Shown here: piece after piece, positions 1-64,000 of the stretch
Layout of the letters: each line of letters starts with the position of its first letter
Numbering within the stretch: the first letter of the stretch is position 1
From: Cyanobium sp. AMD-g
GTDB lineage: Bacteria; Cyanobacteriota; Cyanobacteriia; PCC-6307; Cyanobiaceae
Reading direction: 5' to 3'
NCBI RefSeq assembly: GCF_024346395.1
Contig: NZ_JAGQCW010000002.1
Location: 496,001-560,000 of the forward strand
DNA: 64,000 nt
Translations under genes and position numbers: made by a program
Notes under the pieces: model-generated
Database searches by the model: none
Told to the model about the DNA's origin: nothing
What the model saw: only the letters and a program-made list of their open reading frames with translations

Positions 1-1
1 G

Positions 2-1588
2 CCGTCACCAGCGCCGTCCCCCGAGCCGACCCCGTCGCTCCTGGTGCCTGATCTCGGCTACCAAATCTTTGCTGGCACCCAGACGTCCCCCTTCGGCTCC
101 AATCTCACCGGCAGCCGTCAAGGCGTCGGTACCGAGGCTCTGGCGGTGAATCTCTCGGAAGCCGATTTCAGCCTGGCGGACGGGACCCTTACGGCTCCTG
201 CTCCCCTCACCGTCACCACGGCTGCCCTTTCGCCGGACCTGGTGGCCGGGGCCCTCTCGGATGGGGATCAGCAGCGGACGGAGGATGTGAGGAGGACCCT
301 GGGGGATGTGGGCACGGCGGCGGATTCCAACGGAACCCTGCGTCTTGATGAGCTGCAGCGACTGCTCAGCAAGGCTTCCCAGAAGGGGGACAAGGACGAC
401 GAACGCTTCAATCCGGCTGTCCTCATGGTGTCCTTCACGGAACAGAAGGAGGCTGCAGGCCAGGAGCAGAAGCCCCCTGCGGCCCAGGATCAGAAGGCCC
501 AGGCAGGCACTGACCAGGCAGGCAGCGAGAAGAAACCGACCAATTCCTTCCTCGATCTGATTCTGCTCAGTCGCAAGGGTGAGCCGTTCGGTCAGCGGGT
601 TGAACTGTCCCGCGAGCGCTTCGGACAACAGCTGCGGGCGCTCTATCGCCAGCTGGCTCGCCTTGAACCGCTTGACGTGGAGAACCCTGAGTCCCCCACC
701 AGGCAGATCCACAGGGCCCTGATTGCCCCCTTGGCGGAGGAACTCAAGGCCAAAGGCATCACCACCCTGGTGATCGTCGCCGACCGGGGCCTGCAGGGCC
801 TTCCCTTCGCGGCGCTGCATGACGGCACCAGCTTTTTCGGCGACCAGTTCGGCTTCTCGATCACCCCGTCCCTCAACCTCACCTCCTTCGGCCCTCCCCG
901 GCTGGCCCGGGGTCGGGTGCTGGCGGCGGGGGCTTCGGAGTTCGAAGGACTCAGCCCTTTGCCCCTGGTGCCCGAGGAGCTGGCAGGTATCCCGGATGGG
1001 GTCGGCATCGACCGCTTCCTGAACAAGAACTTCACCCCGGAGGTGCTCCTCAGCCAGGCCGCCGACCCCCGTTATGAGCGCCTGCACGTGGCCACCCATG
1101 CGGAGTTCATGCCCGGTGGACCGTCCCAGGCCCGCATCTTCACCGGAACTGGCTCCGTCAGTCTTCAGGAGTTCGCCAGGCTGCGGCAGCAACGCAGCAG
1201 CAGTCCGCTGGAGCTGTTCGTGCTGAGCGCCTGTCGCACAGCCCTGGGGGATAGCGACAGTGAGCTCGGCTTTGCAGGCCTGGCCCTGCAGGCCGGATCA
1301 CGCAGTGCGATCGGGACACTCTGGTATGTCGATGATGTCGCCACCTCGGCCTACTTCCTGCAGCTCTATCGCTACCTTGACCAGGGCGTGCAGAAAGCCG
1401 ATGCCCTGCGGGCCACACGACAGGCGATGGCCACTGGCAAAGTGCGTCTTGAGGGCGATAAGGTCATCGGGTCCGATGGTGTCCCCCTACTCACCGAATT
1501 GACACCATCCCAGCGGCGCCGAGTCGCGTCAGGCATGGCCCATCCCTACTTCTGGGCCGGGGTTCAGTTGATTGGAACTCCCTGGTGA
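2..1588 (+). CDS. CHAT-domain protein, 5' end outside the window
   Basis: The frame is open from base 2 with no stop upstream, so the protein probably begins before the window; the first internal start is a GTG at 44. The C-terminal half is a CHAT domain (caspase-like peptidase fold). Its expected catalytic pair is visible as the His in 'HVATHAEF' and the Cys in 'LSACRTALG', followed by the usual 'GLALQAGSRSAIGTLW' segment. A Gln/Lys/Ala-rich linker (about residues 137-165 counted from GTG 44) interrupts the start of the domain. The N-terminal part visible here is Ser/Thr/Gly/Asp-rich with beta-like periodicity, which could be the end of an adhesin-like or TPR region; this is inference. In cyanobacteria CHAT proteins often sit with CHASE2, FecR and DUF928 genes, as here. 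Substrate unknown. Confidence 0.85.
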   Translation, partial: PSPAPSPEPTPSLLVPDLGYQIFAGTQTSPFGSNLTGSRQGVGTEALAVNLSEADFSLADGTLTAPAPLTVTTAALSPDLVAGALSDGDQQRTEDVRRTLGDVGTAADSNGTLRLDELQRLLSKASQKGDKDDERFNPAVLMVSFTEQKEAAGQEQKPPAAQDQKAQAGTDQAGSEKKPTNSFLDLILLSRKGEPFGQRVELSRERFGQQLRALYRQLARLEPLDVENPESPTRQIHRALIAPLAEELKAKGITTLVIVADRGLQGLPFAALHDGTSFFGDQFGFSITPSLNLTSFGPPRLARGRVLAAGASEFEGLSPLPLVPEELAGIPDGVGIDRFLNKNFTPEVLLSQAADPRYERLHVATHAEFMPGGPSQARIFTGTGSVSLQEFARLRQQRSSSPLELFVLSACRTALGDSDSELGFAGLALQAGSRSAIGTLWYVDDVATSAYFLQLYRYLDQGVQKADALRATRQAMATGKVRLEGDKVIGSDGVPLLTELTPSQRRRVASGMAHPYFWAGVQLIGTPW

Positions 1589-1678
1589 ACCAACGACAAC
1601 GGCTGTCTTGGCCTGCTTCCTTCCCCCTGCCTATCCCACCTGTGGTGGGTCTCCACGGTCCACCCAGTTCCTCATTCA

Positions 1679-2038
1679 GTGCCTGATCTTCCAGCGGTCT
1701 TCAATGTCTTTCTCATGCTGGCGATGGCCCATTTCCTCGGCGATTTCGGGCTGCAAAGTGATCGCATGGCGCGGGAGAAATGTCCAGGTTGCGGGGTGAC
1801 CCTTGGATGGGGCTGGTGGCTAGCCTCCCATGCCGCCATCCATGGCTTTCTGGTGGGGATGGTCACGCAATCTCCGCTTTTGGGTGTGGCAGAATGGGTG
1901 GTGCATCTGCTGATCGACTTCGGCAAATGCCGACGTCTCTGGACCCTGTCCTTCGATCAGGCGCTTCACATCCTCTGCAAGTTCCTCTGGGCCTGGCTGG
2001 CGATTCGCCAGGCCTCCACACCACTCTGGTTCCAATGA
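1679..2038 (+). CDS. DUF3307-like small membrane protein
   Basis: This 119-residue protein has about three hydrophobic helices and the pattern expected of the DUF3307 family: an N-terminal 'AHFLGDFGLQSDRMA' segment (the 'H-(L/F)-x-D-F-x-LQ' signature), a central helix with 'SHAAIHG', and a 'WVVHLLIDFGK' helix. It is probably an inner-membrane protein of unknown function. The GTG start at 1679 gives the full family signature. The stop codon overlaps the ATG of the next gene (ATGA), which suggests translational coupling. The family assignment rests on motif memory rather than an alignment. Confidence 0.7.
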   Translation: MPDLPAVFNVFLMLAMAHFLGDFGLQSDRMAREKCPGCGVTLGWGWWLASHAAIHGFLVGMVTQSPLLGVAEWVVHLLIDFGKCRRLWTLSFDQALHILCKFLWAWLAIRQASTPLWFQ

Positions 2039-2772
2039 AGAGAAAGGTTGCTGGTCCCCCTATGGCTGTCCGATCCCGTGCCCTGCTCCGAAACCCCTCC
2101 GTGGGCTCTTTGCGGCATTCCCCCTTCCCGTTGCTGGCCGCTTCTCTGCTGACCCTGGCCCCCCTGGTGGTGATCGAGCCGCCCCAGGCCCAGGCCCAGA
2201 GTGAGCTGCGTAAAAGCTTCCCGGGCAGGCGGGTGGGTGGAGGAACCCGGGGTGAATGCGCCAGTCGCCTTCTGGCCCACCTGGTGCCCTCCAGCAGCGT
2301 CTTCGCCCCCGGCAAGGCCCGTTTCCTGGGCGTGCTCGAAGGCCCCAGCGCTGCCCCCAGTCCCCTGGAGATCACCTTCCGACCGCTGAGCGATCGCGGC
2401 ACGGTGGATGGCTCGATCGCCTCGGGCCAACGCCGGGTGCTGCCGGCCTCCGCACCGGGTATCACCCTCCTGACCCTGCCCCCAGTGAAGGTGCCGACGA
2501 TGTGGGAGTCGAGCTACATCTGCCCCGGGGCTCCCGCCACCTCCACCCCGGCCGACCCGCTCAACTTCGTGGCTGCGGACTCGCCGCCGGCCCTGAGCCT
2601 GCTGGTGACGGAAGCCTCGAAGGAGGATGCGGCCGTGCAGGCTTCCCTGGCCAAACTGCAACGGTCCTGTGGTTCCAGCGTGCCCCGCGAGGAAGTGGGG
2701 GCCGCTTTCGGCCTGGCCGATCTGATCACGGCCCAGTGGCCGGAGCGGATTCCAGTGCGCTGTCCCGCCTGA
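2035..2772 (+). CDS. DUF928 family exported protein
   Basis: The 245-residue protein starts at the ATG inside the upstream stop (ATGA). It has a long signal-like N terminus (hydrophobic stretch around residues 30-48, then 'QAQAQ'), followed by the DUF928 hallmark 'GRRVGGGTRGEC'. The rest is a small domain with paired cysteines, including the late 'QRSCG' and the terminal 'RCPA'. DUF928 proteins are cyanobacterial, presumed periplasmic, of unknown function, and commonly neighbour CHAT and CHASE2 genes. The last 47 bases overlap the 3' end of the leftward cyclase gene. Confidence 0.8.
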   Translation: MKRKVAGPPMAVRSRALLRNPSVGSLRHSPFPLLAASLLTLAPLVVIEPPQAQAQSELRKSFPGRRVGGGTRGECASRLLAHLVPSSSVFAPGKARFLGVLEGPSAAPSPLEITFRPLSDRGTVDGSIASGQRRVLPASAPGITLLTLPPVKVPTMWESSYICPGAPATSTPADPLNFVAADSPPALSLLVTEASKEDAAVQASLAKLQRSCGSSVPREEVGAAFGLADLITAQWPERIPVRCPA

Positions 2773-4678
2773 GGCCACCCCGCAGTTCCCAGATGCGCAG
2801 GGGTTCGGTGCGCCCCTTGACATTGAGCTCCCCCCAGTCGAGCCACTCCAGCGGCAGACCCTTGGGCAGCAGATCCACCGTGCTGGAGGACACCAGCACC
2901 CGGCAGAGATTGCTCTGACGCTGCTTGTCGAGGCTCTCGAGCCGGGCGGCGCAGTTCACGGCATCGCCGATCACGGCGTACTCGAGCCGTTCGCTGCTGC
3001 CCATCGATCCCGCCAGGACGGCTCCGGAGTGGACCCCAACGCGCAGGCCCATGGCCGGCAGTCCCTCCTGCTCCAGCTCCTCATTGAGGCTGTCCACGGC
3101 CCGCTGAATCGCCAGGGCGGCATCGATGGCGGCCTTGGCATCCGCCTGCTCGCCACTGCTCAGGGGGGCGCCGAAGACCGCCAGCAGCCCGTCGCCGGTG
3201 AACTTGTTGACCATGCCGCCCCGGCGCGTGATCGCGGGGACGAACAGGGCCATGCCCCGATTCAGCCAGTCGAGCAGCTCACCGGGACTGAGCCGTTCCG
3301 ACACACTGGTGAATGAGCAGGTGTCCGACATCAACACCGTGACCGGCAGCTGGCGGCCCTCGAAGCGCCCGTCGCTGAGCAGCCCATCACGCTGATTCCA
3401 GAGCTGGCGGGCCACGGCCGGGGAGGTGGTCTGGCCGAGGAGCCGCTCGATCTGCTGGCGCTGCTTCTGGCTGGAGGCGCCCCGGCGCACCCAGGCCGCA
3501 CCGGCCATGGCGATCAGCCCGGTGAGCGGCAGGCTCAACCCGACCCAGACGAAGTTGTAGAGCAGCAGCACGGCCCCTCCGACCATCAGGGCGGCCACCA
3601 GCACCACCACGATCACGCTGCGCCGCAGCAGCCGGAAGGCTTCCCCCAGGACGATCCCCAGCACCACGGCCAGCACCTCGGCAACACGCTCCACCCAGCC
3701 CGGAAGCGTGCGCAGGCGCCGCGGGTCGCCGGCCACGGTGCGGTCCATCAGGGCGGCCAGGCGATGGGCATGGATTTCGACGCCTGGCACCAGCAGTTGC
3801 TTGGCCCCGAGGGCGGAGCGGGTCTGGGGCACGGGGAACAGGTCCCGCAGGCTCGGGGCGGTGCTGCCGATCAGCACGATGTGGCCGCGGATCTGGTCCC
3901 TGGGGATCGGCCGACGGCCGAGCACATCCTGGAGATTCCAGAGGTGGAAGCTGCCGAGCTGGTGGAACGACAGCATCTGCTGCATCCCGGCGGCATCCAG
4001 CTGGTCGTAGCCCCCGGAGGCCGGCTCCAGCCAGGGGCCTGGCTCGGTGCCCTTTTCGAGCCGCTGCCGCAGGCTCCTCTGACCCTTGCCCACCTCCAGC
4101 AGGCGCAGGGGCAGGGACACGGTGGCTTCGTCCTGGCCGGCCACATGGACCAGATCCCGGCGGATGACGCCATCGGCGTCCAGCACCAGGTCGTTGAAAC
4201 CGCGGCGATCGGCCGGCGTGCCCGGCACCGGGCCGATGGCTTCGGCCACGTTGAAGATCGAAACGAGGCGAGGGTTGGTCCGGAAGCGATCGCGCAGGCA
4301 GGCCTGGTCGGGGCCGACGCCCTGATCGCGGTAGATGTCGAGGCCGATCGCCACGGCCCCCTCGGCGCTCAGCCGGTCGATGGCTTCGCACAGCACCTTG
4401 TCGTCGATCGGGAACCCATAGGTAGCGAGGTCGGATTCATCGATGCCGATGATCGTGATCGGTTTGTCCGTGCCGGAGGGAGCCTGGCGCAGGCTGGTGA
4501 TCAGGTCATAGAGCAGCAGGTTGAGGGTTTCGTTGATGGGGCTGCGCTGCAGCGCCAGCAGCAGCAGCCCCGCCGCCGCGTAGGGCACGAGCGAGCGGAC
4601 GCCATCCCCCAGGTGGTTCAACCCCAGCCGTGCCAGCAGGGAACTCAGCGCTGATCCAGGCCCTTTTCTGCTGTCCAT
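2726..4678 (-). CDS. CHASE2-domain class III nucleotidyl cyclase (copy 1)
   Basis: This 650-residue membrane protein has an N-terminal transmembrane helix (about 28-45), an extracytoplasmic CHASE2 sensor domain (about 50-330), a block of C-terminal membrane helices (about 345-425) and a cytoplasmic class III cyclase domain (about 445-620). Both metal aspartates (D452 in 'LMSDTCSFTS', D496 in 'KFTGDG'), the base-contacting lysine K492 and the transition-state pair N575/R579 ('VNCAAR') are present. The residue seven before the Asn, normally Thr, Ser or Asp in ATP-using members, is Ala568, so substrate choice is less certain. The ATG at 4678 overlaps the stop of the upstream channel gene (ATGA), so the two are probably co-translated. 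It presumably makes cAMP in response to an unknown periplasmic signal. Confidence 0.93.
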   Translation of the reverse strand: MDSRKGPGSALSSLLARLGLNHLGDGVRSLVPYAAAGLLLLALQRSPINETLNLLLYDLITSLRQAPSGTDKPITIIGIDESDLATYGFPIDDKVLCEAIDRLSAEGAVAIGLDIYRDQGVGPDQACLRDRFRTNPRLVSIFNVAEAIGPVPGTPADRRGFNDLVLDADGVIRRDLVHVAGQDEATVSLPLRLLEVGKGQRSLRQRLEKGTEPGPWLEPASGGYDQLDAAGMQQMLSFHQLGSFHLWNLQDVLGRRPIPRDQIRGHIVLIGSTAPSLRDLFPVPQTRSALGAKQLLVPGVEIHAHRLAALMDRTVAGDPRRLRTLPGWVERVAEVLAVVLGIVLGEAFRLLRRSVIVVVLVAALMVGGAVLLLYNFVWVGLSLPLTGLIAMAGAAWVRRGASSQKQRQQIERLLGQTTSPAVARQLWNQRDGLLSDGRFEGRQLPVTVLMSDTCSFTSVSERLSPGELLDWLNRGMALFVPAITRRGGMVNKFTGDGLLAVFGAPLSSGEQADAKAAIDAALAIQRAVDSLNEELEQEGLPAMGLRVGVHSGAVLAGSMGSSERLEYAVIGDAVNCAARLESLDKQRQSNLCRVLVSSSTVDLLPKGLPLEWLDWGELNVKGRTEPLRIWELRGGLRRDSALESAPATGP

Positions 4679-6291
4679 CAGGTGCCCTTGAAGGCGAAGA
4701 AGAGGCGTTTCATCGTCTCCAGCAGAGCATTGGAGCGTTCGGTGTGCTGTTCGCGATCCAGGCTTTTCAGCTCCGCCTGCCGCTCCTGGACCATGGCGGC
4801 GAAACGCTCCAGCAGGTCGGGGTTCTCGTCCAGCAGGCCCTTGATGCTGTCCCGGTCCACCTCCAGCAGCAGGCATTCCTCGGTGGCCCGCACCGTGGCG
4901 CTGCGCGGCGCGTCGAGGAAGAGGGTCATCTCGCCGAACACCTCGCCGGGCCCCAGCTGGCGCACGGCCACAGTGTGGCCCGGCTCGATCTCCTTGAGGA
5001 TCTCCACGGTCCCCCGCAGGACGTGGAACATCGAGTGGCCCTCGGCGCCCTCCTGCACCACCGCCTCGCCGGGCCCGTAGGCGACCTGGTGGCTGCCCTC
5101 GACGAGGGTCTCGAGTTGCTCGCCGCTCAGGTCCGTGAAGATCCCCGCGCTGGCCAGGGTCTGGCAGCACTGCTGGCGGGAGGGGTGGCCGGGCGGCTGG
5201 TCCCTGTCCTGGGGGCGGCGCGGGCGCAACTCCCGCACGGGGAAGGGAATGCTCTGGCCCTCCCGGGCCAGGGCGTACCAGATCTGCTCCAGAAGATCAC
5301 TGCGCAGATCGCCGATGGCGCCATCCCCCAGATCCCGCTGCCACACCTGCAGCTCGTAGGCGATGGCACTGTCCTGGAACTCCTGGACCCGGATGCGGGC
5401 GGCCGGTTCGCGCAACACCTTGGGGTGCTGCAGCACGACCTTCTCGAGCAGGGCCCTGGCCTGGGCAGGCGGCAGTTCGTAGTCGAGGCCGACGCTGAAC
5501 CGGTTGCTGACGGCCCCGGACCGGCCCAGGTTGCGCAGCACCCGCGCCGTGACGAGGCTGTTGGGGACCACCACCAGCTGGCCGTCCATGTTGCGCAGCA
5601 TGGTGTCCCGCCAGCTGACCCGGACCACCACCCCGCGCACCCCCTGGTCGAGCTCAAGGAAGTCCCCTTCGGTGAAGTCGTCCCCCAGCTGCAGCTCCAG
5701 ACCCGCGAACAGGTCCTTGAGCGACTCCTGGGCCGCCAGGCCGATCACGGCAGTGAGCACGGCGGAGGTGGTCACCAGGCCCACCAGGTCCAGTCGCGCC
5801 GACTGCCGCACCAGCACCACCGTGGCCAGGGCGCCGCTGCCGAGCGTGAGCAGTTGCATCAACAGCTGCGGTGGAGGGCGCCACAGCCCCAGGTGGGCGG
5901 GCACCTCCAGGGCTGCCCAGAGGGCGATGAGGATGGCGGCGTAGGTGAGCAGCAGGTCGTCGGTGAGCAGCACCCACACCCGGTAGGCCGGCGGCAACCC
6001 CTGCAATGGCAGGGAACTCAGCAGCACCCAGGCGGCGATGGCCAGCAGCGGCAACCGCAGCGGCAGGGTCGGCAGGTGCCTGAGGCGTCCGAGTCGGGCC
6101 AGCACCAGCAGCCCGGCCGTGGCGGCCAGGGCGCTGATCCAGATCTGCAGCAGGGCCAAGGCGCTCGCTTCGACCGCCCCATCCTGCCGCTGATCCTGGC
6201 CGTCGGCCCCTGCAGAGAGCAGGCTGGAAGCAGCCGTTTCCCCCGTTGATGCCTTCGATCCGCCTGTACCCCTTCGTCCATCTGCTGGCAC
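4678..6291 (-). CDS. MscS-type channel with C-terminal cyclic-nucleotide-binding domain
   Basis: This protein of up to 537 residues has about five hydrophobic helices (residues 45-200), then an MscS core: a glycine/alanine-rich pore-helix region near 'AVIGLAAQESLKDLFAG', a beta domain with 'EGDFLELD' and the conserved 'VVVPNSLV'. A CNB domain follows (about 395-510), recognisable by 'GEVFGEMTLFLDAPRSATVRA', where the Glu and Arg correspond to the cyclic-nucleotide phosphate cassette. It resembles cyclic-nucleotide-gated members of the MscS superfamily. The GTG at 6291 overlaps the start of the divergent SIMPL gene; a TTG at 6159 is an alternative that would leave a 90-base divergent promoter region. 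Its stop overlaps the start of the CHASE2 cyclase, pairing a likely cAMP source with a likely cAMP effector. Confidence 0.9.
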   Translation of the reverse strand: MPADGRRGTGGSKASTGETAASSLLSAGADGQDQRQDGAVEASALALLQIWISALAATAGLLVLARLGRLRHLPTLPLRLPLLAIAAWVLLSSLPLQGLPPAYRVWVLLTDDLLLTYAAILIALWAALEVPAHLGLWRPPPQLLMQLLTLGSGALATVVLVRQSARLDLVGLVTTSAVLTAVIGLAAQESLKDLFAGLELQLGDDFTEGDFLELDQGVRGVVVRVSWRDTMLRNMDGQLVVVPNSLVTARVLRNLGRSGAVSNRFSVGLDYELPPAQARALLEKVVLQHPKVLREPAARIRVQEFQDSAIAYELQVWQRDLGDGAIGDLRSDLLEQIWYALAREGQSIPFPVRELRPRRPQDRDQPPGHPSRQQCCQTLASAGIFTDLSGEQLETLVEGSHQVAYGPGEAVVQEGAEGHSMFHVLRGTVEILKEIEPGHTVAVRQLGPGEVFGEMTLFLDAPRSATVRATEECLLLEVDRDSIKGLLDENPDLLERFAAMVQERQAELKSLDREQHTERSNALLETMKRLFFAFKGT

Positions 6292-6953
6292 TGGTGGCGG
6301 TCGGCGCCTGGCCAGGCGCCGCCGGCGCCCAGGTTCAGTTGCGCTGCGAGGGCACCCTGCTGGAGGCCCGGGGCAGTGCCGAACAGGAACGGCCCACCCG
6401 CCGGCTGTCGTTCTCCCTGTCCCTGGAGGCGGAGTCAGCCACGGCCGATGGCGCCCTCCAGAGCCTGCAGGAGCGCCTGGCGGCGGTGCGCACGGCCCTG
6501 CAGGGGCAGCAGGTGGAGGAGCTGCGGGTCACCTCGCCCAGCACCTGGCGGCGCGACGCCGATCGCAACCGACCGGCCGCGGTGACGGCCAACCTGCAGG
6601 TCAGCGGCCGGCTGGCGCCCCAGCGACTGCAGTCCCTGATCCGGGAGGTGGGGGCCCTGCCCGGGGTTCGCCTGGCGCCCGTGGGCACCGAGGCCGATCG
6701 GGGCCTGGATGGGGCCGTGCGACGCCAGCTGCTGCGGGGGGCCTACCAGGACGCCCTTGCCCAGGCCAGGGATGTGGCTGCGGCCGTGGGCCTGAGCAAG
6801 CTCAACCCCCTGGAGGTGCAGCTGGACGGCAACGAACTGCGGCCGATGCTGATGCGTGCCGCCGCAGCCGATGCCGCACCGCCCTTCGATCCTGCCGAGC
6901 TGGCACTGCCGAAGGACCGCCTGAGCCTGACGGTGCGCTTCTGCGCCCGGTGA
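6249..6953 (+). CDS. SIMPL-domain (DUF541) exported protein
   Basis: The 234-residue protein has a clear signal peptide (cleavage probably after 'GAAGA', about residue 26) and then a SIMPL/DUF541 domain. The typical C-terminal helix signature is visible as 'AYQDALAQARDVAAAVGLSKL' followed by a strand. Members of this family are periplasmic or secreted and have no settled biochemical role. I chose the ATG at 6249; a TTG three bases upstream is also possible. Its 5' end overlaps the annotated start of the divergent channel gene. Confidence 0.8.
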   Translation: MPSIRLYPFVHLLALVAVGAWPGAAGAQVQLRCEGTLLEARGSAEQERPTRRLSFSLSLEAESATADGALQSLQERLAAVRTALQGQQVEELRVTSPSTWRRDADRNRPAAVTANLQVSGRLAPQRLQSLIREVGALPGVRLAPVGTEADRGLDGAVRRQLLRGAYQDALAQARDVAAAVGLSKLNPLEVQLDGNELRPMLMRAAAADAAPPFDPAELALPKDRLSLTVRFCAR

Positions 6954-7029
6954 TGCTTTTGAGGCGTGCGGATGCGTTTTGGGCCCCGCCGAGCAGAATG
7001 CAGCGATCCGGACCCGGAGCCTTGAGCGA

Positions 7030-7758
7030 ATGCGCCACCGCCTGTCGAGCGCCCTGCCGAGCCTGTCGTTCCTGCCGATCCTGATCCTGCTGGCGGGTCC
7101 GGCCGTCGGGCCGCTGCCGGTGGAGGCCTCCGAAAGTGCCGTTGTGCAGGAGATCCTTGATGGCAACGAGATGTTCATCGATGGCAAGACGGCCAAGGTG
7201 AAGCAGAAGGCCGTCGCCCCCCAGAAGGTCAGCACCCAGAACAGCCGGGGCCAGATCCGTTTCGACAGCGGCGCCGCCGGCCGCCTCAACCGCTTCGCCC
7301 TGCTCAAGCTGGGCCAGGGATGCTTCCTGATCGAGAAGGGCCAGATTCTGGTGTCGGGCAAACAGAGCGGTTGCACCCGTTCCGCCCGCCTCAGCGTGCG
7401 GGGCACCAACTACCTCCTCGACGTCAGCGAGTCAGGGGAGTCGGAGATCTCCGTGCTGGAGGGGTCCGTGGAGGTGGAACCTCTCGCCGATGGGGAGCCC
7501 ACCGGCAAACCCGCCACCACGGTGGAGGCGGGCAACAAGCTGCGGCTCTCGGCCAGCGGGGTGGTGCTGGCGCTGCTGGGGCTCAGCGTGAGCGACTACA
7601 ACGGCATCCTCGGCGGCCCCCTGTTCCAGGGGTTCCGGGTGCCCCTGCCGGCCTATGGCTCCCTGGAGAGCTACATCCGCTCCCGGGTGCCGGGGGTGAA
7701 CCTGCCGGTGCCGATCAGTCCGCCGTCGCTGCCCTTCGGCCTGCCGCGCTTCTTCTGA
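7030..7758 (+). CDS. FecR-domain exported protein (copy 1)
   Basis: The 242-residue protein starts with a signal peptide (hydrophobic residues about 10-32) and carries a FecR domain with 'SRGQIRFDSGAAGRLN', 'CFLIEKGQILVSG', 'SVRGTNYLLDVSESG' and 'SVLEGSVEVEP'. In classical systems FecR is an anti-sigma regulator with an N-terminal cytoplasmic domain; that part is absent, so this is more likely a secreted ligand or sensor domain. It is closely similar throughout to the next gene and lies 7 bases upstream of it, so the two are a tandem duplication in one operon with a CHASE2 cyclase. Confidence 0.85.
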   Translation: MRHRLSSALPSLSFLPILILLAGPAVGPLPVEASESAVVQEILDGNEMFIDGKTAKVKQKAVAPQKVSTQNSRGQIRFDSGAAGRLNRFALLKLGQGCFLIEKGQILVSGKQSGCTRSARLSVRGTNYLLDVSESGESEISVLEGSVEVEPLADGEPTGKPATTVEAGNKLRLSASGVVLALLGLSVSDYNGILGGPLFQGFRVPLPAYGSLESYIRSRVPGVNLPVPISPPSLPFGLPRFF

Positions 7759-7765
7759 GCCGCTG

Positions 7766-8848
7766 ATGCGACCCCACAGGCTTCTGTTGACGGCCCTGAC
7801 GGCGGCCCTGGCCTGGCCCGGCGGCAGCGTGGCGAGCCCGGTTGGATCGGCAGTCGTGCAGGAGATCCTTGATGGCCGGGAGCTGTACATCGAAAAGCGC
7901 CAGGCCCAGGTGCGGGAGAAGGCGGTCGTGCCCGAACTGGTCCGCACCCAGAACAGCCGCGGCCAGCTGGGCTTCGCCGGTGGTGCCGCCGGCCGCCTCA
8001 ACCGCTTCACCCAGCTGCGCCTCGGCAGCACCTGCTTCCTGCTCAGCAGCGGCCAGATCCTGGTGTCCGGTCCCCAGAACGGTTGCACCCGCTCCTCGCG
8101 GCTGAGCACCCGGGGAACCAACTACCTGGTCACCCTGCTCGACGGCGGCGATCAGGAGGTGGCGGTGCTGGAGGGCTCGGTGGAGCTCCAGCCCCTCGCC
8201 GATGGACGGCCCCTGCCTGGGGCGCCGATCCTCGTGGCGGGGGGCACCAGGGTGCGGCTCTCCAGCCAGGGGGATGTGCTCTGGCAGCGACCGCTCACGG
8301 CGGACGATTACGCCGCCATCCTCCGCGGCCCCCTGTTCCAGGACTTCACGGCGCCCCTGCCCGGCATGGCGGCGCTGGAGGCCTTCGTGCAGCGCCGCTT
8401 CCCCGGCGTGATCGCCGCCCCACCCAGGCCGGCGGTCAGCCGTGACCCCCTGGTGGAGATCATCAACCGCTACCGGGCCCAGGGCGGGCGCCCCGCCCTG
8501 CAACCCCTGCCGGCGCCCCTGGCCGCCGAGAATGCCGCCTATCTGGCCCCGGTGCTCGAGGGGGTGCTGGCCAGCCGCGACTGCGACCACGACCGCACCC
8601 TCTGGGGGGCGTTCCAGGAGCGCATGGCGGCGAAGGGCAGGCTCATGCCCACCAGTGAGGTGATCGCCTGCCCGATGCCGGCTGGCGCCTGGAACCCTGA
8701 GCTGATCGTGTCGCGCTGGATGGGCTCGCCCCTGCACACCCAGATCCTGATCAACCGTCCGAAGGCCCAGGCCATCGACTGCGTGCGCCTGGAGCGCTCC
8801 GGCCGGGCCGTCGCCATCTGCACGCTGTGGAGCCCGCTGTCGCGATGA
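7766..8848 (+). CDS. FecR-domain protein with C-terminal CAP-like domain
   Basis: The 360-residue protein has a signal peptide (about 1-25), a FecR domain nearly parallel to the preceding gene (shared 'AVVQEILDG', 'RTQNSRGQ', 'GAAGRLNRF', 'GCTRS'), and about 140 extra residues after position 225. The extension has features of a CAP/SCP domain: 'IINRYRAQGGRPAL' at its start, a 'CDHD' segment, 'MAAKGRL', a Glu in 'TSEVIAC', 'VSRWMGSPLHTQIL' (the usual W-x-x-S-x-x-H), and a final strand with Cys. It lacks some canonical residues, so the domain call is tentative. Its stop overlaps the start of the downstream CHASE2 cyclase (ATGA), implying coupled translation. Confidence 0.82.
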   Translation: MRPHRLLLTALTAALAWPGGSVASPVGSAVVQEILDGRELYIEKRQAQVREKAVVPELVRTQNSRGQLGFAGGAAGRLNRFTQLRLGSTCFLLSSGQILVSGPQNGCTRSSRLSTRGTNYLVTLLDGGDQEVAVLEGSVELQPLADGRPLPGAPILVAGGTRVRLSSQGDVLWQRPLTADDYAAILRGPLFQDFTAPLPGMAALEAFVQRRFPGVIAAPPRPAVSRDPLVEIINRYRAQGGRPALQPLPAPLAAENAAYLAPVLEGVLASRDCDHDRTLWGAFQERMAAKGRLMPTSEVIACPMPAGAWNPELIVSRWMGSPLHTQILINRPKAQAIDCVRLERSGRAVAICTLWSPLSR

Positions 8849-10728
8849 AGGCGCGACGCCGCACCTTCAGGGTCCTGGTGGTGGCTGTGCTGGCCTGGGT
8901 GGGGGTCAGTTCCGGCTGGCCCGGGCCCCGGATGCGGGTCTGGGAACGGGGGGTGGAGCAGCAACTGCTGCTGCTGCGTGGCCCGCGCCGGCCGCCGCCG
9001 AAGGTGGTGCTGGTCACGGTCGATGACGCCACCCTGCAGCAGGGCGACTGGTTCGAGGAGCAGGGCCGCATCCCGGAATGGGCCAGGGGCGTCGGCAGCC
9101 TGCCCTGGCCCCGGGCCACCTACGGGATGGTGGCGGAGAAGCTGCTTCAGGCCGGCGCCAAGGCGGTGGCTGTGAATGTGGTCTTTGAGGGGCCCAGCGG
9201 CAAGGGTGAGGGCGATGACGAGGCCCTGGAGCTGCGCTTGCGGCGTTACCCCGGCCGGGTCGCCCTGGCGGCGGAGATGCTCGAGTCCAACGACACCCAG
9301 GGGGCTGGCTCGCTCACCTTCGTGCGGCCGGAGCGCTTCCTGGCGGCCATCGGCGGCACCGGCGCCCTCGGGCTCACCAACATCCTCGCCGGTACCTCCA
9401 GCGAGCCCAGCCGCCACCCCGAGGCCTACGCCAGCGGCGTGCTCCCAGCCCGCGGCGCCGAGGGCCACAGCGCCCTCTCCTCCACCCTGCTGCGGCTGGG
9501 GGGCCAGCGGAGCCGCCAGGGCGACCGGGCCAGCGCGCTCAATTTCTATGGCCCGGAGGGCAGCTTCCAGCGCCTGCCGGCCTGGGAGGTGCTCGACCCC
9601 GCGCGCTGGCAGACCCATCCCCTGCGCAAGGACGTGAAGGGGGCCCTGGTGCTGCTCGGCCCGGTGGTCGCCCAGGGAACCGATGGCTACCCCACCCCCT
9701 TCGGACCCCTGTCGGGACTGGAGGTGCTGGCCACCGCCACCGCCAACTCGCTGCAGGGGGACGGGCTGCAGCCCTGGCCCCGCAGCGCGCCGGGACGGGC
9801 CCTGCTGGCCCTGCTGCCGCTGCTGCTGGTGCTGGCGGCGGCCCGCCGTTGGACCGACCTGCGCTGGCGCCTCACCCTTGTGGTTCTGGTGCTGGTCCTC
9901 CAGGGGGCTGTTGTCGCCGTGGCGCTGCAGCAGGCCAACCGCTGGCTGCCGCTGCTGGCGCCCGCCTCGGGCCTGGTCCTGCTGGGCCTGCTCTACGGGG
10001 GGGATGCCTACCTGCGGGAGGGGCAGGAGCGGCGCCGGCTGCGCCGCACCTTCGAGCGCTACGTGGCGCCCGGCGTGGTGGCGGAGATCCTCTCCGACCC
10101 GGAATCGGCCCAGGGCATCCTGCGCGGCCGCCTGCTCGAGGTGACCGTGCTGATGACCGACATCAAGGGCTTCACGGTGCTCACCAAGCAGCGCAGCGGC
10201 GAGGGCCAGAGCGAGTTGCACGTGCTCCAGCTCAACGAGTATCTGGGCGCCATGGTGGAGGTGGTGATGGCCCATGGCGGCACCGTCGACAAGTTCATCG
10301 GCGATGCGGTGATGGCGGTGTTCGGCTCACCGGTGAGCCGGGGGGTGGCCGAAGAGGCCAGCCAGGCGGTGCGCTGCGCCCTGGCCATGCGGGCGGCCCT
10401 GGCCGGCCTCAACGAGGACTGGGCGCGGCGGGGCATCGCCACGCTCGACAACGGCATCGGTCTGGCCAGCGGCCAGGTCATGGTGGGTCAGATCGGCAGT
10501 CCGCGCCGGATGGAGTTCACCGTGATCGGCGATACGGTGAACCTGTCGGCCCGGCTCGAATCGGCCACCCGGAATGTGGACGCGGCGGTGGTCTGCGACG
10601 CCCAGACCGCCAGCCTGATCACGGCCGACCCCGGGCTCGCCGCCCGTTCCCTGGGACCCCAGGCGGTGAAGAGCCTCGGGGAGGTGGAGATCTTCACCGT
10701 CGCCCTGGCGGATCAGGCTTCCAGGTAG
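8845..10728 (+). CDS. CHASE2-domain adenylate cyclase (copy 2)
   Basis: The 627-residue protein has an N-terminal membrane anchor (about 9-25), a CHASE2 domain (about 50-310), about three membrane helices (about 320-395) and a class III cyclase domain (about 430-610). The catalytic set is complete: metal Asp439 ('MTDIKGFT') and Asp487 ('KFIGDAV'), adenine-recognising Lys483 and Thr559, and transition-state Asn566 and Arg570 ('VNLSAR'). An ATP-specific activity is therefore well supported. The ATG lies in the stop codon of the FecR-CAP gene. The 3' end overlaps convergent speA by 16 bases. Confidence 0.95.
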   Translation: MKARRRTFRVLVVAVLAWVGVSSGWPGPRMRVWERGVEQQLLLLRGPRRPPPKVVLVTVDDATLQQGDWFEEQGRIPEWARGVGSLPWPRATYGMVAEKLLQAGAKAVAVNVVFEGPSGKGEGDDEALELRLRRYPGRVALAAEMLESNDTQGAGSLTFVRPERFLAAIGGTGALGLTNILAGTSSEPSRHPEAYASGVLPARGAEGHSALSSTLLRLGGQRSRQGDRASALNFYGPEGSFQRLPAWEVLDPARWQTHPLRKDVKGALVLLGPVVAQGTDGYPTPFGPLSGLEVLATATANSLQGDGLQPWPRSAPGRALLALLPLLLVLAAARRWTDLRWRLTLVVLVLVLQGAVVAVALQQANRWLPLLAPASGLVLLGLLYGGDAYLREGQERRRLRRTFERYVAPGVVAEILSDPESAQGILRGRLLEVTVLMTDIKGFTVLTKQRSGEGQSELHVLQLNEYLGAMVEVVMAHGGTVDKFIGDAVMAVFGSPVSRGVAEEASQAVRCALAMRAALAGLNEDWARRGIATLDNGIGLASGQVMVGQIGSPRRMEFTVIGDTVNLSARLESATRNVDAAVVCDAQTASLITADPGLAARSLGPQAVKSLGEVEIFTVALADQASR

Positions 10729-12725
10729 GTCGTCTGTTCCAGGCTGGCCTTCAGGTGGGCCATCAGGCGTCGGGCGTCGCTGATCGCCAGGTCGCCCCGG
10801 CCGATCGCCTGCTCGCTGGCCAGCCGCAGGCGCTCCAGCAGCAGGTCGGGGTCGTGCTCCATCGCCTCGAGCACCTCGGCGTTGGTGTTGCCCCGCACCA
10901 CGTGGTCGACCCGGTAGCCGCCGCCGGCTGCCAGCCGGATGTGCACGGCGTTGGTGCTGCCGAACAGGTTGTGCAGGTTGCCCATCACCTCCTGGTAAGC
11001 GCCGCCGAGGAACAGCCCGATCCAGTAAGGCTCGCCGGGCCGCAGGCTGTGGAGTTCCAGCAGCGGCTTGACCTGGCCCCGGTCGATGAAGCGGGCGATC
11101 TTGCCGTCGGAATCGCAGGTGAGGTCGGCGAAGCTGCCGAGCCGGGTGGGGCGCTCGTCGAGCCGGTGGATCGGCAGCACCGGGAACAGCTGGTCGATCG
11201 CCCAGGTGTCCGGCGCCGAGCGGAACACCGAGAGGTTGGCGTAGTAGGTGCCGGCGAGGGCCGCCGGCAGGGCCTGCAGCTCCTGGGGGATCACGGTGCC
11301 GGCGGGCAGACCTTCGAGCTGGCGGGCGATCGCCTGGCAGCTGGCCCAGGTGAGGCGCTCGGCCGTAGCCCGTTCCGGCAGGCTCAGGTAGCCGAGCCGG
11401 AAGGCGTTGAGGGCGTCCTCCTTGAACTTGAGGGCGTCGTTCCAAGCCTCCTGCAGGCGCTCCACCACCGCCCGCTCATCGGTGTCGTCCCCCTCGAGGC
11501 CCCCCTCGGCGGCGATCGCCGTGATCAGGGCGTGGGTGTCGCGCAGGTTGCGCAGGATCAGCGCCTCCCCCTCGGCCGGCGGCGGCAGCGTTTCGCTGTG
11601 GCCGCCGGCCCCGAGCACGTCGAACACCAGCACGCTGAAGTGGCTGGCCAGCGCGCGGCCGCTCTCGCTCACCAGCGTGGGCGGGCGGATGCCGTGGGGC
11701 TCGCAGCACTCGCGGATGGTGGCGACGACGTCGTTGGCGTAGTTCTGCAGCGAGTAGTTGGTGGAGGCGGCGGTGGCGGTGCGGCTGCCGTCGTAGTCGA
11801 TGCCCAGGCCGCCGCCCACGTCGAGGAAGCCCATCGGCGCCCCCAGACGGGTGAGCTCGGCATAGATCTGCCCCGCCTCCTGCAGGGCGTCCTTGAGGAC
11901 GGCGATGTCGTTGATCTGGCTGCCGATGTGGAAGTGCAGCAGGCGCAGGTCGTCGAGCAGGCCCGCCTCCCGCAGGCGTTCCACCGTGGTGAGCACGTCG
12001 GGGATCGAGAGGCCGAACTTGGCCCGCTCGCCCACCGAGCTGCCCCAGCGGCCGGTGCTGCGGGCCGAGAGCCTGGCGCGGATGCCGATGAACGGGGCCC
12101 CGCCCAGGGCGCTGCTGGCGGCGATGATCCGCTCCACCTCATCGGCCTGTTCGATCACCACCACCGGCTGGCGCCCCAGGCGCCGGGCCAGGATCGCCGT
12201 CTCGATGTAGCGCCGGTCCTTGTAGCCGTTGCAGATCAGCAGGGCGTCGGGATCGTCCAGCAGGGACAGGGCGATCAGCAGCTCGGCCTTGCTGCCCGCC
12301 TCCAGGCCGAAATGCCAGCGGCGGCCGCTCTCCACCAGCTGCTCCACCACGTGGCGCTGCTGGTTGCACTTCACCGGGAACACCCCCTGGTAGCGGCCGT
12401 TGTAGCCGTACTGGGCGATGGCCCGCTCGAAGGCGCCGTGGAGACGCTCGAGCCGGTCCTCAAGGATGTCGTCGAAGCGGATCAGCAGCGGCAGGGACAG
12501 GTCGCGGCCCTGCAGCTCCCGCACCAGCTCCACCAGATCGAGGGAGCCGCCGCGGTCACCGCGGGGCTGCACGATCACCTGGCCCCGGGCGCCCACCCCG
12601 AAGTAGGGCTCACCCCAGCGGTCGAGCCCGTAGAGGGCCGCCCCGTCGGCGGCGCTCCAGGCGTCGGCCCGCCCGGTAGGGACGGAGGGCACGCCCGGGG
12701 GGCTGGTCGGTTCGGCGAACACCAT
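10713..12725 (-). CDS. speA: Biosynthetic arginine decarboxylase
   Basis: The 670-residue length and sequence match the biosynthetic arginine decarboxylase family, which converts arginine to agmatine and CO2 in polyamine synthesis. The PLP lysine is K119 in 'FPVKCNQQRH'; the glycine-rich phosphate-binding segment 'FLDVGGGLGIDYDGS' and the 'HFHIGSQ' motif are visible. It is a cytoplasmic PLP enzyme of alanine-racemase-type barrel fold, with Mg as a usual cofactor. Start is an ATG at 12725. It is read leftward and appears to be a single gene between the cyclase (convergent) and the FUSC gene, which is 17 bases upstream and could share its transcript. Confidence 0.97.
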   Translation of the reverse strand: MVFAEPTSPPGVPSVPTGRADAWSAADGAALYGLDRWGEPYFGVGARGQVIVQPRGDRGGSLDLVELVRELQGRDLSLPLLIRFDDILEDRLERLHGAFERAIAQYGYNGRYQGVFPVKCNQQRHVVEQLVESGRRWHFGLEAGSKAELLIALSLLDDPDALLICNGYKDRRYIETAILARRLGRQPVVVIEQADEVERIIAASSALGGAPFIGIRARLSARSTGRWGSSVGERAKFGLSIPDVLTTVERLREAGLLDDLRLLHFHIGSQINDIAVLKDALQEAGQIYAELTRLGAPMGFLDVGGGLGIDYDGSRTATAASTNYSLQNYANDVVATIRECCEPHGIRPPTLVSESGRALASHFSVLVFDVLGAGGHSETLPPPAEGEALILRNLRDTHALITAIAAEGGLEGDDTDERAVVERLQEAWNDALKFKEDALNAFRLGYLSLPERATAERLTWASCQAIARQLEGLPAGTVIPQELQALPAALAGTYYANLSVFRSAPDTWAIDQLFPVLPIHRLDERPTRLGSFADLTCDSDGKIARFIDRGQVKPLLELHSLRPGEPYWIGLFLGGAYQEVMGNLHNLFGSTNAVHIRLAAGGGYRVDHVVRGNTNAEVLEAMEHDPDLLLERLRLASEQAIGRGDLAISDARRLMAHLKASLEQTTYLEA

Positions 12726-12742
12726 CGCAGCCTTGGTTTGGC

Positions 12743-14899
12743 TCAGGCCTCAGGGGGGCAATCTAGGCGGGGGGCCGCGGCCGGTCCGCCCTGCCAGTCG
12801 TTCCAGGCGGCGACGGCGTCGTGCAGTCCGATGACCGGATCGACGAGCCGCCCCAGCTGCCGGGCCAGGGGGTCGCCGCCGTTGTCCGGCCGGGGCCGCT
12901 CCGGCGGGGCCGGCGGCCGGCTGTGCTGCTCAAGCGCCGTGGCCAGGGCCGCCAGCGATGCCGGCAGCCGCTCCCGCAGCGCCCCGAAACCGGTCGGCAG
13001 GGGCCGCCCGTCGCGGCGGGGATCGGCGCGGCCCAGCACCACCGCGGCGTCGATCAGCCGCTGGCTGTGCAGCAGGAAGGCCATCAGGGGCACCGCCATC
13101 GCCCGGTGGGCGGGCTTCTCGCTCAGGAAGCGCTGGATGGAGACATGGGCGTTGCCCATCTCCAGGCGCACCTCGGCTGGGGTGGCCAGCGGCCCGGGGG
13201 CGGCCAAAGGCGGCTTCTGCAGCCGGTCGAGCACCTGCTGCACGAAGCGGGCGTTGCCGCGCAGGCTGGCCGCCAGCCGGGCCGGCAGCTGGGACCGTTC
13301 CCAGCGCGGCAGCACCAGGTGGATGGCGGCCAGGGCCAGGGCGGCACCGATCAGGGTGTTGGCGATCCGCCACAGAGCCAGGTTCCAGTCGCCGGGATGG
13401 TCGATGTCCTTGTAGAGGACGATCCAGGGGGTGAGGAAGAAGACGAACAGGCCGTAGTTCACCGGCAGCACCGCCATCATCACGAGGGTGAGGGGCACCA
13501 GAAGCAGCACCAGCGTCAGCGGGTGGGGGAAGCAGGTGGCCAGCACGATGGCCAGGATCCCCCCCAGCACGGTGCCCAGCACCCTCTGGCCGGTCCGCGA
13601 CAGGCTCTCCCCCGCCGAGGGCCGCAGGATCACCGAGACCGTCAGGGTGATCCAGTAGCCGATCGGCAGGGCGAACAGGGTGTAGACGGCCACGGCGGCC
13701 GCCGAGGCCACGCCGAAGCGCAGCCCGTGGCGGAACAGGCTCGATTCCAGGGTCAGGTTCGCCCGCAGGGTCGCCCAGCCCTGGGCCAGGGCGGCACGTG
13801 CCCCGGCGCCAGGAGATGTCGCCGGCGCCTGGGCCGGGGTCAGCGCCGTCATGGGGATGGCCTCGCCGGCCCCGTCCAGGGCGGTGATCCAGTGGGCCTG
13901 GTTCGCCTGAATCTGCCGGTAGGCGTCGCGCAGGGCCGGCTCGAGGCCCTCGATCTCAGCGGCGATCCCCTCCAGCTCCTGCCTGAGCTCCTGCAGGGCG
14001 GGCAGGGGGCCCCGCCCCAGCAGCGCCTGCTCCAGCTGCAGCAGGGCGTCGACGCAGCGGCCGTTGAGCGCCTGCAGGCGCCGGTGCACGGGGGACGTCA
14101 CCGGCGCCTGCAGCGCCGCCAGCAGGTCCCCCAGGGCCGCGCTGGTCACGAACAGGGCGTCGGTGGTCTCGATCAGGCGGGTGAAGGCCCCGTCGGCGGG
14201 GCTGGCTCCCAGCCGGCCGCTGCGGGTGTCCGCCAGGGTGGCCCGGGCGCTGCCGAGGGCGTCGCGCACCCTGAGCTTTTCGGTGAAGAGTTGCGCCTCC
14301 GCGGCCGGCGGGCCGCCATCGGCGGGGCAGGCCAGACGGTGGTACCGGGCGACGGCGCGATGGGCAGCGGCCAGGGCGATCCGCACGGGCCGGTAGGGCC
14401 GCAGCGGCCAGAGGGCGACCGCCAGCAGGGTGGCCCAGCCCCCGCCGGCCAGGTAGAGGAGCGACCAGGCCAGGGCCTTGGCCGGATCGGGATCGCTGAC
14501 GTTGATGCCGATCAGGAAGCACCAGGCCGTCACCAGCCCGATCAGGGCTCCGCTGTTGCCGTAGAGGGCGAGCATCCCGCAGCCCAGTGCCACGGCGGCC
14601 ATCGCCGGCACGCACAGCCAGGGCCAGGCCGCCAGGCCGATGCCGCCGCCGAGGGCCAGGGCGCCGAGCAGGGAGGCGAGCCCCATCGCCGTGGCCTTGG
14701 AGCGGTAGGCCCCGCCCGTGTCGGCCATGTTCACGTACAGCCCCCCGAGGGCCATCCAGATCAGGGCGGGTTCGTGCAGCTGGGCGGCGGCCAGCAGCGG
14801 CGGCACGCTGGCCAGGGTGGTGCGCAGGCCGAGCCGGAGATTGAGCCCGGCCCCCGGCGCCGCCAGCCAGGTGGCGCGCCCAGTTGCTGCTCCGGGCAT
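12743..14899 (-). CDS. FUSC-family inner-membrane protein
   Basis: The 718-residue protein has two hydrophobic blocks (about 20-180 and 390-540) separated and followed by soluble segments, the layout of the FUSC/YccS/aromatic-acid exporter family. The second block carries the family pattern '[22 protein letters not shown]', 'GILAIVLA' and '[15 protein letters not shown]'. Members are thought to export or extrude small aromatic or other compounds, but the substrate here cannot be read. Start is an ATG at 14899; the divergent neighbour is ndk. The soluble C-terminal tail from about residue 560 contains several Pro/Ala-rich stretches. Confidence 0.85.
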
Positions 14900-15006
14900 C
14901 CGCGGCGGCCGGGGTGGCCCCGATCGTATGGTGCCCGGCGGTCAAGGGTTGCTTGCCAAGCGGCAGCCCCAGCGCGGACGATGGCCGGAACACTTCTCCC
15001 TTCCCC

Positions 15007-15465
15007 ATGGCCACCGAACGCACCTTCCTCGCCATCAAGCCCGACGGGGTGCAGCGGGGCCTGGTGGGCGAGATCCTCGGCCGCTTCGAGCGCAAAGGCT
15101 TTAAGCTGGTCGGCCTCAAACAGCTGGTGCCCAGCCGGGAACTGGCCGAAAGCCATTACGGTGTGCACCGCGAGCGCCCCTTCTTCGCCGGCCTGGTGGC
15201 GTTCATCACCAGCGGGCCTGTGGTGGCGATGGTGTGGGAAGGCGACGGCGTGATCGCCAGCGCCCGCAAGCTGATCGGCGCCACCAAGCCCCTGGAGGCC
15301 GAACCCGGCACCATCCGCGGCGACCTGGCGATGAACATCGGCCGCAACGTCATCCACGGTTCCGATGCGCCGGAGACGGCCGAGTTCGAGATCGGCCTCT
15401 GGTTCCAGCCCTCCGAGCTGTGTGCGTGGACGCCTGCCGACCAGGTGTGGCGGGTCGAGCCCTGA
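15007..15465 (+). CDS. ndk: Nucleoside diphosphate kinase
   Basis: The 152-residue protein is a standard nucleoside diphosphate kinase, transferring the gamma phosphate of ATP to other NDPs through a phosphohistidine. The active-site His is H117 in '[12 protein letters not shown]', and the N terminus '[16 protein letters not shown]' is typical. The ATG at 15007 gives the normal family length. It lies 34 bases before a FecR gene on the same strand and diverges from the FUSC gene. Confidence 0.98.
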
Positions 15466-15499
15466 GTGGCCATCCTGGGGACCGTCGGATCCCCGGGCC

Positions 15500-16186
15500 A
15501 TGCTGCTGCGCAGGAGCCTCCGGCCTTCCAGGCCGTTGAAGCTGGCGGCCGTGGCCGTGCTCGTCGCCGGCCTGGCCGTCGTCCTGCCCGGTGTCACGGC
15601 CGCTCCCCGGGTGCCCCGGGTGGTGGATGTGCCATCCCGTCCGGCGTTCGTGACGCCACCGGCGGCATCGGAGCGGCCGGCCCTGGTGGGCCAGGTCCTC
15701 GGTCCTTCCACCGTGCTGCGCACCGAAAACCCCGGCCGGCTTCAGGTCCTGCTGGCCGATGGGCGCAGCTTCCGGCTGGGGGGGAACGCCCAACTGCGGA
15801 TCGAGCCGACCCTGCTCGACCTGCTCCGCGGCCGGATCATCGCCTGGATCGATCCGGGGTCGAAGGGCACCATGCCGCTGCGGATCCGCACCCGGGTGGG
15901 CACCGCCTCGATCCAGGGCACCACGGTTTTCATCGAGGCTACCGCCGACAAGGTGCTGTTCCTGAGCTGGGAGGGGCAGGTGGAGGTGCGCGCCGCTGAC
16001 GGCACCTCCTACCGGCTGACCAGTGGCCAGCGCCTGGAGGCCACGCCCCAGGGCTGGAAGGGTCCCCACCGCATGGACGCGGCGGAAGTGCGGAAGCGGC
16101 GGCGGAGCAGCGAGCTGCTAAATGGCTTCCAGGCGCCGATGCAGACCCTGCCGGTGATCGAGCGCGAACTGGGCCTCACCCCCTGA
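15500..16186 (+). CDS. FecR-domain exported protein (copy 3)
   Basis: The 228-residue protein begins with a basic stretch and one hydrophobic segment (about 14-34), a signal peptide or anchor, followed by a FecR domain: 'LVGQVLG', 'LLADGRSFRLGGNAQLRIE', 'LLRGRIIAWIDPG', 'TRVGTASIQGTTVFIEA' and 'GQVEVRAADG'. This copy is more like canonical FecR than the two tandem copies near 7-9 kb and is not a recent duplicate of them. The ATG at 15500 removes an unlikely Arg/Ser-rich extension. Its stop overlaps the start of the next CHASE2 cyclase (TGATG), repeating the FecR-then-cyclase arrangement. Confidence 0.85.
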   Translation: MLLRRSLRPSRPLKLAAVAVLVAGLAVVLPGVTAAPRVPRVVDVPSRPAFVTPPAASERPALVGQVLGPSTVLRTENPGRLQVLLADGRSFRLGGNAQLRIEPTLLDLLRGRIIAWIDPGSKGTMPLRIRTRVGTASIQGTTVFIEATADKVLFLSWEGQVEVRAADGTSYRLTSGQRLEATPQGWKGPHRMDAAEVRKRRRSSELLNGFQAPMQTLPVIERELGLTP

Positions 16187-18027
16187 TGCCCCCCTGGCCT
16201 GGCCTGGGGCGCCGGCTCTGGTGGCTGGCCCTGGCGCTTCCCCTGCTGGCGGGTCTCGACCGGGCGCCCCTTACCCCCCTGGGCCAGGGGCCGCGGCTGC
16301 TTGACGACCAGCTGCTGCAGGCCTTCTTCCTGCTGCGGGGGCCGCGTCCCGCCCCCCCCGATCCGTTGATCCTGGCCATCGACGCCGATTCCCTGGAGCT
16401 GGGGGAACTGCTGGCCCCGGCCGAACGCCAGGCGTCGCCGCTGTGGCGCCAGATGGGCCCCTGGCCCTGGCCCCGTGCCCTGCAGGCCCAACTGGCGGCC
16501 CATGTGCTGGAGCAGGGGGCCGCCCAGGTGCTGTTCAACATCGAGTACAGCCAGCCCAGCCGCTACGGCCCCGCCGATGACCGGGCCTTCGCCACCACCC
16601 TCGCCCCCTGGCGCCAGCGGGTGCACCTGGCCGTCCATTACGACGTTCGCCAGGAGGGGGGTCTGGAGCAGAGCCGGCTGCGGCTGCCGATCCACCAGCT
16701 GGGTGCCCCCGGTCTGACCACCCTGCTCCAGTCCCCCCGGGGGGTGGTGGAGGCGGTGCCGGGGCAGGACTGGATCCGCTCCCGGCTGGGCACGTTCCCG
16801 CCCCCCCTGCCGCGGCCGATGGCCTTTCTGGCCCGTCCGGCGCCGCCGCCGCCGGCGCCGATGGGGCTCGACTATCCCGGCCCCGCCGGCAGCATGCCGC
16901 GGGTGCCGGCCTGGAGGCTGCTGGAGGTGCCGGTCTCCACCTGGCGGGGCCGCATTGTGCTGATCGGCGTCACGGCCCCGGGTCTGGGGGACCTGCAGGA
17001 GACCCCCGTGGGGCCCATGGCCGGCACGGAGATCCAGGCGGTGGCCCTGGCCAACGTGCTCCAGGGCCGGGGGCTGGGGCGGCTGCCCCTGGCGGGGGAC
17101 GGGCTGCTGCTGCTGGGCTGGGGCGCCCTGGCGGGGCTGCTGCTGCGGCGCCCCGCCAGCGCCGGCGGCACCCTGCAGCTGGCGCTGGCCCTGGCGGGGA
17201 CGGTGCTGGTGGCTGGCTGGGCGGGGTGGGCCCTGGCCCTGCTGCGCCTGCCGCTGGCGGCCCTGCTGCTGGCCCCCGTCGCAGGGGGCGGGGTGCGGGC
17301 CGTGGGCCAGGGGCTGGCGGAGAGCCGGGAGCGGGCCTACCTGCACCAGGTGCTGAGCCGGCGCGTCTCCCCCACCCTGCTGCGCGACATCCTGCGCAGC
17401 CCCGGGCCGGTGTGGAACCAGGCGGTGGGCAGCCGGGCGCGCTGCGCCGTGCTGTTCAGCGACCTGGTGGGGTTCACGCCCCTGAGTGCCGTGCTGGCGC
17501 CCGCCGAGCTGTTCGCCCTGCTCAACCGCTACTTCGAGGCCATGGCCGGGGCGGTGCTGGAGCAGGAGGGCCTGCTCGACAAGTTCATCGGTGACGCGGT
17601 GATGGCGGAGTTCGGGGTGCCCCGCAGCCGGGGGGATGCCCAGGAGGCCCGGGCCGCGGTGCGGGCCGCCCTGGCGATGCAGGAGCGGCTGGAGGCCCTG
17701 AACGCCGAGCTGGCCGCGGCGGGCGCCCCACCGCTGCGGCACGGGATCGGGCTCCATTTCGGCGAGGTGATCGCCGGCAACCTGGGCTCCTCCCAGCGCC
17801 TGGAGTTCACCGTCGTGGGGGCCAGCGTCAACGTGACCAGCCGCCTGGAGGGCCTCACGCGCCTGTTCCCCGAGCACCCGATCCTGATCAGCGGCGATCT
17901 GCTGGCGCTGCTGCCGGGGGAGCTGGAGGTGCTGCCGCTGGGCAGCCACGCCCTCAAGGGCTGGCCCATGCCCCTGGAGGTGTATGCGCTCCAGGGGCTG
18001 CGGCCGGCGGCGGCCGGGCCTGGCTAG
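16186..18027 (+). CDS. CHASE2-domain class III nucleotidyl cyclase (copy 3)
   Basis: The 613-residue protein has an N-terminal anchor, a CHASE2 domain (about 35-295), about three membrane helices (about 300-370) and a cyclase domain (about 415-590). Metal ligands D426 ('LFSDLVGFTPLS') and D470 ('KFIGDAVMAEFG'), base-contacting K466 and T542, and transition-state N549 and R553 ('VNVTSR') are all present. The usual Gly-Asp three residues before the Asn is Gly-Ala546 ('VVGASVN'), an uncommon change at a conserved but not directly catalytic site. Start ATG shares one base with the upstream FecR stop. The 3' end overlaps convergent thiO by four bases. Confidence 0.93.
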   Translation: MPPWPGLGRRLWWLALALPLLAGLDRAPLTPLGQGPRLLDDQLLQAFFLLRGPRPAPPDPLILAIDADSLELGELLAPAERQASPLWRQMGPWPWPRALQAQLAAHVLEQGAAQVLFNIEYSQPSRYGPADDRAFATTLAPWRQRVHLAVHYDVRQEGGLEQSRLRLPIHQLGAPGLTTLLQSPRGVVEAVPGQDWIRSRLGTFPPPLPRPMAFLARPAPPPPAPMGLDYPGPAGSMPRVPAWRLLEVPVSTWRGRIVLIGVTAPGLGDLQETPVGPMAGTEIQAVALANVLQGRGLGRLPLAGDGLLLLGWGALAGLLLRRPASAGGTLQLALALAGTVLVAGWAGWALALLRLPLAALLLAPVAGGGVRAVGQGLAESRERAYLHQVLSRRVSPTLLRDILRSPGPVWNQAVGSRARCAVLFSDLVGFTPLSAVLAPAELFALLNRYFEAMAGAVLEQEGLLDKFIGDAVMAEFGVPRSRGDAQEARAAVRAALAMQERLEALNAELAAAGAPPLRHGIGLHFGEVIAGNLGSSQRLEFTVVGASVNVTSRLEGLTRLFPEHPILISGDLLALLPGELEVLPLGSHALKGWPMPLEVYALQGLRPAAAGPG

Positions 18028-19172
18028 GCCGCCGCCGGGAACGGCCGGCTCCAGTGGAAGGGCGCCAGCAGGGCGTCGCCCGGCTCGCCCGCCCCGGAGC
18101 CGTTGCCGGCCGCGGTGATCGCTGCGGCGATCCGCTCCGCGGTGATGGCCGCCAGCAGCACGCCGTTGCGGTGGTGGCCCGTGGCCAGCCAGAGCCCCTC
18201 GATCGGTCCGGGGCCCAGCAGCGGAGCGTCGTCGGGGGTGCCAGGCCGGAAGCCCCACCAGCGCTCCATCGGCGGCCACAGGGCCGCCTCCGGCAGCAGG
18301 GCGGCGATGCCGGCCTGCAGCTGCTTCTGGCCCTCGGGGGTGAGGCCGTCGTCGAAGCCGGCCTGGGGCTCGCTGGTGGCGCCCACCACCAGCAGGCCGT
18401 CCTCCCGCGGCACCAGGTAGGTGCCGGGTCCGAACACGACCCGCTCCAGGCTGGCCCTGGGGCCCTGCAGCGACAGCATCTGCCCCTTCACCGGATGCAC
18501 CGGCAGCGACGGCAGCAGCCGGCCGCTCCAGGCGCCGCAGGCGAGCACCGCCGTGCTGGCGGCGATGGCGTGCTCGCCCCCCTCGGCCCGGCGCAGCCGC
18601 GCCCCCCGCAGGCGTCCGCCGCCTTCGGTGAGCAGCTCCAGCACCTCGGTGCCCTCCTCGAAGCGCACCCCCAGGGCGGCGCAGGCCCGCTCCAGGGCGC
18701 GCATCAGGCGGCGGCGGTTGTCGATCTGCCCGTCCTGGGCGAACAGCAGGCCCGCCCGCCAGGCGGGTCCGATCCCCGGCACCTGCCGCTCCAGCCCCGC
18801 CCGGTCGAGGGGCTCGCCGAAGGGGGCCGTGGGGTAGGCGTCCCGCTCGGCCGCCCCGGCGAAGGGCACGACGATGCCGCAGGGCCGCAGGCCGCAGGGG
18901 AGGCCGCTGTCGGCCTCGATGCGGGCCACCCAGGCCGGAATGCGCTCCAGGCTGGCCTGGCCCAGGGCCAGCATCGGCCCGCTGAGCCCCTCGGCGTGGG
19001 GGGCGAGCATGCCGGCGGCCACGAAGCCGGCCGCCTCGCTGCGGCGGCGGCTGAGCACGGTGGCGGAGCGGCCGAGACGGGCCAGCTGGTGGGCGATGGC
19101 CAGGCCCATCAGGCCACCGCCGAGGATCAGGACGGGCTCGGTGTCGGGAGGGGGGCCAGCCAGGGCGCTCAT
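18024..19172 (-). CDS. thiO: Glycine oxidase ThiO-type FAD-dependent amine oxidase
   Basis: The 382-residue flavoprotein starts with a dinucleotide-binding motif 'ILGGGLMGLAIAHQL' and has the DAO-family segments 'AAGMLAPHAE', 'DNRRRLMRAL', 'VKGQMLSLQG' and the C-terminal 'WLATGHHRNGVLLA'. These fit ThiO, which oxidises glycine to iminoglycine for the thiazole moiety of thiamine. Cyanobacterial ThiO is often fused to thiazole synthase ThiG; here it is a stand-alone protein. Other DAO-type oxidases cannot be fully excluded without alignment. Confidence 0.88.
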   Translation of the reverse strand: MSALAGPPPDTEPVLILGGGLMGLAIAHQLARLGRSATVLSRRRSEAAGFVAAGMLAPHAEGLSGPMLALGQASLERIPAWVARIEADSGLPCGLRPCGIVVPFAGAAERDAYPTAPFGEPLDRAGLERQVPGIGPAWRAGLLFAQDGQIDNRRRLMRALERACAALGVRFEEGTEVLELLTEGGGRLRGARLRRAEGGEHAIAASTAVLACGAWSGRLLPSLPVHPVKGQMLSLQGPRASLERVVFGPGTYLVPREDGLLVVGATSEPQAGFDDGLTPEGQKQLQAGIAALLPEAALWPPMERWWGFRPGTPDDAPLLGPGPIEGLWLATGHHRNGVLLAAITAERIAAAITAAGNGSGAGEPGDALLAPFHWSRPFPAAA

Positions 19173-19282
19173 CTCCAGCTCGGAGGGCCCCCATTCAAGC
19201 GGCCGCCTGCCGCTGCCTAGGATCGCCCCCAGTGCCTCCGGCCGAGCGCGGGGGGCCGACAGCGCCGGCAGGACTCGCGACC

Positions 19283-20779
19283 ATGGCTGAAGGGAACAGG
19301 GCAGAAGGAAAGGGCGAAGCCGCTTGGGAGGCCGTGATCGGCCTGGAAACCCACGTGCAGCTGGGCACCGCCAGCAAGATCTTCACCGCCGCCTCCACCA
19401 GCTTCGGCGACGATCCCAACACCCACATCGATCCAGTCGTGTGCGGTCTGCCCGGCACCCTTCCGGTGCTCAACCAGAAGGTGCTGGAGTACGCGGTCAA
19501 GGCGTCCCTGGCCCTCAACCTGCAGGTGGCCGAGCACAGCAAGTTCGACCGCAAGCAGTACTTCTATCCCGACCTGCCCAAGAACTACCAGATCTCCCAG
19601 TACGACCAGCCGATCGCCGAGGACGGCTGGATCGAGGTGGAGGTGGCCGAGAAGGGCAAGGAGACCTACCTCAAGAAGGTGGGCATTGAGCGGCTGCACA
19701 TGGAGGAGGACGCCGGCAAGCTCGTCCACGCCGGCAGCGACCGCCTGGCCGGCTCCACCCACTCGCTGGTGGACTACAACCGGGCCGGTGTGGCCCTGGC
19801 GGAGATCGTCTCCAAGCCGGATCTGCGCACCGGCCGGGAGGCGGCCGAGTACGCCTCCGAGATCCGCCGCATCATGCGGTATCTGGGGGTCAGCGACGGC
19901 AACATGCAGGAGGGTTCCCTGCGCTGCGACGTCAACATCTCCGTGCGCCGCGGCCCCGACGCCCCCTTCGGCGTGAAGGTGGAGATCAAGAACATGAACT
20001 CCTTCTCGGCGATCCAGAAGGCCATCGATTTCGAGATCGCCCGCCAGATCAAGGCCTACGAATCCGGTGAGCCGGTGGTGCAGGAAACCCGCCTCTGGGA
20101 TGAGGCCAAGCAGCTCACCAAGAGCATGCGCAGCAAGGAGGGGGCCTCCGACTACCGCTACTTCCCGGACCCGGATCTGGGGCCGATCGAGGTGAGTCCC
20201 GAGCAGCGCCAAAGCTGGCTGGCGGAGCTGCCCGAACTGCCGGCGGCCAAGCGCCACCGCTATGCCGAGAGCCTGGGGCTCTCGATCTACGACGCCCGGG
20301 TGCTCACCGATGAGCGGCCGATGGCCGAATACTTCGAGGCGGCGGTGGCGGCCGGGGGCGACCCCAAGGCCGTGGCCAACTGGGTCACCGGCGACATCGC
20401 CGCCCACGTGAATGCCAACAGGCTGTCGATCGCCGAGCTGCCCCTGGGGCCGGCGCAGCTGGCCGAAATGGTGCAGATGATCGAGGCGGGCGCCATCAGC
20501 GGCAAGATCGCCAAGGACCTGCTGCCCGAGCTGCTCGAGAAGGGCGGCTCGGTGGCGGCGATCGTCGAGTCCCGCGGCCTGGGGATGATCTCCGACCCGG
20601 CGGCCATCGCCGCCATCGTGGCGGAGCTGCTGGCCGCCCACCCGGAGGAGGTGGAGGCCTTCCGCGGCGGCAAGACCAAGTTGCAGGGCTTCTTCGTCGG
20701 GCAGCTGATGAAGCGCACCGGCGGCCGGGCCGACCCCAAGCTGGCCAACCGGATCCTCAGCGAGCAGTTGAAGGGCTGA
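19283..20779 (+). CDS. gatB: Aspartyl/glutamyl-tRNA amidotransferase subunit B
   Basis: The 498-residue protein matches GatB, the kinase/amidation subunit of the GatCAB complex that converts mischarged Glu-tRNA(Gln) and Asp-tRNA(Asn). Family landmarks are 'VIGLETHVQL', 'LPGTLPVLN', 'FYPDLPKNYQISQYD', 'HMEEDAGK' and 'SLRCDVNISVR', followed by a C-terminal YqeY-like helical domain ending 'ANRILSEQLKG'. I chose the ATG at 19283; an earlier frame start would add an unconserved extension. Its end overlaps convergent coaE by 23 bases. Confidence 0.98.
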   Translation: MAEGNRAEGKGEAAWEAVIGLETHVQLGTASKIFTAASTSFGDDPNTHIDPVVCGLPGTLPVLNQKVLEYAVKASLALNLQVAEHSKFDRKQYFYPDLPKNYQISQYDQPIAEDGWIEVEVAEKGKETYLKKVGIERLHMEEDAGKLVHAGSDRLAGSTHSLVDYNRAGVALAEIVSKPDLRTGREAAEYASEIRRIMRYLGVSDGNMQEGSLRCDVNISVRRGPDAPFGVKVEIKNMNSFSAIQKAIDFEIARQIKAYESGEPVVQETRLWDEAKQLTKSMRSKEGASDYRYFPDPDLGPIEVSPEQRQSWLAELPELPAAKRHRYAESLGLSIYDARVLTDERPMAEYFEAAVAAGGDPKAVANWVTGDIAAHVNANRLSIAELPLGPAQLAEMVQMIEAGAISGKIAKDLLPELLEKGGSVAAIVESRGLGMISDPAAIAAIVAELLAAHPEEVEAFRGGKTKLQGFFVGQLMKRTGGRADPKLANRILSEQLKG

Positions 20780-21377
20780 GCGCCGCCTCCACCTGCGGCG
20801 CCAGCTCGTCGGGCCCGCCGCGGTTGTCGAGCACCACCGTGGCCAGGGTCCGCTTGCGCGCCAGGGGCCACTGGGCCGCCAGCCGGGCGCGGGCGTCGTC
20901 AGCGCTGAGCCGATCACGCCCCATCAAGCGCTGGAGCTGCTGGTCCTCGTCGCAGTCCACCAGCCAGATCTCGCTGCAGAGCGTGTCCAGCCCCGCCTCA
21001 AACAGCAGCGGGATCATCAGCACCACCAACGGCGCCTGCCGCAGCCGCTCCAGTTCCGCGGCGAAGCGCTGGCGCACCAGCGGATGCACCAGCTGCTCCA
21101 GCCAGCGCAGCTCGGCGGCATCACTGAACACGATCCGCCCGAGAGCCGCCCGGTCCAGGGCCGGCAGCGGCTCACCGGGCTCACCCGCTCCCTCCGCCAC
21201 CACTTGCTCGCCGTAGCGCTCCGCCACGGCCCGGGCACCGGGGCTGCCGGGGGCCAGCGCCTCGCGGGCATAGGCATCCGCATCCAGCACCGGCAGGCCA
21301 CGGGCGGCCAACAGGCGCCCCACGCTGCTCTTGCCGCTGGCGATCCCTCCGGTGAGACCGATGCGGCGCTGTGCCAT
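20757..21377 (-). CDS. coaE: Dephospho-CoA kinase
   Basis: The 206-residue P-loop kinase carries out the last step of coenzyme A synthesis (3'-phosphorylation of dephospho-CoA). The Walker A segment is residues 10-17 ('GGIASGKS'); 'DADAYAREAL', 'HPLVRQRF', 'IPLLFEAGLD' and 'LMGRDRLSADDARARLAAQ' are characteristic CoaE motifs. Start is the ATG at 21377. It diverges from the Fe-S/CNB gene across a 132-base gap. Confidence 0.97.
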   Translation of the reverse strand: MAQRRIGLTGGIASGKSSVGRLLAARGLPVLDADAYAREALAPGSPGARAVAERYGEQVVAEGAGEPGEPLPALDRAALGRIVFSDAAELRWLEQLVHPLVRQRFAAELERLRQAPLVVLMIPLLFEAGLDTLCSEIWLVDCDEDQQLQRLMGRDRLSADDARARLAAQWPLARKRTLATVVLDNRGGPDELAPQVEAALSPSTAR

Positions 21378-21509
21378 GGACGGGTTGGGTGGAAGTGGAG
21401 GCTGGAGGCGTCGTCGCTGGGACGACGGAACGTGAGCGTTCGCCCGGGTCTGCTGACAGATCCGCCGGCGAACCGCAAGCTAACGGCTGGCCCGTCCCCC
21501 GCCGGCGCG

Positions 21510-24224
21510 ATGCAAGTCTTCAGCTCCTGGTCCGAGCAACAGGCCCGCCTCACCCGCTGGGTGCTGCTGCTGGGCTGGCTGGGGCTGATCGTCAGCCTGT
21601 TGCTTCCCGGCGTCGATCCCTGGCCGTTCGAGCTGGATCGCTGCGGCCCCCTGATGGAGTGCCACAGCCGGGAGGGCAACCAGATCTTCTGGGGCCTGGT
21701 GGTGCCCAGCGGTCTGCTGATCCTGGTGGCGCTCAGCCATGAGGTCTGGCGCCGCATCTGCCCGCTGGCCTTCCTCTCCCAGCTGTTCCGCGCCCTCCGC
21801 TGGCAGCGCACCGTCCCCGGCAAGGGCGGCCGCCGCGACGTGGTGAAGATCGAGGCGGACTCCTGGCTCGGACAGCATCACGTGCAGCTGCAGTGGAGCC
21901 TCTTCATCGCCGGCCTCAGCCTGCGGCTGCTGGTGGTGAACAGCAGCCCCCTGGGACTGGGCCTGTTCCTGGCGCTCACGGTGGCGGCGGCCCTGGCGGT
22001 GGGCTGGGCCTACGGCGGCAAGGCCTGGTGCCAGTACTTCTGCCCGATGGCGCCGGTGCAGGCCGTGGTCACCGGCCCCCGCAGCCTGCTGGGCAGCCCC
22101 GCCCACCTGGAGACCACCTCCCGCATCACCCAGTCGATGTGCCGCACCATCGGCGAGAAGGGCAAGCTGCAGAGCGCCTGCGTGGCCTGCCAGGCCCCCT
22201 GCATCGACATCGACTCCGAGCGGGCCTACTGGCAGACCTTCAGCGGCAAGAAGGGTCTGGCCTGGGCCTGGGCCTCCTATCCCGGCCTGGTGCTGGCCTT
22301 CTTTCTGCTGATCCGCGCCGCGGGGCCTGGCGGCATCGACTACCTGCGCAGCGGCCTGTGGGCCTACGACGCCCGCGCCGTCGATCAGATCGCCCAGCCC
22401 CTGGTGCTGGGCGGCTGGAACACCCTGCTGCCCCGATGGTTCACCATGCCCGCCCTGCTGGTGCTGGGCGGTGTCCTCTCGGTGGCCCTGTTCGGGGCTC
22501 TGGAACGCTGGCTGCGATCCGGCCTCGCCGGGCTGCCGGCCGAGCGGGCCGCGGCCGTGGCCGGCCATCGCACCCGCCTGGCCGCGACCTTCCTGGCGGT
22601 GAACATCTTCTTCTGGTTCGCCGATCCCTCGCTCGGCCTCCTCGGCCCGAGGGGCGGGCAGCTGATCCGCTCCCTGGTGCTGGTCATCAGCGGCATGTGG
22701 CTCTACCGGGGCTGGTCCCGGGACAAGGCCACCTACACCCGCGAGAGCACCAGCGCCAGCCTGCGCAAGCAGCTGGAGAAGCTGGTGCCCGAAATGGGGG
22801 ATCTGCTGGACGGGCGCTCCCTGGCGGAGCTCAGCCCGGGGGAGGTGTTCACCCTGGCCAAGGTGCTGCCCAGCCAGATCAGCCAGACCAAGCGCGGGAT
22901 CTACCGCGAGGTGCTCTCCGACCTGTTCGGCAGCGGCCGGCTCGACCGCGCCGCCGCTCTGGTGCAGCTGGAGGAGCTGCGCCAGTCCCTCGACCTCAAG
23001 GAGGAGGACCACCACGCCGCCGTGCGCGAGCTGGCGGTGAGCGACCCCCGCATCCTGCAGCTCGACCATCGCCAGCGGGAGATCCGCAGCCTGCGCCAGG
23101 AGGCCGCCGCCGAAGCGATCGAGGATCTGCTCGAGACCACCGGCCTCGGCGACCTGAGCACGGCCCTGGCCGACGGTGACCACGGCGATCGGCTGGAGCG
23201 GATCCGCCAGGAGTACGCGCTCGATGAGGCCAGCTGGTCGGAGCTGCTGGCCACCTTCGGTCCCGTGTCGAGCTTCGCCCGCGAGCGGGCCGAGGAGCAG
23301 CTGCAGCAGGTCCGGGACAGGCTCGCGGCCCGCCAGGCCCTGGCGCAGGCCGCCGCCGGCGAGCCCCTGCTGCGGCCGCTGCTGCCGGTGATCGACCGCC
23401 AGCTGGTCAGCCTGTTCGTCACCGTCGCGCCCTCCCTGCAGCCCTTCGCCGCCGAGGACCCCCTGCTGGAACGCTTCCACGGGCTGCTCCCCCATGTCCC
23501 GGAAGGGGTGCTCACCCAGCTGCGGCGCCAGGACCGGGAACGGTGGGCCCCGGCCAGCGCAGGGGTCCCCGCCCCCCTCGACCCGCTCCCCGATCCGGCG
23601 GACGTGCTCGATGGACTGTGGCGGGACCCCGATCCGGACACCGCCCTGTGGGCCCTGTGGGTGCAGGATCAGCGGGATCCGGCGCGGGCGGCGGCCCTGC
23701 GGCGGGAGCCGAGGGTGGGTCTGCCCAGCAGCGCGGCCCTCGAGAGGCTGCGGTCCGGGGAGGGGCTCGCCCTGGGCGGGCGCCTCCGCCGGCTCCTGGA
23801 GGTGCCGCTGATGGCGGGACTGTCGCCGGCGGCCTTGATCAACATGCTGCACTGGGGCGAGGAGCGGCAGCTGCAGAACGGCGAGGTGCTGTTCTCGGTC
23901 GGTGATACCCCCGACACCGTGGCGATCCTGCTGGAGGGCCGCTGCGAGGTGCGGCGCCCCTCGGCCAGCGACGGCGGGCTCGAGGCGATGGCCCGGATCC
24001 ACAGCGGCGAACCGATCGGAGAGGTGTCCTTCCTGGTGGACCATCCCCGCCGCGCTGCGGTGCGGGCCATCGACGGACCCGCCACGGTACTGGTGTTCGA
24101 GAGTTCGGAGTTCGAACAGCTGCTGCAGCAGTCCTCGGAGTTCAACCGGGGCCTGCTGCACACCCTCGCCCTGAGGCTCGAGGACTCCTACGGCAAGCTG
24201 GGCAGCACCAACGTGCCCCGCTGA
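21510..24224 (+). CDS. Polytopic Fe-S protein with C-terminal cyclic-nucleotide-binding domain
   Basis: The 904-residue protein has an N-terminal membrane half (several helices, about residues 15-400) containing NapH/NosR-like cysteine motifs: 'RRICPLAF' (C84), 'WCQYFCP' (C174, C178) and 'CVACQAPC' (C224, C227, C231), which could bind one or more 4Fe-4S clusters. A soluble helical region rich in Leu, Glu and Arg follows (about 415-760), then a CNB domain (about 770-890) with 'GEPIGEVSFLVDHPRRAAVRA' as its phosphate-binding cassette. It may pass electrons across the membrane under cyclic-nucleotide control; that is inference. The ATG at 21510 sits just before the first hydrophobic helix. Downstream argJ follows after four bases. 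Confidence 0.85.
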   Translation: MQVFSSWSEQQARLTRWVLLLGWLGLIVSLLLPGVDPWPFELDRCGPLMECHSREGNQIFWGLVVPSGLLILVALSHEVWRRICPLAFLSQLFRALRWQRTVPGKGGRRDVVKIEADSWLGQHHVQLQWSLFIAGLSLRLLVVNSSPLGLGLFLALTVAAALAVGWAYGGKAWCQYFCPMAPVQAVVTGPRSLLGSPAHLETTSRITQSMCRTIGEKGKLQSACVACQAPCIDIDSERAYWQTFSGKKGLAWAWASYPGLVLAFFLLIRAAGPGGIDYLRSGLWAYDARAVDQIAQPLVLGGWNTLLPRWFTMPALLVLGGVLSVALFGALERWLRSGLAGLPAERAAAVAGHRTRLAATFLAVNIFFWFADPSLGLLGPRGGQLIRSLVLVISGMWLYRGWSRDKATYTRESTSASLRKQLEKLVPEMGDLLDGRSLAELSPGEVFTLAKVLPSQISQTKRGIYREVLSDLFGSGRLDRAAALVQLEELRQSLDLKEEDHHAAVRELAVSDPRILQLDHRQREIRSLRQEAAAEAIEDLLETTGLGDLSTALADGDHGDRLERIRQEYALDEASWSELLATFGPVSSFARERAEEQLQQVRDRLAARQALAQAAAGEPLLRPLLPVIDRQLVSLFVTVAPSLQPFAAEDPLLERFHGLLPHVPEGVLTQLRRQDRERWAPASAGVPAPLDPLPDPADVLDGLWRDPDPDTALWALWVQDQRDPARAAALRREPRVGLPSSAALERLRSGEGLALGGRLRRLLEVPLMAGLSPAALINMLHWGEERQLQNGEVLFSVGDTPDTVAILLEGRCEVRRPSASDGGLEAMARIHSGEPIGEVSFLVDHPRRAAVRAIDGPATVLVFESSEFEQLLQQSSEFNRGLLHTLALRLEDSYGKLGSTNVPR

Positions 24225-24228
24225 GTCC

Positions 24229-25464
24229 GTGACCCCTCCCGCTCCGTGGCAGCCGATCCCCGGAGGCGTCACGGCCCCGGAGGGCTTCCTGGCCGCCGCC
24301 GTCACCGCCGGCCTGAAGGCCTCCGGCCGGCCGGATCTCTCCCTGCTGCTGGCGCCGGTGGGGGCCGTCTGCGCCGGCACCTTCACCACCTCGCTGGTGC
24401 GGGCGGCGTGCGTCGACCTCTGCGCCGAGCGCCTGGCGGCCGGAGGCGGCCAGGCCCGGGCGGTGCTCACCAACTCCGGCCAGGCCAACGCCTGCACCGG
24501 CGAGCGCGGCCTGGCCGACAGCCTGCGGGCCACCGCCGAACTGGCCGCTCGCCTGGACCTGGCGCCCGACGAGGTGCTGATCTGCTCCACCGGCGTGATC
24601 GGCGTGCCGATCCAGATGGAGGTGCTTGAGGCGGGCCTCGATCCCCTGGTGGCCGCCCTCGGCCCCGAAGGCGGCGGCGCGGCGGCCGAGGCGATCCTCA
24701 CCACGGATCTGGTGGCCAAGGAGATCGCCCTCGAGGCCCAGCTCGGCGGCCGCCGGGTGCGGATCGGCGGCATGGCCAAGGGCTCGGGGATGATCCACCC
24801 GGACATGGCCACGATGCTGGGCTACCTCACGTGTGATGCCGGCGTGCCGGCCGATGTGTGGCAGGACATGGTGAAGCGGGCGGTGGACCGCTCCTTCAAC
24901 GCGATCACGGTGGACGGCGACACCAGCACCAACGACACGTTCCTGGCCTTTGCCGCCGGTGAGCCCCTGGGCCCGGAGCACTTCGAGGCGCTGGAGGCCG
25001 GCCTGACGGCGGTGTCGCAGCACCTGGCCCGGGCGATCGCCCGCGACGGCGAGGGCGCCACCTGCCTGATCGAGGTGCGGGTGGAGGGGGCGGCCGATGA
25101 GGCCGGTGCCCGCGCCATCGCCCGCACCGTGGCCGGCTCGTCGCTGGTGAAGTGCGCCGTCCACGGCCGCGACCCCAACTGGGGCCGGATCGTGGCCGCC
25201 GCCGGCCGGGCCGGGGTGGCCTTCGACCCGCTGGCCGTGGCCCTGTGGTTGGGCGAACACCAGCTGATGGCGGCGGGCCAGCCCCTGGCCTTCGACCGCC
25301 CCGCCGCCTCCGCCTACCTCAAGGCCCGCGCCGCGGGTGCCTATCTCCAGGACGACACCGTGGCGATCCGGCTGCGGGTCGGCGAGGGACCGGGCAGCGG
25401 CCTGGCCTGGGGCTGCGACCTCTCCGATCAGTACGTGCGCATCAACGCCGACTACACCACCTGA
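24229..25464 (+). CDS. argJ: Bifunctional glutamate N-acetyltransferase / N-acetylglutamate synthase
   Basis: The 411-residue protein is ArgJ of the cyclic arginine pathway: it moves the acetyl group from N-acetylornithine to glutamate and may also use acetyl-CoA. The self-cleavage site that yields alpha and beta chains is visible in 'HPDMATMLGYLT', with Thr195 as the nucleophile. Other marks are 'NSGQANACTG', 'CSTGVIGVP', 'DGDTSTNDT' and 'GRDPNWGRI'. The start is a GTG four bases after the Fe-S/CNB gene, so the two are probably co-transcribed. Confidence 0.97.
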   Translation: MTPPAPWQPIPGGVTAPEGFLAAAVTAGLKASGRPDLSLLLAPVGAVCAGTFTTSLVRAACVDLCAERLAAGGGQARAVLTNSGQANACTGERGLADSLRATAELAARLDLAPDEVLICSTGVIGVPIQMEVLEAGLDPLVAALGPEGGGAAAEAILTTDLVAKEIALEAQLGGRRVRIGGMAKGSGMIHPDMATMLGYLTCDAGVPADVWQDMVKRAVDRSFNAITVDGDTSTNDTFLAFAAGEPLGPEHFEALEAGLTAVSQHLARAIARDGEGATCLIEVRVEGAADEAGARAIARTVAGSSLVKCAVHGRDPNWGRIVAAAGRAGVAFDPLAVALWLGEHQLMAAGQPLAFDRPAASAYLKARAAGAYLQDDTVAIRLRVGEGPGSGLAWGCDLSDQYVRINADYTT

Positions 25465-25534
25465 GCCAGCCGGCCGGCCCCCATGGATGCCGGGGCCACG
25501 CCTGGGCAAGATGGCAGCGACTGCGCTGACGTCG

Positions 25535-26107
25535 ATGGTCACGGCCAGGCCCCCCTCCACGCCCAGCGGGGCTCCCCCCAGCGGGCCGCGCGCCCGCGCC
25601 GGAACACGCCCTGGCTGGGACTGGCGGGTGTGGTGGATCGTCGGCCTCTGCTTCGGGCTCAGCTACGGCGCCGGTCTTCGGCTGCTGAGTCTGGGCGGTG
25701 AGGAGGAGCGGGGCAACCGCCAGCGCTTCGATGTCCAGGCTGCCCCCGGCACGACGCTGGAATCCCTGCGCCAGCGCTTCGGTGGCGAGGCCCGGGAGAT
25801 TCGCGGTGACCTCGACCTGATCGACCTGGAGCAGCAGCAGAAACAGGAGCAGGCCGACCTCGAGGAGCGACGGCGGGGAATGGAGGAGCGCGAAACGCAG
25901 GAGCGGCAGCGGTTGCTCGAGCAGACCGAGACTCCCACCGACGCCGATCCGCCGGCAGCGCCCGGACCCGGTAATGCTGAGTCCCTCCCAGCCCCCGCCC
26001 TGCCCCCCCCACGAACGCCGCCGGCCCGCGAGCGGGAGGCCCCCGGCCCCGCGCCGATCGCCCCGCCTCCGGTGAGTGCCCCACCGGCTCCCGGAAACCA
26101 GCCCTGA
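25535..26107 (+). CDS. Membrane-anchored Pro-rich coiled-coil protein, function unknown
   Basis: I do not recognise this gene. From the ATG at 25535 it encodes 190 residues: a basic Pro/Ser-rich start, one transmembrane helix (about 31-50, 'WIVGLCFGLSYGAG'), a short folded region, a Gln/Glu/Arg-rich predicted coiled coil (about 85-130) and a Pro/Ala-rich tail. In-frame ATGs at 25487 and 25511 are possible starts. It follows argJ on the same strand and precedes two further co-oriented genes, a typical small single-pass protein of marine-type cyanobacterial genomes. Confidence 0.65.
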   Translation: MVTARPPSTPSGAPPSGPRARAGTRPGWDWRVWWIVGLCFGLSYGAGLRLLSLGGEEERGNRQRFDVQAAPGTTLESLRQRFGGEAREIRGDLDLIDLEQQQKQEQADLEERRRGMEERETQERQRLLEQTETPTDADPPAAPGPGNAESLPAPALPPPRTPPAREREAPGPAPIAPPPVSAPPAPGNQP

Positions 26108-26141
26108 TCTGCCACAGTTCGGTGACTCCTCCGGCCTTGTC

Positions 26142-26486
26142 ATGAGCGCGCCGCAGTCCCTTGCCAAGGCGGCCGTGAACCGCCTGGCCGCTCGCCTGGG
26201 CAGCGGCCTGGCCGATGCGGCGGCCACTCTGGCGGTGCTTGCCCAGGAGGCTCCAAGCCGGGTGCAGCAGGAACTCAGCCTGTTCTGGGAGGAGGTGGCC
26301 ATGGAAGCCGAGCGGATCGAGAACGACCACAGCGCAGCCGCGGCCCCAGGAAGGGGCGGCTCCGCCGACGACCCCCAGGAGCGAATCGATAGCCTGCGGG
26401 CCAAGGTGGCCGAACTCTCCAGACGCCTCGATCAGGTCCCAGCGGCCGCCTCCGAAGGTCCGCCGCGGTCTCCGGGGCAGGCCTGA
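26142..26486 (+). CDS. Small helical protein of unknown function
   Basis: The 114-residue protein is acidic-to-neutral and almost entirely helical by composition, without signal peptide or membrane segment. It has an N-terminal helix 'LAKAAVNRLAARLG', a middle segment 'VQQELSLFWEEVAMEAERIE' and a C-terminal coiled-coil-like stretch 'IDSLRAKVAELSRRLDQV'. The stop codon shares a base with the start of the UbiB-family kinase (TGATG), so its product is probably made together with that kinase and may assist it; this is inference from position only. Confidence 0.7.
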   Translation: MSAPQSLAKAAVNRLAARLGSGLADAAATLAVLAQEAPSRVQQELSLFWEEVAMEAERIENDHSAAAAPGRGGSADDPQERIDSLRAKVAELSRRLDQVPAAASEGPPRSPGQA

Positions 26487-28183
26487 TGGCGGCCCCCTCA
26501 GGCCCCGGGGTCCTGCTGTCCCGCTTCTGGCGGCCCCTGCGCATCTGGCGTCTGGTCGTCCAGTTACTGGCTGGCCTGTGGTGGGATGGCCGTCCCTGGA
26601 GCTACCCGGGGGGACGCACCCCCGAGCGCCAGGCCGCCCGCCAGCGCCGCCGGGCCCGCTGGCTCACGGCCCAGTTTCTTGAGCTCGGCTCCGCCTTCAT
26701 CAAGCTGGGGCAGTTGCTTTCGGCCCGCCCCGATGTGCTCCCCGCCGACGTGGTGGAGGAGTTGGCCCATCTGCAGGACCGGGTGCCGGCGTTCCCCTTC
26801 CCCGTGGTGGAGTCCCTGCTGGAAGAGGAGCTGGGCGAGCGTCGGGCCGAGATCATCGATCTGGCGGTGGAGCCGCTGGGGTCGGCGAGCCTGGCCCAGG
26901 TGCACCGGGCCAGCCTGCGCAGCGGTCGGCAGGTGGTGTTCAAGGTGCAGCGGCCCGGGCTGGAGCGGCTGTTCCGACTGGACCTGGAGGTGCTGCAGCA
27001 GGTGGCGGCGGTGGTGCAGCGCCATCCCCGCTGGGGTGCGGGCCGGGATTGGGTGGGCATCGCCAAGGAATGCCGCCGGGTGTTGCTGCGGGAGCTGGAT
27101 TTCCGCCTGGAGGCGGAGCACGCCGCCCGTTTCCGTCAGCAGTTTCTTGATGATCCCGGCATCCGCATTCCTGCGGTGATCTGGGAACTCAGCTCCCGCC
27201 GGGTGCTGTGCCTCGACTACTTGCCCGGCATCAAGATCAATGACCGGGAGGCCCTCGTCCGCGCCGGCATCGATCCAGCAGCTGTGGCGGAAAAGGGGGC
27301 CGCCAGCTACCTGCAGCAGCTGGTCCGCTTCGGCTTCTTCCACGCCGATCCCCATCCCGGCAACCTGGCGGTCGCCGGCGACGGCTCATTGATTTATTAC
27401 GACTTCGGCATGATGGGCCAGATCTCCGAGCGGTTGCGCAGCCGGATCGGGCGCATGGTGCGGGCTGCGGCGGCCCGGGATGCCTCCGGCCTGGTGGACG
27501 AACTGCAGCAGGCCGGCGTGATCGCCCAGGGCATCGACCCGGGTCCGGTGCGACGGCTGGTGCGGGTGATGCTGACCGAGGCCCTGACGCCGCCGTTCAG
27601 CGCCAACGTGCTCGACAAGCTCTCGGGTGATCTGTATGAACTGGTGTACGGCCAGCCGTTTCGCCTGCCACCGGAACTCATCTTCGTGATGCGGGCCCTC
27701 TCCACCTTCGAAGGAGTGGGCCGCAGCCTGGATCCGGGCTTTAGCCTGGTCACCATCGCCCGTCCTTACCTGCTGCCCCTCATGACCGCCAGCGGTAACG
27801 GCCCGAATGAACTGTTCAACGAGATCTCCCGCCAGGCGGCGGAGGTGGGCAGCCGGGCGCTGGGGATCCCCCGGCGGCTGGAGGAGAGCCTCTCGCGCAT
27901 CGAGCAGGGGGATCTGCAGGTGCTGATTCGTGCCGGGGAAACCGATCGGCTGCTGCGGCGCCTTGCCCTGGCCCAGCAGAGCTCGGGTCAGTCCTTCCTG
28001 CTGGGGGGCCTGGCGGTGGCGGCGGCGTTGCTGGCAGCGAGCAGCCGCCCCTTCCTGGTGGCGGTGCCCCTGGTGTTGGGGCTGCCGGTGGGCCTCTCCT
28101 GGCTGAAGCTGCAATCGCGGCTCAAGCGCGATGGCCGCCTCGACCAGCTGCCCGGGGTCGCCGCAGCGTCACGCCGGGAGTGA
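26486..28183 (+). CDS. ABC1/UbiB-family atypical kinase
   Basis: The 565-residue protein belongs to the UbiB/ABC1/COQ8 family of protein-kinase-like ATPases tied to isoprenoid-quinone metabolism. The diagnostic 'FIKLGQLLSARPDVLP' (KxGQ motif, K73) is present, as are the A-rich loop region 'SASLAQVHRA', the 'VFKVQRPG' lysine, the catalytic-loop equivalent 'FFHADPHPGN' and the metal-binding 'YYDFGMMG'. Two C-terminal hydrophobic segments (about 510-545) suggest membrane anchoring. Cyanobacteria carry several paralogues, so the specific quinone (plastoquinone or tocopherol related) cannot be named. Confidence 0.93.
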   Translation: MAAPSGPGVLLSRFWRPLRIWRLVVQLLAGLWWDGRPWSYPGGRTPERQAARQRRRARWLTAQFLELGSAFIKLGQLLSARPDVLPADVVEELAHLQDRVPAFPFPVVESLLEEELGERRAEIIDLAVEPLGSASLAQVHRASLRSGRQVVFKVQRPGLERLFRLDLEVLQQVAAVVQRHPRWGAGRDWVGIAKECRRVLLRELDFRLEAEHAARFRQQFLDDPGIRIPAVIWELSSRRVLCLDYLPGIKINDREALVRAGIDPAAVAEKGAASYLQQLVRFGFFHADPHPGNLAVAGDGSLIYYDFGMMGQISERLRSRIGRMVRAAAARDASGLVDELQQAGVIAQGIDPGPVRRLVRVMLTEALTPPFSANVLDKLSGDLYELVYGQPFRLPPELIFVMRALSTFEGVGRSLDPGFSLVTIARPYLLPLMTASGNGPNELFNEISRQAAEVGSRALGIPRRLEESLSRIEQGDLQVLIRAGETDRLLRRLALAQQSSGQSFLLGGLAVAAALLAASSRPFLVAVPLVLGLPVGLSWLKLQSRLKRDGRLDQLPGVAAASRRE

Positions 28184-28196
28184 TCGGCGGGCAGCG

Positions 28197-29516
<1,320 letters not shown>

Positions 29517-29621
29517 CTATGGGTGGCCCTCCACCCTTGCCTGTGTTCCCTGCACCACCGTTTGGCGATGGCCCGGGCCCACGGCCCCCTGGTCAGAATG
29601 GCCCCAGCTGGTCCAGCGCCG

Positions 29622-30023
29622 ATGCGATTGCTTCACACCATGCTCAGGGTGGGCGACCTGGAGCGTTCCCTGCGCTTCTACATCGAGGTGCTCGGCATGA
29701 AGCTGCTGCGCCGCAAGGACTATCCCGGCGGCGCCTACACCCTGGCCTTCGTCGGCTACGGCGATGAGAAGGACACCACCGTGCTGGAACTCACCCACAA
29801 CTGGGGCACCGAGGCCTACGACCTCGGCACCGGCTTCGGCCATCTGGCCATCGGCGTCGACGACATCTACGCCACCTGCGCGGCCATTGCCGCCAAGGGC
29901 GGCCGGGTGGTGCGCGAACCCGGTCCGAAGCAGCACGGCACCAGCGTGATCGCGTTCGTGCAGGATCCCGACGGCTACAAGGTGGAACTGATCCAGACGT
30001 CGTCGAGGTCCGATGCGCCCTGA
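29622..30023 (+). CDS. gloA: Lactoylglutathione lyase (glyoxalase I)
   Basis: The 133-residue protein is glyoxalase I, converting the hemithioacetal of methylglyoxal and glutathione to S-lactoylglutathione. Metal ligands expected for the Ni/Zn enzyme are visible: His5 ('[11 protein letters not shown]'), the Glu of 'VLELTHN', the His of 'FGHLAIGV' and the Glu of 'YKVELIQ'. Start is the ATG at 29622. Its last 11 bases overlap the start of clpB2, so the two are likely co-transcribed. Confidence 0.97.
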
Positions 30024-32871
30024 GTCCCGCCTGCGCGACGACCGGGAGCCGGCTTCTACTCCCGCCAGCCTCACGAGCGATCCTGACCGCTTCAGCGACG
30101 CCGCCTGGGATCTGCTGATCGCCTCCCAGGAGCAGGCGCGGCGCTGGCGCCATGGCGCCATGGACGTGGAGCACCTGCTGCTCACCCTGCTGCTGAACCG
30201 GCGCTTCGCCACCTGGGTGGATCCCCTGCCCCTCGACGAGGACCGGCTGCTCGATCGGCTGGAAACCTTCTGCGCCGAGCAGCCCGGTGGCGACGGCGGC
30301 ATCCTCTACATCGGCGATGCCCTTGAAGATCTGCTGGAGGAGGCCGATCGCCGCCGGGCGGCCTGGGGATCCCGGCTGCTGGATGTCCCCCATGTCCTGC
30401 TGGCCCTGCTGGTGGACCCCCGCATCGGGGCGTCCCTGCTGGTGGAGGAGGGCCTGAGCGAGGATCTGCTGCTGCGCCAGTGGCGGCCGTTGCCGGCCGC
30501 GGCCGAGGTCGCCGTGGCATCGGCCCCACCGGTTTGGGCCGCCCCCGCCCCGTCTGCGGCCCAGGTTGCTGCTCCGCCTGCGGCGCCGTTCCCGGCCCCG
30601 CCGCCCTCCGCTCCCCTGAGGAAACCGACGCCGCCGGACACCGACCTGACCCTGCAGCGGGAGGGCGATCCGGAACCCGGTGCCCTGGCCCGCTATGGAC
30701 GCGACCTCACCGCCGCCGCCCGGGCCGGAGAACTCGATCCAGTGGTGGGAAGGGATCCGGAGATCCGCCGGCTGATCCAGGTGCTTTCGCGCCGCAGCAA
30801 GAACAACCCGGTGCTGATCGGTGAGCCCGGTGTCGGCAAGACCGCGGTGGCTGAATCCCTGGCCCAACGGATCGTGGCCGGAGAGGTGCCCGATGCCCTG
30901 CGGGGGCTGCGGCTGGTGGCCCTGGATCTGGGGGCCCTGATCGCCGGGGCCAAGTTCCGCGGTCAGTTCGAGGAGCGCCTGCGCAGCGTGCTGGCGGAGG
31001 TCCGCGACAGCGACGGTGTGCAGGGCCGTGCCGGCGGTGTGGTGCTGTTCATCGACGAACTGCACACGGTGGTGGGCGGTGATCGCTCCGGCACCGATGC
31101 GGCCAGCATCCTCAAACCGGTGCTGGCCCGGGGCGACCTGCGTTGCATCGGCGCCACCACGCCCGAGGATTACCGCCGCAGCATCGAAAAGGACCCGGCC
31201 CTGGAGCGCCGTTTCCAGCAGGTGGTGATCCGCGAGCCCGACGGCCCCACCTGCCTTGAGATCCTGCGGGGGCTGAAGGAGCGCTACGAGCTCCACCACG
31301 GCGTCACCATCACCGATGGGGCCCTGGTGGCGGCCTCCAGGCTCGCGGCCCGCTACATCAGCGACCGCTGCCTGCCCGATTCGGCCATCGACCTGATCGA
31401 CGAGGCCGCCGCCAACCTGCGCATGGAGGCCACCTCCAAGCCCCAGGTGGTGGAGGCGGCCGAGGCGGACCTGCGGCGGGTGGAACTGGAACTGCTGGCG
31501 GCTGAGGCGTCTCCGCTGGAGGAACGTCTGCAGCTGCAGGAGCAGCGACGCTTCGCCCACGAACAGCTCGAACGCCTGCAGCGGCGCTGGGCGGGGGAGC
31601 GGGAGCGCCTCGAGGAACTGCGCGAACTCATGCACCAGGACGAGAACCTGCGCCACGCCATCGCCGAGGCGGAGCGGGACGGGGACCTGGAGGAGGCGGC
31701 CCGGCTCCAGTACGACCAGCTGCACGGGGTGCAGCAACGCCGCGCCACCGTCGAGGCGGAGCTGCAGAGCGATCCGATGCTGCGCGAGCAGGTGGAGGAG
31801 GGGGACATCGCCGATGTGGTGGCCCGCTCCACTGGCATCCCCGTGCAGCAGTTGCTGGCGGGCGAACGCCAGAAGCTGCTCGAGTTGGAGCAGCGGCTGG
31901 CTGGGCGGGTGATCGGCCAGCCGGAGGCGGTGGCGGCGGTGGCGGCCTCGATCCGCCGTTCCCGGGCCGGCATGCAGGCCCCCACCCGCCCGGTGGGGTC
32001 GTTCCTGTTCCTGGGGCCGACGGGTGTGGGCAAGACGGAACTGGCCAAGGCCCTGGCGGCGGCCCTCTTCGATGAGGAGGAGGCCCTGGTGCGGCTGGAC
32101 ATGAGCGAGTTCATGGAGCGCAACGCCGTCGCCCGTCTGGTGGGGGCACCCCCCGGCTACGTGGGGTACGAGGAGGGGGGACAGCTCACCGAGGCCGTGC
32201 GCCGCCGCCCCTACGCGGTGCTGCTGCTGGATGAGGTGGAAAAGGCCCATCCCGATGTGTTCAACCTGCTGCTGCAGGTGCTCGACGACGGCCGGCTCAC
32301 CGATTCCCAGGGCCGCACCGTGGACTTTCGCCACACGGTGGTGATCATGACCAGCAACCTGGCCAGCCGGGCGATCCTGGAGAGGGCCCGCTCCGGCTCC
32401 AGCCCTGACGGCGGCGGCCATTCCCTTCACCCCGAGGAGGGCGAGCTGGCCCAGGAGCGTGCCCTGGATCTGGCGGTGGAGGAGGCCCTGTCGCGCCAGT
32501 TCCGCCCGGAATTTCTCAACCGCATCGATGAGGTGATCCGTTTCCGGCCCCTCGCCCGCACCGATCTCGAGCGCATCGTGCGCCTGCAGCTGGCGGAGCT
32601 GGCTGCCCTGCTGAGGGAGCAGCACCTGGAGCTGGAGCTGGACGAGTCCGTCGTCGTGGCCCTGGCCCAGCAGGGCTACGAACCGGAGTACGGCGCCCGC
32701 CCGCTGCGGCGGGTGCTGCGCCGTCGCATCGAGAATCCCCTGGCCACCGAATTGCTGGAGGATCACTTCAGCGGCGCCAGGGGCGTGCGGCTGGAGCTCG
32801 CCGGCCCCGGGGACGTGGGCTTTCGCTTCATTCCCCTGAAGGCGGATGGGGAAGGACGTCCGGTAGGGTGA
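30013..32871 (+). CDS. clpB2: ClpB-family disaggregase, cyanobacterial ClpB2 type
   Basis: The 952-residue protein has an N domain (about 25-170), a Pro/Ala-rich linker (about 175-225), a first AAA+ domain with Walker A at 270-277 ('GEPGVGKT') and pore loop '[12 protein letters not shown]', a coiled middle domain (about 480-600), and a second AAA+ domain ('GPTGVGKT' near 667, pore loop 'GYVGYEEGG') with a C-terminal small domain. Family layout is that of ClpB, which with DnaK resolves protein aggregates. The diverged N domain, the linker and its place before secE/nusG fit ClpB2, the essential, non-heat-induced cyanobacterial paralogue; no ClpP-binding loop is seen. Confidence 0.93.
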
Positions 32872-32919
32872 TCGTTTGTCGATGCTTGCCGACATAACGG
32901 CAGCCATCGCCTCCACACC

Positions 32920-33213
32920 GTGGAACCCATTCCCCCCGTCACCACCACCACGAGCAGTCCCGATGGGCCCCTGGCCCAGCGGAATGGCCTGTCCGACCCC
33001 GACGAGGGGCCGGATGGTGCCTCAAGCGACGAGGAGACCGCCACCGGTTTCTTCGCGGTTACCCTCGCGGAACTGCGCAAGGTTGTCTGGCCGAGTCGCC
33101 AGCAGCTGTTCAGCGAATCGGTGGCGGTGATTCTGATGGTGAGCCTTTCGGCCGCAGCCATTGCCGCGATCGATCGCTTCTATCACTGGGGATCGGCCCA
33201 GATCTTCCGTTGA
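32920..33213 (+). CDS. secE: Preprotein translocase subunit SecE
   Basis: The 97-residue protein has an acidic Ser/Asp-rich N-terminal extension (about 1-42), then the conserved SecE amphipathic segment 'LAELRKVVWPSRQQLF' and one transmembrane helix (about 65-90). It clamps SecY in the translocon. The start is a GTG at 32920; its stop shares a base with the nusG ATG. The single helix is the usual cyanobacterial form. Confidence 0.96.
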   Translation: MEPIPPVTTTTSSPDGPLAQRNGLSDPDEGPDGASSDEETATGFFAVTLAELRKVVWPSRQQLFSESVAVILMVSLSAAAIAAIDRFYHWGSAQIFR

Positions 33214-33917
33214 TGACCCTTCCCCTGTCTGCCGTGCCCGAGACCGTGCCCGAGATCGAACCGGACGCCCCCGAGGTGCTTGAGCTTCCTGGCGAAGGGC
33301 CTGGCCTTGCCGCCGCAGACGCTGCCGCCGAGGCGGCTGAATCGGCCAAGCCCCAGGTGGCCCGCTGGTTCGCGGTTCAGGTGGCCTCCAGTTGCGAGAA
33401 GAAGGTGAAGGCCACCCTTGAGCAGCGGGCCGTCACCCTGGGGGTCAGCAACCGGATCCTCGAGATCGAGATCCCCCAGACCCCTGGTGTCAAGTTGAAG
33501 AAGGACGGCAGCCGCCAGTCCATCGAGGAGAAGGTGTTTCCCGGCTACGTGCTGGTGCGCATGGTCCTCGATGAGGACACGATGATGGCGGTGCGCAGCA
33601 CACCCAACGTCATCAACTTCGTGGGCCAGGAGGAACGCCGCGCCACCGGCAAGGCCCGGGGGCACATCCGGCCCCGGCCCCTCAGCCGCCAGGAGGTGGA
33701 TCGCATCTTCAAGCGTGCCGCCGAGAAGAAACCTGTCCTCAAGGTCGACCTCACCGAAGGCGATCAGATCCTCGTCACCGCTGGTCCGTTCAAGGACTTC
33801 CAGGGCGAGGTGATCGAAGTCTCCGGTGAGCGCAGCAAGCTGAAGGCCCTCCTGTCGATCTTCGGCAGGGAGACCCCTGTCGAGCTCGAGTTCTCCCAGA
33901 TCAGCAAACAGAGCTGA
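33213..33917 (+). CDS. nusG: Transcription elongation/antitermination factor NusG
   Basis: The 234-residue protein has an acidic Ala/Glu-rich N-terminal extension (about 1-48) followed by the NGN domain beginning '[17 protein letters not shown]' and including 'FPGYVLVRM' and 'TPNVINFVG', and a C-terminal KOW domain ('[19 protein letters not shown]'). NusG binds RNA polymerase and links it to Rho or to the ribosome. ATG overlaps the secE stop (TGATG). It is followed by a 158-base structured leader before rplK. Confidence 0.97.
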
Positions 33918-33925
33918 TCAGTGGC

Positions 33926-34054
33926 GGCCGCCTCCCTGCGGAGGGCGGCCCAGGGTGGTCCCTACGGGACCGCCACGCTTGCCGGGCCGTCCACCGCCCC
34001 GGCGATCCGCAGCACTCCCGCGAGGGAGTCCCGTCCCGCTCTCCCGCAAGGGAG
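33926..34054 (+). promoter_or_regulatory. Structured leader upstream of rplK with four hairpins
   Basis: Four stem-loops lie between nusG and rplK: 33926-33950 (ten-pair GC stem with one bulge), 33954-33974 (nine pairs including one G-U, loop TAC), 34014-34029 (six pairs, loop GCGA) and 34041-34054 (five pairs, loop GCAA). The last two have nearly the same arms and GNRA tetraloops. In many bacteria L1 represses its operon by binding the rplK leader, so this is a candidate site; no T-run follows, so they are not simple terminators. Confidence 0.5.
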
Positions 34055-34075
34055 TTCCGCCCCCTAGTCCAGACG

Positions 34076-34501
34076 ATGGCCAAGAAAGTCGTAGCTGTGA
34101 TCAAGCTGGCCCTCCAGGCCGGCAAAGCGAACCCCGCACCACCGGTGGGCCCTGCCCTCGGTCAGCACGGGGTCAACATCATGGCGTTCTGCAAGGAGTA
34201 CAACGCCCGCACCCAGGAAAAGGCCGGGTACGTGATCCCGGTGGAGATCTCGGTCTTTGAAGACCGCAGCTTCACCTTCATCACCAAGACCCCGCCCGCT
34301 TCGGTGCTCATCTCCAAGGCCGCCGGCATCGACAAAGGTGCCGCCACGTCCGCCAAGGGCTCCGTGGGTGCCATCAGTCGCGCCCAGCTTGAGGAGATCG
34401 CCAAGACCAAACTGCCCGACCTCAATTGCGCCAGCGTTGAGTCGGCCATGCGCATCATCGAAGGCACCGCCCGCAACATGGGCGTTGCCGTCAGCGACTG
34501 A
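34076..34501 (+). CDS. rplK: 50S ribosomal protein L11
   Basis: The 141-residue protein is L11, part of the GTPase-associated centre of the large subunit, binding 23S rRNA together with L10/L12. It starts '[20 protein letters not shown]', with '[15 protein letters not shown]' and the C-terminal rRNA-binding '[10 protein letters not shown]'. The ATG at 34076 gives the exact family length. It is the first ribosomal gene of the cluster after the leader hairpins. Confidence 0.99.
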
Positions 34502-34544
34502 CCCTCCACGGGCGTCGTTTCATTCCATTCACCTACCTGGGGGA

Positions 34545-34558
34545 GACCGCCCGCGGTC
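34545..34558 (+). repeat. Short inverted repeat between rplK and rplA
   Basis: A perfect six-base inverted repeat GACCGC-CC-GCGGTC lies 20 bases before the rplA start. It could form a small hairpin near the rplA ribosome-binding region, but the two-base spacer is too short for a stable RNA loop without opening a pair. Confidence 0.35.
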
Positions 34559-34577
34559 GTCCGCACCCCTTCCTGCC

Positions 34578-35285
34578 ATGACAAAAATCTCCAAACGCTT
34601 CACGGCCCTCGCCGCCAAGGTCGAGGACCGCTCCTACGAACCGCTCGAAGCCATTGAGCTGGTCAAGGACACCGCCACCGCCCGCTTCGATGAAACCATC
34701 GAGGCCCATGTGCGCCTCGGCATCGATCCCAAGTACACCGACCAGCAGCTGCGCACCACCGTGGCCCTGCCCCACGGCACCGGTCAGAGCATTCGCATCG
34801 CGGTGATTGCCCGGGGCGAGAAGGTGGCCGAAGCCAAGGCCGCCGGTGCCGACTTGGCCGGCGACGATGAACTGGTGGATCAGATCGCCGGCGGTGCCAT
34901 CGACTTCGATCTTCTGATCGCCACCCCCGACATGATGCCGAAGGTGGCCAAGCTCGGTCGGGTGCTCGGCCCCCGTGGTCTGATGCCGAACCCCAAGGCC
35001 GGCACCGTCACCACCGATCTGGCTGGCGCCATCAACGAGTTCAAGGCGGGCAAACTGGAGTTCCGGGCCGACCGGGCCGGGATCGTGCACGTGCGCTTCG
35101 GCAAGGCCAGCTTCCCCAGCGCCAAGCTGCTGGAGAACCTCAAGGCCCTGCAGGAAACCATCGACCGCAACAAGCCCAGCGGTGCCAAGGGCCGCTACTG
35201 GAGGAGCCTCTACGTCGCCTCCACGATGGGCCCCTCGGTGCAGGTCGACTTCGCCGCACTCCAGGACATCAAGCAGGACAGCTGA
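34578..35285 (+). CDS. rplA: 50S ribosomal protein L1
   Basis: The 235-residue protein is L1, which shapes the mobile stalk at the ribosomal exit site and in many bacteria represses its own operon. Marks include '[15 protein letters not shown]', 'VALPHGTGQ', '[21 protein letters not shown]' and the C-terminal '[13 protein letters not shown]'. Start ATG at 34578 lies 76 bases after rplK. It is followed, unusually, by an SGNH hydrolase gene rather than directly by rplJ. Confidence 0.99.
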
Positions 35286-35294
35286 AGCCCTGCC

Positions 35295-35957
35295 GTGCCT
35301 TTGTCGTCCTGGGTGCGGATCGGTGGCTGGGTGGCGGTTCCGCTCACCCTGCTGGCCCTGGGGTGGGGCCTGCTTTCCCGGCCCGGCGCCGGTTCCATCG
35401 CCTCCCTGCCGCCGGAGTCCTCCGGATCGCCGTCCAAGCCTGGCGACGGTCCGGTGACCTTCGTCGGTGACTCGCTCACGGCCCAGGGCGACTGGCAGGC
35501 GGCGTTCCCCGCTCGTGTGGTTCACAACCAGGGCGTCAGTGGCGATACCAGCTTCCAGCTGATGGCCCGTCTGCCGTCGATCCGCCAGACCGGTGCCTCC
35601 ACCTACCTGGTGATGGTGGGGATCAACGACATCGTCTGGGGCTACGACCCCGGCCGCATCGCCGGCCGGATCCAGTGGCTGCGCACTGGCCTGCAGATTG
35701 GTACCGGGGCGCGGGTGATCGTCCAGTCCACCATCCCCTGCGCCCGGTTCCGCTGTGGCGCCGACGGGGTTCGTCGGGTGGCGGAACTCAACCAGCGGCT
35801 CGCCCAGCAGACCCCAGCCCCGGACTATGTCGACCTCACCCCGGTGATGGCGGACGCCGATGGTCTCAAGCGCGCCTTCACCGTGGATGGCGTGCATCTC
35901 AACGCCGCCGGTTACGCCCGCTGGCAGGCGCGGCTGCGGGAACTGGGCCTGCCGTGA
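35295..35957 (+). CDS. SGNH/GDSL-family hydrolase, membrane-anchored
   Basis: The 220-residue protein has an N-terminal hydrophobic helix (about 10-27) and an SGNH hydrolase domain: block I Ser60 in 'GDSLTAQG', block II Gly in 'NQGVSGDTS', block III Asn in 'VGINDIVWG' and block V Asp198/His201 in 'DGVHLNAAG'. It is probably an extracytoplasmic esterase or deacetylase acting on a lipid or sugar, substrate unknown. It starts with a GTG nine bases after rplA and sits inside the ribosomal cluster, so it is likely co-expressed with L1. Confidence 0.9.
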   Translation: MPLSSWVRIGGWVAVPLTLLALGWGLLSRPGAGSIASLPPESSGSPSKPGDGPVTFVGDSLTAQGDWQAAFPARVVHNQGVSGDTSFQLMARLPSIRQTGASTYLVMVGINDIVWGYDPGRIAGRIQWLRTGLQIGTGARVIVQSTIPCARFRCGADGVRRVAELNQRLAQQTPAPDYVDLTPVMADADGLKRAFTVDGVHLNAAGYARWQARLRELGLP

Positions 35958-36097
35958 TGTAGGTTGAACAACTGGATTCGTCCAGAAGGGCACGCGCCCA
36001 ACCCAAGACAGCAGGTCGTCAGGGTCGTCGATTCCGGTCGCTCGTTCCATGTCGTAAGTCCTGCCGAGGTACACGCGATTGGTTTTTGCCTGCGCTG

Positions 36098-36116
36098 GTG
36101 ACTCCGCCGGAGTCAC
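36098..36116 (+). promoter_or_regulatory. Hairpin in the rplJ leader
   Basis: A perfect eight-base inverted repeat (GTGACTCC, spacer GCC, GGAGTCAC) lies about 100 bases before rplJ in a 259-base gap. In many bacteria an L10 leader RNA in this place binds the L10-L12 complex and represses translation. I cannot identify the consensus kink-turn by eye, so the assignment is tentative. The rest of the gap shows no gene. Confidence 0.4.
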
Positions 36117-36216
36117 TCAGATCGGAGCGGAGCGATGAGCGGCCTCGAAGCTTCCTTCCCCAGGGAGCTGTCCGGGCTGCGTTCCCTGCTTGTTCCCCCG
36201 ATCCGATCCACTTCCT

Positions 36217-36744
36217 ATGGGCCGCACGCTGGAGAACAAGCAACAGATCGTCGAAGAGCTCAAAGGGCTCCTCGGTGAAGCCGAAATGGCGCTGGTCCTC
36301 GATTTCAAGGGCCTGACCATCAAGGAGATGACTGATCTGCGGACCCGTCTGCAGGCCAGCAACGGTGTGTGCAAGGTGACCAAAAACACCTTGATGCGCC
36401 GTGCCATTGATGGTGACAGCGTCTGGTCGGATCTCGATTCCCTGCTCACCGGCACCAATGCCTTCGTCCTGGTCAAGGGCGATATCGGCGGTGCGGTGAA
36501 GGCCCTGCAGTCCTTCCAGAAGGACACCAAGAAGTCGGATGTGAAGGGAGGCCTTTTCGAAGGCAAGCTCCTTTCCCCCTCCGACATCCAGGCCATCGGG
36601 GATCTGCCCTCCAAGGAGGTGCTCATGGCCCAGATCGCCGGTGCGATCAATGGCCTGGCCACCAAGCTGGCTGTGGGCATCAACGAGGTTCCGTCCGGTC
36701 TCGCCAGGGCGCTCAAGCAACACGCCGAATCCGGCGAAGGTTGA
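36217..36744 (+). CDS. rplJ: 50S ribosomal protein L10
   Basis: The 175-residue protein is L10, the base of the L7/L12 stalk. It starts '[19 protein letters not shown]', and '[17 protein letters not shown]' and '[11 protein letters not shown]' are typical. An earlier in-frame start would add a few unconserved residues; the ATG at 36217 matches the family. The C-terminal helix that binds L12 dimers ends '[12 protein letters not shown]'. It is followed by rplL after 62 bases. Confidence 0.99.
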
Positions 36745-36806
36745 GTTCGCCCTTCGCGAACCCCTGGGCTCCACCGATCCTCCCGTTCTGTTGCTGATTC
36801 CCCCCC

Positions 36807-37193
36807 ATGTCCGCTACCACCGACCAGATTCTCGAACAACTGAAAACCCTCTCGCTGCTTGAGGCTTCCGAGCTCGTCAAGCAGATTGAAGAGGCCTTCG
36901 GCGTGTCCGCCGCCGCTTCGGCTGGCGTCGTCATGGCCGCCGCCGCCCCCGGCGCCGCCGCCGAGGCGGTTGAGGAGCAGACCGAGTTCGATGTCATCCT
37001 TGATGGCTTCGATCCGGCCGCCAAGATCAAGGTGCTCAAGGCCGTCCGCGAGGCCACCGGCCTCGGTCTGGGCGAAGCCAAGGCCCTTGTGGAAGCCGCT
37101 CCCAAGGCCGTCAAGGAAGGCATCTCCAAGAACGATGCCGAAGCTCTCAAGAAGAGCATCGAAGAAGTGGGTGGCAAGGTCTCCATCAAGTGA
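36807..37193 (+). CDS. rplL: 50S ribosomal protein L7/L12
   Basis: The 128-residue acidic protein has the N-terminal dimerisation region (about 1-35), an Ala-rich hinge (about 38-55) and the conserved C-terminal domain with '[19 protein letters not shown]', '[13 protein letters not shown]' and '[10 protein letters not shown]'. It forms the stalk that recruits elongation factor GTPases. A strong terminator lies about 45 bases after its stop, closing the ribosomal cluster. Confidence 0.99.
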
Positions 37194-37239
37194 CCGGCCA
37201 CCGCCGGGCCTTCTGGCCCGGCGACCCCTTCCTTTCCAT

Positions 37240-37264
37240 GCCGGCCTTTGGGGCCGGCTTTTTT
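37240..37264 (+). terminator. Rho-independent terminator after rplL
   Basis: A perfect seven-base GC stem (GCCGGCC with GGCCGGC), a five-base loop and six Ts form a textbook intrinsic terminator for the ribosomal protein transcript. Confidence 0.92.
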
Positions 37265-37317
37265 GTGGTCGCGTCCGTTGACGGCTGGGCGCCCCCGGGC
37301 ACGGGCGGGCAACCCAT

Positions 37318-37347
37318 AAAAAAGAGCCCCGCCGAAGGCAGGGCTCT
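37318..37347 (-). terminator. Rho-independent terminator for the DUF3747 gene
   Basis: Read on the minus strand, a seven-base stem (AGAGCCC with GGGCTCT) with an inner three-base stem and a TTC loop is followed by six Ts. It lies about 165 bases beyond the stop of the leftward DUF3747 gene, giving a long 3' untranslated region. Confidence 0.88.
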
Positions 37348-37404
37348 GGAGATGGAACGATTCCGGGAGTCTGTCCTCGTTTCGACCCTGGAAGAGCGTC
37401 CTTC

Positions 37405-37458
37405 ACTCCTCACCCGATCAGATTAATGGAGGGGGAAGGCAGGTGGGGGGTGAGGAGT
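37405..37458. repeat. 11-base inverted repeat in the DUF3747 3' region
   Basis: ACTCCTCACCC at 37405-37415 is exactly complementary to GGGTGAGGAGT at 37448-37458, with a 32-base spacer. It would fold in the 3' untranslated region of the leftward gene. Function unknown. Confidence 0.6.
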
Positions 37459-37512
37459 CCGGTGATTCAACTGGTCCCGGACCAGGGCCCCAGGCGGGAT
37501 CGGGCGAGGGGG

Positions 37513-38253
37513 TCAGAGACCCCCTCCATTGGCCTCGGTGTAGGGAATCACCTGGAGGGCGATCGCCCGACCGGAGCGGTCGGAGACCATGCTGTCGTCG
37601 CGCTGGTCGAGCAGCGGCGGAGTGGTGGCAAGGCCGGGGAGTTCGGCCCTGCCCGGGGGACGTCGGAACGTCTGGCCGCCGCCGGCCCGGGCAATCAGTT
37701 GCTCCAGGTGGGTCGGACTGGCGAAGTAGAGGTGGGACAGGGACCTCCGCTCGTAGGTGCGGCGTTGGAGATCCCAGCCGGGTTCGAGCGTGAGGGCGAC
37801 GAAGCCGTCGCGGTCCCGCAGGGGAACCTCGGCCCTTCCCAGCACCAGCACGGCAGAACTTCTGGGCGAGACGGCCTGCAGTTCCAGACGGGAGCCCACC
37901 TGCTGCACCTGCAGGCGGTAGGTGGTGCCCATGTCCTGGTCGGCCACCCGCAGGGAATAGCCGTTGCTGTCGAGGTAGCGATTGCAGATGCCCGTGTAGT
38001 CGAACCGGTTCAGGGTTGGATCCACCAGCCCGTCCGGGCGGGCCTGCCAGCAGGAGGGCTGGGCGGCCAGTTGCTCCAGCACCAGGAGGGTCCAGTCGTT
38101 GTCGCCCACTGGCCTGGCCAGCACCGCGAAACGCTGGGGGTCCACCTCCGTGCTCTGGAACAGGCCGGCGGCCATGGCCAGCCGAGGCTGCACCATCGGC
38201 AGGCCGGCTCCGGCCAGGGCCAGGCCCGCCAGGGCCAGGTAGGTTCGCTGCAT
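37513..38253 (-). CDS. DUF3747 exported protein
   Basis: The 246-residue protein has a signal peptide (about 1-28, ending 'AMAA') and then the cyanobacterial DUF3747 pattern: '[19 protein letters not shown]', 'LLVLEQL', 'CW', '[20 protein letters not shown]', '[21 protein letters not shown]'. It is presumed periplasmic or cell-surface, with one likely disulphide between the Cys of 'SCW' and 'GIC'. The ATG at 38253 places the signal peptide at the N terminus. It is divergent from rnhA. Confidence 0.88.
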
Positions 38254-38326
38254 GGGAACACCTCCAGGGCCCGGGCGTTCTCCGGGAGAGAGGGTCCCAT
38301 TCAAGCGATGCTGTCAAGGGGACTCC

Positions 38327-39121
38327 ATGGGTGATCGTCCGGTGCGGGTAGTGGCTGCCGCCTGCGACGGGGCCTGCAGCGGCAACCCGGGTCCTGGCGG
38401 CTGGGGTGCTCTGCTGCGCTTCGAGGACGGCTCCCGTCGGGAGCTGGGGGGGGCGGACGCCGCCACCACCAACAACCGCATGGAGCTCACCGCCGCCCTG
38501 GCGGTGCTGGAGGCCCTGCGGGAGCTGCCGCGCCACCCCGATCTGGTGCTGCGCACCGACAGCCGCTACCTGATCGATGGTTTCGAGAAGTGGATGGCCG
38601 GCTGGAAGCGCAAAGGCTGGCGGACGGCCTCCGGTGGAGCTGTGCTCAACCGCGATCTCTGGGAGCTGCTCGATGCCGCCAGGTTGCCTGGGCTTGCCCT
38701 GCGTCATGTGCGCGGCCACAGCGGCGATCCGGACAACGACCGCTGCGATGCCATTGCCGTTGCGTATTCCCGCGGTCAGAGCCCGACCCTGGCGGTGGAA
38801 AGCCGATCCGGCGTCGCGGTTGAGGCGGTGCAGGGCGACGTGCCAGAAGACGTGGCAGAGGAGGTGGCCGTTCCCGACGTTGTGGATCCGGCCCCCAGCT
38901 CGCTGCAGCAGTTGCTCTCCCGCATGGAGCTGGCCGATCGGCTTGCCGCAGGCGGCTACAGCCTGCGGACCGTTGAGCTCGCCCGGCTGCTGGAGGTGCC
39001 CACCGCCACCCTGGAGAGGAAGGGCGATCCCTGGCTCTGGCGCGACTGGCTCGTGAGGCCCCTGGGCAACGGGAGCTGGCGCCTGGAGCGCGACACGGGA
39101 GGATTGGCCAGGCCGCAGTGA
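38327..39121 (+). CDS. rnhA: Ribonuclease HI with C-terminal extension
   Basis: The first 145 residues or so are RNase HI, which cuts RNA in RNA-DNA hybrids. The catalytic acidic set is visible: Asp14 in '[15 protein letters not shown]', Glu in 'NNRMELTAA', Asp in '[10 protein letters not shown]', and His/Asp in '[15 protein letters not shown]'. Beyond that lies an extension of about 110 residues with a Val/Glu-rich linker and a helix-turn-helix-like tail ('[19 protein letters not shown]'), which may bind nucleic acid. The ATG is at 38327. Its stop is inside the pyrD ribosome-binding site. Confidence 0.95.
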
Positions 39122-39126
39122 GGAGG
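39121..39126 (+). promoter_or_regulatory. Strong ribosome-binding site for pyrD
   Basis: AGGAGG lies five bases before ATG 39132 and overlaps the rnhA stop codon. It decides for that ATG over the GTG at 39126, which overlaps the motif itself, and it suggests coupled translation with rnhA. Confidence 0.8.
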
Positions 39127-39131
39127 TGGGA

Positions 39132-40319
39132 ATGACGCAGGAGCAATCGACCGGCGGAGGCCAGGTGGGAACCGGCGCCCTCTATGCCCGCTTCGTCGAG
39201 CCGCTGCTGCGCCGTGACGACGGTGCCGACGCCGAGCAGCTGAGTCGTCTGACGCTTCTCGCCCTGGGCCAGGCCTCCCTGCGCCGCCGCTGGCCCTTGG
39301 TCAGTGGCAGCCTGGCGGGGCTGGGGGCGGAGCTGCAGCGGCGGGATCCGCGCCTGGAGCAGACGCTGTTCGGTTGTCGCTTCGCCAATCCGGTGGGACT
39401 GGCCGCGGGCTTCGATAAGAACGGCGTGGCGGCCGCGATCTGGCATCTGTTCGGTTTCGGCTTTGCCGAGCTGGGCACCATCACCTGGCAGCCCCAGCAG
39501 GGAAATCCCCGGCCACGGTTGTTCCGGCTGGCTGAGGAGCGGGCCGCGCTCAACCGCATGGGCTTCAACAACGATGGGGCCAGGGGCGTGCGCCGGACCC
39601 TGGAGCGCCAGGGTCTGCCCCTGCCCGGGCAGCGGCCCGCCGTGCTCGGCATCAACCTCGGCAAGTCGAAGGCGGTGTCGCTGGAGATGGCCCCCGACGA
39701 TTACGCCGCTTCCCTGGAGCTGCTGGCTCCGCTGGCCGACTACGCGGTGGTCAATGTGAGCTCACCCAACACCCCGGGGCTGCGGGACCTGCAGGAGGAG
39801 GCCCAGCTCAGGCGGCTGGTGGAGCGTCTGCGGCGGCTGCCGGCCTGTCCCCCCCTGCTGGTGAAGATCGCCCCTGATCTCGAAGATGACGCCATCGACA
39901 CCATCGCCCGACTGGCCTACGAAGAGGGGCTGGCTGGCGTGATCGCCGTGAACACGTCGGTCCACCGACTTGGACTCGAAGGGCGCCGTTTGCAAGCCAC
40001 GGGGCAGACCCTCGCCGAAGAAGCCGGAGGACTGAGCGGCCGGCCCCTGCGGCGGCGGGCGGTGGAGGTGTTGCGGCGGCTGCGGGCGACCGCAGGTCCT
40101 GCGTTGCCGCTGATCGGCGTGGGCGGCATCGACTCCGCCGAGGCCGCCTGGGAACGGATCAGTGCAGGAGCGTCCCTGATCCAGATCTACACGGGTTGGA
40201 TTTACGAAGGCCCCGCACTTGTGCCATCGATTCTGGAGGGATTGAGCCACCAGCTGGATCGCCATGGCTGCAGGACGCTTTCTGAAGTTGTAGGTTCGGG
40301 GATGCCTTGGCGCCCATAA
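39132..40319 (+). CDS. pyrD: Dihydroorotate dehydrogenase, quinone-dependent (class 2)
   Basis: The 395-residue flavoprotein oxidises dihydroorotate to orotate in pyrimidine synthesis and passes electrons to quinone. Class 2 marks include an N-terminal helical membrane-associating region, '[13 protein letters not shown]', '[10 protein letters not shown]', the catalytic Ser region '[15 protein letters not shown]', 'LVKIAPDL' and the FMN-binding '[16 protein letters not shown]'. The start ATG at 39132 has an AGGAGG five bases upstream. The pil operon begins 33 bases downstream. Confidence 0.97.
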
Positions 40320-40352
40320 TTCGGTAACTTTCGCAGGCATCGGATCGGAGTC

Positions 40353-41255
40353 TTGGTTTTTTCTGGCCTGATCGGCTTGAAGGATGATCTGGATGATCGT
40401 CTGCGACCGATCCGAGCGCAGGTCCTTCCGCGACGGCTGCTGCTGGAGCTGCAGGACGAGTCCCTGATGGGACAGGTTTTGCGGGGAAATGGGCCAGAGC
40501 CGGTGAGCATCGATCTGCCACTGCCTCCGCTCACCTGCCTGGATGGCCAGCCCCTGGAGAAAGAACCCCTTGGTGACCTGATCGGCGATCTGATGGTTCG
40601 CGACGGTCTGCTGGATGCCGTCGTGCTCGCCTCCCTTCCCGAGGGGGCTGCCGAATGGCGCGTCATCGACTGGCCCCTGGAGGCGATCCCCGACGACCCC
40701 ATCGAAGCGTTGCGGACGATCAATCCTGCCCTCAGTTTTGCCGTTCCCCTGACCGAAGCGACCATCGATCTGCAGCCCTTGCCGGGTGCCAACCCCCGCA
40801 TGCTTCTGGCCGTGGCGTCCAGGAAGCTGGTGGACGACTGGATCGAGGTGTTCAATCTGGCCGGAGTTCAGCTTGAGCGGCTGGCCCCGGCCCAGTCCTG
40901 TCGCTTGGCGGCGGTGAATGCGCTGCTGGAGCACGCGGCGGAGGACGTCCTGACGCTGCTGATCCATCCGCTGCCGGGGGGAGGGCGTTTGCTGCTTCTG
41001 CGTCGCGCCGAGCCAGTCTTTGATTGGCCCCTGCCCGAGGAGGATGATCAGCTTGTTCGGGAAGTGACCCGCTGCGTGGCCTTCTATCGACGCCGCCATC
41101 CTTCCGTGCATCGGCTCCGGCTGCTGTTCAGCGCTCCGCTTGCCAGCCAGGACCATCTCCAGGACGCGTTTGGGGTACGCGCCGAACTGCTCACCCCGCA
41201 GCCCTTTGGATCTCTGGTCCTGCAGGGGTTGGCGATGGTGGAGAGGGTCCGATGA
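40353..41255 (+). CDS. pilM: PilM-like type IV pilus assembly protein
   Basis: The 300-residue protein is assigned mainly from its place before PilN, PilO and PilQ genes. It has the PilM-like spacing of an actin-like fold ('EALRTINPALSFAVPL', 'MLLAVASRKLVDDWIEVFNLAGVQLERL', 'LLLLRRAEPVFDWPL') but lacks the usual N-terminal actin-like phosphate motif, so it is a divergent member. PilM is a cytoplasmic protein that binds the PilN tail and couples the motor to the PilN/PilO ring. The TTG start is the only plausible one after the in-frame pyrD stop. Stop and pilN start overlap (ATGA). Confidence 0.75.
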   Translation: MVFSGLIGLKDDLDDRLRPIRAQVLPRRLLLELQDESLMGQVLRGNGPEPVSIDLPLPPLTCLDGQPLEKEPLGDLIGDLMVRDGLLDAVVLASLPEGAAEWRVIDWPLEAIPDDPIEALRTINPALSFAVPLTEATIDLQPLPGANPRMLLAVASRKLVDDWIEVFNLAGVQLERLAPAQSCRLAAVNALLEHAAEDVLTLLIHPLPGGGRLLLLRRAEPVFDWPLPEEDDQLVREVTRCVAFYRRRHPSVHRLRLLFSAPLASQDHLQDAFGVRAELLTPQPFGSLVLQGLAMVERVR

Positions 41256-41959
41256 CCGCGCCTCTCGATCTGCTGCGGGAACGGCGCAAGGAGCTCGGCC
41301 AGGAGAGCATGATCACGGCGCTGCTGGATCGGCGTCCGCTGCTGATCAGGGGTGCCCTGATCGGAGCTGCTCTGCTGGTGATGGCGGTGGCTGGCACCGC
41401 CCTGGTGCTCCTCCGCTACATGGTGGTCAAGTCCCAGACCGCCCAGCTCACCCGTTTCGAAGTCGAAGCCACCCAGATGCAGGCCGAGATGGCGGCCAGC
41501 AAGGCAAAGCTTGACCAACTCACCACCACCACCCGCAGCCTGACCGAGGGCCTCACCACGCTGCGCACCTCCTCGGCCCTTCTGGCCGACCTGCAACTGC
41601 GCATCCCTGAGGGCCTGCAGCTCCAGAGCGTGGAAGCCGAGGGGCAGAAGCTGGTGCTCAAAGGTCAGGCCCTGGATCCCCTGGCCTTTGCCCGCATCAA
41701 TGCGCTGCAACTGGAGCTGGCCCGCTCGCCGCTGCTGGAGGGCAAGGGGGTGACGCTCGTCAAGCTGGAGAGGGTTCCTGCCTCCGCCCCCGTGGCCGGG
41801 CAAGCGGTGCCGGCGGCCCCCTCCGCGGTCCGTTTCGAACTCGTCGGTCCCTTTGCCAGCCTGCCGCCCGCCCGGCAGCTGGTGGTGATGCGGCAACTTG
41901 GCTCGGACGGCATGGTGCGCCGGCTCCAATTGCTCCAGGCGGAGGGCCTGATCCCATGA
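41252..41959 (+). CDS. pilN: PilN-like type IV pilus assembly protein
   Basis: The 235-residue bitopic protein has a short cytoplasmic tail ('PLDLLRERRKELG', the PilM-binding type of motif), one transmembrane helix (about 32-55), a periplasmic coiled coil (about 60-105) and a ferredoxin-like domain of the Fimbrial-assembly family ending in a short tail. It forms the inner-membrane alignment complex with PilM and PilO. It overlaps both neighbours by ATGA junctions. Confidence 0.88.
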   Translation: MTAPLDLLRERRKELGQESMITALLDRRPLLIRGALIGAALLVMAVAGTALVLLRYMVVKSQTAQLTRFEVEATQMQAEMAASKAKLDQLTTTTRSLTEGLTTLRTSSALLADLQLRIPEGLQLQSVEAEGQKLVLKGQALDPLAFARINALQLELARSPLLEGKGVTLVKLERVPASAPVAGQAVPAAPSAVRFELVGPFASLPPARQLVVMRQLGSDGMVRRLQLLQAEGLIP

Positions 41960-42741
41960 CGAATCTTCAGCAAGGCTCTTCCAGGCTTCCTGTTGCCAGC
42001 CTGCGCCTGATCTGGCTGCTGCTGCCGGCGGCTGTGATCGGCGGGCTGGGCCTGTTGGTGGTTCTCGCCGGCCTGCTGCCCCTCTGGGCCACGCTCCAGC
42101 GGGACAGCCAGCGCCTCCAGGAGCTGGAGCAACTGCGTGATCAGGTGACCCTGATGCGGGGGCAACTGGTCGCCACCCAGGAGAACACCGAGGCGGCCTT
42201 GGTCAGCAAGTCCAAGATCGAGCGGCTGATCACGGGCAACGGCGACCTCTCCACCTTCCTGGCCATGCTCGATCGGGAGGCCGACGATTCCGGCGTACAG
42301 CTGACGCTTTACGAGCCCACCCAGGCCGTGCCCCCGGCCACGACACCGCCCGCCGCTGGCGCCCCTGCAGCCCCAGCCACCCCACCCGCAGGAGCAGCAG
42401 CCCCAGCCGCAGGGGCCCCTGCCACCCCGACCGATCCCCTGGCCTTGCAGGGTCTGACCCAACGCACGCTGCTGGTGTCGGCGCGAGGGTCATTCCCTTC
42501 GCTGCTGGCCTTCCTGCGTCGTCTGGAGGCCCTCAACGTCCTTGTGGTGCAAAGCGATCTCAATCTCACCCTTTCCGATGACAAGCCCGCCAACGGCAAA
42601 CCTCCCAGCCCCACGCCGGAGGTGGTGATGAAGCTCACCCTGGGTCTCTACAGCCGATCCCCGGCACCTACGGCACCTCCAGCGGCGGCACCACCGTCTG
42701 CCGCAGCCCCGGCTCCAGCACCTCCTGCAACTTCCAACTGA
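41956..42741 (+). CDS. pilO: PilO-like type IV pilus assembly protein
   Basis: The 261-residue protein has a short N-terminal tail, one transmembrane helix (about 19-45), a coiled coil (about 50-95), and a periplasmic ferredoxin-like fold interrupted by an Ala/Pro-rich insert (about 115-155) and ending in a second Ala/Pro-rich tail (about 238-259). Gene position after pilN and before the secretin supports PilO. It probably heterodimerises with PilN. Low-complexity insertions are stronger than usual. Confidence 0.87.
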   Translation: MTNLQQGSSRLPVASLRLIWLLLPAAVIGGLGLLVVLAGLLPLWATLQRDSQRLQELEQLRDQVTLMRGQLVATQENTEAALVSKSKIERLITGNGDLSTFLAMLDREADDSGVQLTLYEPTQAVPPATTPPAAGAPAAPATPPAGAAAPAAGAPATPTDPLALQGLTQRTLLVSARGSFPSLLAFLRRLEALNVLVVQSDLNLTLSDDKPANGKPPSPTPEVVMKLTLGLYSRSPAPTAPPAAAPPSAAAPAPAPPATSN

Positions 42742-42743
42742 TC

Positions 42744-45074
42744 ATGCCGATGCAACGGGATCTGGAAACTGGCCGTTTCTCACAATCGCCGATACCATTC
42801 GACCGATTCGGAGTGCGTTGGAACGTGGCAAAACGTCAGTGGCGGCACGTTCTTACGGCATCGGTTGGTTTCGTGGTTCTGCAACAGGGGACAGGCCTTT
42901 CCGCTGGTGCCGCAGCCGCCGTGGCACCCGCAGCAGACGGAACGGCCGTTGCCCCTCTGTCCGACATCGCCCAGGCCGGCGGCTCCCTCGACATCAAGTT
43001 GCGGCGCCTGCCTGATTCCGTGGAGGTGGTGATCGAAGGGACCGGCCCCTCTCCTGTTCTCCAGCAGACCACCCAGGGAGCCACCTGGCTGGGCCGGCTG
43101 CAGACGGCCGTCCCGATGGCCCTGCGTCGCGGCCCGGTGCAGCTCTCCCTGCCCGAGGCCGGGCTCCAGAGCATCAGCTTCCAGGGTTCGGGCAATCTCT
43201 TCGAGCTGAAGATCTCCCCCACCCCCGGCTTTCCCGTGGGGCGGCCCGTGGTCAGTGCCGACGGCCGCAGCCTGATCCTCACCTTCAACGCGCCGGCCCA
43301 GAGCACCCTCCAGACCCTGACCCCCAACGTCAACACCCCTGGGAGGGTTCCCCAACCCGGTTTCATCCCCCCCCTGCAGCCGCGTGCCGTGGCCCCGCCG
43401 CTGGGCGACATGGCTGTGGGGACCATGACCATCAGCAATCCCAGCTATGTGAGCGTCAGCGGCCCACCGGTCACCATGACCCTGCGCAACGCCCCGGCCA
43501 AGGATGTGCTGATGGCCCTCAGCCAGCTGGGGGGCTACGGGTTCGTCTACGTCGATGAATCCAGCGCTCCCGGCGCAACCTCTGCCGCAGCTGCGGGGAT
43601 GCGACCTATCTCGATCTCCTTCCGCCGTGAAAGCTATGGCCGGGCGATCAACTCGGCCCTGCTGGCCGCCGGATTGCAGGGCAAGCGTGACGGCAACACG
43701 ATCTTCGCCGGCCCCAGGGTGCTGTCCAAGAGCTTCGGCGCCCAGCTCTCCAAGGTGTACCGGCTGAACCAGGTGCCGGCCAACTCCGCCGCCGACTATC
43801 TGGCCAACCTGGGGGCCCAGGTCACCAAGACCAACACCATCTCCACCGCCGTCTCTGAGGGCGTCGCCGCCACGGCCGCTCCAGTCGGCAGCCCCACGTC
43901 CTCCACGACCACCTCCAGCACGACCACCAGCGTGGAGTCCTACGGGGCCGCAACCGGTCCGCTGGTTGGTCTACAGGCCACCACCGACACCCGGCTTTCC
44001 ACCATCACCTTGGTTGGTGCGCCACGGCTGGTGACCATCGCTGAGCAGTATCTCAAGCAATTGGATCTGCGCCAGCGGCAGGTAGCTTTGTCGGTGAAGA
44101 TTCTGGATGTGAACCTAGAGAATGACTTTGAGGTGGCCAATAGTTTCGCCTTCCGATGGGGCAATAACTTCATCGTCAATGACAACGGTTCACTGGCGGC
44201 AAACTTTGGATCCCTTCTTGGTGGAAGTTCACCGAATGTCGGGAACCAAGTGCCTGCAGTGATCCCATTTCAGGGTTTTAATGGCACCCCCAACCCTGGT
44301 GTGAATTATCCGATCAATAACTTCTTTGACTTTGTCCAGGCTCAGATTCTTTCTCGCAATAGTAAGCTCCTCGCCAGCCCGACGCTTATTCTGCAAGAGA
44401 ATCCCTCGGTACTTCGAGAGGCGGGTACTGGCTCGACCAGCTCCGCCAGTGGCGACTCTGGGGCTACAGGGGGTCTGGATCAATACACGATTGACTCACC
44501 GATTGGTCGGAGAAGGGCGAATGAGGCCGTGGTGCGTGTTGGCACCAATGTCATTACGGAATTTGAGACCAATTCATCTGCCGGTACTGGGGCGACAAGC
44601 AATGTCATCACCTGTACGCCAACCTTGTCCACGGCCGGTTTGGTTTTGGGCGCTCGAGTCGAAAAGATTGATGACAATGGATTTGTTACTTTTACGCTGT
44701 CCCCAAGTATATCTGCAGTCACTGATCGCCTGCCCGTAACGGGCTGCGGCGACATTGAGATTTTAAGTATCCGACGCCTGGATACTGGATCCCTGCGGGT
44801 TAGGGACGGTCAAACCCTGATCCTCACCGGGGTGATTTCCGATTTCGACCGGTCCGTGGTCACCAAGTGGCCGATTGTTGGAGATATTCCCCTGATTGGT
44901 CAGTTCTTCCGTGCCACGAACAACAGTCGTGAGAAACGCGAACTGGTGATCATGGTGACACCGCGCATCATCAACGACACCGAGGGTGGCACCTACGGCT
45001 ACGGCTACCAACCCTCAACGCCGGCCTCCCGCGCCTTTCTCGGTGGTGGCCCCCAGCCCTCCATGGCTCCCTGA
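42744..45074 (+). CDS. pilQ: PilQ-like type IV pilus secretin
   Basis: The 776-residue outer-membrane secretin starts with a long exported leader (about 1-52), an AMIN-like beta domain (about 75-200), N-domains (about 240-400, 'VTMTLRNAPAKDVLMALSQLGGYGFVY'), and the secretin core (from about 430) with 'SVKILDVNLENDFEVANSFAF', 'ILSRNSKLLASPTLILQENPS' and the conserved 'VPIVGDIPLIGQFFR'-like segment near the C terminus ('WPIVGDIPLIGQFF'). It forms the outer-membrane pore for type IV pili and DNA uptake. The region of about 44080-44800 has much lower GC than its flanks. Confidence 0.93.
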   Translation: MPMQRDLETGRFSQSPIPFDRFGVRWNVAKRQWRHVLTASVGFVVLQQGTGLSAGAAAAVAPAADGTAVAPLSDIAQAGGSLDIKLRRLPDSVEVVIEGTGPSPVLQQTTQGATWLGRLQTAVPMALRRGPVQLSLPEAGLQSISFQGSGNLFELKISPTPGFPVGRPVVSADGRSLILTFNAPAQSTLQTLTPNVNTPGRVPQPGFIPPLQPRAVAPPLGDMAVGTMTISNPSYVSVSGPPVTMTLRNAPAKDVLMALSQLGGYGFVYVDESSAPGATSAAAAGMRPISISFRRESYGRAINSALLAAGLQGKRDGNTIFAGPRVLSKSFGAQLSKVYRLNQVPANSAADYLANLGAQVTKTNTISTAVSEGVAATAAPVGSPTSSTTTSSTTTSVESYGAATGPLVGLQATTDTRLSTITLVGAPRLVTIAEQYLKQLDLRQRQVALSVKILDVNLENDFEVANSFAFRWGNNFIVNDNGSLAANFGSLLGGSSPNVGNQVPAVIPFQGFNGTPNPGVNYPINNFFDFVQAQILSRNSKLLASPTLILQENPSVLREAGTGSTSSASGDSGATGGLDQYTIDSPIGRRRANEAVVRVGTNVITEFETNSSAGTGATSNVITCTPTLSTAGLVLGARVEKIDDNGFVTFTLSPSISAVTDRLPVTGCGDIEILSIRRLDTGSLRVRDGQTLILTGVISDFDRSVVTKWPIVGDIPLIGQFFRATNNSREKRELVIMVTPRIINDTEGGTYGYGYQPSTPASRAFLGGGPQPSMAP
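44080..44800 (+). other. Low-GC block inside the pilQ secretin core
   Basis: Hand counts of 60-base lines give 47% GC at 44281-44340 and 42% at 44641-44700, against 65% at 43141-43200 in the same gene. Codons such as AAT, TTT, CTA and AAA are frequent here and rare elsewhere in the window. The frame is continuous. Recombination with a lower-GC relative, or selection for diversity in the exposed pore region, would explain it. Confidence 0.75.
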
Positions 45075-45082
45075 CCAAGAAA

Positions 45083-45107
45083 GCCCCTGATTCAGAACGC
45101 CAGGGGC
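45083..45107 (-). terminator. Weak hairpin at the convergent pilQ / pentapeptide end
   Basis: A seven-base perfect stem (GCCCCTG with CAGGGGC, 11-base loop) covers the last codons of the leftward pentapeptide gene and follows the pilQ stop. On the minus strand it is followed by a T-rich run (TTTCTT). It may be a shared, weak terminator. Confidence 0.45.
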
Positions 45108-45919
45108 AGCAGGAATTTCATGGCCAATGGAGCGATGGCGGAGGCAAACCCGGCGGCACCTGTAAGCAGCTGTCCTCCCATTCCGCTTTCCTGCTTGGCT
45201 TTCTTTCCAGGCTTTGTGAGGCTGGCAGCGACCTCAGTCAGTTGCTTCGCCTGCGCCTCTTCTCCGGCCTGGCCGTAGAGGACCGCGGCGTAGTTGATGT
45301 CCTGGGCGGCCAGCTCCGTCTTGCCTTGCTCCGTGCGGCTCAGCCCCCGGGCCACCCAGCTGATGGCCGCCTCCGGCTGCAGCCGGATCGCCTCGGAAAA
45401 CAGTTGCTCCGCCTGGGGATGGCGGCCCTCCAGGGCGGCGGTCACGCCGGCGTTGTGCAGCTCGGGATAGCTCAACACCGCAGGTCCCACACCCCGGGCG
45501 TCTTGCCAGTGGCTGCGGGCGAGTCCGCCGGGATCGAGCTGGGCGCCGCTCAGATCGCTCTGGCGCAGGTCGGTGCCCTCCAGATTGGCCCCCCGCAGAT
45601 CGGCGCCCCGCAGGGAGGCTCCCTGGAGACTGGTGAAGCGCAAGTCGGCCCCTTCCAGGCGGGCCCCATCCAGCCGGGCCTGGCCCAGATTGGCCCTCTG
45701 GAGCTTGGCGCCCCGCAGATCCGCATCCCGCAGGTCGGCATGGACCAGGTCGGCGTCCTGGAGTTTGCAGCGGGGGCAGTTGCGCTGACTCAGCAGCCGG
45801 ATCAGATCGCCATCACTGCTCGCACGCGCGGGCCCGGGCATCAGCAGGGCCAGAGTCGCCGTGCCTGCGAACAGCAGGCCCCGGATGTGGCTCCGGGTGA
45901 ACCCGTGCACGCTGGTCAT
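45092..45919 (-). CDS. Exported pentapeptide-repeat protein with TPR-like region
   Basis: The 275-residue protein has a signal peptide (about 1-33), a Cys pair 'NCPRCKLQ', about fifteen A(D/N)LxX pentapeptide repeats (about 50-128) that would form a right-handed beta-helix, and a TPR-like helical region (about 150-230, 'GRHPQAEQLFSEAIRLQPEAAISWVARGL'). A C-terminal hydrophobic segment may anchor it. The function of such cyanobacterial proteins is unknown. It starts 10 bases after the transglutaminase gene and so is probably the last gene of the MoxR operon. Confidence 0.88.
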   Translation of the reverse strand: MTSVHGFTRSHIRGLLFAGTATLALLMPGPARASSDGDLIRLLSQRNCPRCKLQDADLVHADLRDADLRGAKLQRANLGQARLDGARLEGADLRFTSLQGASLRGADLRGANLEGTDLRQSDLSGAQLDPGGLARSHWQDARGVGPAVLSYPELHNAGVTAALEGRHPQAEQLFSEAIRLQPEAAISWVARGLSRTEQGKTELAAQDINYAAVLYGQAGEEAQAKQLTEVAASLTKPGKKAKQESGMGGQLLTGAAGFASAIAPLAMKFLLPLAF

Positions 45920-45929
45920 GGTCGCCCGT

Positions 45930-47774
45930 TCAGCGGTCTCCCCGTTGTACCGCTTCCTCAGGCAGGTTGCCGGCTCGCAGGGAACGGCGCAGGGTCCGTC
46001 CCAGCCGTTGGGTCTCGCGCCATCCCGTCCGGCTGGGGGTGCTGGCGAAGCGCTGCTGCTGGTAATGCCCGACGTAGGCGTTGAGGGGAGCGCTCAGGAC
46101 CGGCCATCGCCGCGTCAGCCGCTGGGCGAAGACGGGAAGGGTTTCCCCCGCCTGGGGCGCCATGCCGTGCCTGGCGAAGGCCCGCAGGGTGTGCTCCAGC
46201 TCCAGGCGCAGAGGATCACCCCGGCGGCGGCGGCCCAGCCAGCCCAGCCCCCCCAGGCTGGCGGCCAGGCTGACGGCCACCGCCAGCAACACCACCAGCC
46301 CGAGCAGGTGGGGCCGGTCACCCAGCAGCCGACGCACCAGGGCCTGCTGCTGCTCGCTGTCGTAGCCCAGCCACCAACGGGCCCAGGCGATGTCGAGGCT
46401 CCACCATTGCTGCTGCAGCCAGTCCCAGGGGGCGGCGCCGGCGGATGTGTCGCCGCTGGTGACGGCGCGCGCCATGGGGTCCCCTTCGGCCCAGGCGGTG
46501 GGATCGATCCGCTGCCAGCCTTCCCCTTGCAGCCACACTTCGCTCCAGGCATGGGCATCCGCCTGGCGCAGGTCCACGTAGCCGTTGCCCCCCACCGGTT
46601 GGACCCACTGGCCACCCCGGTAGCCGCTCACCACCCGGGCCGGCACCCCGGCCGCTCGCATCAGGGTGGTGAAGGCGCTGGCGTAGTGGCCGCAGAAGCC
46701 GAGCCTGGACGCGAACAGGAAGTGGTCGAGGGGCGCCTGGCTGGGCAGGGCCCCGGGCTCGAGCGTGTAACGGAACGGCTGGCTGCGGAACCAGCTCCCG
46801 GCGGCGTTCAGCCGTTCCCGGTCGCTGCCCAGGCGTCCCCATGGGGCGGCCAGTGCTTCCAGCTGGGGGTTGTCGCCCCGGGGCAGGACCAGATCGATGG
46901 GCCCGGGTGGTTCGGTGCGCCAGTCAGCCTGATCCGTCGTCCGGGTGAGGGCGTAGACGCGCCGCTGGCTGCCCGGTGCCCGGTTCAGCAGTTCGCCGCT
47001 GCGTTGCAGGGTCAGGTCGGCCGAGAGCGGCCGTCCGGCGCCGCTCCAGGGGACCGCGGCCAGGCCGCTGGGTTCAACCAGCCACAGCTGAAGGCCTTCC
47101 CCCGGGACAGCGGGCGGCGGCGCCGGCGGGGCGGGCTGGCCGGCCGCAGGCCTGGGGAACGGCGGGGCGCTGCTGCGCCAGCGGCGGCCATCAAAGCGGT
47201 CATGCACCAAAACCCGCCAGTAACGCTGCTCCAGGGGGGGTGGCCCGCCACCGAGGGGGAAGGCGACGCGGGCGGCGGCCTGGCGGCTGACGGCGAGCCT
47301 GGCGATGGAGCCCGGCTCCATGCTGTCGCTCAGGCCGGTCATCGCCCCCATGCCCTGGCCCGCCCCGAAGTTGCTGAAGGGCATCAGCCTCGGCAGCAGC
47401 AGGAACAGCACCAGGGCGATCGGCAGCGCCGCCAGCAGCACCTGCAGGCTGCGGCGCATCAGGGCTTTCCAGTCGGGCCCCGCCCCCAGTTCCAGGGCCA
47501 GCAGCCCGGCCAGGGCCATCAGGATGGCCAGGCCCTGCAGCAGGCTTGGTGCCAGTTCGGGGCGCAGGGCCGCCAGCAGACCGGCGCAGACCAGCTGCAG
47601 CAGCGCCACCACCCGCCGCTCCTCAAGGCTGCGGGCTTCGCGCAGCTTCAGGGCCGTCAGCACCGCCAGGCCGAAGGCCAGCAGGCTCAGGGACAGGGCC
47701 GGCGAGAGGCCCAGCAGACCCAAGGCGAGCAACCCCATGGTCAGCCACTGCAGGGGGGCGGCGGCGCGGCTCAT
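45930..47774 (-). CDS. Membrane transglutaminase-like protein (TgpA type)
   Basis: The 614-residue protein has an N-terminal block of about five membrane helices (about 10-155), a large extracytoplasmic region with a transglutaminase-like domain (about 330-440), and a further membrane helix (about 500-525) with a cytoplasmic tail. The catalytic triad is visible: Cys361 in 'GFCGHYASAF', His408 in 'DAHAWSEVW' and Asp424 in 'RIDPTAW'. It matches the TgpA/DUF3488 proteins commonly linked to MoxR and DUF58 genes. The ATG at 47774 overlaps the DUF58 stop (ATGA). Confidence 0.92.
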   Translation of the reverse strand: MSRAAAPLQWLTMGLLALGLLGLSPALSLSLLAFGLAVLTALKLREARSLEERRVVALLQLVCAGLLAALRPELAPSLLQGLAILMALAGLLALELGAGPDWKALMRRSLQVLLAALPIALVLFLLLPRLMPFSNFGAGQGMGAMTGLSDSMEPGSIARLAVSRQAAARVAFPLGGGPPPLEQRYWRVLVHDRFDGRRWRSSAPPFPRPAAGQPAPPAPPPAVPGEGLQLWLVEPSGLAAVPWSGAGRPLSADLTLQRSGELLNRAPGSQRRVYALTRTTDQADWRTEPPGPIDLVLPRGDNPQLEALAAPWGRLGSDRERLNAAGSWFRSQPFRYTLEPGALPSQAPLDHFLFASRLGFCGHYASAFTTLMRAAGVPARVVSGYRGGQWVQPVGGNGYVDLRQADAHAWSEVWLQGEGWQRIDPTAWAEGDPMARAVTSGDTSAGAAPWDWLQQQWWSLDIAWARWWLGYDSEQQQALVRRLLGDRPHLLGLVVLLAVAVSLAASLGGLGWLGRRRRGDPLRLELEHTLRAFARHGMAPQAGETLPVFAQRLTRRWPVLSAPLNAYVGHYQQQRFASTPSRTGWRETQRLGRTLRRSLRAGNLPEEAVQRGDR

Positions 47775-48688
47775 CGGCAGGAGGCCAGGGCCGCCAGGCA
47801 CCGGTCCCGGTGCAGCACCCCCCGGCCGGGCGCGACGGCCTGGCCGTTCAGGAGCAGGCCGTAGCTGAGGCCCCGGCCGTGCCAGCTCCAGATGCGCTCA
47901 CTGAGGTGTTCGAGCGCCGCCTCCAGGGGCACCCCGGGTTCCGGGGCCAGCAGGGGGGCCGCTTCGGGGTGATCCAGGAAGCGCTTGGCATACTCGCCCC
48001 GCCCCTGGGCCAGCAGCTTCCAGGCCAGTCGGCTGGGGCTGTCCTGGGGGCGATGGGGGGCCAGGTCACGCCAGTCGTCGCTGCCGTCCTGGCGGCGGGC
48101 CAGGGCCGGCTCGCCGTCCAGCGGTGCCGACCCGGCGGCCAGCCGCCGCACCGGTCCGGCCCGCCGGGCCGGGTAGATCAGCTGGGCCGTCTGCGGATGC
48201 CAGCGCGACCAGCAGCAGAACAGCCCCAGGGGCGCCGTGGTCTGGATCCGCAGCAGCCCGGGTCGTTGCCAGCCCCGGCCCGGGGGGGTCCAGGTCACGG
48301 TGAGCGCATGCTCCCCCGCCGCCAGCGACAGCGGCCCACCCGCCGCCTCCCCCGCCAGCCGCAGACGCACCCCTTCGCTGCAGCCGGGGCAGCGCAGCTG
48401 GATCGGATAGGCGACCGGGGTCCCGGCGAAGCCCGGTGCGGGTTCGCCGCAGCCCAGCTCCACACCCTGCAGGTTGAAGTGGGTGAGGTGCAGGGTGAGC
48501 AGGAACAGGCTGAGCATCAGGAAGCTCAACAACAACGTGCCGTTGCTCTGCATCTGGACGCCGACCACCTGCAGCAGCACCGTGCCCGCCAGCCAGAGCC
48601 AGCCGAACCGCGTTGGCAGGATGTACAGGTTGCGCATCCGCAGGCGCACCCGCTCCCCCTGCTGGGGCCTACCGAAGTCCATCGACAC
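47771..48688 (-). CDS. DUF58-domain membrane protein
   Basis: The protein of about 305 residues starts with a short basic region, two membrane helices (about 28-68) and a beta-rich region, then the DUF58 segment with 'ARRQDGSDDWRDLAPHRPQDSPSRLAWKLLAQ'-like core (I read 'GSDDWRDLAPHRPQD' as its signature). DUF58 proteins carry a degenerate von Willebrand-like fold and act with MoxR ATPases in envelope or assembly roles. GTG 48688 or ATG 48682 is the start; both overlap the end of the moxR gene. Confidence 0.88.
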   Translation of the reverse strand: MSMDFGRPQQGERVRLRMRNLYILPTRFGWLWLAGTVLLQVVGVQMQSNGTLLLSFLMLSLFLLTLHLTHFNLQGVELGCGEPAPGFAGTPVAYPIQLRCPGCSEGVRLRLAGEAAGGPLSLAAGEHALTVTWTPPGRGWQRPGLLRIQTTAPLGLFCCWSRWHPQTAQLIYPARRAGPVRRLAAGSAPLDGEPALARRQDGSDDWRDLAPHRPQDSPSRLAWKLLAQGRGEYAKRFLDHPEAAPLLAPEPGVPLEAALEHLSERIWSWHGRGLSYGLLLNGQAVAPGRGVLHRDRCLAALASCR

Positions 48689-49580
48689 CTTCCTGGAGCC
48701 GCTGGCTCAGGTCCCCGTCGCTGCCACCGCGCTGGCCGCCGTCCATGCGGTGCTCACAGACGGCGGCCAGCACGGCCTGGACGTCGTCTGGAATCACATG
48801 GTCGCGGCCCTCCAGCAGCGACCAGGCGCGGGCGGCGGCCACCAGGGCCAGACCGGCCCGGGGGGAGAGTGGATGGCCCTGGGCGGGCTGGTGACGGCTG
48901 CGGTCCAGCAGGTCGAGCACGTAGTCGAGCAGGGCGGCACTGCAGTGCTGCCGCTCGCAACGGGCCTGCAGCTCCAGCAGATCCTCGGGCCCGAAGGCGC
49001 TGCTGAGGCCATCGGGCCGCAGGCCCTCGCCCTGCAGCAGGGCCCGTTCCGCCTGGCGGGGGGGATAACCCAGGCTGAGGCGCATCAGGAAACGGTCCAG
49101 CTGGGATTCCGGCAGGGCCGAGGTGCCCCCCTGGTCGAGGCCGTTCTGGGTGGCGATCACCAGAAAGGGCCGGGGCAGGGGATGGCTGGTGCCGTCCACG
49201 CTCACCCTGCCGGCGGCCATCGCCTCCAGCAGGGCGCTCTGGGTGCGCGGGCTGGCCCGGTTGATCTCGTCGGCCAGCAGCACCTGGCTGAACAGGGGAC
49301 CCGGCTGAAAGTGAAAGCTGGCGGCGCCAGGGTCGAACACGTTGAGGCCGGTCAGATCGGCGGGCAGCAGGTCGCTGGTGAAGCTCACCCGCTTGAAGCC
49401 GAGGCCGAAGCTGCGGGCCAGGGCCTCGGCCAGGGTGGTCTTGCCCATGCCAGGCAGGTCTTCGATCAACAGGTGGCCGCGGGCCAGCAGGCAGGCCAGG
49501 GCCAGGCGCACCTCGTGTTCCTTGCCCAGCAACACCGCACCGATCGCGCTGATCACCGGGTGAAGGGGGGAAGGGGGCAC
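48669..49580 (-). CDS. MoxR-family AAA+ ATPase
   Basis: The 303-residue ATPase has Walker A at residues 44-48 ('GMGKT' within 'EDLPGMGKTTLAEALA'), 'FTSDLLPADLTGLNVFDP', Walker B 'VLLADEINRASPRTQSALLEAM', sensor-1 'VIATQNGLDQGG' and 'LPESQLDRFLMRLSLGYP'. This is the MoxR pattern. These ATPases act as chaperones for protein-complex assembly and are typically followed by DUF58 and transglutaminase genes, as here. The start is a GTG at 49580, divergent from the CobD-like gene. Confidence 0.95.
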   Translation of the reverse strand: MPPSPLHPVISAIGAVLLGKEHEVRLALACLLARGHLLIEDLPGMGKTTLAEALARSFGLGFKRVSFTSDLLPADLTGLNVFDPGAASFHFQPGPLFSQVLLADEINRASPRTQSALLEAMAAGRVSVDGTSHPLPRPFLVIATQNGLDQGGTSALPESQLDRFLMRLSLGYPPRQAERALLQGEGLRPDGLSSAFGPEDLLELQARCERQHCSAALLDYVLDLLDRSRHQPAQGHPLSPRAGLALVAAARAWSLLEGRDHVIPDDVQAVLAAVCEHRMDGGQRGGSDGDLSQRLQEGVDGLR

Positions 49581-49686
49581 GGGGCGGGTGCGGTCACCGG
49601 TGGTCCACCCATTGCAGCAGCCCCGCCACCCTTCTGTGTTACAACCGCCTGAATGTTCCCTGGAGTCGGTGCCGGCTCACCACCCG

Positions 49687-50823
49687 GTGACGGGGCTTCC
49701 TGATCCGCCGCAACCCCATGGCGGCAACCTCCAGGCGGCCGCAAGACGCCTCGGCTGTCGTCCGGATCAGCTGCTGGACGCCAGCGCCTCCCTGGTGCCC
49801 TTCGGCCCGCCACCGCGGCTGCGGCGCCTGCTGCACCGCGCCCTCGACACCGACCTGCGCGACTATCCAGACCGGGACTACGGGGCCCTGGCCGGTGCCA
49901 TCGCCGCCTGGCACGGGCTCGATCCGGCCATGGTGCTGCCCGGCAACGGGGCCGCCGAACTGTTCACCTGGGCGGCGCGGGACGCCGCCGCCTGCGGCCC
50001 CAGCCTGCTGCCGGCGCCGGGGTTCGGCGACTACCGCCGGGCCCTGGACTGCTGGGGCGGTGTGTGGCGGACCCTGCCGCTGCCCCTGGACTGGCGCGGA
50101 GCCGGTCCCAGCGACTGGCCCCTGGCCGAGGCCACCACCGCCATGGCCGTTGCGACAGACCGCCCGTCCGTGCTGTGGCTCACCAATCCCCACAACCCCA
50201 CCGGCCAGGTCTGGAGCCGGGCCTCGCTGCAGCCCCTGCTGGAGCGGTTCGCCCTGGTGATCGTCGATGAGGCGTTTCTGCCGCTGGTGCCCGCCGGCGA
50301 GGACCAGTCGCTGGTGCCGTTGCTGCCGGCCCACCCCAATCTGGTGGTGATCCGCAGCCTCACCAAGCTGTTCTCGATCGCCGGCCTGCGGCTCGGCTAC
50401 GCCCTGGGCGGCGCCGAGCGGCTGGCCCGCTGGGCCGCCTGGCGCGACCCCTGGCCCGTCAACGGCCTGGCGGCGGCGGCGGGCCAGTTCCTGATGGCCG
50501 ATCAGGCCGGCCTGCGGCGCTGGCAGCGGCGGGTGCAGCGCTGGGTGGCCCGCGAGGGTCCCTGGCTGACGGGACGGCTGGCGGCGATGCCCGGACTGGA
50601 GCCCCTGCCCTCGGCCGCCAATTACCTGCTGGTGCGGAGCACCCCTGGGGCCGACTCGCTCCAGCCGCTGCGGCTGGCGCTGGAACGCCAGCACCGGATC
50701 CTGGTGCGCGACTGCCGCTCCTTCGATGGCCTGGGCGAAAGCTGGCTGCGGATCGCCGTGCAGAGCAGGGCCGGCAACCGCCGTCTCCTGGGGGCCCTGC
50801 GGCGCCTCAACCGTGCCCCCTGA
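49687..50823 (+). CDS. CobD-like PLP-dependent aminotransferase/decarboxylase
   Basis: From the GTG at 49687 the protein has 378 residues of class I/II aminotransferase fold. It begins 'PHGGNL', typical of threonine-phosphate decarboxylase CobD, and has '[14 protein letters not shown]', '[12 protein letters not shown]', '[10 protein letters not shown]', '[10 protein letters not shown]' and the PLP lysine K227 in '[15 protein letters not shown]'. It would supply aminopropanol phosphate for the cobalamin loop; a histidinol-phosphate aminotransferase is the alternative. An earlier GTG at 49588 would add 33 unconserved residues. The 3' end overlaps convergent murG by 17 bases. Confidence 0.85.
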
Positions 50824-51889
50824 CCTGCTCCAGCACCTGCACCAGCCGCCGGTCGGCGTCCCGCACCGCCAGGGCCGCCATGCCGTCCCGCATCGGCTCC
50901 AGAGGATCGGCTCCTGTGGCGGAGCCGCGCAGGCGCGGTCCCAGCAGCCGCCACACGGTCCGCTCCAGGGCAGGCTCGCCGGGCTCGTGTTGCCAGACGA
51001 TCACCGCGGCGCCCAGGCTGGCGGCGGCGGCGGCATTGGCGTCCTGATGGCGGTCGGCGGCCGCCGGGAAGGGCACCAGGATCGCCGGGGTGCCGCAGAC
51101 GGCCAGTTCGCTGAGGCTGCCGGCGCCGGCCCGGCTGATGGCCAGGTCGCAATGCTGCAGCAGCCCCGGCAGCTCATCGCTGAAGGCCCGCTCCGCCACC
51201 CCGTCGAGGCGCAGCGTTCCGGCTTCGGGGTCCTGGCTGCCGGTGAGGTGAACGATGCGACAGCCGCTGGCCGACAGCTGCGGCAGCAGGGGCCGCACCA
51301 TGCGGTTGAGGCCCAGGGCCCCCTGGCTGCCCCCCATCACCAGCAGCAGGGGCCCGTCGCCCCCTGGCACCCACTCGGGCAGGGGAGTGGGACGAAGGAA
51401 GTCCCGTCGTACCGGGGTGCCGCACACCAGAGGACGGCAGCGGGGCAGCCGCTCGGCCGCCTGGGGAAGCCCCACGGCCACCCGTGTGCACAGGGGGCCC
51501 AGCAACCGGGTCACCCGCCCGGGGATGGCGTTGCTCTCGTGCAGCACCACCGGAACCCCGCACCAGCGGGCGGCCAGGATCGCCGGTGCGGCGATGTACC
51601 CCCCGCTGCTGAACACCACGCTCACCCCCTCCCGCCGGATCAGGCGCCGCATCGGCAGCACCGCCAGCAGCAGCTGCAGCAGGTTCCAGAGCTTTCGCAG
51701 CCCCCGGCCCTGCAGTCCGCCGGCCCGCACCATGTGGAGCGGGTAGCGGCTGGGGACCAGGTCGGTCTCCAGCCGGTTCGGTACCCCCACCCAGTGCACC
51801 TGCCAGTCGGCAGACAGGGCTTCGGCCACCGCGAGGGCGGGGAACAGGTGGCCACCCGTGCCGCTGGCGGCGATCAGCAGGGTCGGCAT
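50807..51889 (-). CDS. murG: UDP-GlcNAc:undecaprenyl-PP-MurNAc-pentapeptide transferase MurG
   Basis: The 360-residue glycosyltransferase makes lipid II from lipid I on the cytoplasmic membrane face. Marks are the N-terminal '[18 protein letters not shown]', '[12 protein letters not shown]', '[15 protein letters not shown]', the linker '[10 protein letters not shown]', '[15 protein letters not shown]' and the UDP-sugar site '[26 protein letters not shown]'. Start is the ATG at 51889. It is a single leftward gene, divergent from the next exported protein. Confidence 0.97.
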
Positions 51890-51966
51890 GGGCGGGTGGG
51901 GCGAGCGCGCCTAACTTAAAAGCCGATTCCGGTCCGCTCACCGCCGCCCCGGTTCCTACCCTCTCC

Positions 51967-52758
51967 ATGGCTTCGTCCTGCCCGCTGATCGCCCCCCTGC
52001 CCCCGGTCCGGTCGCCCCAGCTGCTCGGCACCCTCCTGGCGGCCATGGTGATGGCCGGCGCCGGCGTCGCCCCCGCCCTGGCGGTTCCGCCTTCTCCCGC
52101 CCAGCTGCAGGCCCTCGAGAGCGCCCTCAACAGCAACTCCGACACGGCCCTGGCTGGCCTGCTGCAGGCGGGCCCCGGGCTGGATCCCACCCTGCTGGAG
52201 AGCCGCCGGCGCCTGTTGCGCCAGCAGTTTCCCGATGCCCGCTGGCAGCTGAGCAGCGGCGCCCAGATGCGCGATGGTCAACCCACGGTGACCCTGCGGG
52301 TGGATGGCACCCGGCGCCAGGGCGGCACCACCTACCGGCTGGAGGCGGAGCAACAGCTGGCCCTGCAGAGCGACGGCACCCGCATCAACGGCCAGACGGT
52401 GCTGCGGGAACGGTCGCTGCTGCGCAGCGGTGACAAGCCCCTGCCGGTGAGCCTGCTGATCCCCGATGCGGTGCTGACCGGCCAGCGCTACGACGTCGAT
52501 GTGATCTTCGACGATCCCCTCGACGGTGCCCTCTCCGCTGGGGGCATCGCCGCGATCACCCCCCAGCAGCAGGCCACCATGGCCAGCCCGAGCATGGAGC
52601 TCGGGGCCCTCGGGGGCGGCGGACTGTTCAAGATCGTGCAGGCGCCCCTGTCCCCCGGTTCCCAGACCTGGGCCGTCCTGCTGGTGCACCCCGACGGCAT
52701 CGTCAGCGCCACCAAGCGGGTGCGCGTTGTTTCCGACCGCAAATCGCTCGAGCCCTGA
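51967..52758 (+). CDS. Exported protein of unknown function
   Basis: I do not recognise the family. The 263-residue protein has a signal peptide (hydrophobic about 19-38, 'APALA' cleavage) and a beta-rich domain with runs such as 'GTRRQGGTTYRLEAEQQLALQSDGTRINGQTVLRE' (read in parts), which resembles a small periplasmic or cell-surface domain conserved in Synechococcus-type genomes. It ends three bases before the response regulator gene on the same strand and is therefore probably in that operon, perhaps as a sensed or regulated envelope component. Confidence 0.8.
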   Translation: MASSCPLIAPLPPVRSPQLLGTLLAAMVMAGAGVAPALAVPPSPAQLQALESALNSNSDTALAGLLQAGPGLDPTLLESRRRLLRQQFPDARWQLSSGAQMRDGQPTVTLRVDGTRRQGGTTYRLEAEQQLALQSDGTRINGQTVLRERSLLRSGDKPLPVSLLIPDAVLTGQRYDVDVIFDDPLDGALSAGGIAAITPQQQATMASPSMELGALGGGGLFKIVQAPLSPGSQTWAVLLVHPDGIVSATKRVRVVSDRKSLEP

Positions 52759-52761
52759 GCC

Positions 52762-53487
52762 ATGGGCCGACCGCATCGGATCTGGGTGGTGGACGACGAT
52801 CCGGACCTGCGCCATCTCCTTTCCACCTACCTGGGGGACCAGGGCTACGAGGTCCGCTGCATGGGCGATGGCGCCCAGCTGATGGCCCGGCTGGAGGGGC
52901 AGCGCCCCGATCTGCTGGTGCTCGACCTGATGCTTCCCGGCGATGACGGCCTCACCCTGCTGCGGCGCCTGCGGGACGGGGACGATGACCTGCCGGTGCT
53001 GATGCTCACGGCCCGTGCCGATGCGGTGGATCGGATCATCGGCCTGGAGCAGGGGGCCGACGACTACCTGGCCAAACCCTTTCTGCCAAGGGAGCTGACC
53101 GCCCGGATCGAGGCGGTGCTGCGCCGCCGCGGCACCCTTCCCGGCGGATTGCCCCAGCCTGACGGGGCCCGGATCGGCTTCGGCGACCTGGAGGTGGATC
53201 TGGCGGCCCGCACCCTGGAGCGCCAGGGGGAAGCCCTGACGATCACCGGCGGCGAGTTCGCCCTGCTGGCGGCCTTCGTGCAGCACCCCCACCGGCCCCT
53301 CTCCCGGGAGCGGCTGATCGAACTGGCCCGGGGTCCCGGCAGCGACACCGACAGCCGCAGCATGGACGTGCAGGTGTCGCGGCTGCGGCGGTTGATCGAA
53401 CCGGAGCCGGCCCGGCCCCGCTATGTGCAGACGGTCTGGGGCTATGGCTATGTGTTCGTTCCCGATGGCAAGCCCCGCCAGTCCTGA
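52762..53487 (+). CDS. OmpR-family response regulator
   Basis: The 241-residue protein has a receiver domain (about 6-120) with acidic pocket D11-D13, phosphoacceptor Asp55 ('LVLDLMLPGDDG'), Thr83 and Lys105 ('LAKPF'), and a winged-helix DNA-binding domain (about 140-235, 'RSMDVQVSRLRRLIE', 'TVWGYGYVF'). It would bind direct repeats in target promoters once phosphorylated by the histidine kinase encoded next. The 3' end overlaps the kinase gene by 23 bases. Confidence 0.95.
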   Translation: MGRPHRIWVVDDDPDLRHLLSTYLGDQGYEVRCMGDGAQLMARLEGQRPDLLVLDLMLPGDDGLTLLRRLRDGDDDLPVLMLTARADAVDRIIGLEQGADDYLAKPFLPRELTARIEAVLRRRGTLPGGLPQPDGARIGFGDLEVDLAARTLERQGEALTITGGEFALLAAFVQHPHRPLSRERLIELARGPGSDTDSRSMDVQVSRLRRLIEPEPARPRYVQTVWGYGYVFVPDGKPRQS

Positions 53488-54868
53488 ACCCTTCTGGCGG
53501 CCGTCCCTGGGGCGCACGCTGGCGTACCTGCTGGCTGGCACCGGTGCGGCCGCCCTCAGCCTGCTGCTGCTGCACCTGCTCGTGGGTCGGCGCCTGGCCC
53601 AGCAGCAGCTGATCCAGACGGGCTCTGAGGTGGCTTCGAACCTGGTGCTGGGGGAGGTGGCCCTGGAACGCTTCAGCCCGGAGGTGCTTGGCCAGATCAG
53701 CGGCATGCAACTGGTGGTGGGCCGCCGGCCGGAGCCTGCGGCCACGGCGGCCTGGGTGGGCCGGGGGGACCGGCGGCTGCGCTGGCAGACCGAGCGGCTG
53801 CAGGCGCAGCTGTGCCGCCGGCTGGGCCGTTGTCCGGCGGTGCAGCCGGCCTTCGCGCCGCGGCGGGGGGTATGGGTGGAGATGGCTTCCCCCTTGGAGC
53901 GGGTGTGGCTGTTTGTCTCGTTGCCTTCACCGCGCGGCTGGCCGCCCGATCCCTTGCTGCTGTCCCTGTCCATCGGCCTGGGGGCGCTCGGGGCCCTGCT
54001 GCTGTTCCTGATGCTGGAGATCCAGCGGCCCCTGACCCGGCTGCAGGACGCCCTGGCCGATGTGGGCCTCGAAGCCCTGCCCGAGGCCCTGCCGGACCAG
54101 GGCGCCCCGGCGGTGCGGCAGCTGATGGCCCGTTTCAACGCCATGCTGCTGCGGCTGGAGGACTCCGGCCGGGAGCGCACCATGATGCTGGCCGGCATCG
54201 CCCACGACCTGCGCAGCCCCCTCACGCGGCTGCGGCTGCGCCTGGCCCTCGCCGCCGAGGGCCCGATGGCGCCCCAGGAGCTGGAGCGGGCCCAGGCCGA
54301 CATCCGCTCGATCGAGCGGATCACCCGCCAGTTCATGATCTTCGCGGGAGCCGAGGCGGGGGAGAGTCCCGTGCTCGTGCCGCTCGATGCCCTGGTGGCG
54401 GAGTCGGCGGCGTCGGTGGGCGAGGTGCCCCTGGAGCTGGATCTGGAGCCGCTGGTGCGGCGGGTGCGGCCGATCGCGCTGGCGCGGGCGGTGGGCAACC
54501 TGCTCGACAACGCCCTCACCTATGGCCGGCCGCCCCTGCGCCTGGTGCTGCGGCCCCTGGTATCCGGGGACGGGGTGGTGCACCCCCACGGTGAGGCCGG
54601 ACCCGTGGAGAGCGGTTTCGAGATCCAGGTCTGGGACTGTGGCGAGGGCATCGGCCCCGACCAGTGGCACAAGGCCATGACGCCATTTCAGCGGCTCGAT
54701 CAGGCGCGCGGCGGCGAGGGGCACTGCGGCCTGGGCCTGGCCATTGCCGCCAAAGTCGCCCGCGACCATGGCGGTGACCTGCGCCGGCTCGAGGCCCCTG
54801 CCGCCGCCCAGCCGCCGCAGGGACGCTTCGGCGTGGCCCTGAGGGCCTGGCCCCTGCCGGGGGCGTGA
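53465..54868 (+). CDS. EnvZ-like sensor histidine kinase
   Basis: The 467-residue kinase has two membrane helices (about 17-37 and 160-185) around a periplasmic domain of about 120 residues, a HAMP-like linker, the phosphoacceptor His247 in 'AGIAHDLRSPLTRLRLRL', and a catalytic domain with N box 'AVGNLLDNALTYG', 'VWDCGEGIG' and 'GGEGHCGLGLAIAAKVA'. It forms the partner of the preceding OmpR-type regulator. The ATG at 53465 avoids an extension overlapping the regulator further. Signal unknown. Confidence 0.94.
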   Translation: MASPASPEPFWRPSLGRTLAYLLAGTGAAALSLLLLHLLVGRRLAQQQLIQTGSEVASNLVLGEVALERFSPEVLGQISGMQLVVGRRPEPAATAAWVGRGDRRLRWQTERLQAQLCRRLGRCPAVQPAFAPRRGVWVEMASPLERVWLFVSLPSPRGWPPDPLLLSLSIGLGALGALLLFLMLEIQRPLTRLQDALADVGLEALPEALPDQGAPAVRQLMARFNAMLLRLEDSGRERTMMLAGIAHDLRSPLTRLRLRLALAAEGPMAPQELERAQADIRSIERITRQFMIFAGAEAGESPVLVPLDALVAESAASVGEVPLELDLEPLVRRVRPIALARAVGNLLDNALTYGRPPLRLVLRPLVSGDGVVHPHGEAGPVESGFEIQVWDCGEGIGPDQWHKAMTPFQRLDQARGGEGHCGLGLAIAAKVARDHGGDLRRLEAPAAAQPPQGRFGVALRAWPLPGA

Positions 54869-54910
54869 GCCAGAACCAGTTGCATCTGGTCATAGCTGGC
54901 GAGTAGCCAG
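54869..54910 (+). promoter_or_regulatory. Nested and mutually exclusive hairpins after the kinase gene
   Basis: Immediately after the kinase stop, GCCAG (54869-54873) and CTGGC (54896-54900) enclose an inner ACCAG/CTGGT stem (54875-54879 with 54886-54890). The same CTGGC can instead pair with GCCAG at 54906-54910. The arrangement looks like an attenuator or switch before the next small gene, but no T-run follows. Confidence 0.4.
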
Positions 54911-54966
54911 TCCGATTGCCGTCACACTTGCCGGTCACGATGGAATCGTTGAAGAGAGTTCCTCCC

Positions 54967-55365
54967 ATGCCCGCCAACCTGCTGCAACCCCTGCGGATCG
55001 CCGTCCTGGCGGCAGTCCTCGGCTCCACCGGTGTCGCCATGGCCCAGAGCGGCCCCTCCGCCCCCGGTCGGCCCACGCCCGCCCAGATGCAGAAGATCTT
55101 CCCCGAGCAGAAGCGGCTGGCGATCAGTGATCACCAGGCCCGCATCGCCATCCTCCAGAGCGGCGAACGCTGCCTGAACGCCGCCGCCAGCAGCGAAGCC
55201 CTGCGGGCCTGCATGAAGCAGCAGCGTGAAGCCAGCCAGCGCCAGCGCCAGCAGCATCGGGCCGCCATGCAGGCCCTGTTCCAGCGCAATGGCATTCCCC
55301 TGCCCCAGTGGGGCAAGGGCGATGGCAAGGGGAAATGGGGTGAGGGCCGATCCGGCAGCCTCTGA
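54967..55365 (+). CDS. Small exported basic protein, function unknown
   Basis: The 132-residue protein from ATG 54967 has a signal peptide (about 1-27, 'GVAMA' cleavage), then a helical, Gln/Arg-rich mature chain with two Cys ('GERCLNAA', 'RACMKQQ') that could form a disulphide, and a Gly/Lys-rich tail. In-frame upstream starts (ATG 54940) would extend the signal. It follows the two-component genes after a structured gap and may be a target of that system; I see no known family. Confidence 0.75.
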   Translation: MPANLLQPLRIAVLAAVLGSTGVAMAQSGPSAPGRPTPAQMQKIFPEQKRLAISDHQARIAILQSGERCLNAAASSEALRACMKQQREASQRQRQQHRAAMQALFQRNGIPLPQWGKGDGKGKWGEGRSGSL

Positions 55366-55374
55366 GGCCTGGCC

Positions 55375-56580
55375 TCAGGCCTCGTCGAGGGCGGCCACGC
55401 CGGGCAGCACCTTGCCTTCCAGGAGCTCCAGGCTGGCGCCGCCCCCGGTGGAGATGTGGCTCATCTTTTCGGCCACACCCACCTTCTCCACAGCCGCCAC
55501 GGAGTCACCGCCGCCGATGATCGTGCAGCAGCCCTTGGCGCTGAGATCGGCCAGGGTGTGGGCGATGGCGTTGGTGCCGGCGGCGAAGGCGTCGAACTCG
55601 AACACCCCCATGGGGCCGTTCCAGATCACCGTCTGGCAGTCGGCCAGGGCTTCCTGGAAGGCCTTCACTGAATCGGGGCCGATGTCGAGGCCCATCCAGC
55701 CATCGGGGATGGCGTCGATCGCCGTGGTCTGGCTGTTGGCGTCGGGGGCGAAGTTATCGGCCAGCACCACATCGGTGGGCAGCAGCAACTGGACGCCCTT
55801 GGCGGCCGCCTTGGCTTCGAGTTCCTTGGCCAGTTCCAGCTTGTCCTCTTCCACCAGGCTCTTGCCTACCGCCAGTCCACGGGCCTTGTAGAAGGTGAAG
55901 ATCATGCCGCCGCCGATCAGCACCTTGTCGCACTTGTCGATCAGCGACTCGAGCACGCCGATCTTGCTGCTCACCTTGGAGCCGCCCACGATCGCGGCCA
56001 GGGGACGCTTGGGCTCATCGATGGCCCCCTGCAGGTACTGGAGCTCCTTCTCCATCAGGAAGCCGGCCACGCTGGGGCTCAGGTAATTGGTCACGCCCTC
56101 GGTGGAGGCGTGGGCCCGGTGGGCGGCGCCGAAGGCGTCGTTCACATAGACGTCGGCCAGGGCGGCCAGCTTCTCGGCGAAGCCGGCGTCGTTCTTCTCT
56201 TCCTCGGCGAAGAAGCGCACGTTCTCCAGCAGCACCACATCGCCATCGGCCATGGCGGCCACCTTGGCCTCGGCGTCGGGGCCGATGCAGCTGTCGGTCC
56301 TGGTCACGGGTTTGCCCAGCAACTCGCTGAGGCGGGCTGCCACAGGGGTGAGGCGCATCGCCTCATTCACCTGGCCCTTGGGCCGGCCGAAGTGGGCGGC
56401 CAGCAGCACCCTGGCGCCGTGGTCAATGAGGTGGCGCACGGTGGGCAGGGCCGCCCGGATGCGGGTGTCGTCGGTGATGGCGCCGGCGTCGTCGAGGGGC
56501 ACGTTGAAGTCAACCCTGACCAGCACCCGCTTGCCGCGGAGATCATCGGCGCTGAGGCTGGAGAGGGATCGCTTCGCCAC
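55375..56580 (-). CDS. pgk: Phosphoglycerate kinase
   Basis: The 401-residue protein catalyses the transfer between 1,3-bisphosphoglycerate and ADP in the Calvin cycle and glycolysis. Signatures include '[16 protein letters not shown]', '[10 protein letters not shown]', '[14 protein letters not shown]', '[16 protein letters not shown]', '[13 protein letters not shown]' and the C-terminal '[13 protein letters not shown]'. The start is a GTG at 56580, with the standard N terminus. It ends 10 bases from the convergent small exported protein gene. Confidence 0.98.
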
Positions 56581-56722
56581 GGTTACGTGTAAGGAAAGGC
56601 GGGGGGAGATTAGCCTCCGGCGGCTCCGCTCCTGCTAGCGCGGCGCGATTCGGTTCTTCCCACCTCCCATCCCTGGCGGCCGCAACGGTCGGCGCTAGGA
56701 CAAGGGGGTTGGGCCTTCCGCC

Positions 56723-57106
56723 ATGTTCGACACCGTCCTGTTCCCCATCGACCAGAGCCGCCAGACGATGGAAACGGCGGCCGTCGCCCTTCAACTCGCC
56801 CAGCGCCACGGCAGCCGCATCGTGCTGCTGTCGGTCGTGGAGGCCGAAGAGGGTGTGATGCATGATCCAGCCGATGTGGCCCGGCTGCTGGAGCAGGCCC
56901 GCGCCAGCTTCACCCAGGCCGGTGTGGCCTGCGAGGTGCTGGAACGGGAGGGAAAGCCGGCCTTCGTGATCGGTGACGTGGCCGATGAAATCAACGCGGA
57001 TGTGATCGTCATGGGCACCCGTGGCATCACCCTGGAGGGCGACCACCAGAGCACCGCCGCCCGGGTGCTGCAACTGGCGCCCTGTCCGGTGCTGGTGGTG
57101 CCCTGA
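56723..57106 (+). CDS. UspA-family universal stress protein
   Basis: The 127-residue single-domain protein has the UspA start 'MFDTVLFPIDQSRQTMETA', the middle 'ELAQRHGSRIVLLSVV'-type segment and the C-terminal 'DVIVMGTRGITLEGDHQSTAARVLQLAPCPVLVV', whose Gly-x-x-Gly and Ser match the ATP-binding loop of many Usp proteins. It is cytoplasmic. Its stop shares a base with the next GTPase start (TGATG). Confidence 0.92.
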   Translation: MFDTVLFPIDQSRQTMETAAVALQLAQRHGSRIVLLSVVEAEEGVMHDPADVARLLEQARASFTQAGVACEVLEREGKPAFVIGDVADEINADVIVMGTRGITLEGDHQSTAARVLQLAPCPVLVVP

Positions 57107-58047
57107 TGCCGGACGTCGGCGACACGGTCCGCCTCAGCACGGCCGCCCCACCGATCCAGTGGTACCCGGGCCACATCGCCAAGGCGGAGAAGGCCCTCAG
57201 CGCCAACCTGGAGAAGGTGGATCTGGTGATTGAGGTGCGGGATGCCCGCATCCCCCTGGCCACCGGCCACCCGCGCCTGCAGCGCTGGATCCGGGGCAAG
57301 CAGCACCTGCTGGTGATCAACCGCCGCGACATGGTCAGCGCCGCGGCCCGCCTGGCCTGGGACGGCTGGTTCCGCGAGCGGGGAGAGGTCCCGTGGTGGT
57401 GTGACGCCAAGGTCGGCACCGGCGTCAAGCAACTGCAGCAGGCGGCGATCCGGGCCGGGGAGCAGCTCAACGCCCGCCGGGCCGGCCGCGGCATGCGGGC
57501 GCGGCCGGTGCGGGCCCTGATGCTGGGCTTCCCCAACGTCGGCAAATCGGCGTTGATCAACCGGCTGGTGCGCCAGAAGGTGGTGGAGAGTGCCCGCCGC
57601 GCCGGGGTCACCCGCAGCCTGCGCTGGGTGCGGCTGGGCCAGGAACTGGATCTGCTCGACGCCCCCGGCGTGCTGCCCCCCCGTCTCGATGATCAGCTGG
57701 CCGGGCTGCGACTGGCCCTCTGCGACGACATCGGCCAGGCCTCCTACGACGGCGAGGCGGTGGCCCTGGCCTTCCTCCGTTTGCTCGTGCAGCTTGAGCC
57801 GGTGGCGGCCGCAGGTGTGGCGCCGGGGCTGGTGGAGCGGCGCTACGGGGTGGCAGTGCCGTTCTTGCCGGGAGGGACCGGTGGGATGCCGGTGCCTGAT
57901 GCCGAAGCCTGGCTCAGCGCCGCCGCGGCCCGCCACACCAGTGGTGACACAGCCCGCATGGCCCAGCGCCTGCTCGATGATTTCCGCCGCTCGCTGCTGG
58001 GGCCAATCTCCCTGGAGCTTCCTCCCCAGGCGGCGCCCCCCAGCTGA
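57106..58047 (+). CDS. ylqF: YlqF/RbgA-type ribosome-biogenesis GTPase
   Basis: The 313-residue GTPase has the circularly permuted motif order of the RbgA/YlqF family: G4-like 'VINRRDM', then G1 'GFPNVGKSALINRL', G2-type 'GVTRSL' and G3 'DAPGVLPP'. The N-terminal 'IQWYPGHIAKAEKAL' is the family hallmark. These proteins mature the large ribosomal subunit. A C-terminal extension (about 270-313) is poorly conserved. Start and stop overlap neighbours by single-base TGATG junctions. Confidence 0.95.
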   Translation: MPDVGDTVRLSTAAPPIQWYPGHIAKAEKALSANLEKVDLVIEVRDARIPLATGHPRLQRWIRGKQHLLVINRRDMVSAAARLAWDGWFRERGEVPWWCDAKVGTGVKQLQQAAIRAGEQLNARRAGRGMRARPVRALMLGFPNVGKSALINRLVRQKVVESARRAGVTRSLRWVRLGQELDLLDAPGVLPPRLDDQLAGLRLALCDDIGQASYDGEAVALAFLRLLVQLEPVAAAGVAPGLVERRYGVAVPFLPGGTGGMPVPDAEAWLSAAAARHTSGDTARMAQRLLDDFRRSLLGPISLELPPQAAPPS

Positions 58048-58997
58048 TGGCCTGCTTCGGGGAAGGAGAAGGGGAGCTGCTGACGCTCCACTACCCGAAG
58101 CCGCTGCCGATGCGGCTCGACCGCTGGCTGGTGTCCCAGCGGCCCGAGCAGAGCCGCGCCCGGATCCAGAAGTTCATTGATGCGGGCTATGTGCGGGTGA
58201 ACGGCGTCACGGGCCGGGCCAAGACGCCACTGCGCACCGACGACACCGTCGAGCTGTGGATGCCGCCGCCGGAACCCCTGCCGTATCTGGTGGCCCAGCC
58301 CATGGCGCTGGACGTGCTGTTCGAGGATGCCCACCTGATCGTGCTCAACAAGCCCGCCGGGCTCACGGTCCATCCGGCCCCCGGCAACAAGGACGGCACC
58401 CTGGTGAACGGCCTGCTGCACCACTGCCCCGACCTGCCGGGCATCGGCGGTGAGATGCGGCCCGGCATCGTGCACCGCCTCGACAAGGACACCACTGGCT
58501 GCATCGTGGTGGCCAAAAGCCAGGAGGCGCTGGTGAAGCTGCAGGTGCAGATCCAGAAGCGCATCGCCTCGCGGGAATACCTGGCGGTGGTGCACGGCCA
58601 GCCCGCGGCGGAGCGCGGCACGATCGTGGCGGCCATCGGCCGCCATCCGGTCGATCGCAAGAAGTACGCCGTGGTCTCGGACAGCACCGGCCGCCATGCC
58701 TGCACCCACTGGCGCCTGATCGAACCCCTGGGCGATTACGCCCTGCTGCGCTTCAAGCTCGACACGGGCCGCACCCACCAGATCCGGGTGCATTGCGCCC
58801 ACACGGGCCATCCGATCGTGGGGGACGCCACCTACGGCCGCTGCCGCAAGCTTCCGGTGGCCCTGGGCGGCCAGGCCCTGCACGCGGTGCGGCTGGCCCT
58901 CGACCATCCGATCAGCGGCGAGCGTCTGGTGTGTGAGGCCCCCCTGCCGGAGGTGTTCGAGAAGCTGTTGCTGGCCCTCAGGCGGCGCAGCTCCTGA
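58047..58997 (+). CDS. rluD: RluD-family 23S rRNA pseudouridine synthase
   Basis: The 316-residue enzyme has an N-terminal S4 RNA-binding domain ('MRLDRWLVSQRPEQSRARIQKFI', read in parts) and a pseudouridine synthase domain with the catalytic motif 'GIVHRLDKDTTG', 'IVLNKPAGLTVHP' and 'GRTHQIRVH'. It most likely modifies uridines in helix 69 or a related site of 23S rRNA. Start ATG overlaps the GTPase stop. Downstream are two small membrane protein genes. Confidence 0.93.
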   Translation: MACFGEGEGELLTLHYPKPLPMRLDRWLVSQRPEQSRARIQKFIDAGYVRVNGVTGRAKTPLRTDDTVELWMPPPEPLPYLVAQPMALDVLFEDAHLIVLNKPAGLTVHPAPGNKDGTLVNGLLHHCPDLPGIGGEMRPGIVHRLDKDTTGCIVVAKSQEALVKLQVQIQKRIASREYLAVVHGQPAAERGTIVAAIGRHPVDRKKYAVVSDSTGRHACTHWRLIEPLGDYALLRFKLDTGRTHQIRVHCAHTGHPIVGDATYGRCRKLPVALGGQALHAVRLALDHPISGERLVCEAPLPEVFEKLLLALRRRSS

Positions 58998-59076
58998 GGG
59001 CCAGACAGACCTGCGGCTGGGGCGGCTTGTTTCGCTGGGGGCCGGCGGCAGACTTGGTTCCCTGGCTTCCGCTGTC

Positions 59077-59349
59077 ATGGCCCCGCCGCCACGTCGGCTG
59101 TTCGTCGATCAGTTCTTCGTCGGCTGGGTGTATGGCCCCTGGGTGGTGGCCGGCCTGCTGTTGATCCTGGCACTGCGGCTGCTGCTGGCCGAGGATTTCG
59201 ACCTGCACAGCCACGCCTGGGGCCTGTTCGGCAACGCGGCGATCTGCTTCTCGATCGGCTGTGTCTGCAAGCTCTCCTGGGCGATGGCGCGTTTCAACGC
59301 CGTGCGCCAGCTGGAGTTGCAGCTGCGCCAGGAGCTGGGTCTGCGCTGA
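59077..59349 (+). CDS. Small membrane protein, twin 1 of a duplicated pair
   Basis: The 90-residue protein has two predicted membrane helices (about 19-37 and 52-68). The second contains 'LFGNAAICFSIGC', also found almost unchanged in the next gene. The ends are short and basic or acidic. I do not recognise the family. Its stop shares one base with the start of the twin (TGATG), so the two proteins are probably made together and may form a hetero-oligomer. Confidence 0.75.
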   Translation: MAPPPRRLFVDQFFVGWVYGPWVVAGLLLILALRLLLAEDFDLHSHAWGLFGNAAICFSIGCVCKLSWAMARFNAVRQLELQLRQELGLR

Positions 59350-59594
59350 TGGCGATGACCCGTTCCCAGCTCGGGATGGTTGTCACCCTGCCCTGGCTGG
59401 CCGCCGGGGTGGTGCTGCTGGCCATGACCCGCCTCGAGGGCGAAACCCGCGAAGCCCAGCTGGGCCTGTTCGGCAGTGCCGCCATCTGCTTCTCGATCGG
59501 CTGCCTGGCCCGCACCAGCCTGGGCCTCCACGACCTGATCCAGGCCTCCCCCACCAAGGACGCGGCGCCAGCCCCGGGCCCCCGACAGCCATGA
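59349..59594 (+). CDS. Small membrane protein, twin 2 of a duplicated pair
   Basis: The 81-residue protein has two predicted membrane helices (about 9-27 and 38-55) and the shared 'LFGSAAICFSIGC' signature in its second helix, followed by a Pro/Ala-rich tail. Similarity to the preceding gene is limited to this helix and the general layout, as expected of an old tandem duplication. Its stop overlaps the start of the TolC-like gene (ATGA), linking it to outer-membrane export. Confidence 0.72.
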   Translation: MAMTRSQLGMVVTLPWLAAGVVLLAMTRLEGETREAQLGLFGSAAICFSIGCLARTSLGLHDLIQASPTKDAAPAPGPRQP

Positions 59595-61249
59595 TCCGCT
59601 GCCACGCCCACCGCTGGCTGGCACCGGCCCTGGCGCTGGCCTTGGTGGCCGTGATGGCCCCGGCCCGGGCCCAGAGCCGCCGCCTGCCGCCCCCCTCGCC
59701 GGCGCTGCTGCGCAGCCTCCAGGGGTTCCAGCAGGATCTCGAGCGGCTCGACCGCAGCCTGCTGCCGGCGGCGCCGGAGGCGGACAGACTCGACGCAGCT
59801 GAGGCGCCCGACCTGCCGGCCCCGGCCGCGACGGCCCTGCCGGAGGCCCCTGAGGCGGTGCGCATCGAGCGGCGCCAACGGCTCAGCCTGGCGGAGGCCC
59901 TGGCGGTGGCCGTGCGCAACGATCCCGATCTGGCCGCCGCCGTGCTGGGCGTGCGCGAGCAGCAGGACCTGGCCGGTTCGGCCCGGGGACGCTGGTGGCC
60001 GGAGCTGGGCCTGAACCTGGCGGGCGGCTTCCGCCAGCAGCGCTCCTACAGCCAGGTGTGGACCGACAATGCCGGCCTCTATCCGGCGGACTCCCCGTTC
60101 CTGGTCCGCAGCCAGGGCTGGAATGTGGTCCAGTCCAACGTCGGGGCGGCCGCCGCCCGGATGGAACTGGGCTGGGAGCTGATCAGCCCTTACCGCAGCG
60201 CCAGCATCGCCGAGGCCGACGAGAGCCTCAGGGCCTCCCGCCAGCGTTACGCCGACCGGTTGCGCCAGCTGCAGCTGGATGTCAGCGTCGCCTACTACGG
60301 CCTGCAGCTCGCCGACCAGCTGCAGCGCATCCGCCGGGCCGTCGCCGAAAGCGACACGGTGGTGCGCGACCAGGTGGCGGCGCTCCAGCAGGCGGGTCTG
60401 GTGCCGCGGCTGGACCGGCTCCGGGCCGAGGCCGCCCTGCAGCAGAGCCTCTATCGCCTTGAGCAGGCCGAGGCCCTGCAGCAGAGCCGCCAGCGCCAGC
60501 TCAGCAACCTGATCAACGTGCCCTTCGATGTCAGCCTGCGGGCCAGCGAGACGGTGCGGCTTCAGCCCCCCTGGCCCCTCGATCTGGAGCAGACGATCGT
60601 GCGCGGCTGGCGCGACAACCCCCAGCTGCGGGTCCTGCAGGCCGCCCGCGACGCCCTGCTGCGCCAGGCCGATCGCCGCGCCGCCGAGCTGCTGCCCAGC
60701 CTGCGGTTGGTGGCCACCGGTGGCTACGGCCAGGGGCTGATCACCCAACCGGTGATCGAGCTGGAGGGCTGCTGCAGCTCGGCGCTCATCCCCCAGCTGC
60801 TCAACCAGCGCTCCGACTGGGCTGCGGGCCTGCAGCTGCACTGGCGCTTCTTTGATGGCGGCGTCACCGCCGGTGCCGTGGCCGCCAGCCGCAGCGCGGC
60901 GGCACGCACCGACCAGAGCCTGGCCCGCGAACGCAATGCCATCCGCCAGCGCCTCGAGGCCGCCTTCCACGACCATCGGGCCGCCCTGCGCCAGATCGTG
61001 GCGGCCCGTGCCTCCTACAGCGCCTCCCGGGAAGCCTTCCGGGATGTGCGGGCCCGTTACCAGCTCGGACTGGCCGACTACAGCGATGTGGCCACCACGG
61101 TGGCCACCCTCACCGGCGCCATGGAGGGGGTGGCCGAATCCACCACCCTGGCCAATGTCAGCTACGCCCAGCTGCTGCGCGAGCTGCTGCCGGTGCCGGA
61201 CCGGCCCGATCAGCCGGTGGCGTTGCCGCTGGTGCTGGGCGGCTCCTGA
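59591..61249 (+). CDS. TolC-family outer-membrane efflux protein
   Basis: The 552-residue protein has a signal peptide (about 1-27), a Pro/Ala-rich linker (about 30-90) and two repeated helical-hairpin/beta-strand halves of the outer-membrane factor family: 'LSLAEALAVAVRNDPDLAAAVL' at the start of repeat one and 'RWRDNPQLRVLQAARDALLRQADRRAAELLPSLRL'-type repeat two (read in parts). It would form a trimeric outer-membrane channel for type I secretion or efflux. An HlyD-type adaptor is encoded just to the right on the opposite strand. The ATG at 59591 puts the signal peptide at the N terminus. Confidence 0.92.
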   Translation: MIRCHAHRWLAPALALALVAVMAPARAQSRRLPPPSPALLRSLQGFQQDLERLDRSLLPAAPEADRLDAAEAPDLPAPAATALPEAPEAVRIERRQRLSLAEALAVAVRNDPDLAAAVLGVREQQDLAGSARGRWWPELGLNLAGGFRQQRSYSQVWTDNAGLYPADSPFLVRSQGWNVVQSNVGAAAARMELGWELISPYRSASIAEADESLRASRQRYADRLRQLQLDVSVAYYGLQLADQLQRIRRAVAESDTVVRDQVAALQQAGLVPRLDRLRAEAALQQSLYRLEQAEALQQSRQRQLSNLINVPFDVSLRASETVRLQPPWPLDLEQTIVRGWRDNPQLRVLQAARDALLRQADRRAAELLPSLRLVATGGYGQGLITQPVIELEGCCSSALIPQLLNQRSDWAAGLQLHWRFFDGGVTAGAVAASRSAAARTDQSLARERNAIRQRLEAAFHDHRAALRQIVAARASYSASREAFRDVRARYQLGLADYSDVATTVATLTGAMEGVAESTTLANVSYAQLLRELLPVPDRPDQPVALPLVLGGS

Positions 61250-61434
61250 GCGTCGCCCTGCCGCTCCTGCCGCTCCTGCAGCCGCTGCCAGCGGCGCTGG
61301 CGCCAGGCGAACGAGCGCCACAGCAGCAGCACCAGCAGGGCGGCGAACCAGAACCACACTTCGGGGGCATTGGCATGCAGCAGCACCACCAGCAGGGCCG
61401 CCTGGAGCACCAGCCAGGGCAGCTCGCGGGTCAT
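61210..61434 (-). CDS. Tiny membrane protein after the HlyD-type adaptor
   Basis: The 74-residue protein has one or two hydrophobic helices ('WLVLQAALLVVLLHA', 'VWFWFAALLVLLLW'), a Gln/Arg-rich region and a short polar tail. Its ATG at 61434 overlaps the adaptor stop (ATGA), and its 3' end overlaps convergent tolC by 40 bases. A small inner-membrane partner of the export machinery is the simplest idea, from position alone. Confidence 0.65.
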   Translation of the reverse strand: MTRELPWLVLQAALLVVLLHANAPEVWFWFAALLVLLLWRSFAWRQRRWQRLQERQERQGDAQEPPSTSGNATG

Positions 61435-62702
61435 GGCAGGGCCTCTCGCTGCTGGAGTGGAGGCTGGTCCTGGCGCTCCTGCTGGCGCAGGGTGCGGTAG
61501 CTGCCCGTGAGGTCGCGCAGCATCGGCAGCAGGTAGCTGACCGGTGGGCGCCACTCCACATAACCGTGGGCCTTGAGGGTCAGCCCCTCGCGGATCGGAA
61601 AGACGCTGCTGCCGCGGCTGAGGGTCCAGCGGTAGCCATCGAAGCCGGTGGCGTTGCCCGTGGGCTGCAGGGCGATCTCGGTGCGCAGCACCGGTCCGTG
61701 GCGCACCAGGGCCTCCGCCAGCTGGGGGTTGCCCATGGTGGTGTTGATGTCTTCGCGGGTGGCCGGCAGCAGGTTGACGCGCACGACGCGGCCGCGGATG
61801 CCACCGAAGCGGCCCCGCTCGTTCCAGTCCGGCACCACCTCCATGGCCAGGCCTGGGCGCAGGCGACGCCCATCGGCCGGGGCGAAGTAGGCCACGGCCT
61901 GCAGGGTCTGGCCAGCCTCAGGCCCTCCCAGGGTGCCGAGGCGCTGGCCCGGTTTCACCGTCTGACCGCGCACCACCTGCAGATCCAGCAGCCGCCCGTC
62001 CCGGGTGGCGCTGAGGCTGCCGTCGAAGCCCAGGCGGGTCTGGGTGACCCGCACGGCGCGGCGGGCGTCATTGATGGCAAAGCGACGCCGCTGGGCTTCG
62101 GTGTCGATGCCCAGCTTCACCGTCTCCCAGGCGTCGATGGCCTCCCGCTGCCGGATACCGAGATCGGCGACGCTGTTGTCGAGCTGGATGGCTCGGTCTT
62201 CGCTGGCCACCACTTCGCCGGCCAGGGGGGCCACCACTTCGCGGCCGGCGAGATGGCGGAAATCGGCCACCTTCTGGTCGTAGACGCGACGCAGGGCGTC
62301 GAGGCGTCTGCGGTTGCCCCCCAACTCGGCCAGGGCCGTGTCCCGCAGCCGCCGGGCCGAGGCCAGCCGCGCCTGGTCGCGCCGGTCGAGATCGGCGTTG
62401 ATGCGGACCAGCTCCGCCAGATCCTTCTCCTGGCGGCGCAGCTGCTGCTCCAGGGTGGGCAGGTAGAGGCGCAGCAGGGTCTGGCCCCTGCTCACCCGCT
62501 GGCCCACCCGCACCGGCAGGCTGAGGATCTGGCCCTCGGCCCGGGCATCGATCACCGTGGCACCGCCGGGCACGATCACCACCCCCCGGCCGATCACCTC
62601 GGTGGGCACCGGCCAGAACAGGAACCAGCCGGCGGTCAGGGCCCAGGCGGTGCCGAGGGCCAGCAGCACCCGCCGCTCCGAGGTTTCCTCCGGCGTGCCC
62701 AT
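61431..62702 (-). CDS. HlyD-family membrane-fusion adaptor
   Basis: The 423-residue protein has a short cytoplasmic tail, one membrane helix (about 12-30), a lipoyl-like half-motif ('GVVIVPGGATVIDARAEGQI', 'VRVGQRVSRGQTLLRL'), a long helical hairpin (about 80-180) and the second lipoyl half ('QVVRGQTVKPGQRLGTLGG'), followed by beta-barrel domains. It joins an inner-membrane transporter to a TolC-type channel. The layout resembles adaptors of NHLP/bacteriocin-type export systems, but no ABC transporter is seen in the window. It starts eight bases after the GMC oxidoreductase stop. Confidence 0.9.
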   Translation of the reverse strand: MGTPEETSERRVLLALGTAWALTAGWFLFWPVPTEVIGRGVVIVPGGATVIDARAEGQILSLPVRVGQRVSRGQTLLRLYLPTLEQQLRRQEKDLAELVRINADLDRRDQARLASARRLRDTALAELGGNRRRLDALRRVYDQKVADFRHLAGREVVAPLAGEVVASEDRAIQLDNSVADLGIRQREAIDAWETVKLGIDTEAQRRRFAINDARRAVRVTQTRLGFDGSLSATRDGRLLDLQVVRGQTVKPGQRLGTLGGPEAGQTLQAVAYFAPADGRRLRPGLAMEVVPDWNERGRFGGIRGRVVRVNLLPATREDINTTMGNPQLAEALVRHGPVLRTEIALQPTGNATGFDGYRWTLSRGSSVFPIREGLTLKAHGYVEWRPPVSYLLPMLRDLTGSYRTLRQQERQDQPPLQQREALP

Positions 62703-62710
62703 GGTCAGCC

Positions 62711-64000
62711 TCAGCCCCGCAGCCGTTCCACCAGGTGGGTGCCCACCCGCAGGGCATTGGCGATGGCGGTGAGGGAGGGGTTCACGGCGCCGATCGTGGG
62801 CATGAAGCTGGTGTCGACGACGTAGAGGTTGTCGAGTTCGTGGGCCTTGCAGTTGAGGTCGAGCACCGAGCTGGCCGGATCGCTGCCGAAGCGGCAGGTG
62901 CCGGCCTGGTGGCCCACGGCGGCGATGCCCATGCTGTTGGCGATGTAGAACTGGCGCTCCACCAGATGCTGGCGCAGATAGAGGCGATCCAGCAGTCCCT
63001 CCAGCCGGCTCACCAGACGCGCCGAGGCGGTGAGGTTGTTGGGGGTGTAACTGAGCTGGATCTGGCCGGATCCGGTGACGGTGACGCGGTTGTTCGGATC
63101 GGGCAGGTCTTCGCTGGAGATCCAGAAGTCGAGGGCATGTTCGGCGATCTTGTCCATGCTCCAGCCGGGCATCAGGAAGGTTTCCAGTGGCGCGTAGCCC
63201 TTCATGATCGTGCCGTTCGTCTTGCCCGTCATCTGGATGTTGCCCATCGGGTAGTCGAAGTCGGCATCCCCGAGATACCAGTCGTTGATCGACACCGTTT
63301 TCTGGAAAATGGTCCGGTTCGGCTCATGGGCCAGGGCCACCATCGCCTTGCTGTTGTGGAACATGTAGTGGCGGCCCACCTGGTCGGAGCCGTTGGCCAG
63401 GCCCCGGGGATGGCGGTCGTTGGCTGACAGCAGCAGCAGCCGGGCGCTGTTGGCGGCGCCGCAGCTCACCACCACCACATCGCCGCTGACTGTGAGCGGC
63501 TCGCCGTCCCGTTCCAGCTCCACCCCGGTGACCGTGCGGCCGGAGGCATCGGTGTGCAGGCGCTTCACCTGGGCCCGCGTCAGCAGCGACACGTTGGGGC
63601 TCGCCAGGGCCGGCCGGATGCCCAGCACCTCGGCGTCCGATTTGGCGTGCACCAGGCAGGGGAAACCATCGCAGCAGTTGCACTTGCGGCAGCGGCTGAA
63701 GGCCATGTGGGCCTCATCGAGCTGGATTCCGCTGGGGGCGTGGAAGGGATGGAGCCCGGCGGAGCGCAGGTCGTCGACCAGCTGCTGCATCCGCGGCTCA
63801 TGGGCCACCGGCGGGTGGGGATAGGGGCCGCTGCAGGGCGGCTCGGTGGGATCCTCACCGCGCTGGCCGTGCACGTGGTACATCTCCTCGGCCTTCTGGT
63901 ACCAGGGCTCGAAGTCGGCGTAGCGCAGGGGCCAGGCCGGCGAGACGCCGTCGAAGTGGGCGAGCTGCTCGAAGTCCTGCTGGCGCAGGCGGAAATGGGC
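62711..64000 (-). CDS. GMC-family oxidoreductase, 5' end outside the window
   Basis: The frame is open to the right edge, so the N terminus with the FAD-binding motif is missing. Visible marks of GMC oxidoreductases are 'VVVVSCGAANSARLLLLS', 'GHQAGTCRFGSDPASSVLD' and the C-terminal 'NLYVVDTSFMPTIGAVNPSL' / 'TAIANALRVG'. A Cys-rich segment 'CRKCNCCDGFPCLVHAK' is found in some gluconate/2-keto-gluconate-type and cholesterol-oxidase-like members and may bind metal. It oxidises an alcohol with FAD; substrate unknown. It precedes the HlyD-type adaptor gene in the same direction. Confidence 0.9.
   Translation of the reverse strand, partial: AHFRLRQQDFEQLAHFDGVSPAWPLRYADFEPWYQKAEEMYHVHGQRGEDPTEPPCSGPYPHPPVAHEPRMQQLVDDLRSAGLHPFHAPSGIQLDEAHMAFSRCRKCNCCDGFPCLVHAKSDAEVLGIRPALASPNVSLLTRAQVKRLHTDASGRTVTGVELERDGEPLTVSGDVVVVSCGAANSARLLLLSANDRHPRGLANGSDQVGRHYMFHNSKAMVALAHEPNRTIFQKTVSINDWYLGDADFDYPMGNIQMTGKTNGTIMKGYAPLETFLMPGWSMDKIAEHALDFWISSEDLPDPNNRVTVTGSGQIQLSYTPNNLTASARLVSRLEGLLDRLYLRQHLVERQFYIANSMGIAAVGHQAGTCRFGSDPASSVLDLNCKAHELDNLYVVDTSFMPTIGAVNPSLTAIANALRVGTHLVERLRG

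Follow-up and report, generated by a model that had tools for sequence, protein, structure and literature searches.

Can a second messenger set the flow of electrons through a membrane protein directly? The question is raised by a gene in the 64 000-nucleotide stretch of Cyanobium sp. AMD-g DNA analysed here (the window), which the first-pass annotation had read as a NapH/NosR-like membrane Fe-S half joined by a long helical middle to a cyclic nucleotide-binding (CNB) domain. The open reading frame, Pfam matches, an AlphaFold model and cysteine conservation bear out the overall layout, a membrane Fe-S-type half, a helical middle and a CNB domain on a single 904-residue chain, with the model placing eight long hydrophobic helices in residues 9–402, a helical arm up to about residue 755 and then a CNB fold (Table 1). 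A gene-calling artefact is ruled out for 21510–24224 by purifying selection (dN/dS 0.14–0.38 over the whole gene) and by the conserved start, the ATG at 21510 agreeing with that of homologues. Chance would fall far short of producing these features. No NCBIfam family scored above its cut-off for the 904-aa protein.

Table 1. Coordinates of the Fe-S/CNB gene, its parts and the neighbouring signalling genes in the window
Feature	Position	Strand	Basis
CHASE2 class III cyclase 1 (listed ORF start; the real one probably lies further downstream)	2726..5170	-	
MscS-type channel with CNB domain, the genome's strongest CNB match	4678..6291	-	CNB match
CHASE2 class III cyclase 2	8827..10728	+	
FecR-domain gene, before CHASE2 class III cyclase 3	15365-16186		
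CHASE2 class III cyclase 3, 3.5 kb upstream of the Fe-S/CNB gene	16186..18027	+	
Fe-S/CNB family gene, clade A member (904 aa + stop)	21510..24224	+	Open reading frame without internal stop
Membrane core, residues 1-402, eight predicted TM helices	21510..22715	+	Hydrophobicity and loop charges; AlphaFold core model, pLDDT 80, pTM 0.81
Cys45 and Cys51, predicted extracytoplasmic loop 1	21642..21662	+	Conserved in cyanobacteria, lost in Rhizobiaceae
Cys84-Pro85 (HExxRRxCP), cytoplasmic loop 2 (predicted), not CX3CP (position 80 = Trp)	21759..21764	+	Family alignment, motif count
Cys174-x3-Cys178-Pro (WCQYFCP), single CX3CP motif, Fer4_5 match	22029..22046	+	Pfam, conservation, motif count
Cys211-x12-Cys224-x2-Cys227-x3-Cys231, candidate [4Fe-4S] site, cytoplasmic loop 4 (predicted)	22140..22202	+	Conservation, motif count
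Helical arm, residues 403-755	22716..23774	+	AlphaFold; first part conserved family-wide
Cyclic nucleotide-binding domain, residues 786-874	23865..24131	+	Pfam cNMP_binding (PF00027)
Phosphate-binding cassette GEVSFLVDHPRRAAVRA (Glu838, Ser840, Arg847)	24018..24068	+	Cassette alignment

The gene is not a one-off fusion, a reading ruled out by the presence of the family in 159 of the 390 sampled genomes of the class and also on Rhizobiaceae plasmids. On sequence grounds, it is a member of a large, modular, unnamed family rather than an architecture unique to the window gene. A tree of the cores, built by a quick method with a midpoint root and containing some long branches, separates clade A (picocyanobacteria, including the window protein), clade B (about 940 aa, in most cyanobacteria, with a second copy in the window genome at G000:C8:60073-62814), clade C (1060–1264 aa, with FHA and CNB domains), clade D (about 570 aa, without a CNB domain) and the Rhizobiaceae plasmid forms, in which the core occurs with an FHA domain or by itself.

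Nine of the protein's cysteines lie in the core (45, 51 and 84; 174 and 178; 211, 224, 227 and 231), and Cys812 lies in the CNB domain. The Fe-S reading was to fall if homologues did not keep these cysteines, and across 140 family cores they are conserved: seven core cysteines are nearly invariant, with no substitution and gaps only at Cys174, 178, 211, 224, 227 and 231 and a single substitution at Cys84, and loss of Cys45/Cys51 is almost confined to Rhizobiaceae. Because Lys and Arg are abundant in loops 2, 4 and 6 (on average 9.7, 7.0 and 3.7 such residues across the family) and in the segment that follows TM8, the positive-inside rule predicts that Cys84, Cys174/178, Cys211–231 and the C-terminus with its CNB domain face the cytoplasm, with Cys45/51 on the opposite side. 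The core fold gives no independent support, because no significant solved relative was found: a Foldseek search of the PDB with the core model returned nothing significant (best E 1.1), and VIA-align scores stayed below Z = 5, the best local matches being PCI-type and TerB-like helical proteins at residues 410–526. The missing PDB match is no demonstration of a new fold. AlphaFold confidence is low at the loop with Cys211–Cys231, a point against the redox reading proposed below.

Two CX3CP motifs mark the membrane module common to NapH and NosR, both of which also carry two C-terminal ferredoxin-type [4Fe-4S] motifs; RdhC has the two CX3CP motifs together with an FMN motif (PMC5928378). Members of the present family have exactly one CX3CP motif (142 of 147), the first being replaced by WxxxCP through a Trp at position 80 in 135 of 140 cores. 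The CX2CX2CX3C ferredoxin motif was absent from all 147 members; in place of two such motifs, 143 of the 147 have one copy of C-x(8-20)-CxxCxxxC, and the covalent FMN motif [ST]G[AS]Tx[ST] of NosR/RdhC was found in only two. These counts rule out true NapH/NosR/CcoG membership. What survives of the term NapH/NosR-like, with the second CX3CP and the two ferredoxin motifs missing, is a remote local resemblance: Fer4_5 matches residues 153–190 marginally (E = 1.5e-4, 22.1 bits against a cut-off of 22), and profile comparison with Escherichia coli NapH covers 34 columns only, in the region of the second CX3CP (probability 43%, E = 2.5e-4). Remote kinship with NapH/NosR/CcoG via Fer4_5 is possible, and the family protein may work like a NapH-type conductor, though not classed as NapH. 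It resembles NapH, NosR and RdhC (PceC) in its multi-TM core, its CX3CP motif and its putative role in electron transfer, but the NapH module consists of four TM helices, whereas the family core has eight and is followed by a C-terminal helical arm and a CNB or FHA domain.

The C-terminal domain falls within the cyclic nucleotide-binding superfamily by its match to cNMP_binding (PF00027; E = 5.5e-14, 52.4 bits against a gathering cut-off of 27.5), and its fold aligns with the CNB domains of CRP, PKG and PKA at VIA-align Z of about 15–16 (up to 15.9, 2.8 Å over 141 residues, for GlxR-cAMP). Its cassette is of the cAMP type, with Glu838 as the ribose residue, Arg847 as the cyclic-phosphate residue and a small Ser840 at the position of PKA Ala202. 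The clade B cassette, LDELEVLTHSxSENTIVA, has no Arg; the clade B paralog in the same genome (L031:8032-10950, minus strand), with DELQVLTHSASESTIVA, has Gln at the Glu position, where most cyanobacterial clade B members read DELEVL. Across distinct CNB sequences, positions 840/847 combine Glu or Gln without Arg in 82, Glu or Gln with Arg in 0, another residue with Arg in 35 and neither in 5, counts that come from related sequences and so do not represent 122 independent events.

Trypanosomatid PKA differs at the positions of PKA Ala202 and Arg209 and binds nucleosides instead of cAMP (PMC10959531). Its regulatory subunit resembles the clade B paralog of the window genome, with Glu/Gln at the Ala202 position and Arg209 lost, whereas the window protein retains the cAMP-type pair Ser840/Arg847; the best per-domain PDB match of the clade B CNB domain is kinetoplastid PKAR. 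Because of these Ala202- and Arg209-equivalent positions, a cAMP-type CNB domain is predicted for the window protein and not for its widespread clade B paralog. In most family members, cAMP binding has probably been lost from the CNB domain, and nucleoside binding by clade B is suggested as a lead only.

Four class III cyclases and 18 CNB matches were found in the window genome, whose only CHASE2 proteins are the three cyclases 3.5–19 kb upstream of the Fe-S/CNB gene. In 11 of 16 genomes, no more than 12 kb separates the clade A gene from a cyclase, against an expectation of 0.7–4.5% per genome; for the clade B paralog, the count is 0 of 15. The position of the clade A gene within the cyclase/MscS-CNB island varies (coaE/argJ, speA/ndk-fecR-cyclase, or near the MscS-CNB gene). 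Among loci for which 4.5 kb or more of flanking sequence is available on each side, a cyclase lies within 5 kb in 13 of 20 with the cassette Arg (clade A 7/13, clade C 6/7) and in 1 of 49 for CNB members without it (Fisher 2.5e-8, a value that ignores relatedness and reflects about five separate placements). The clade C cyclase is a divergent neighbour at 203–612 bp and carries a Tll0287-type c-heme domain (CXXCH).

The first-pass annotation had guessed at a link with the CHASE2 cyclases and suggested phyletic profiling as a check. The link holds as gene neighbourhood and fails as phyletic co-occurrence: many relatives have cyclases without the gene, no cyclase was detected in two genomes with the gene, G421 and G282, and strict co-occurrence was dropped. 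In Synechococcus RCC307, a broken cassette goes with no detected cyclase, in favour of control by cAMP. Other cases count against it: G282 keeps an intact cassette with its Arg, and no class III cyclase was detected there; in G292 and G400 the cassette is broken and cyclases are nearby; and the CNB domain is gone from some clade A relatives. The proposed tie to the cyclic-nucleotide level stands as a prediction, drawn from the intact cassette (GE...R) and the neighbouring cyclases.

Chemical-signal control of electron flow is probable, because an Fe-S-type core and a cAMP receptor part are joined in one protein and cyclases are adjacent. The specific proposal, whose chances we regard as evenly balanced, is a membrane redox protein set by cAMP and made up of an 8-TM cysteine core, a helical arm and a cAMP-type CNB domain. 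To judge from ligand conservation, Cys211/224/227/231 would hold a [4Fe-4S] cluster on the cytoplasmic side; together with Cys84 and Cys174/178, this cluster would accept electrons from a cytoplasmic donor, either ferredoxin or a reductase, the donor in other clades being presumably the FAD/2Fe-2S reductase encoded next door. From there, electrons would enter or cross the membrane, with a quinone or the Cys45/Cys51 pair on the far side as acceptor. Binding of cAMP from the neighbouring CHASE2 cyclases to the CNB domain would be relayed by the helical arm to the core and so gate it; in other clades, the same control position would be taken by an FHA domain, a kinase/FHA pair or a nucleoside-type CNB domain.

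The electron-transfer part of this proposal draws mainly on the reductase genes, which encode FAD, NAD(P) and 2Fe-2S domains and adjoin the core gene (4–302 bp) in clade C (Nostoc), clade D, Pseudanabaena and the Rhizobiaceae plasmids. NqrF, Hcr and oxygenase reductases have the same set of FAD_binding_6, NAD_binding_1 and Fer2 but, unlike them, the cyanobacterial neighbour has an N-terminal FHA domain; in Rhizobiaceae, it is the membrane protein that carries the FHA domain. Clade D has a Ser/Thr kinase directly upstream of the core gene, the Nostoc locus a CHASE2 kinase and a Cu/Zn superoxide dismutase downstream, and the Rhizobiaceae locus a cytochrome c peroxidase and a two-component pair. 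No FAD/2Fe-2S NAD(P)H reductase partner was found in the window genome, which counts against the proposal, and no conserved operon partner was found for clades A and B.

Much of this setting could also belong to a redox or NO sensor, in which the Fe-S core would sense redox state or a gas, the CNB and FHA domains would integrate other signals or dock partners, and no bulk electron flow would occur. The single candidate cluster motif, fewer than in NapH/NosR, is consistent with such a role, as are the attached or adjacent modules of signalling type (FHA, CNB, Ser/Thr kinase, cyclase) and the c-heme domain of the clade C cyclases, since Tll0287-type domains fused to signalling modules are reported to bind NO and to have NO-sensor properties (PMC12889525, a 2026 preprint). 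A dedicated FAD/2Fe-2S NAD(P)H reductase adjoining the gene in several clades, however, points to electron supply, and the cytochrome c peroxidase of the Rhizobiaceae island to electron use. CNB domains, moreover, usually act as inputs, not outputs. We consider a sensor of this kind unlikely.

A CcoG- or NosR-like assembly or maturation factor, supplying electrons once, under cAMP control, for the maturation of a partner's metal centre or disulphide, strikes us as distinctly improbable. The weak Fer4_5 and CcoG-like matches would fit it, as would the extracytoplasmic Cys45/Cys51 pair, nearly invariant in cyanobacteria, but neither clade A nor clade B has a conserved metalloenzyme neighbour, and the window protein scores 9.9 bits with the CcoG profile TIGR02745, far under its cut-off of 316.7. 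The likeness to CcoG/RdxA/FixG is a weak local match near the CX3CP motif, with size and domain set differing. Least probable is that the window CNB domain is a decaying relic without nucleotide binding and that the core alone matters: several clade A relatives have a broken CNB domain or none at all, and this part evolves faster than the core (dN/dS 0.44–0.60 against 0.29 at ∼72% protein identity), but its dN/dS is still below 1, Glu838 and Arg847 are retained in the window protein and most of clade A, and cyclase genes adjoin the Arg-containing members.

The cAMP-set redox protein may be one case of a wider arrangement, signalling-gated membrane electron transfer with a single conserved Fe-S core and interchangeable inputs, an extension that we offer tentatively and that may well prove too broad. 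The inputs would be cAMP (in the window clade and some of clade C, where dedicated cyclases adjoin, some with an NO-binding-type c-heme domain), phospho-threonine (an FHA domain with a Ser/Thr kinase and an NAD(P)H reductase that itself bears FHA) and perhaps free nucleosides (clade B, with its trypanosome-PKA-like cassette). A membrane domain with a C-terminal CNB regulator is likewise found in SLC9C1, CNG/HCN and MscS-CNB (bCNG) channels, and SLC9C1 headed the full-length Foldseek list, with a match that lies in the CNB domain (TM-score over the full length, 0.12); the membrane part of the family differs from theirs in its cysteines, and no channel or exchanger fold was found in it. Our search of the open-access literature found no described Fe-S/CNB or FHA/Fe-S protein of the same type; slr0593, annotated as a 'cAMP binding membrane protein' (PMC3516471), was considered as a counterpart by annotation alone. 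We found no characterised protein that puts electron flow under chemical-signal control in this form.

If the proposal is correct, a second messenger acts directly on a membrane redox protein and not on transcription, so that a cAMP signal (light, redox, possibly NO) could reach electron flow quickly, bypassing transcription. Cyclases and CNB proteins are numerous in cyanobacteria and, to our knowledge, few cAMP targets there are understood beyond CRP-type regulators. The family would also be a natural experiment, one core with a cAMP-type, nucleoside-type, FHA-type or no control module, the module type being predictable from neighbouring genes and from two almost perfectly covarying cassette positions.

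Several gene arrangements were observed alongside these results. Positions 2726–18027 of the window, with three CHASE2 cyclases, the MscS-CNB channel and two FecR-domain proteins, form a compact cAMP island. In two relatives, G008 and G003, the copy of the gene between coaE and argJ is degraded, and an intact copy that lacks the CNB domain lies elsewhere (L061:6829-8065, L064:5862-6899). At L164, L170, L197, L198 and L202–L205, the divergent neighbour of a cAMP-type clade C gene is a class III cyclase with a Tll0287-type c-heme domain (CXXCH). The clade D operon, kept in the 11 loci examined, consists of a WD40 Ser/Thr kinase, the Fe-S membrane protein and the FHA-FAD-2Fe-2S reductase (L182:5444-10794, L179:7953-13069), and a plasmid island of Agrobacterium and Rhizobium etli comprises a response regulator, a histidine kinase, cytochrome c peroxidase, the FHA-fused Fe-S protein and the FAD/2Fe-2S reductase (L175:8537-14810, L176:8450-15075). 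In several picocyanobacteria, a gene resembling PEP-utilising or phosphohistidine proteins, as judged by eye, lies directly 3' of the clade B gene (L031:6334-8028, minus strand; also L032, L035, L036 and L048).
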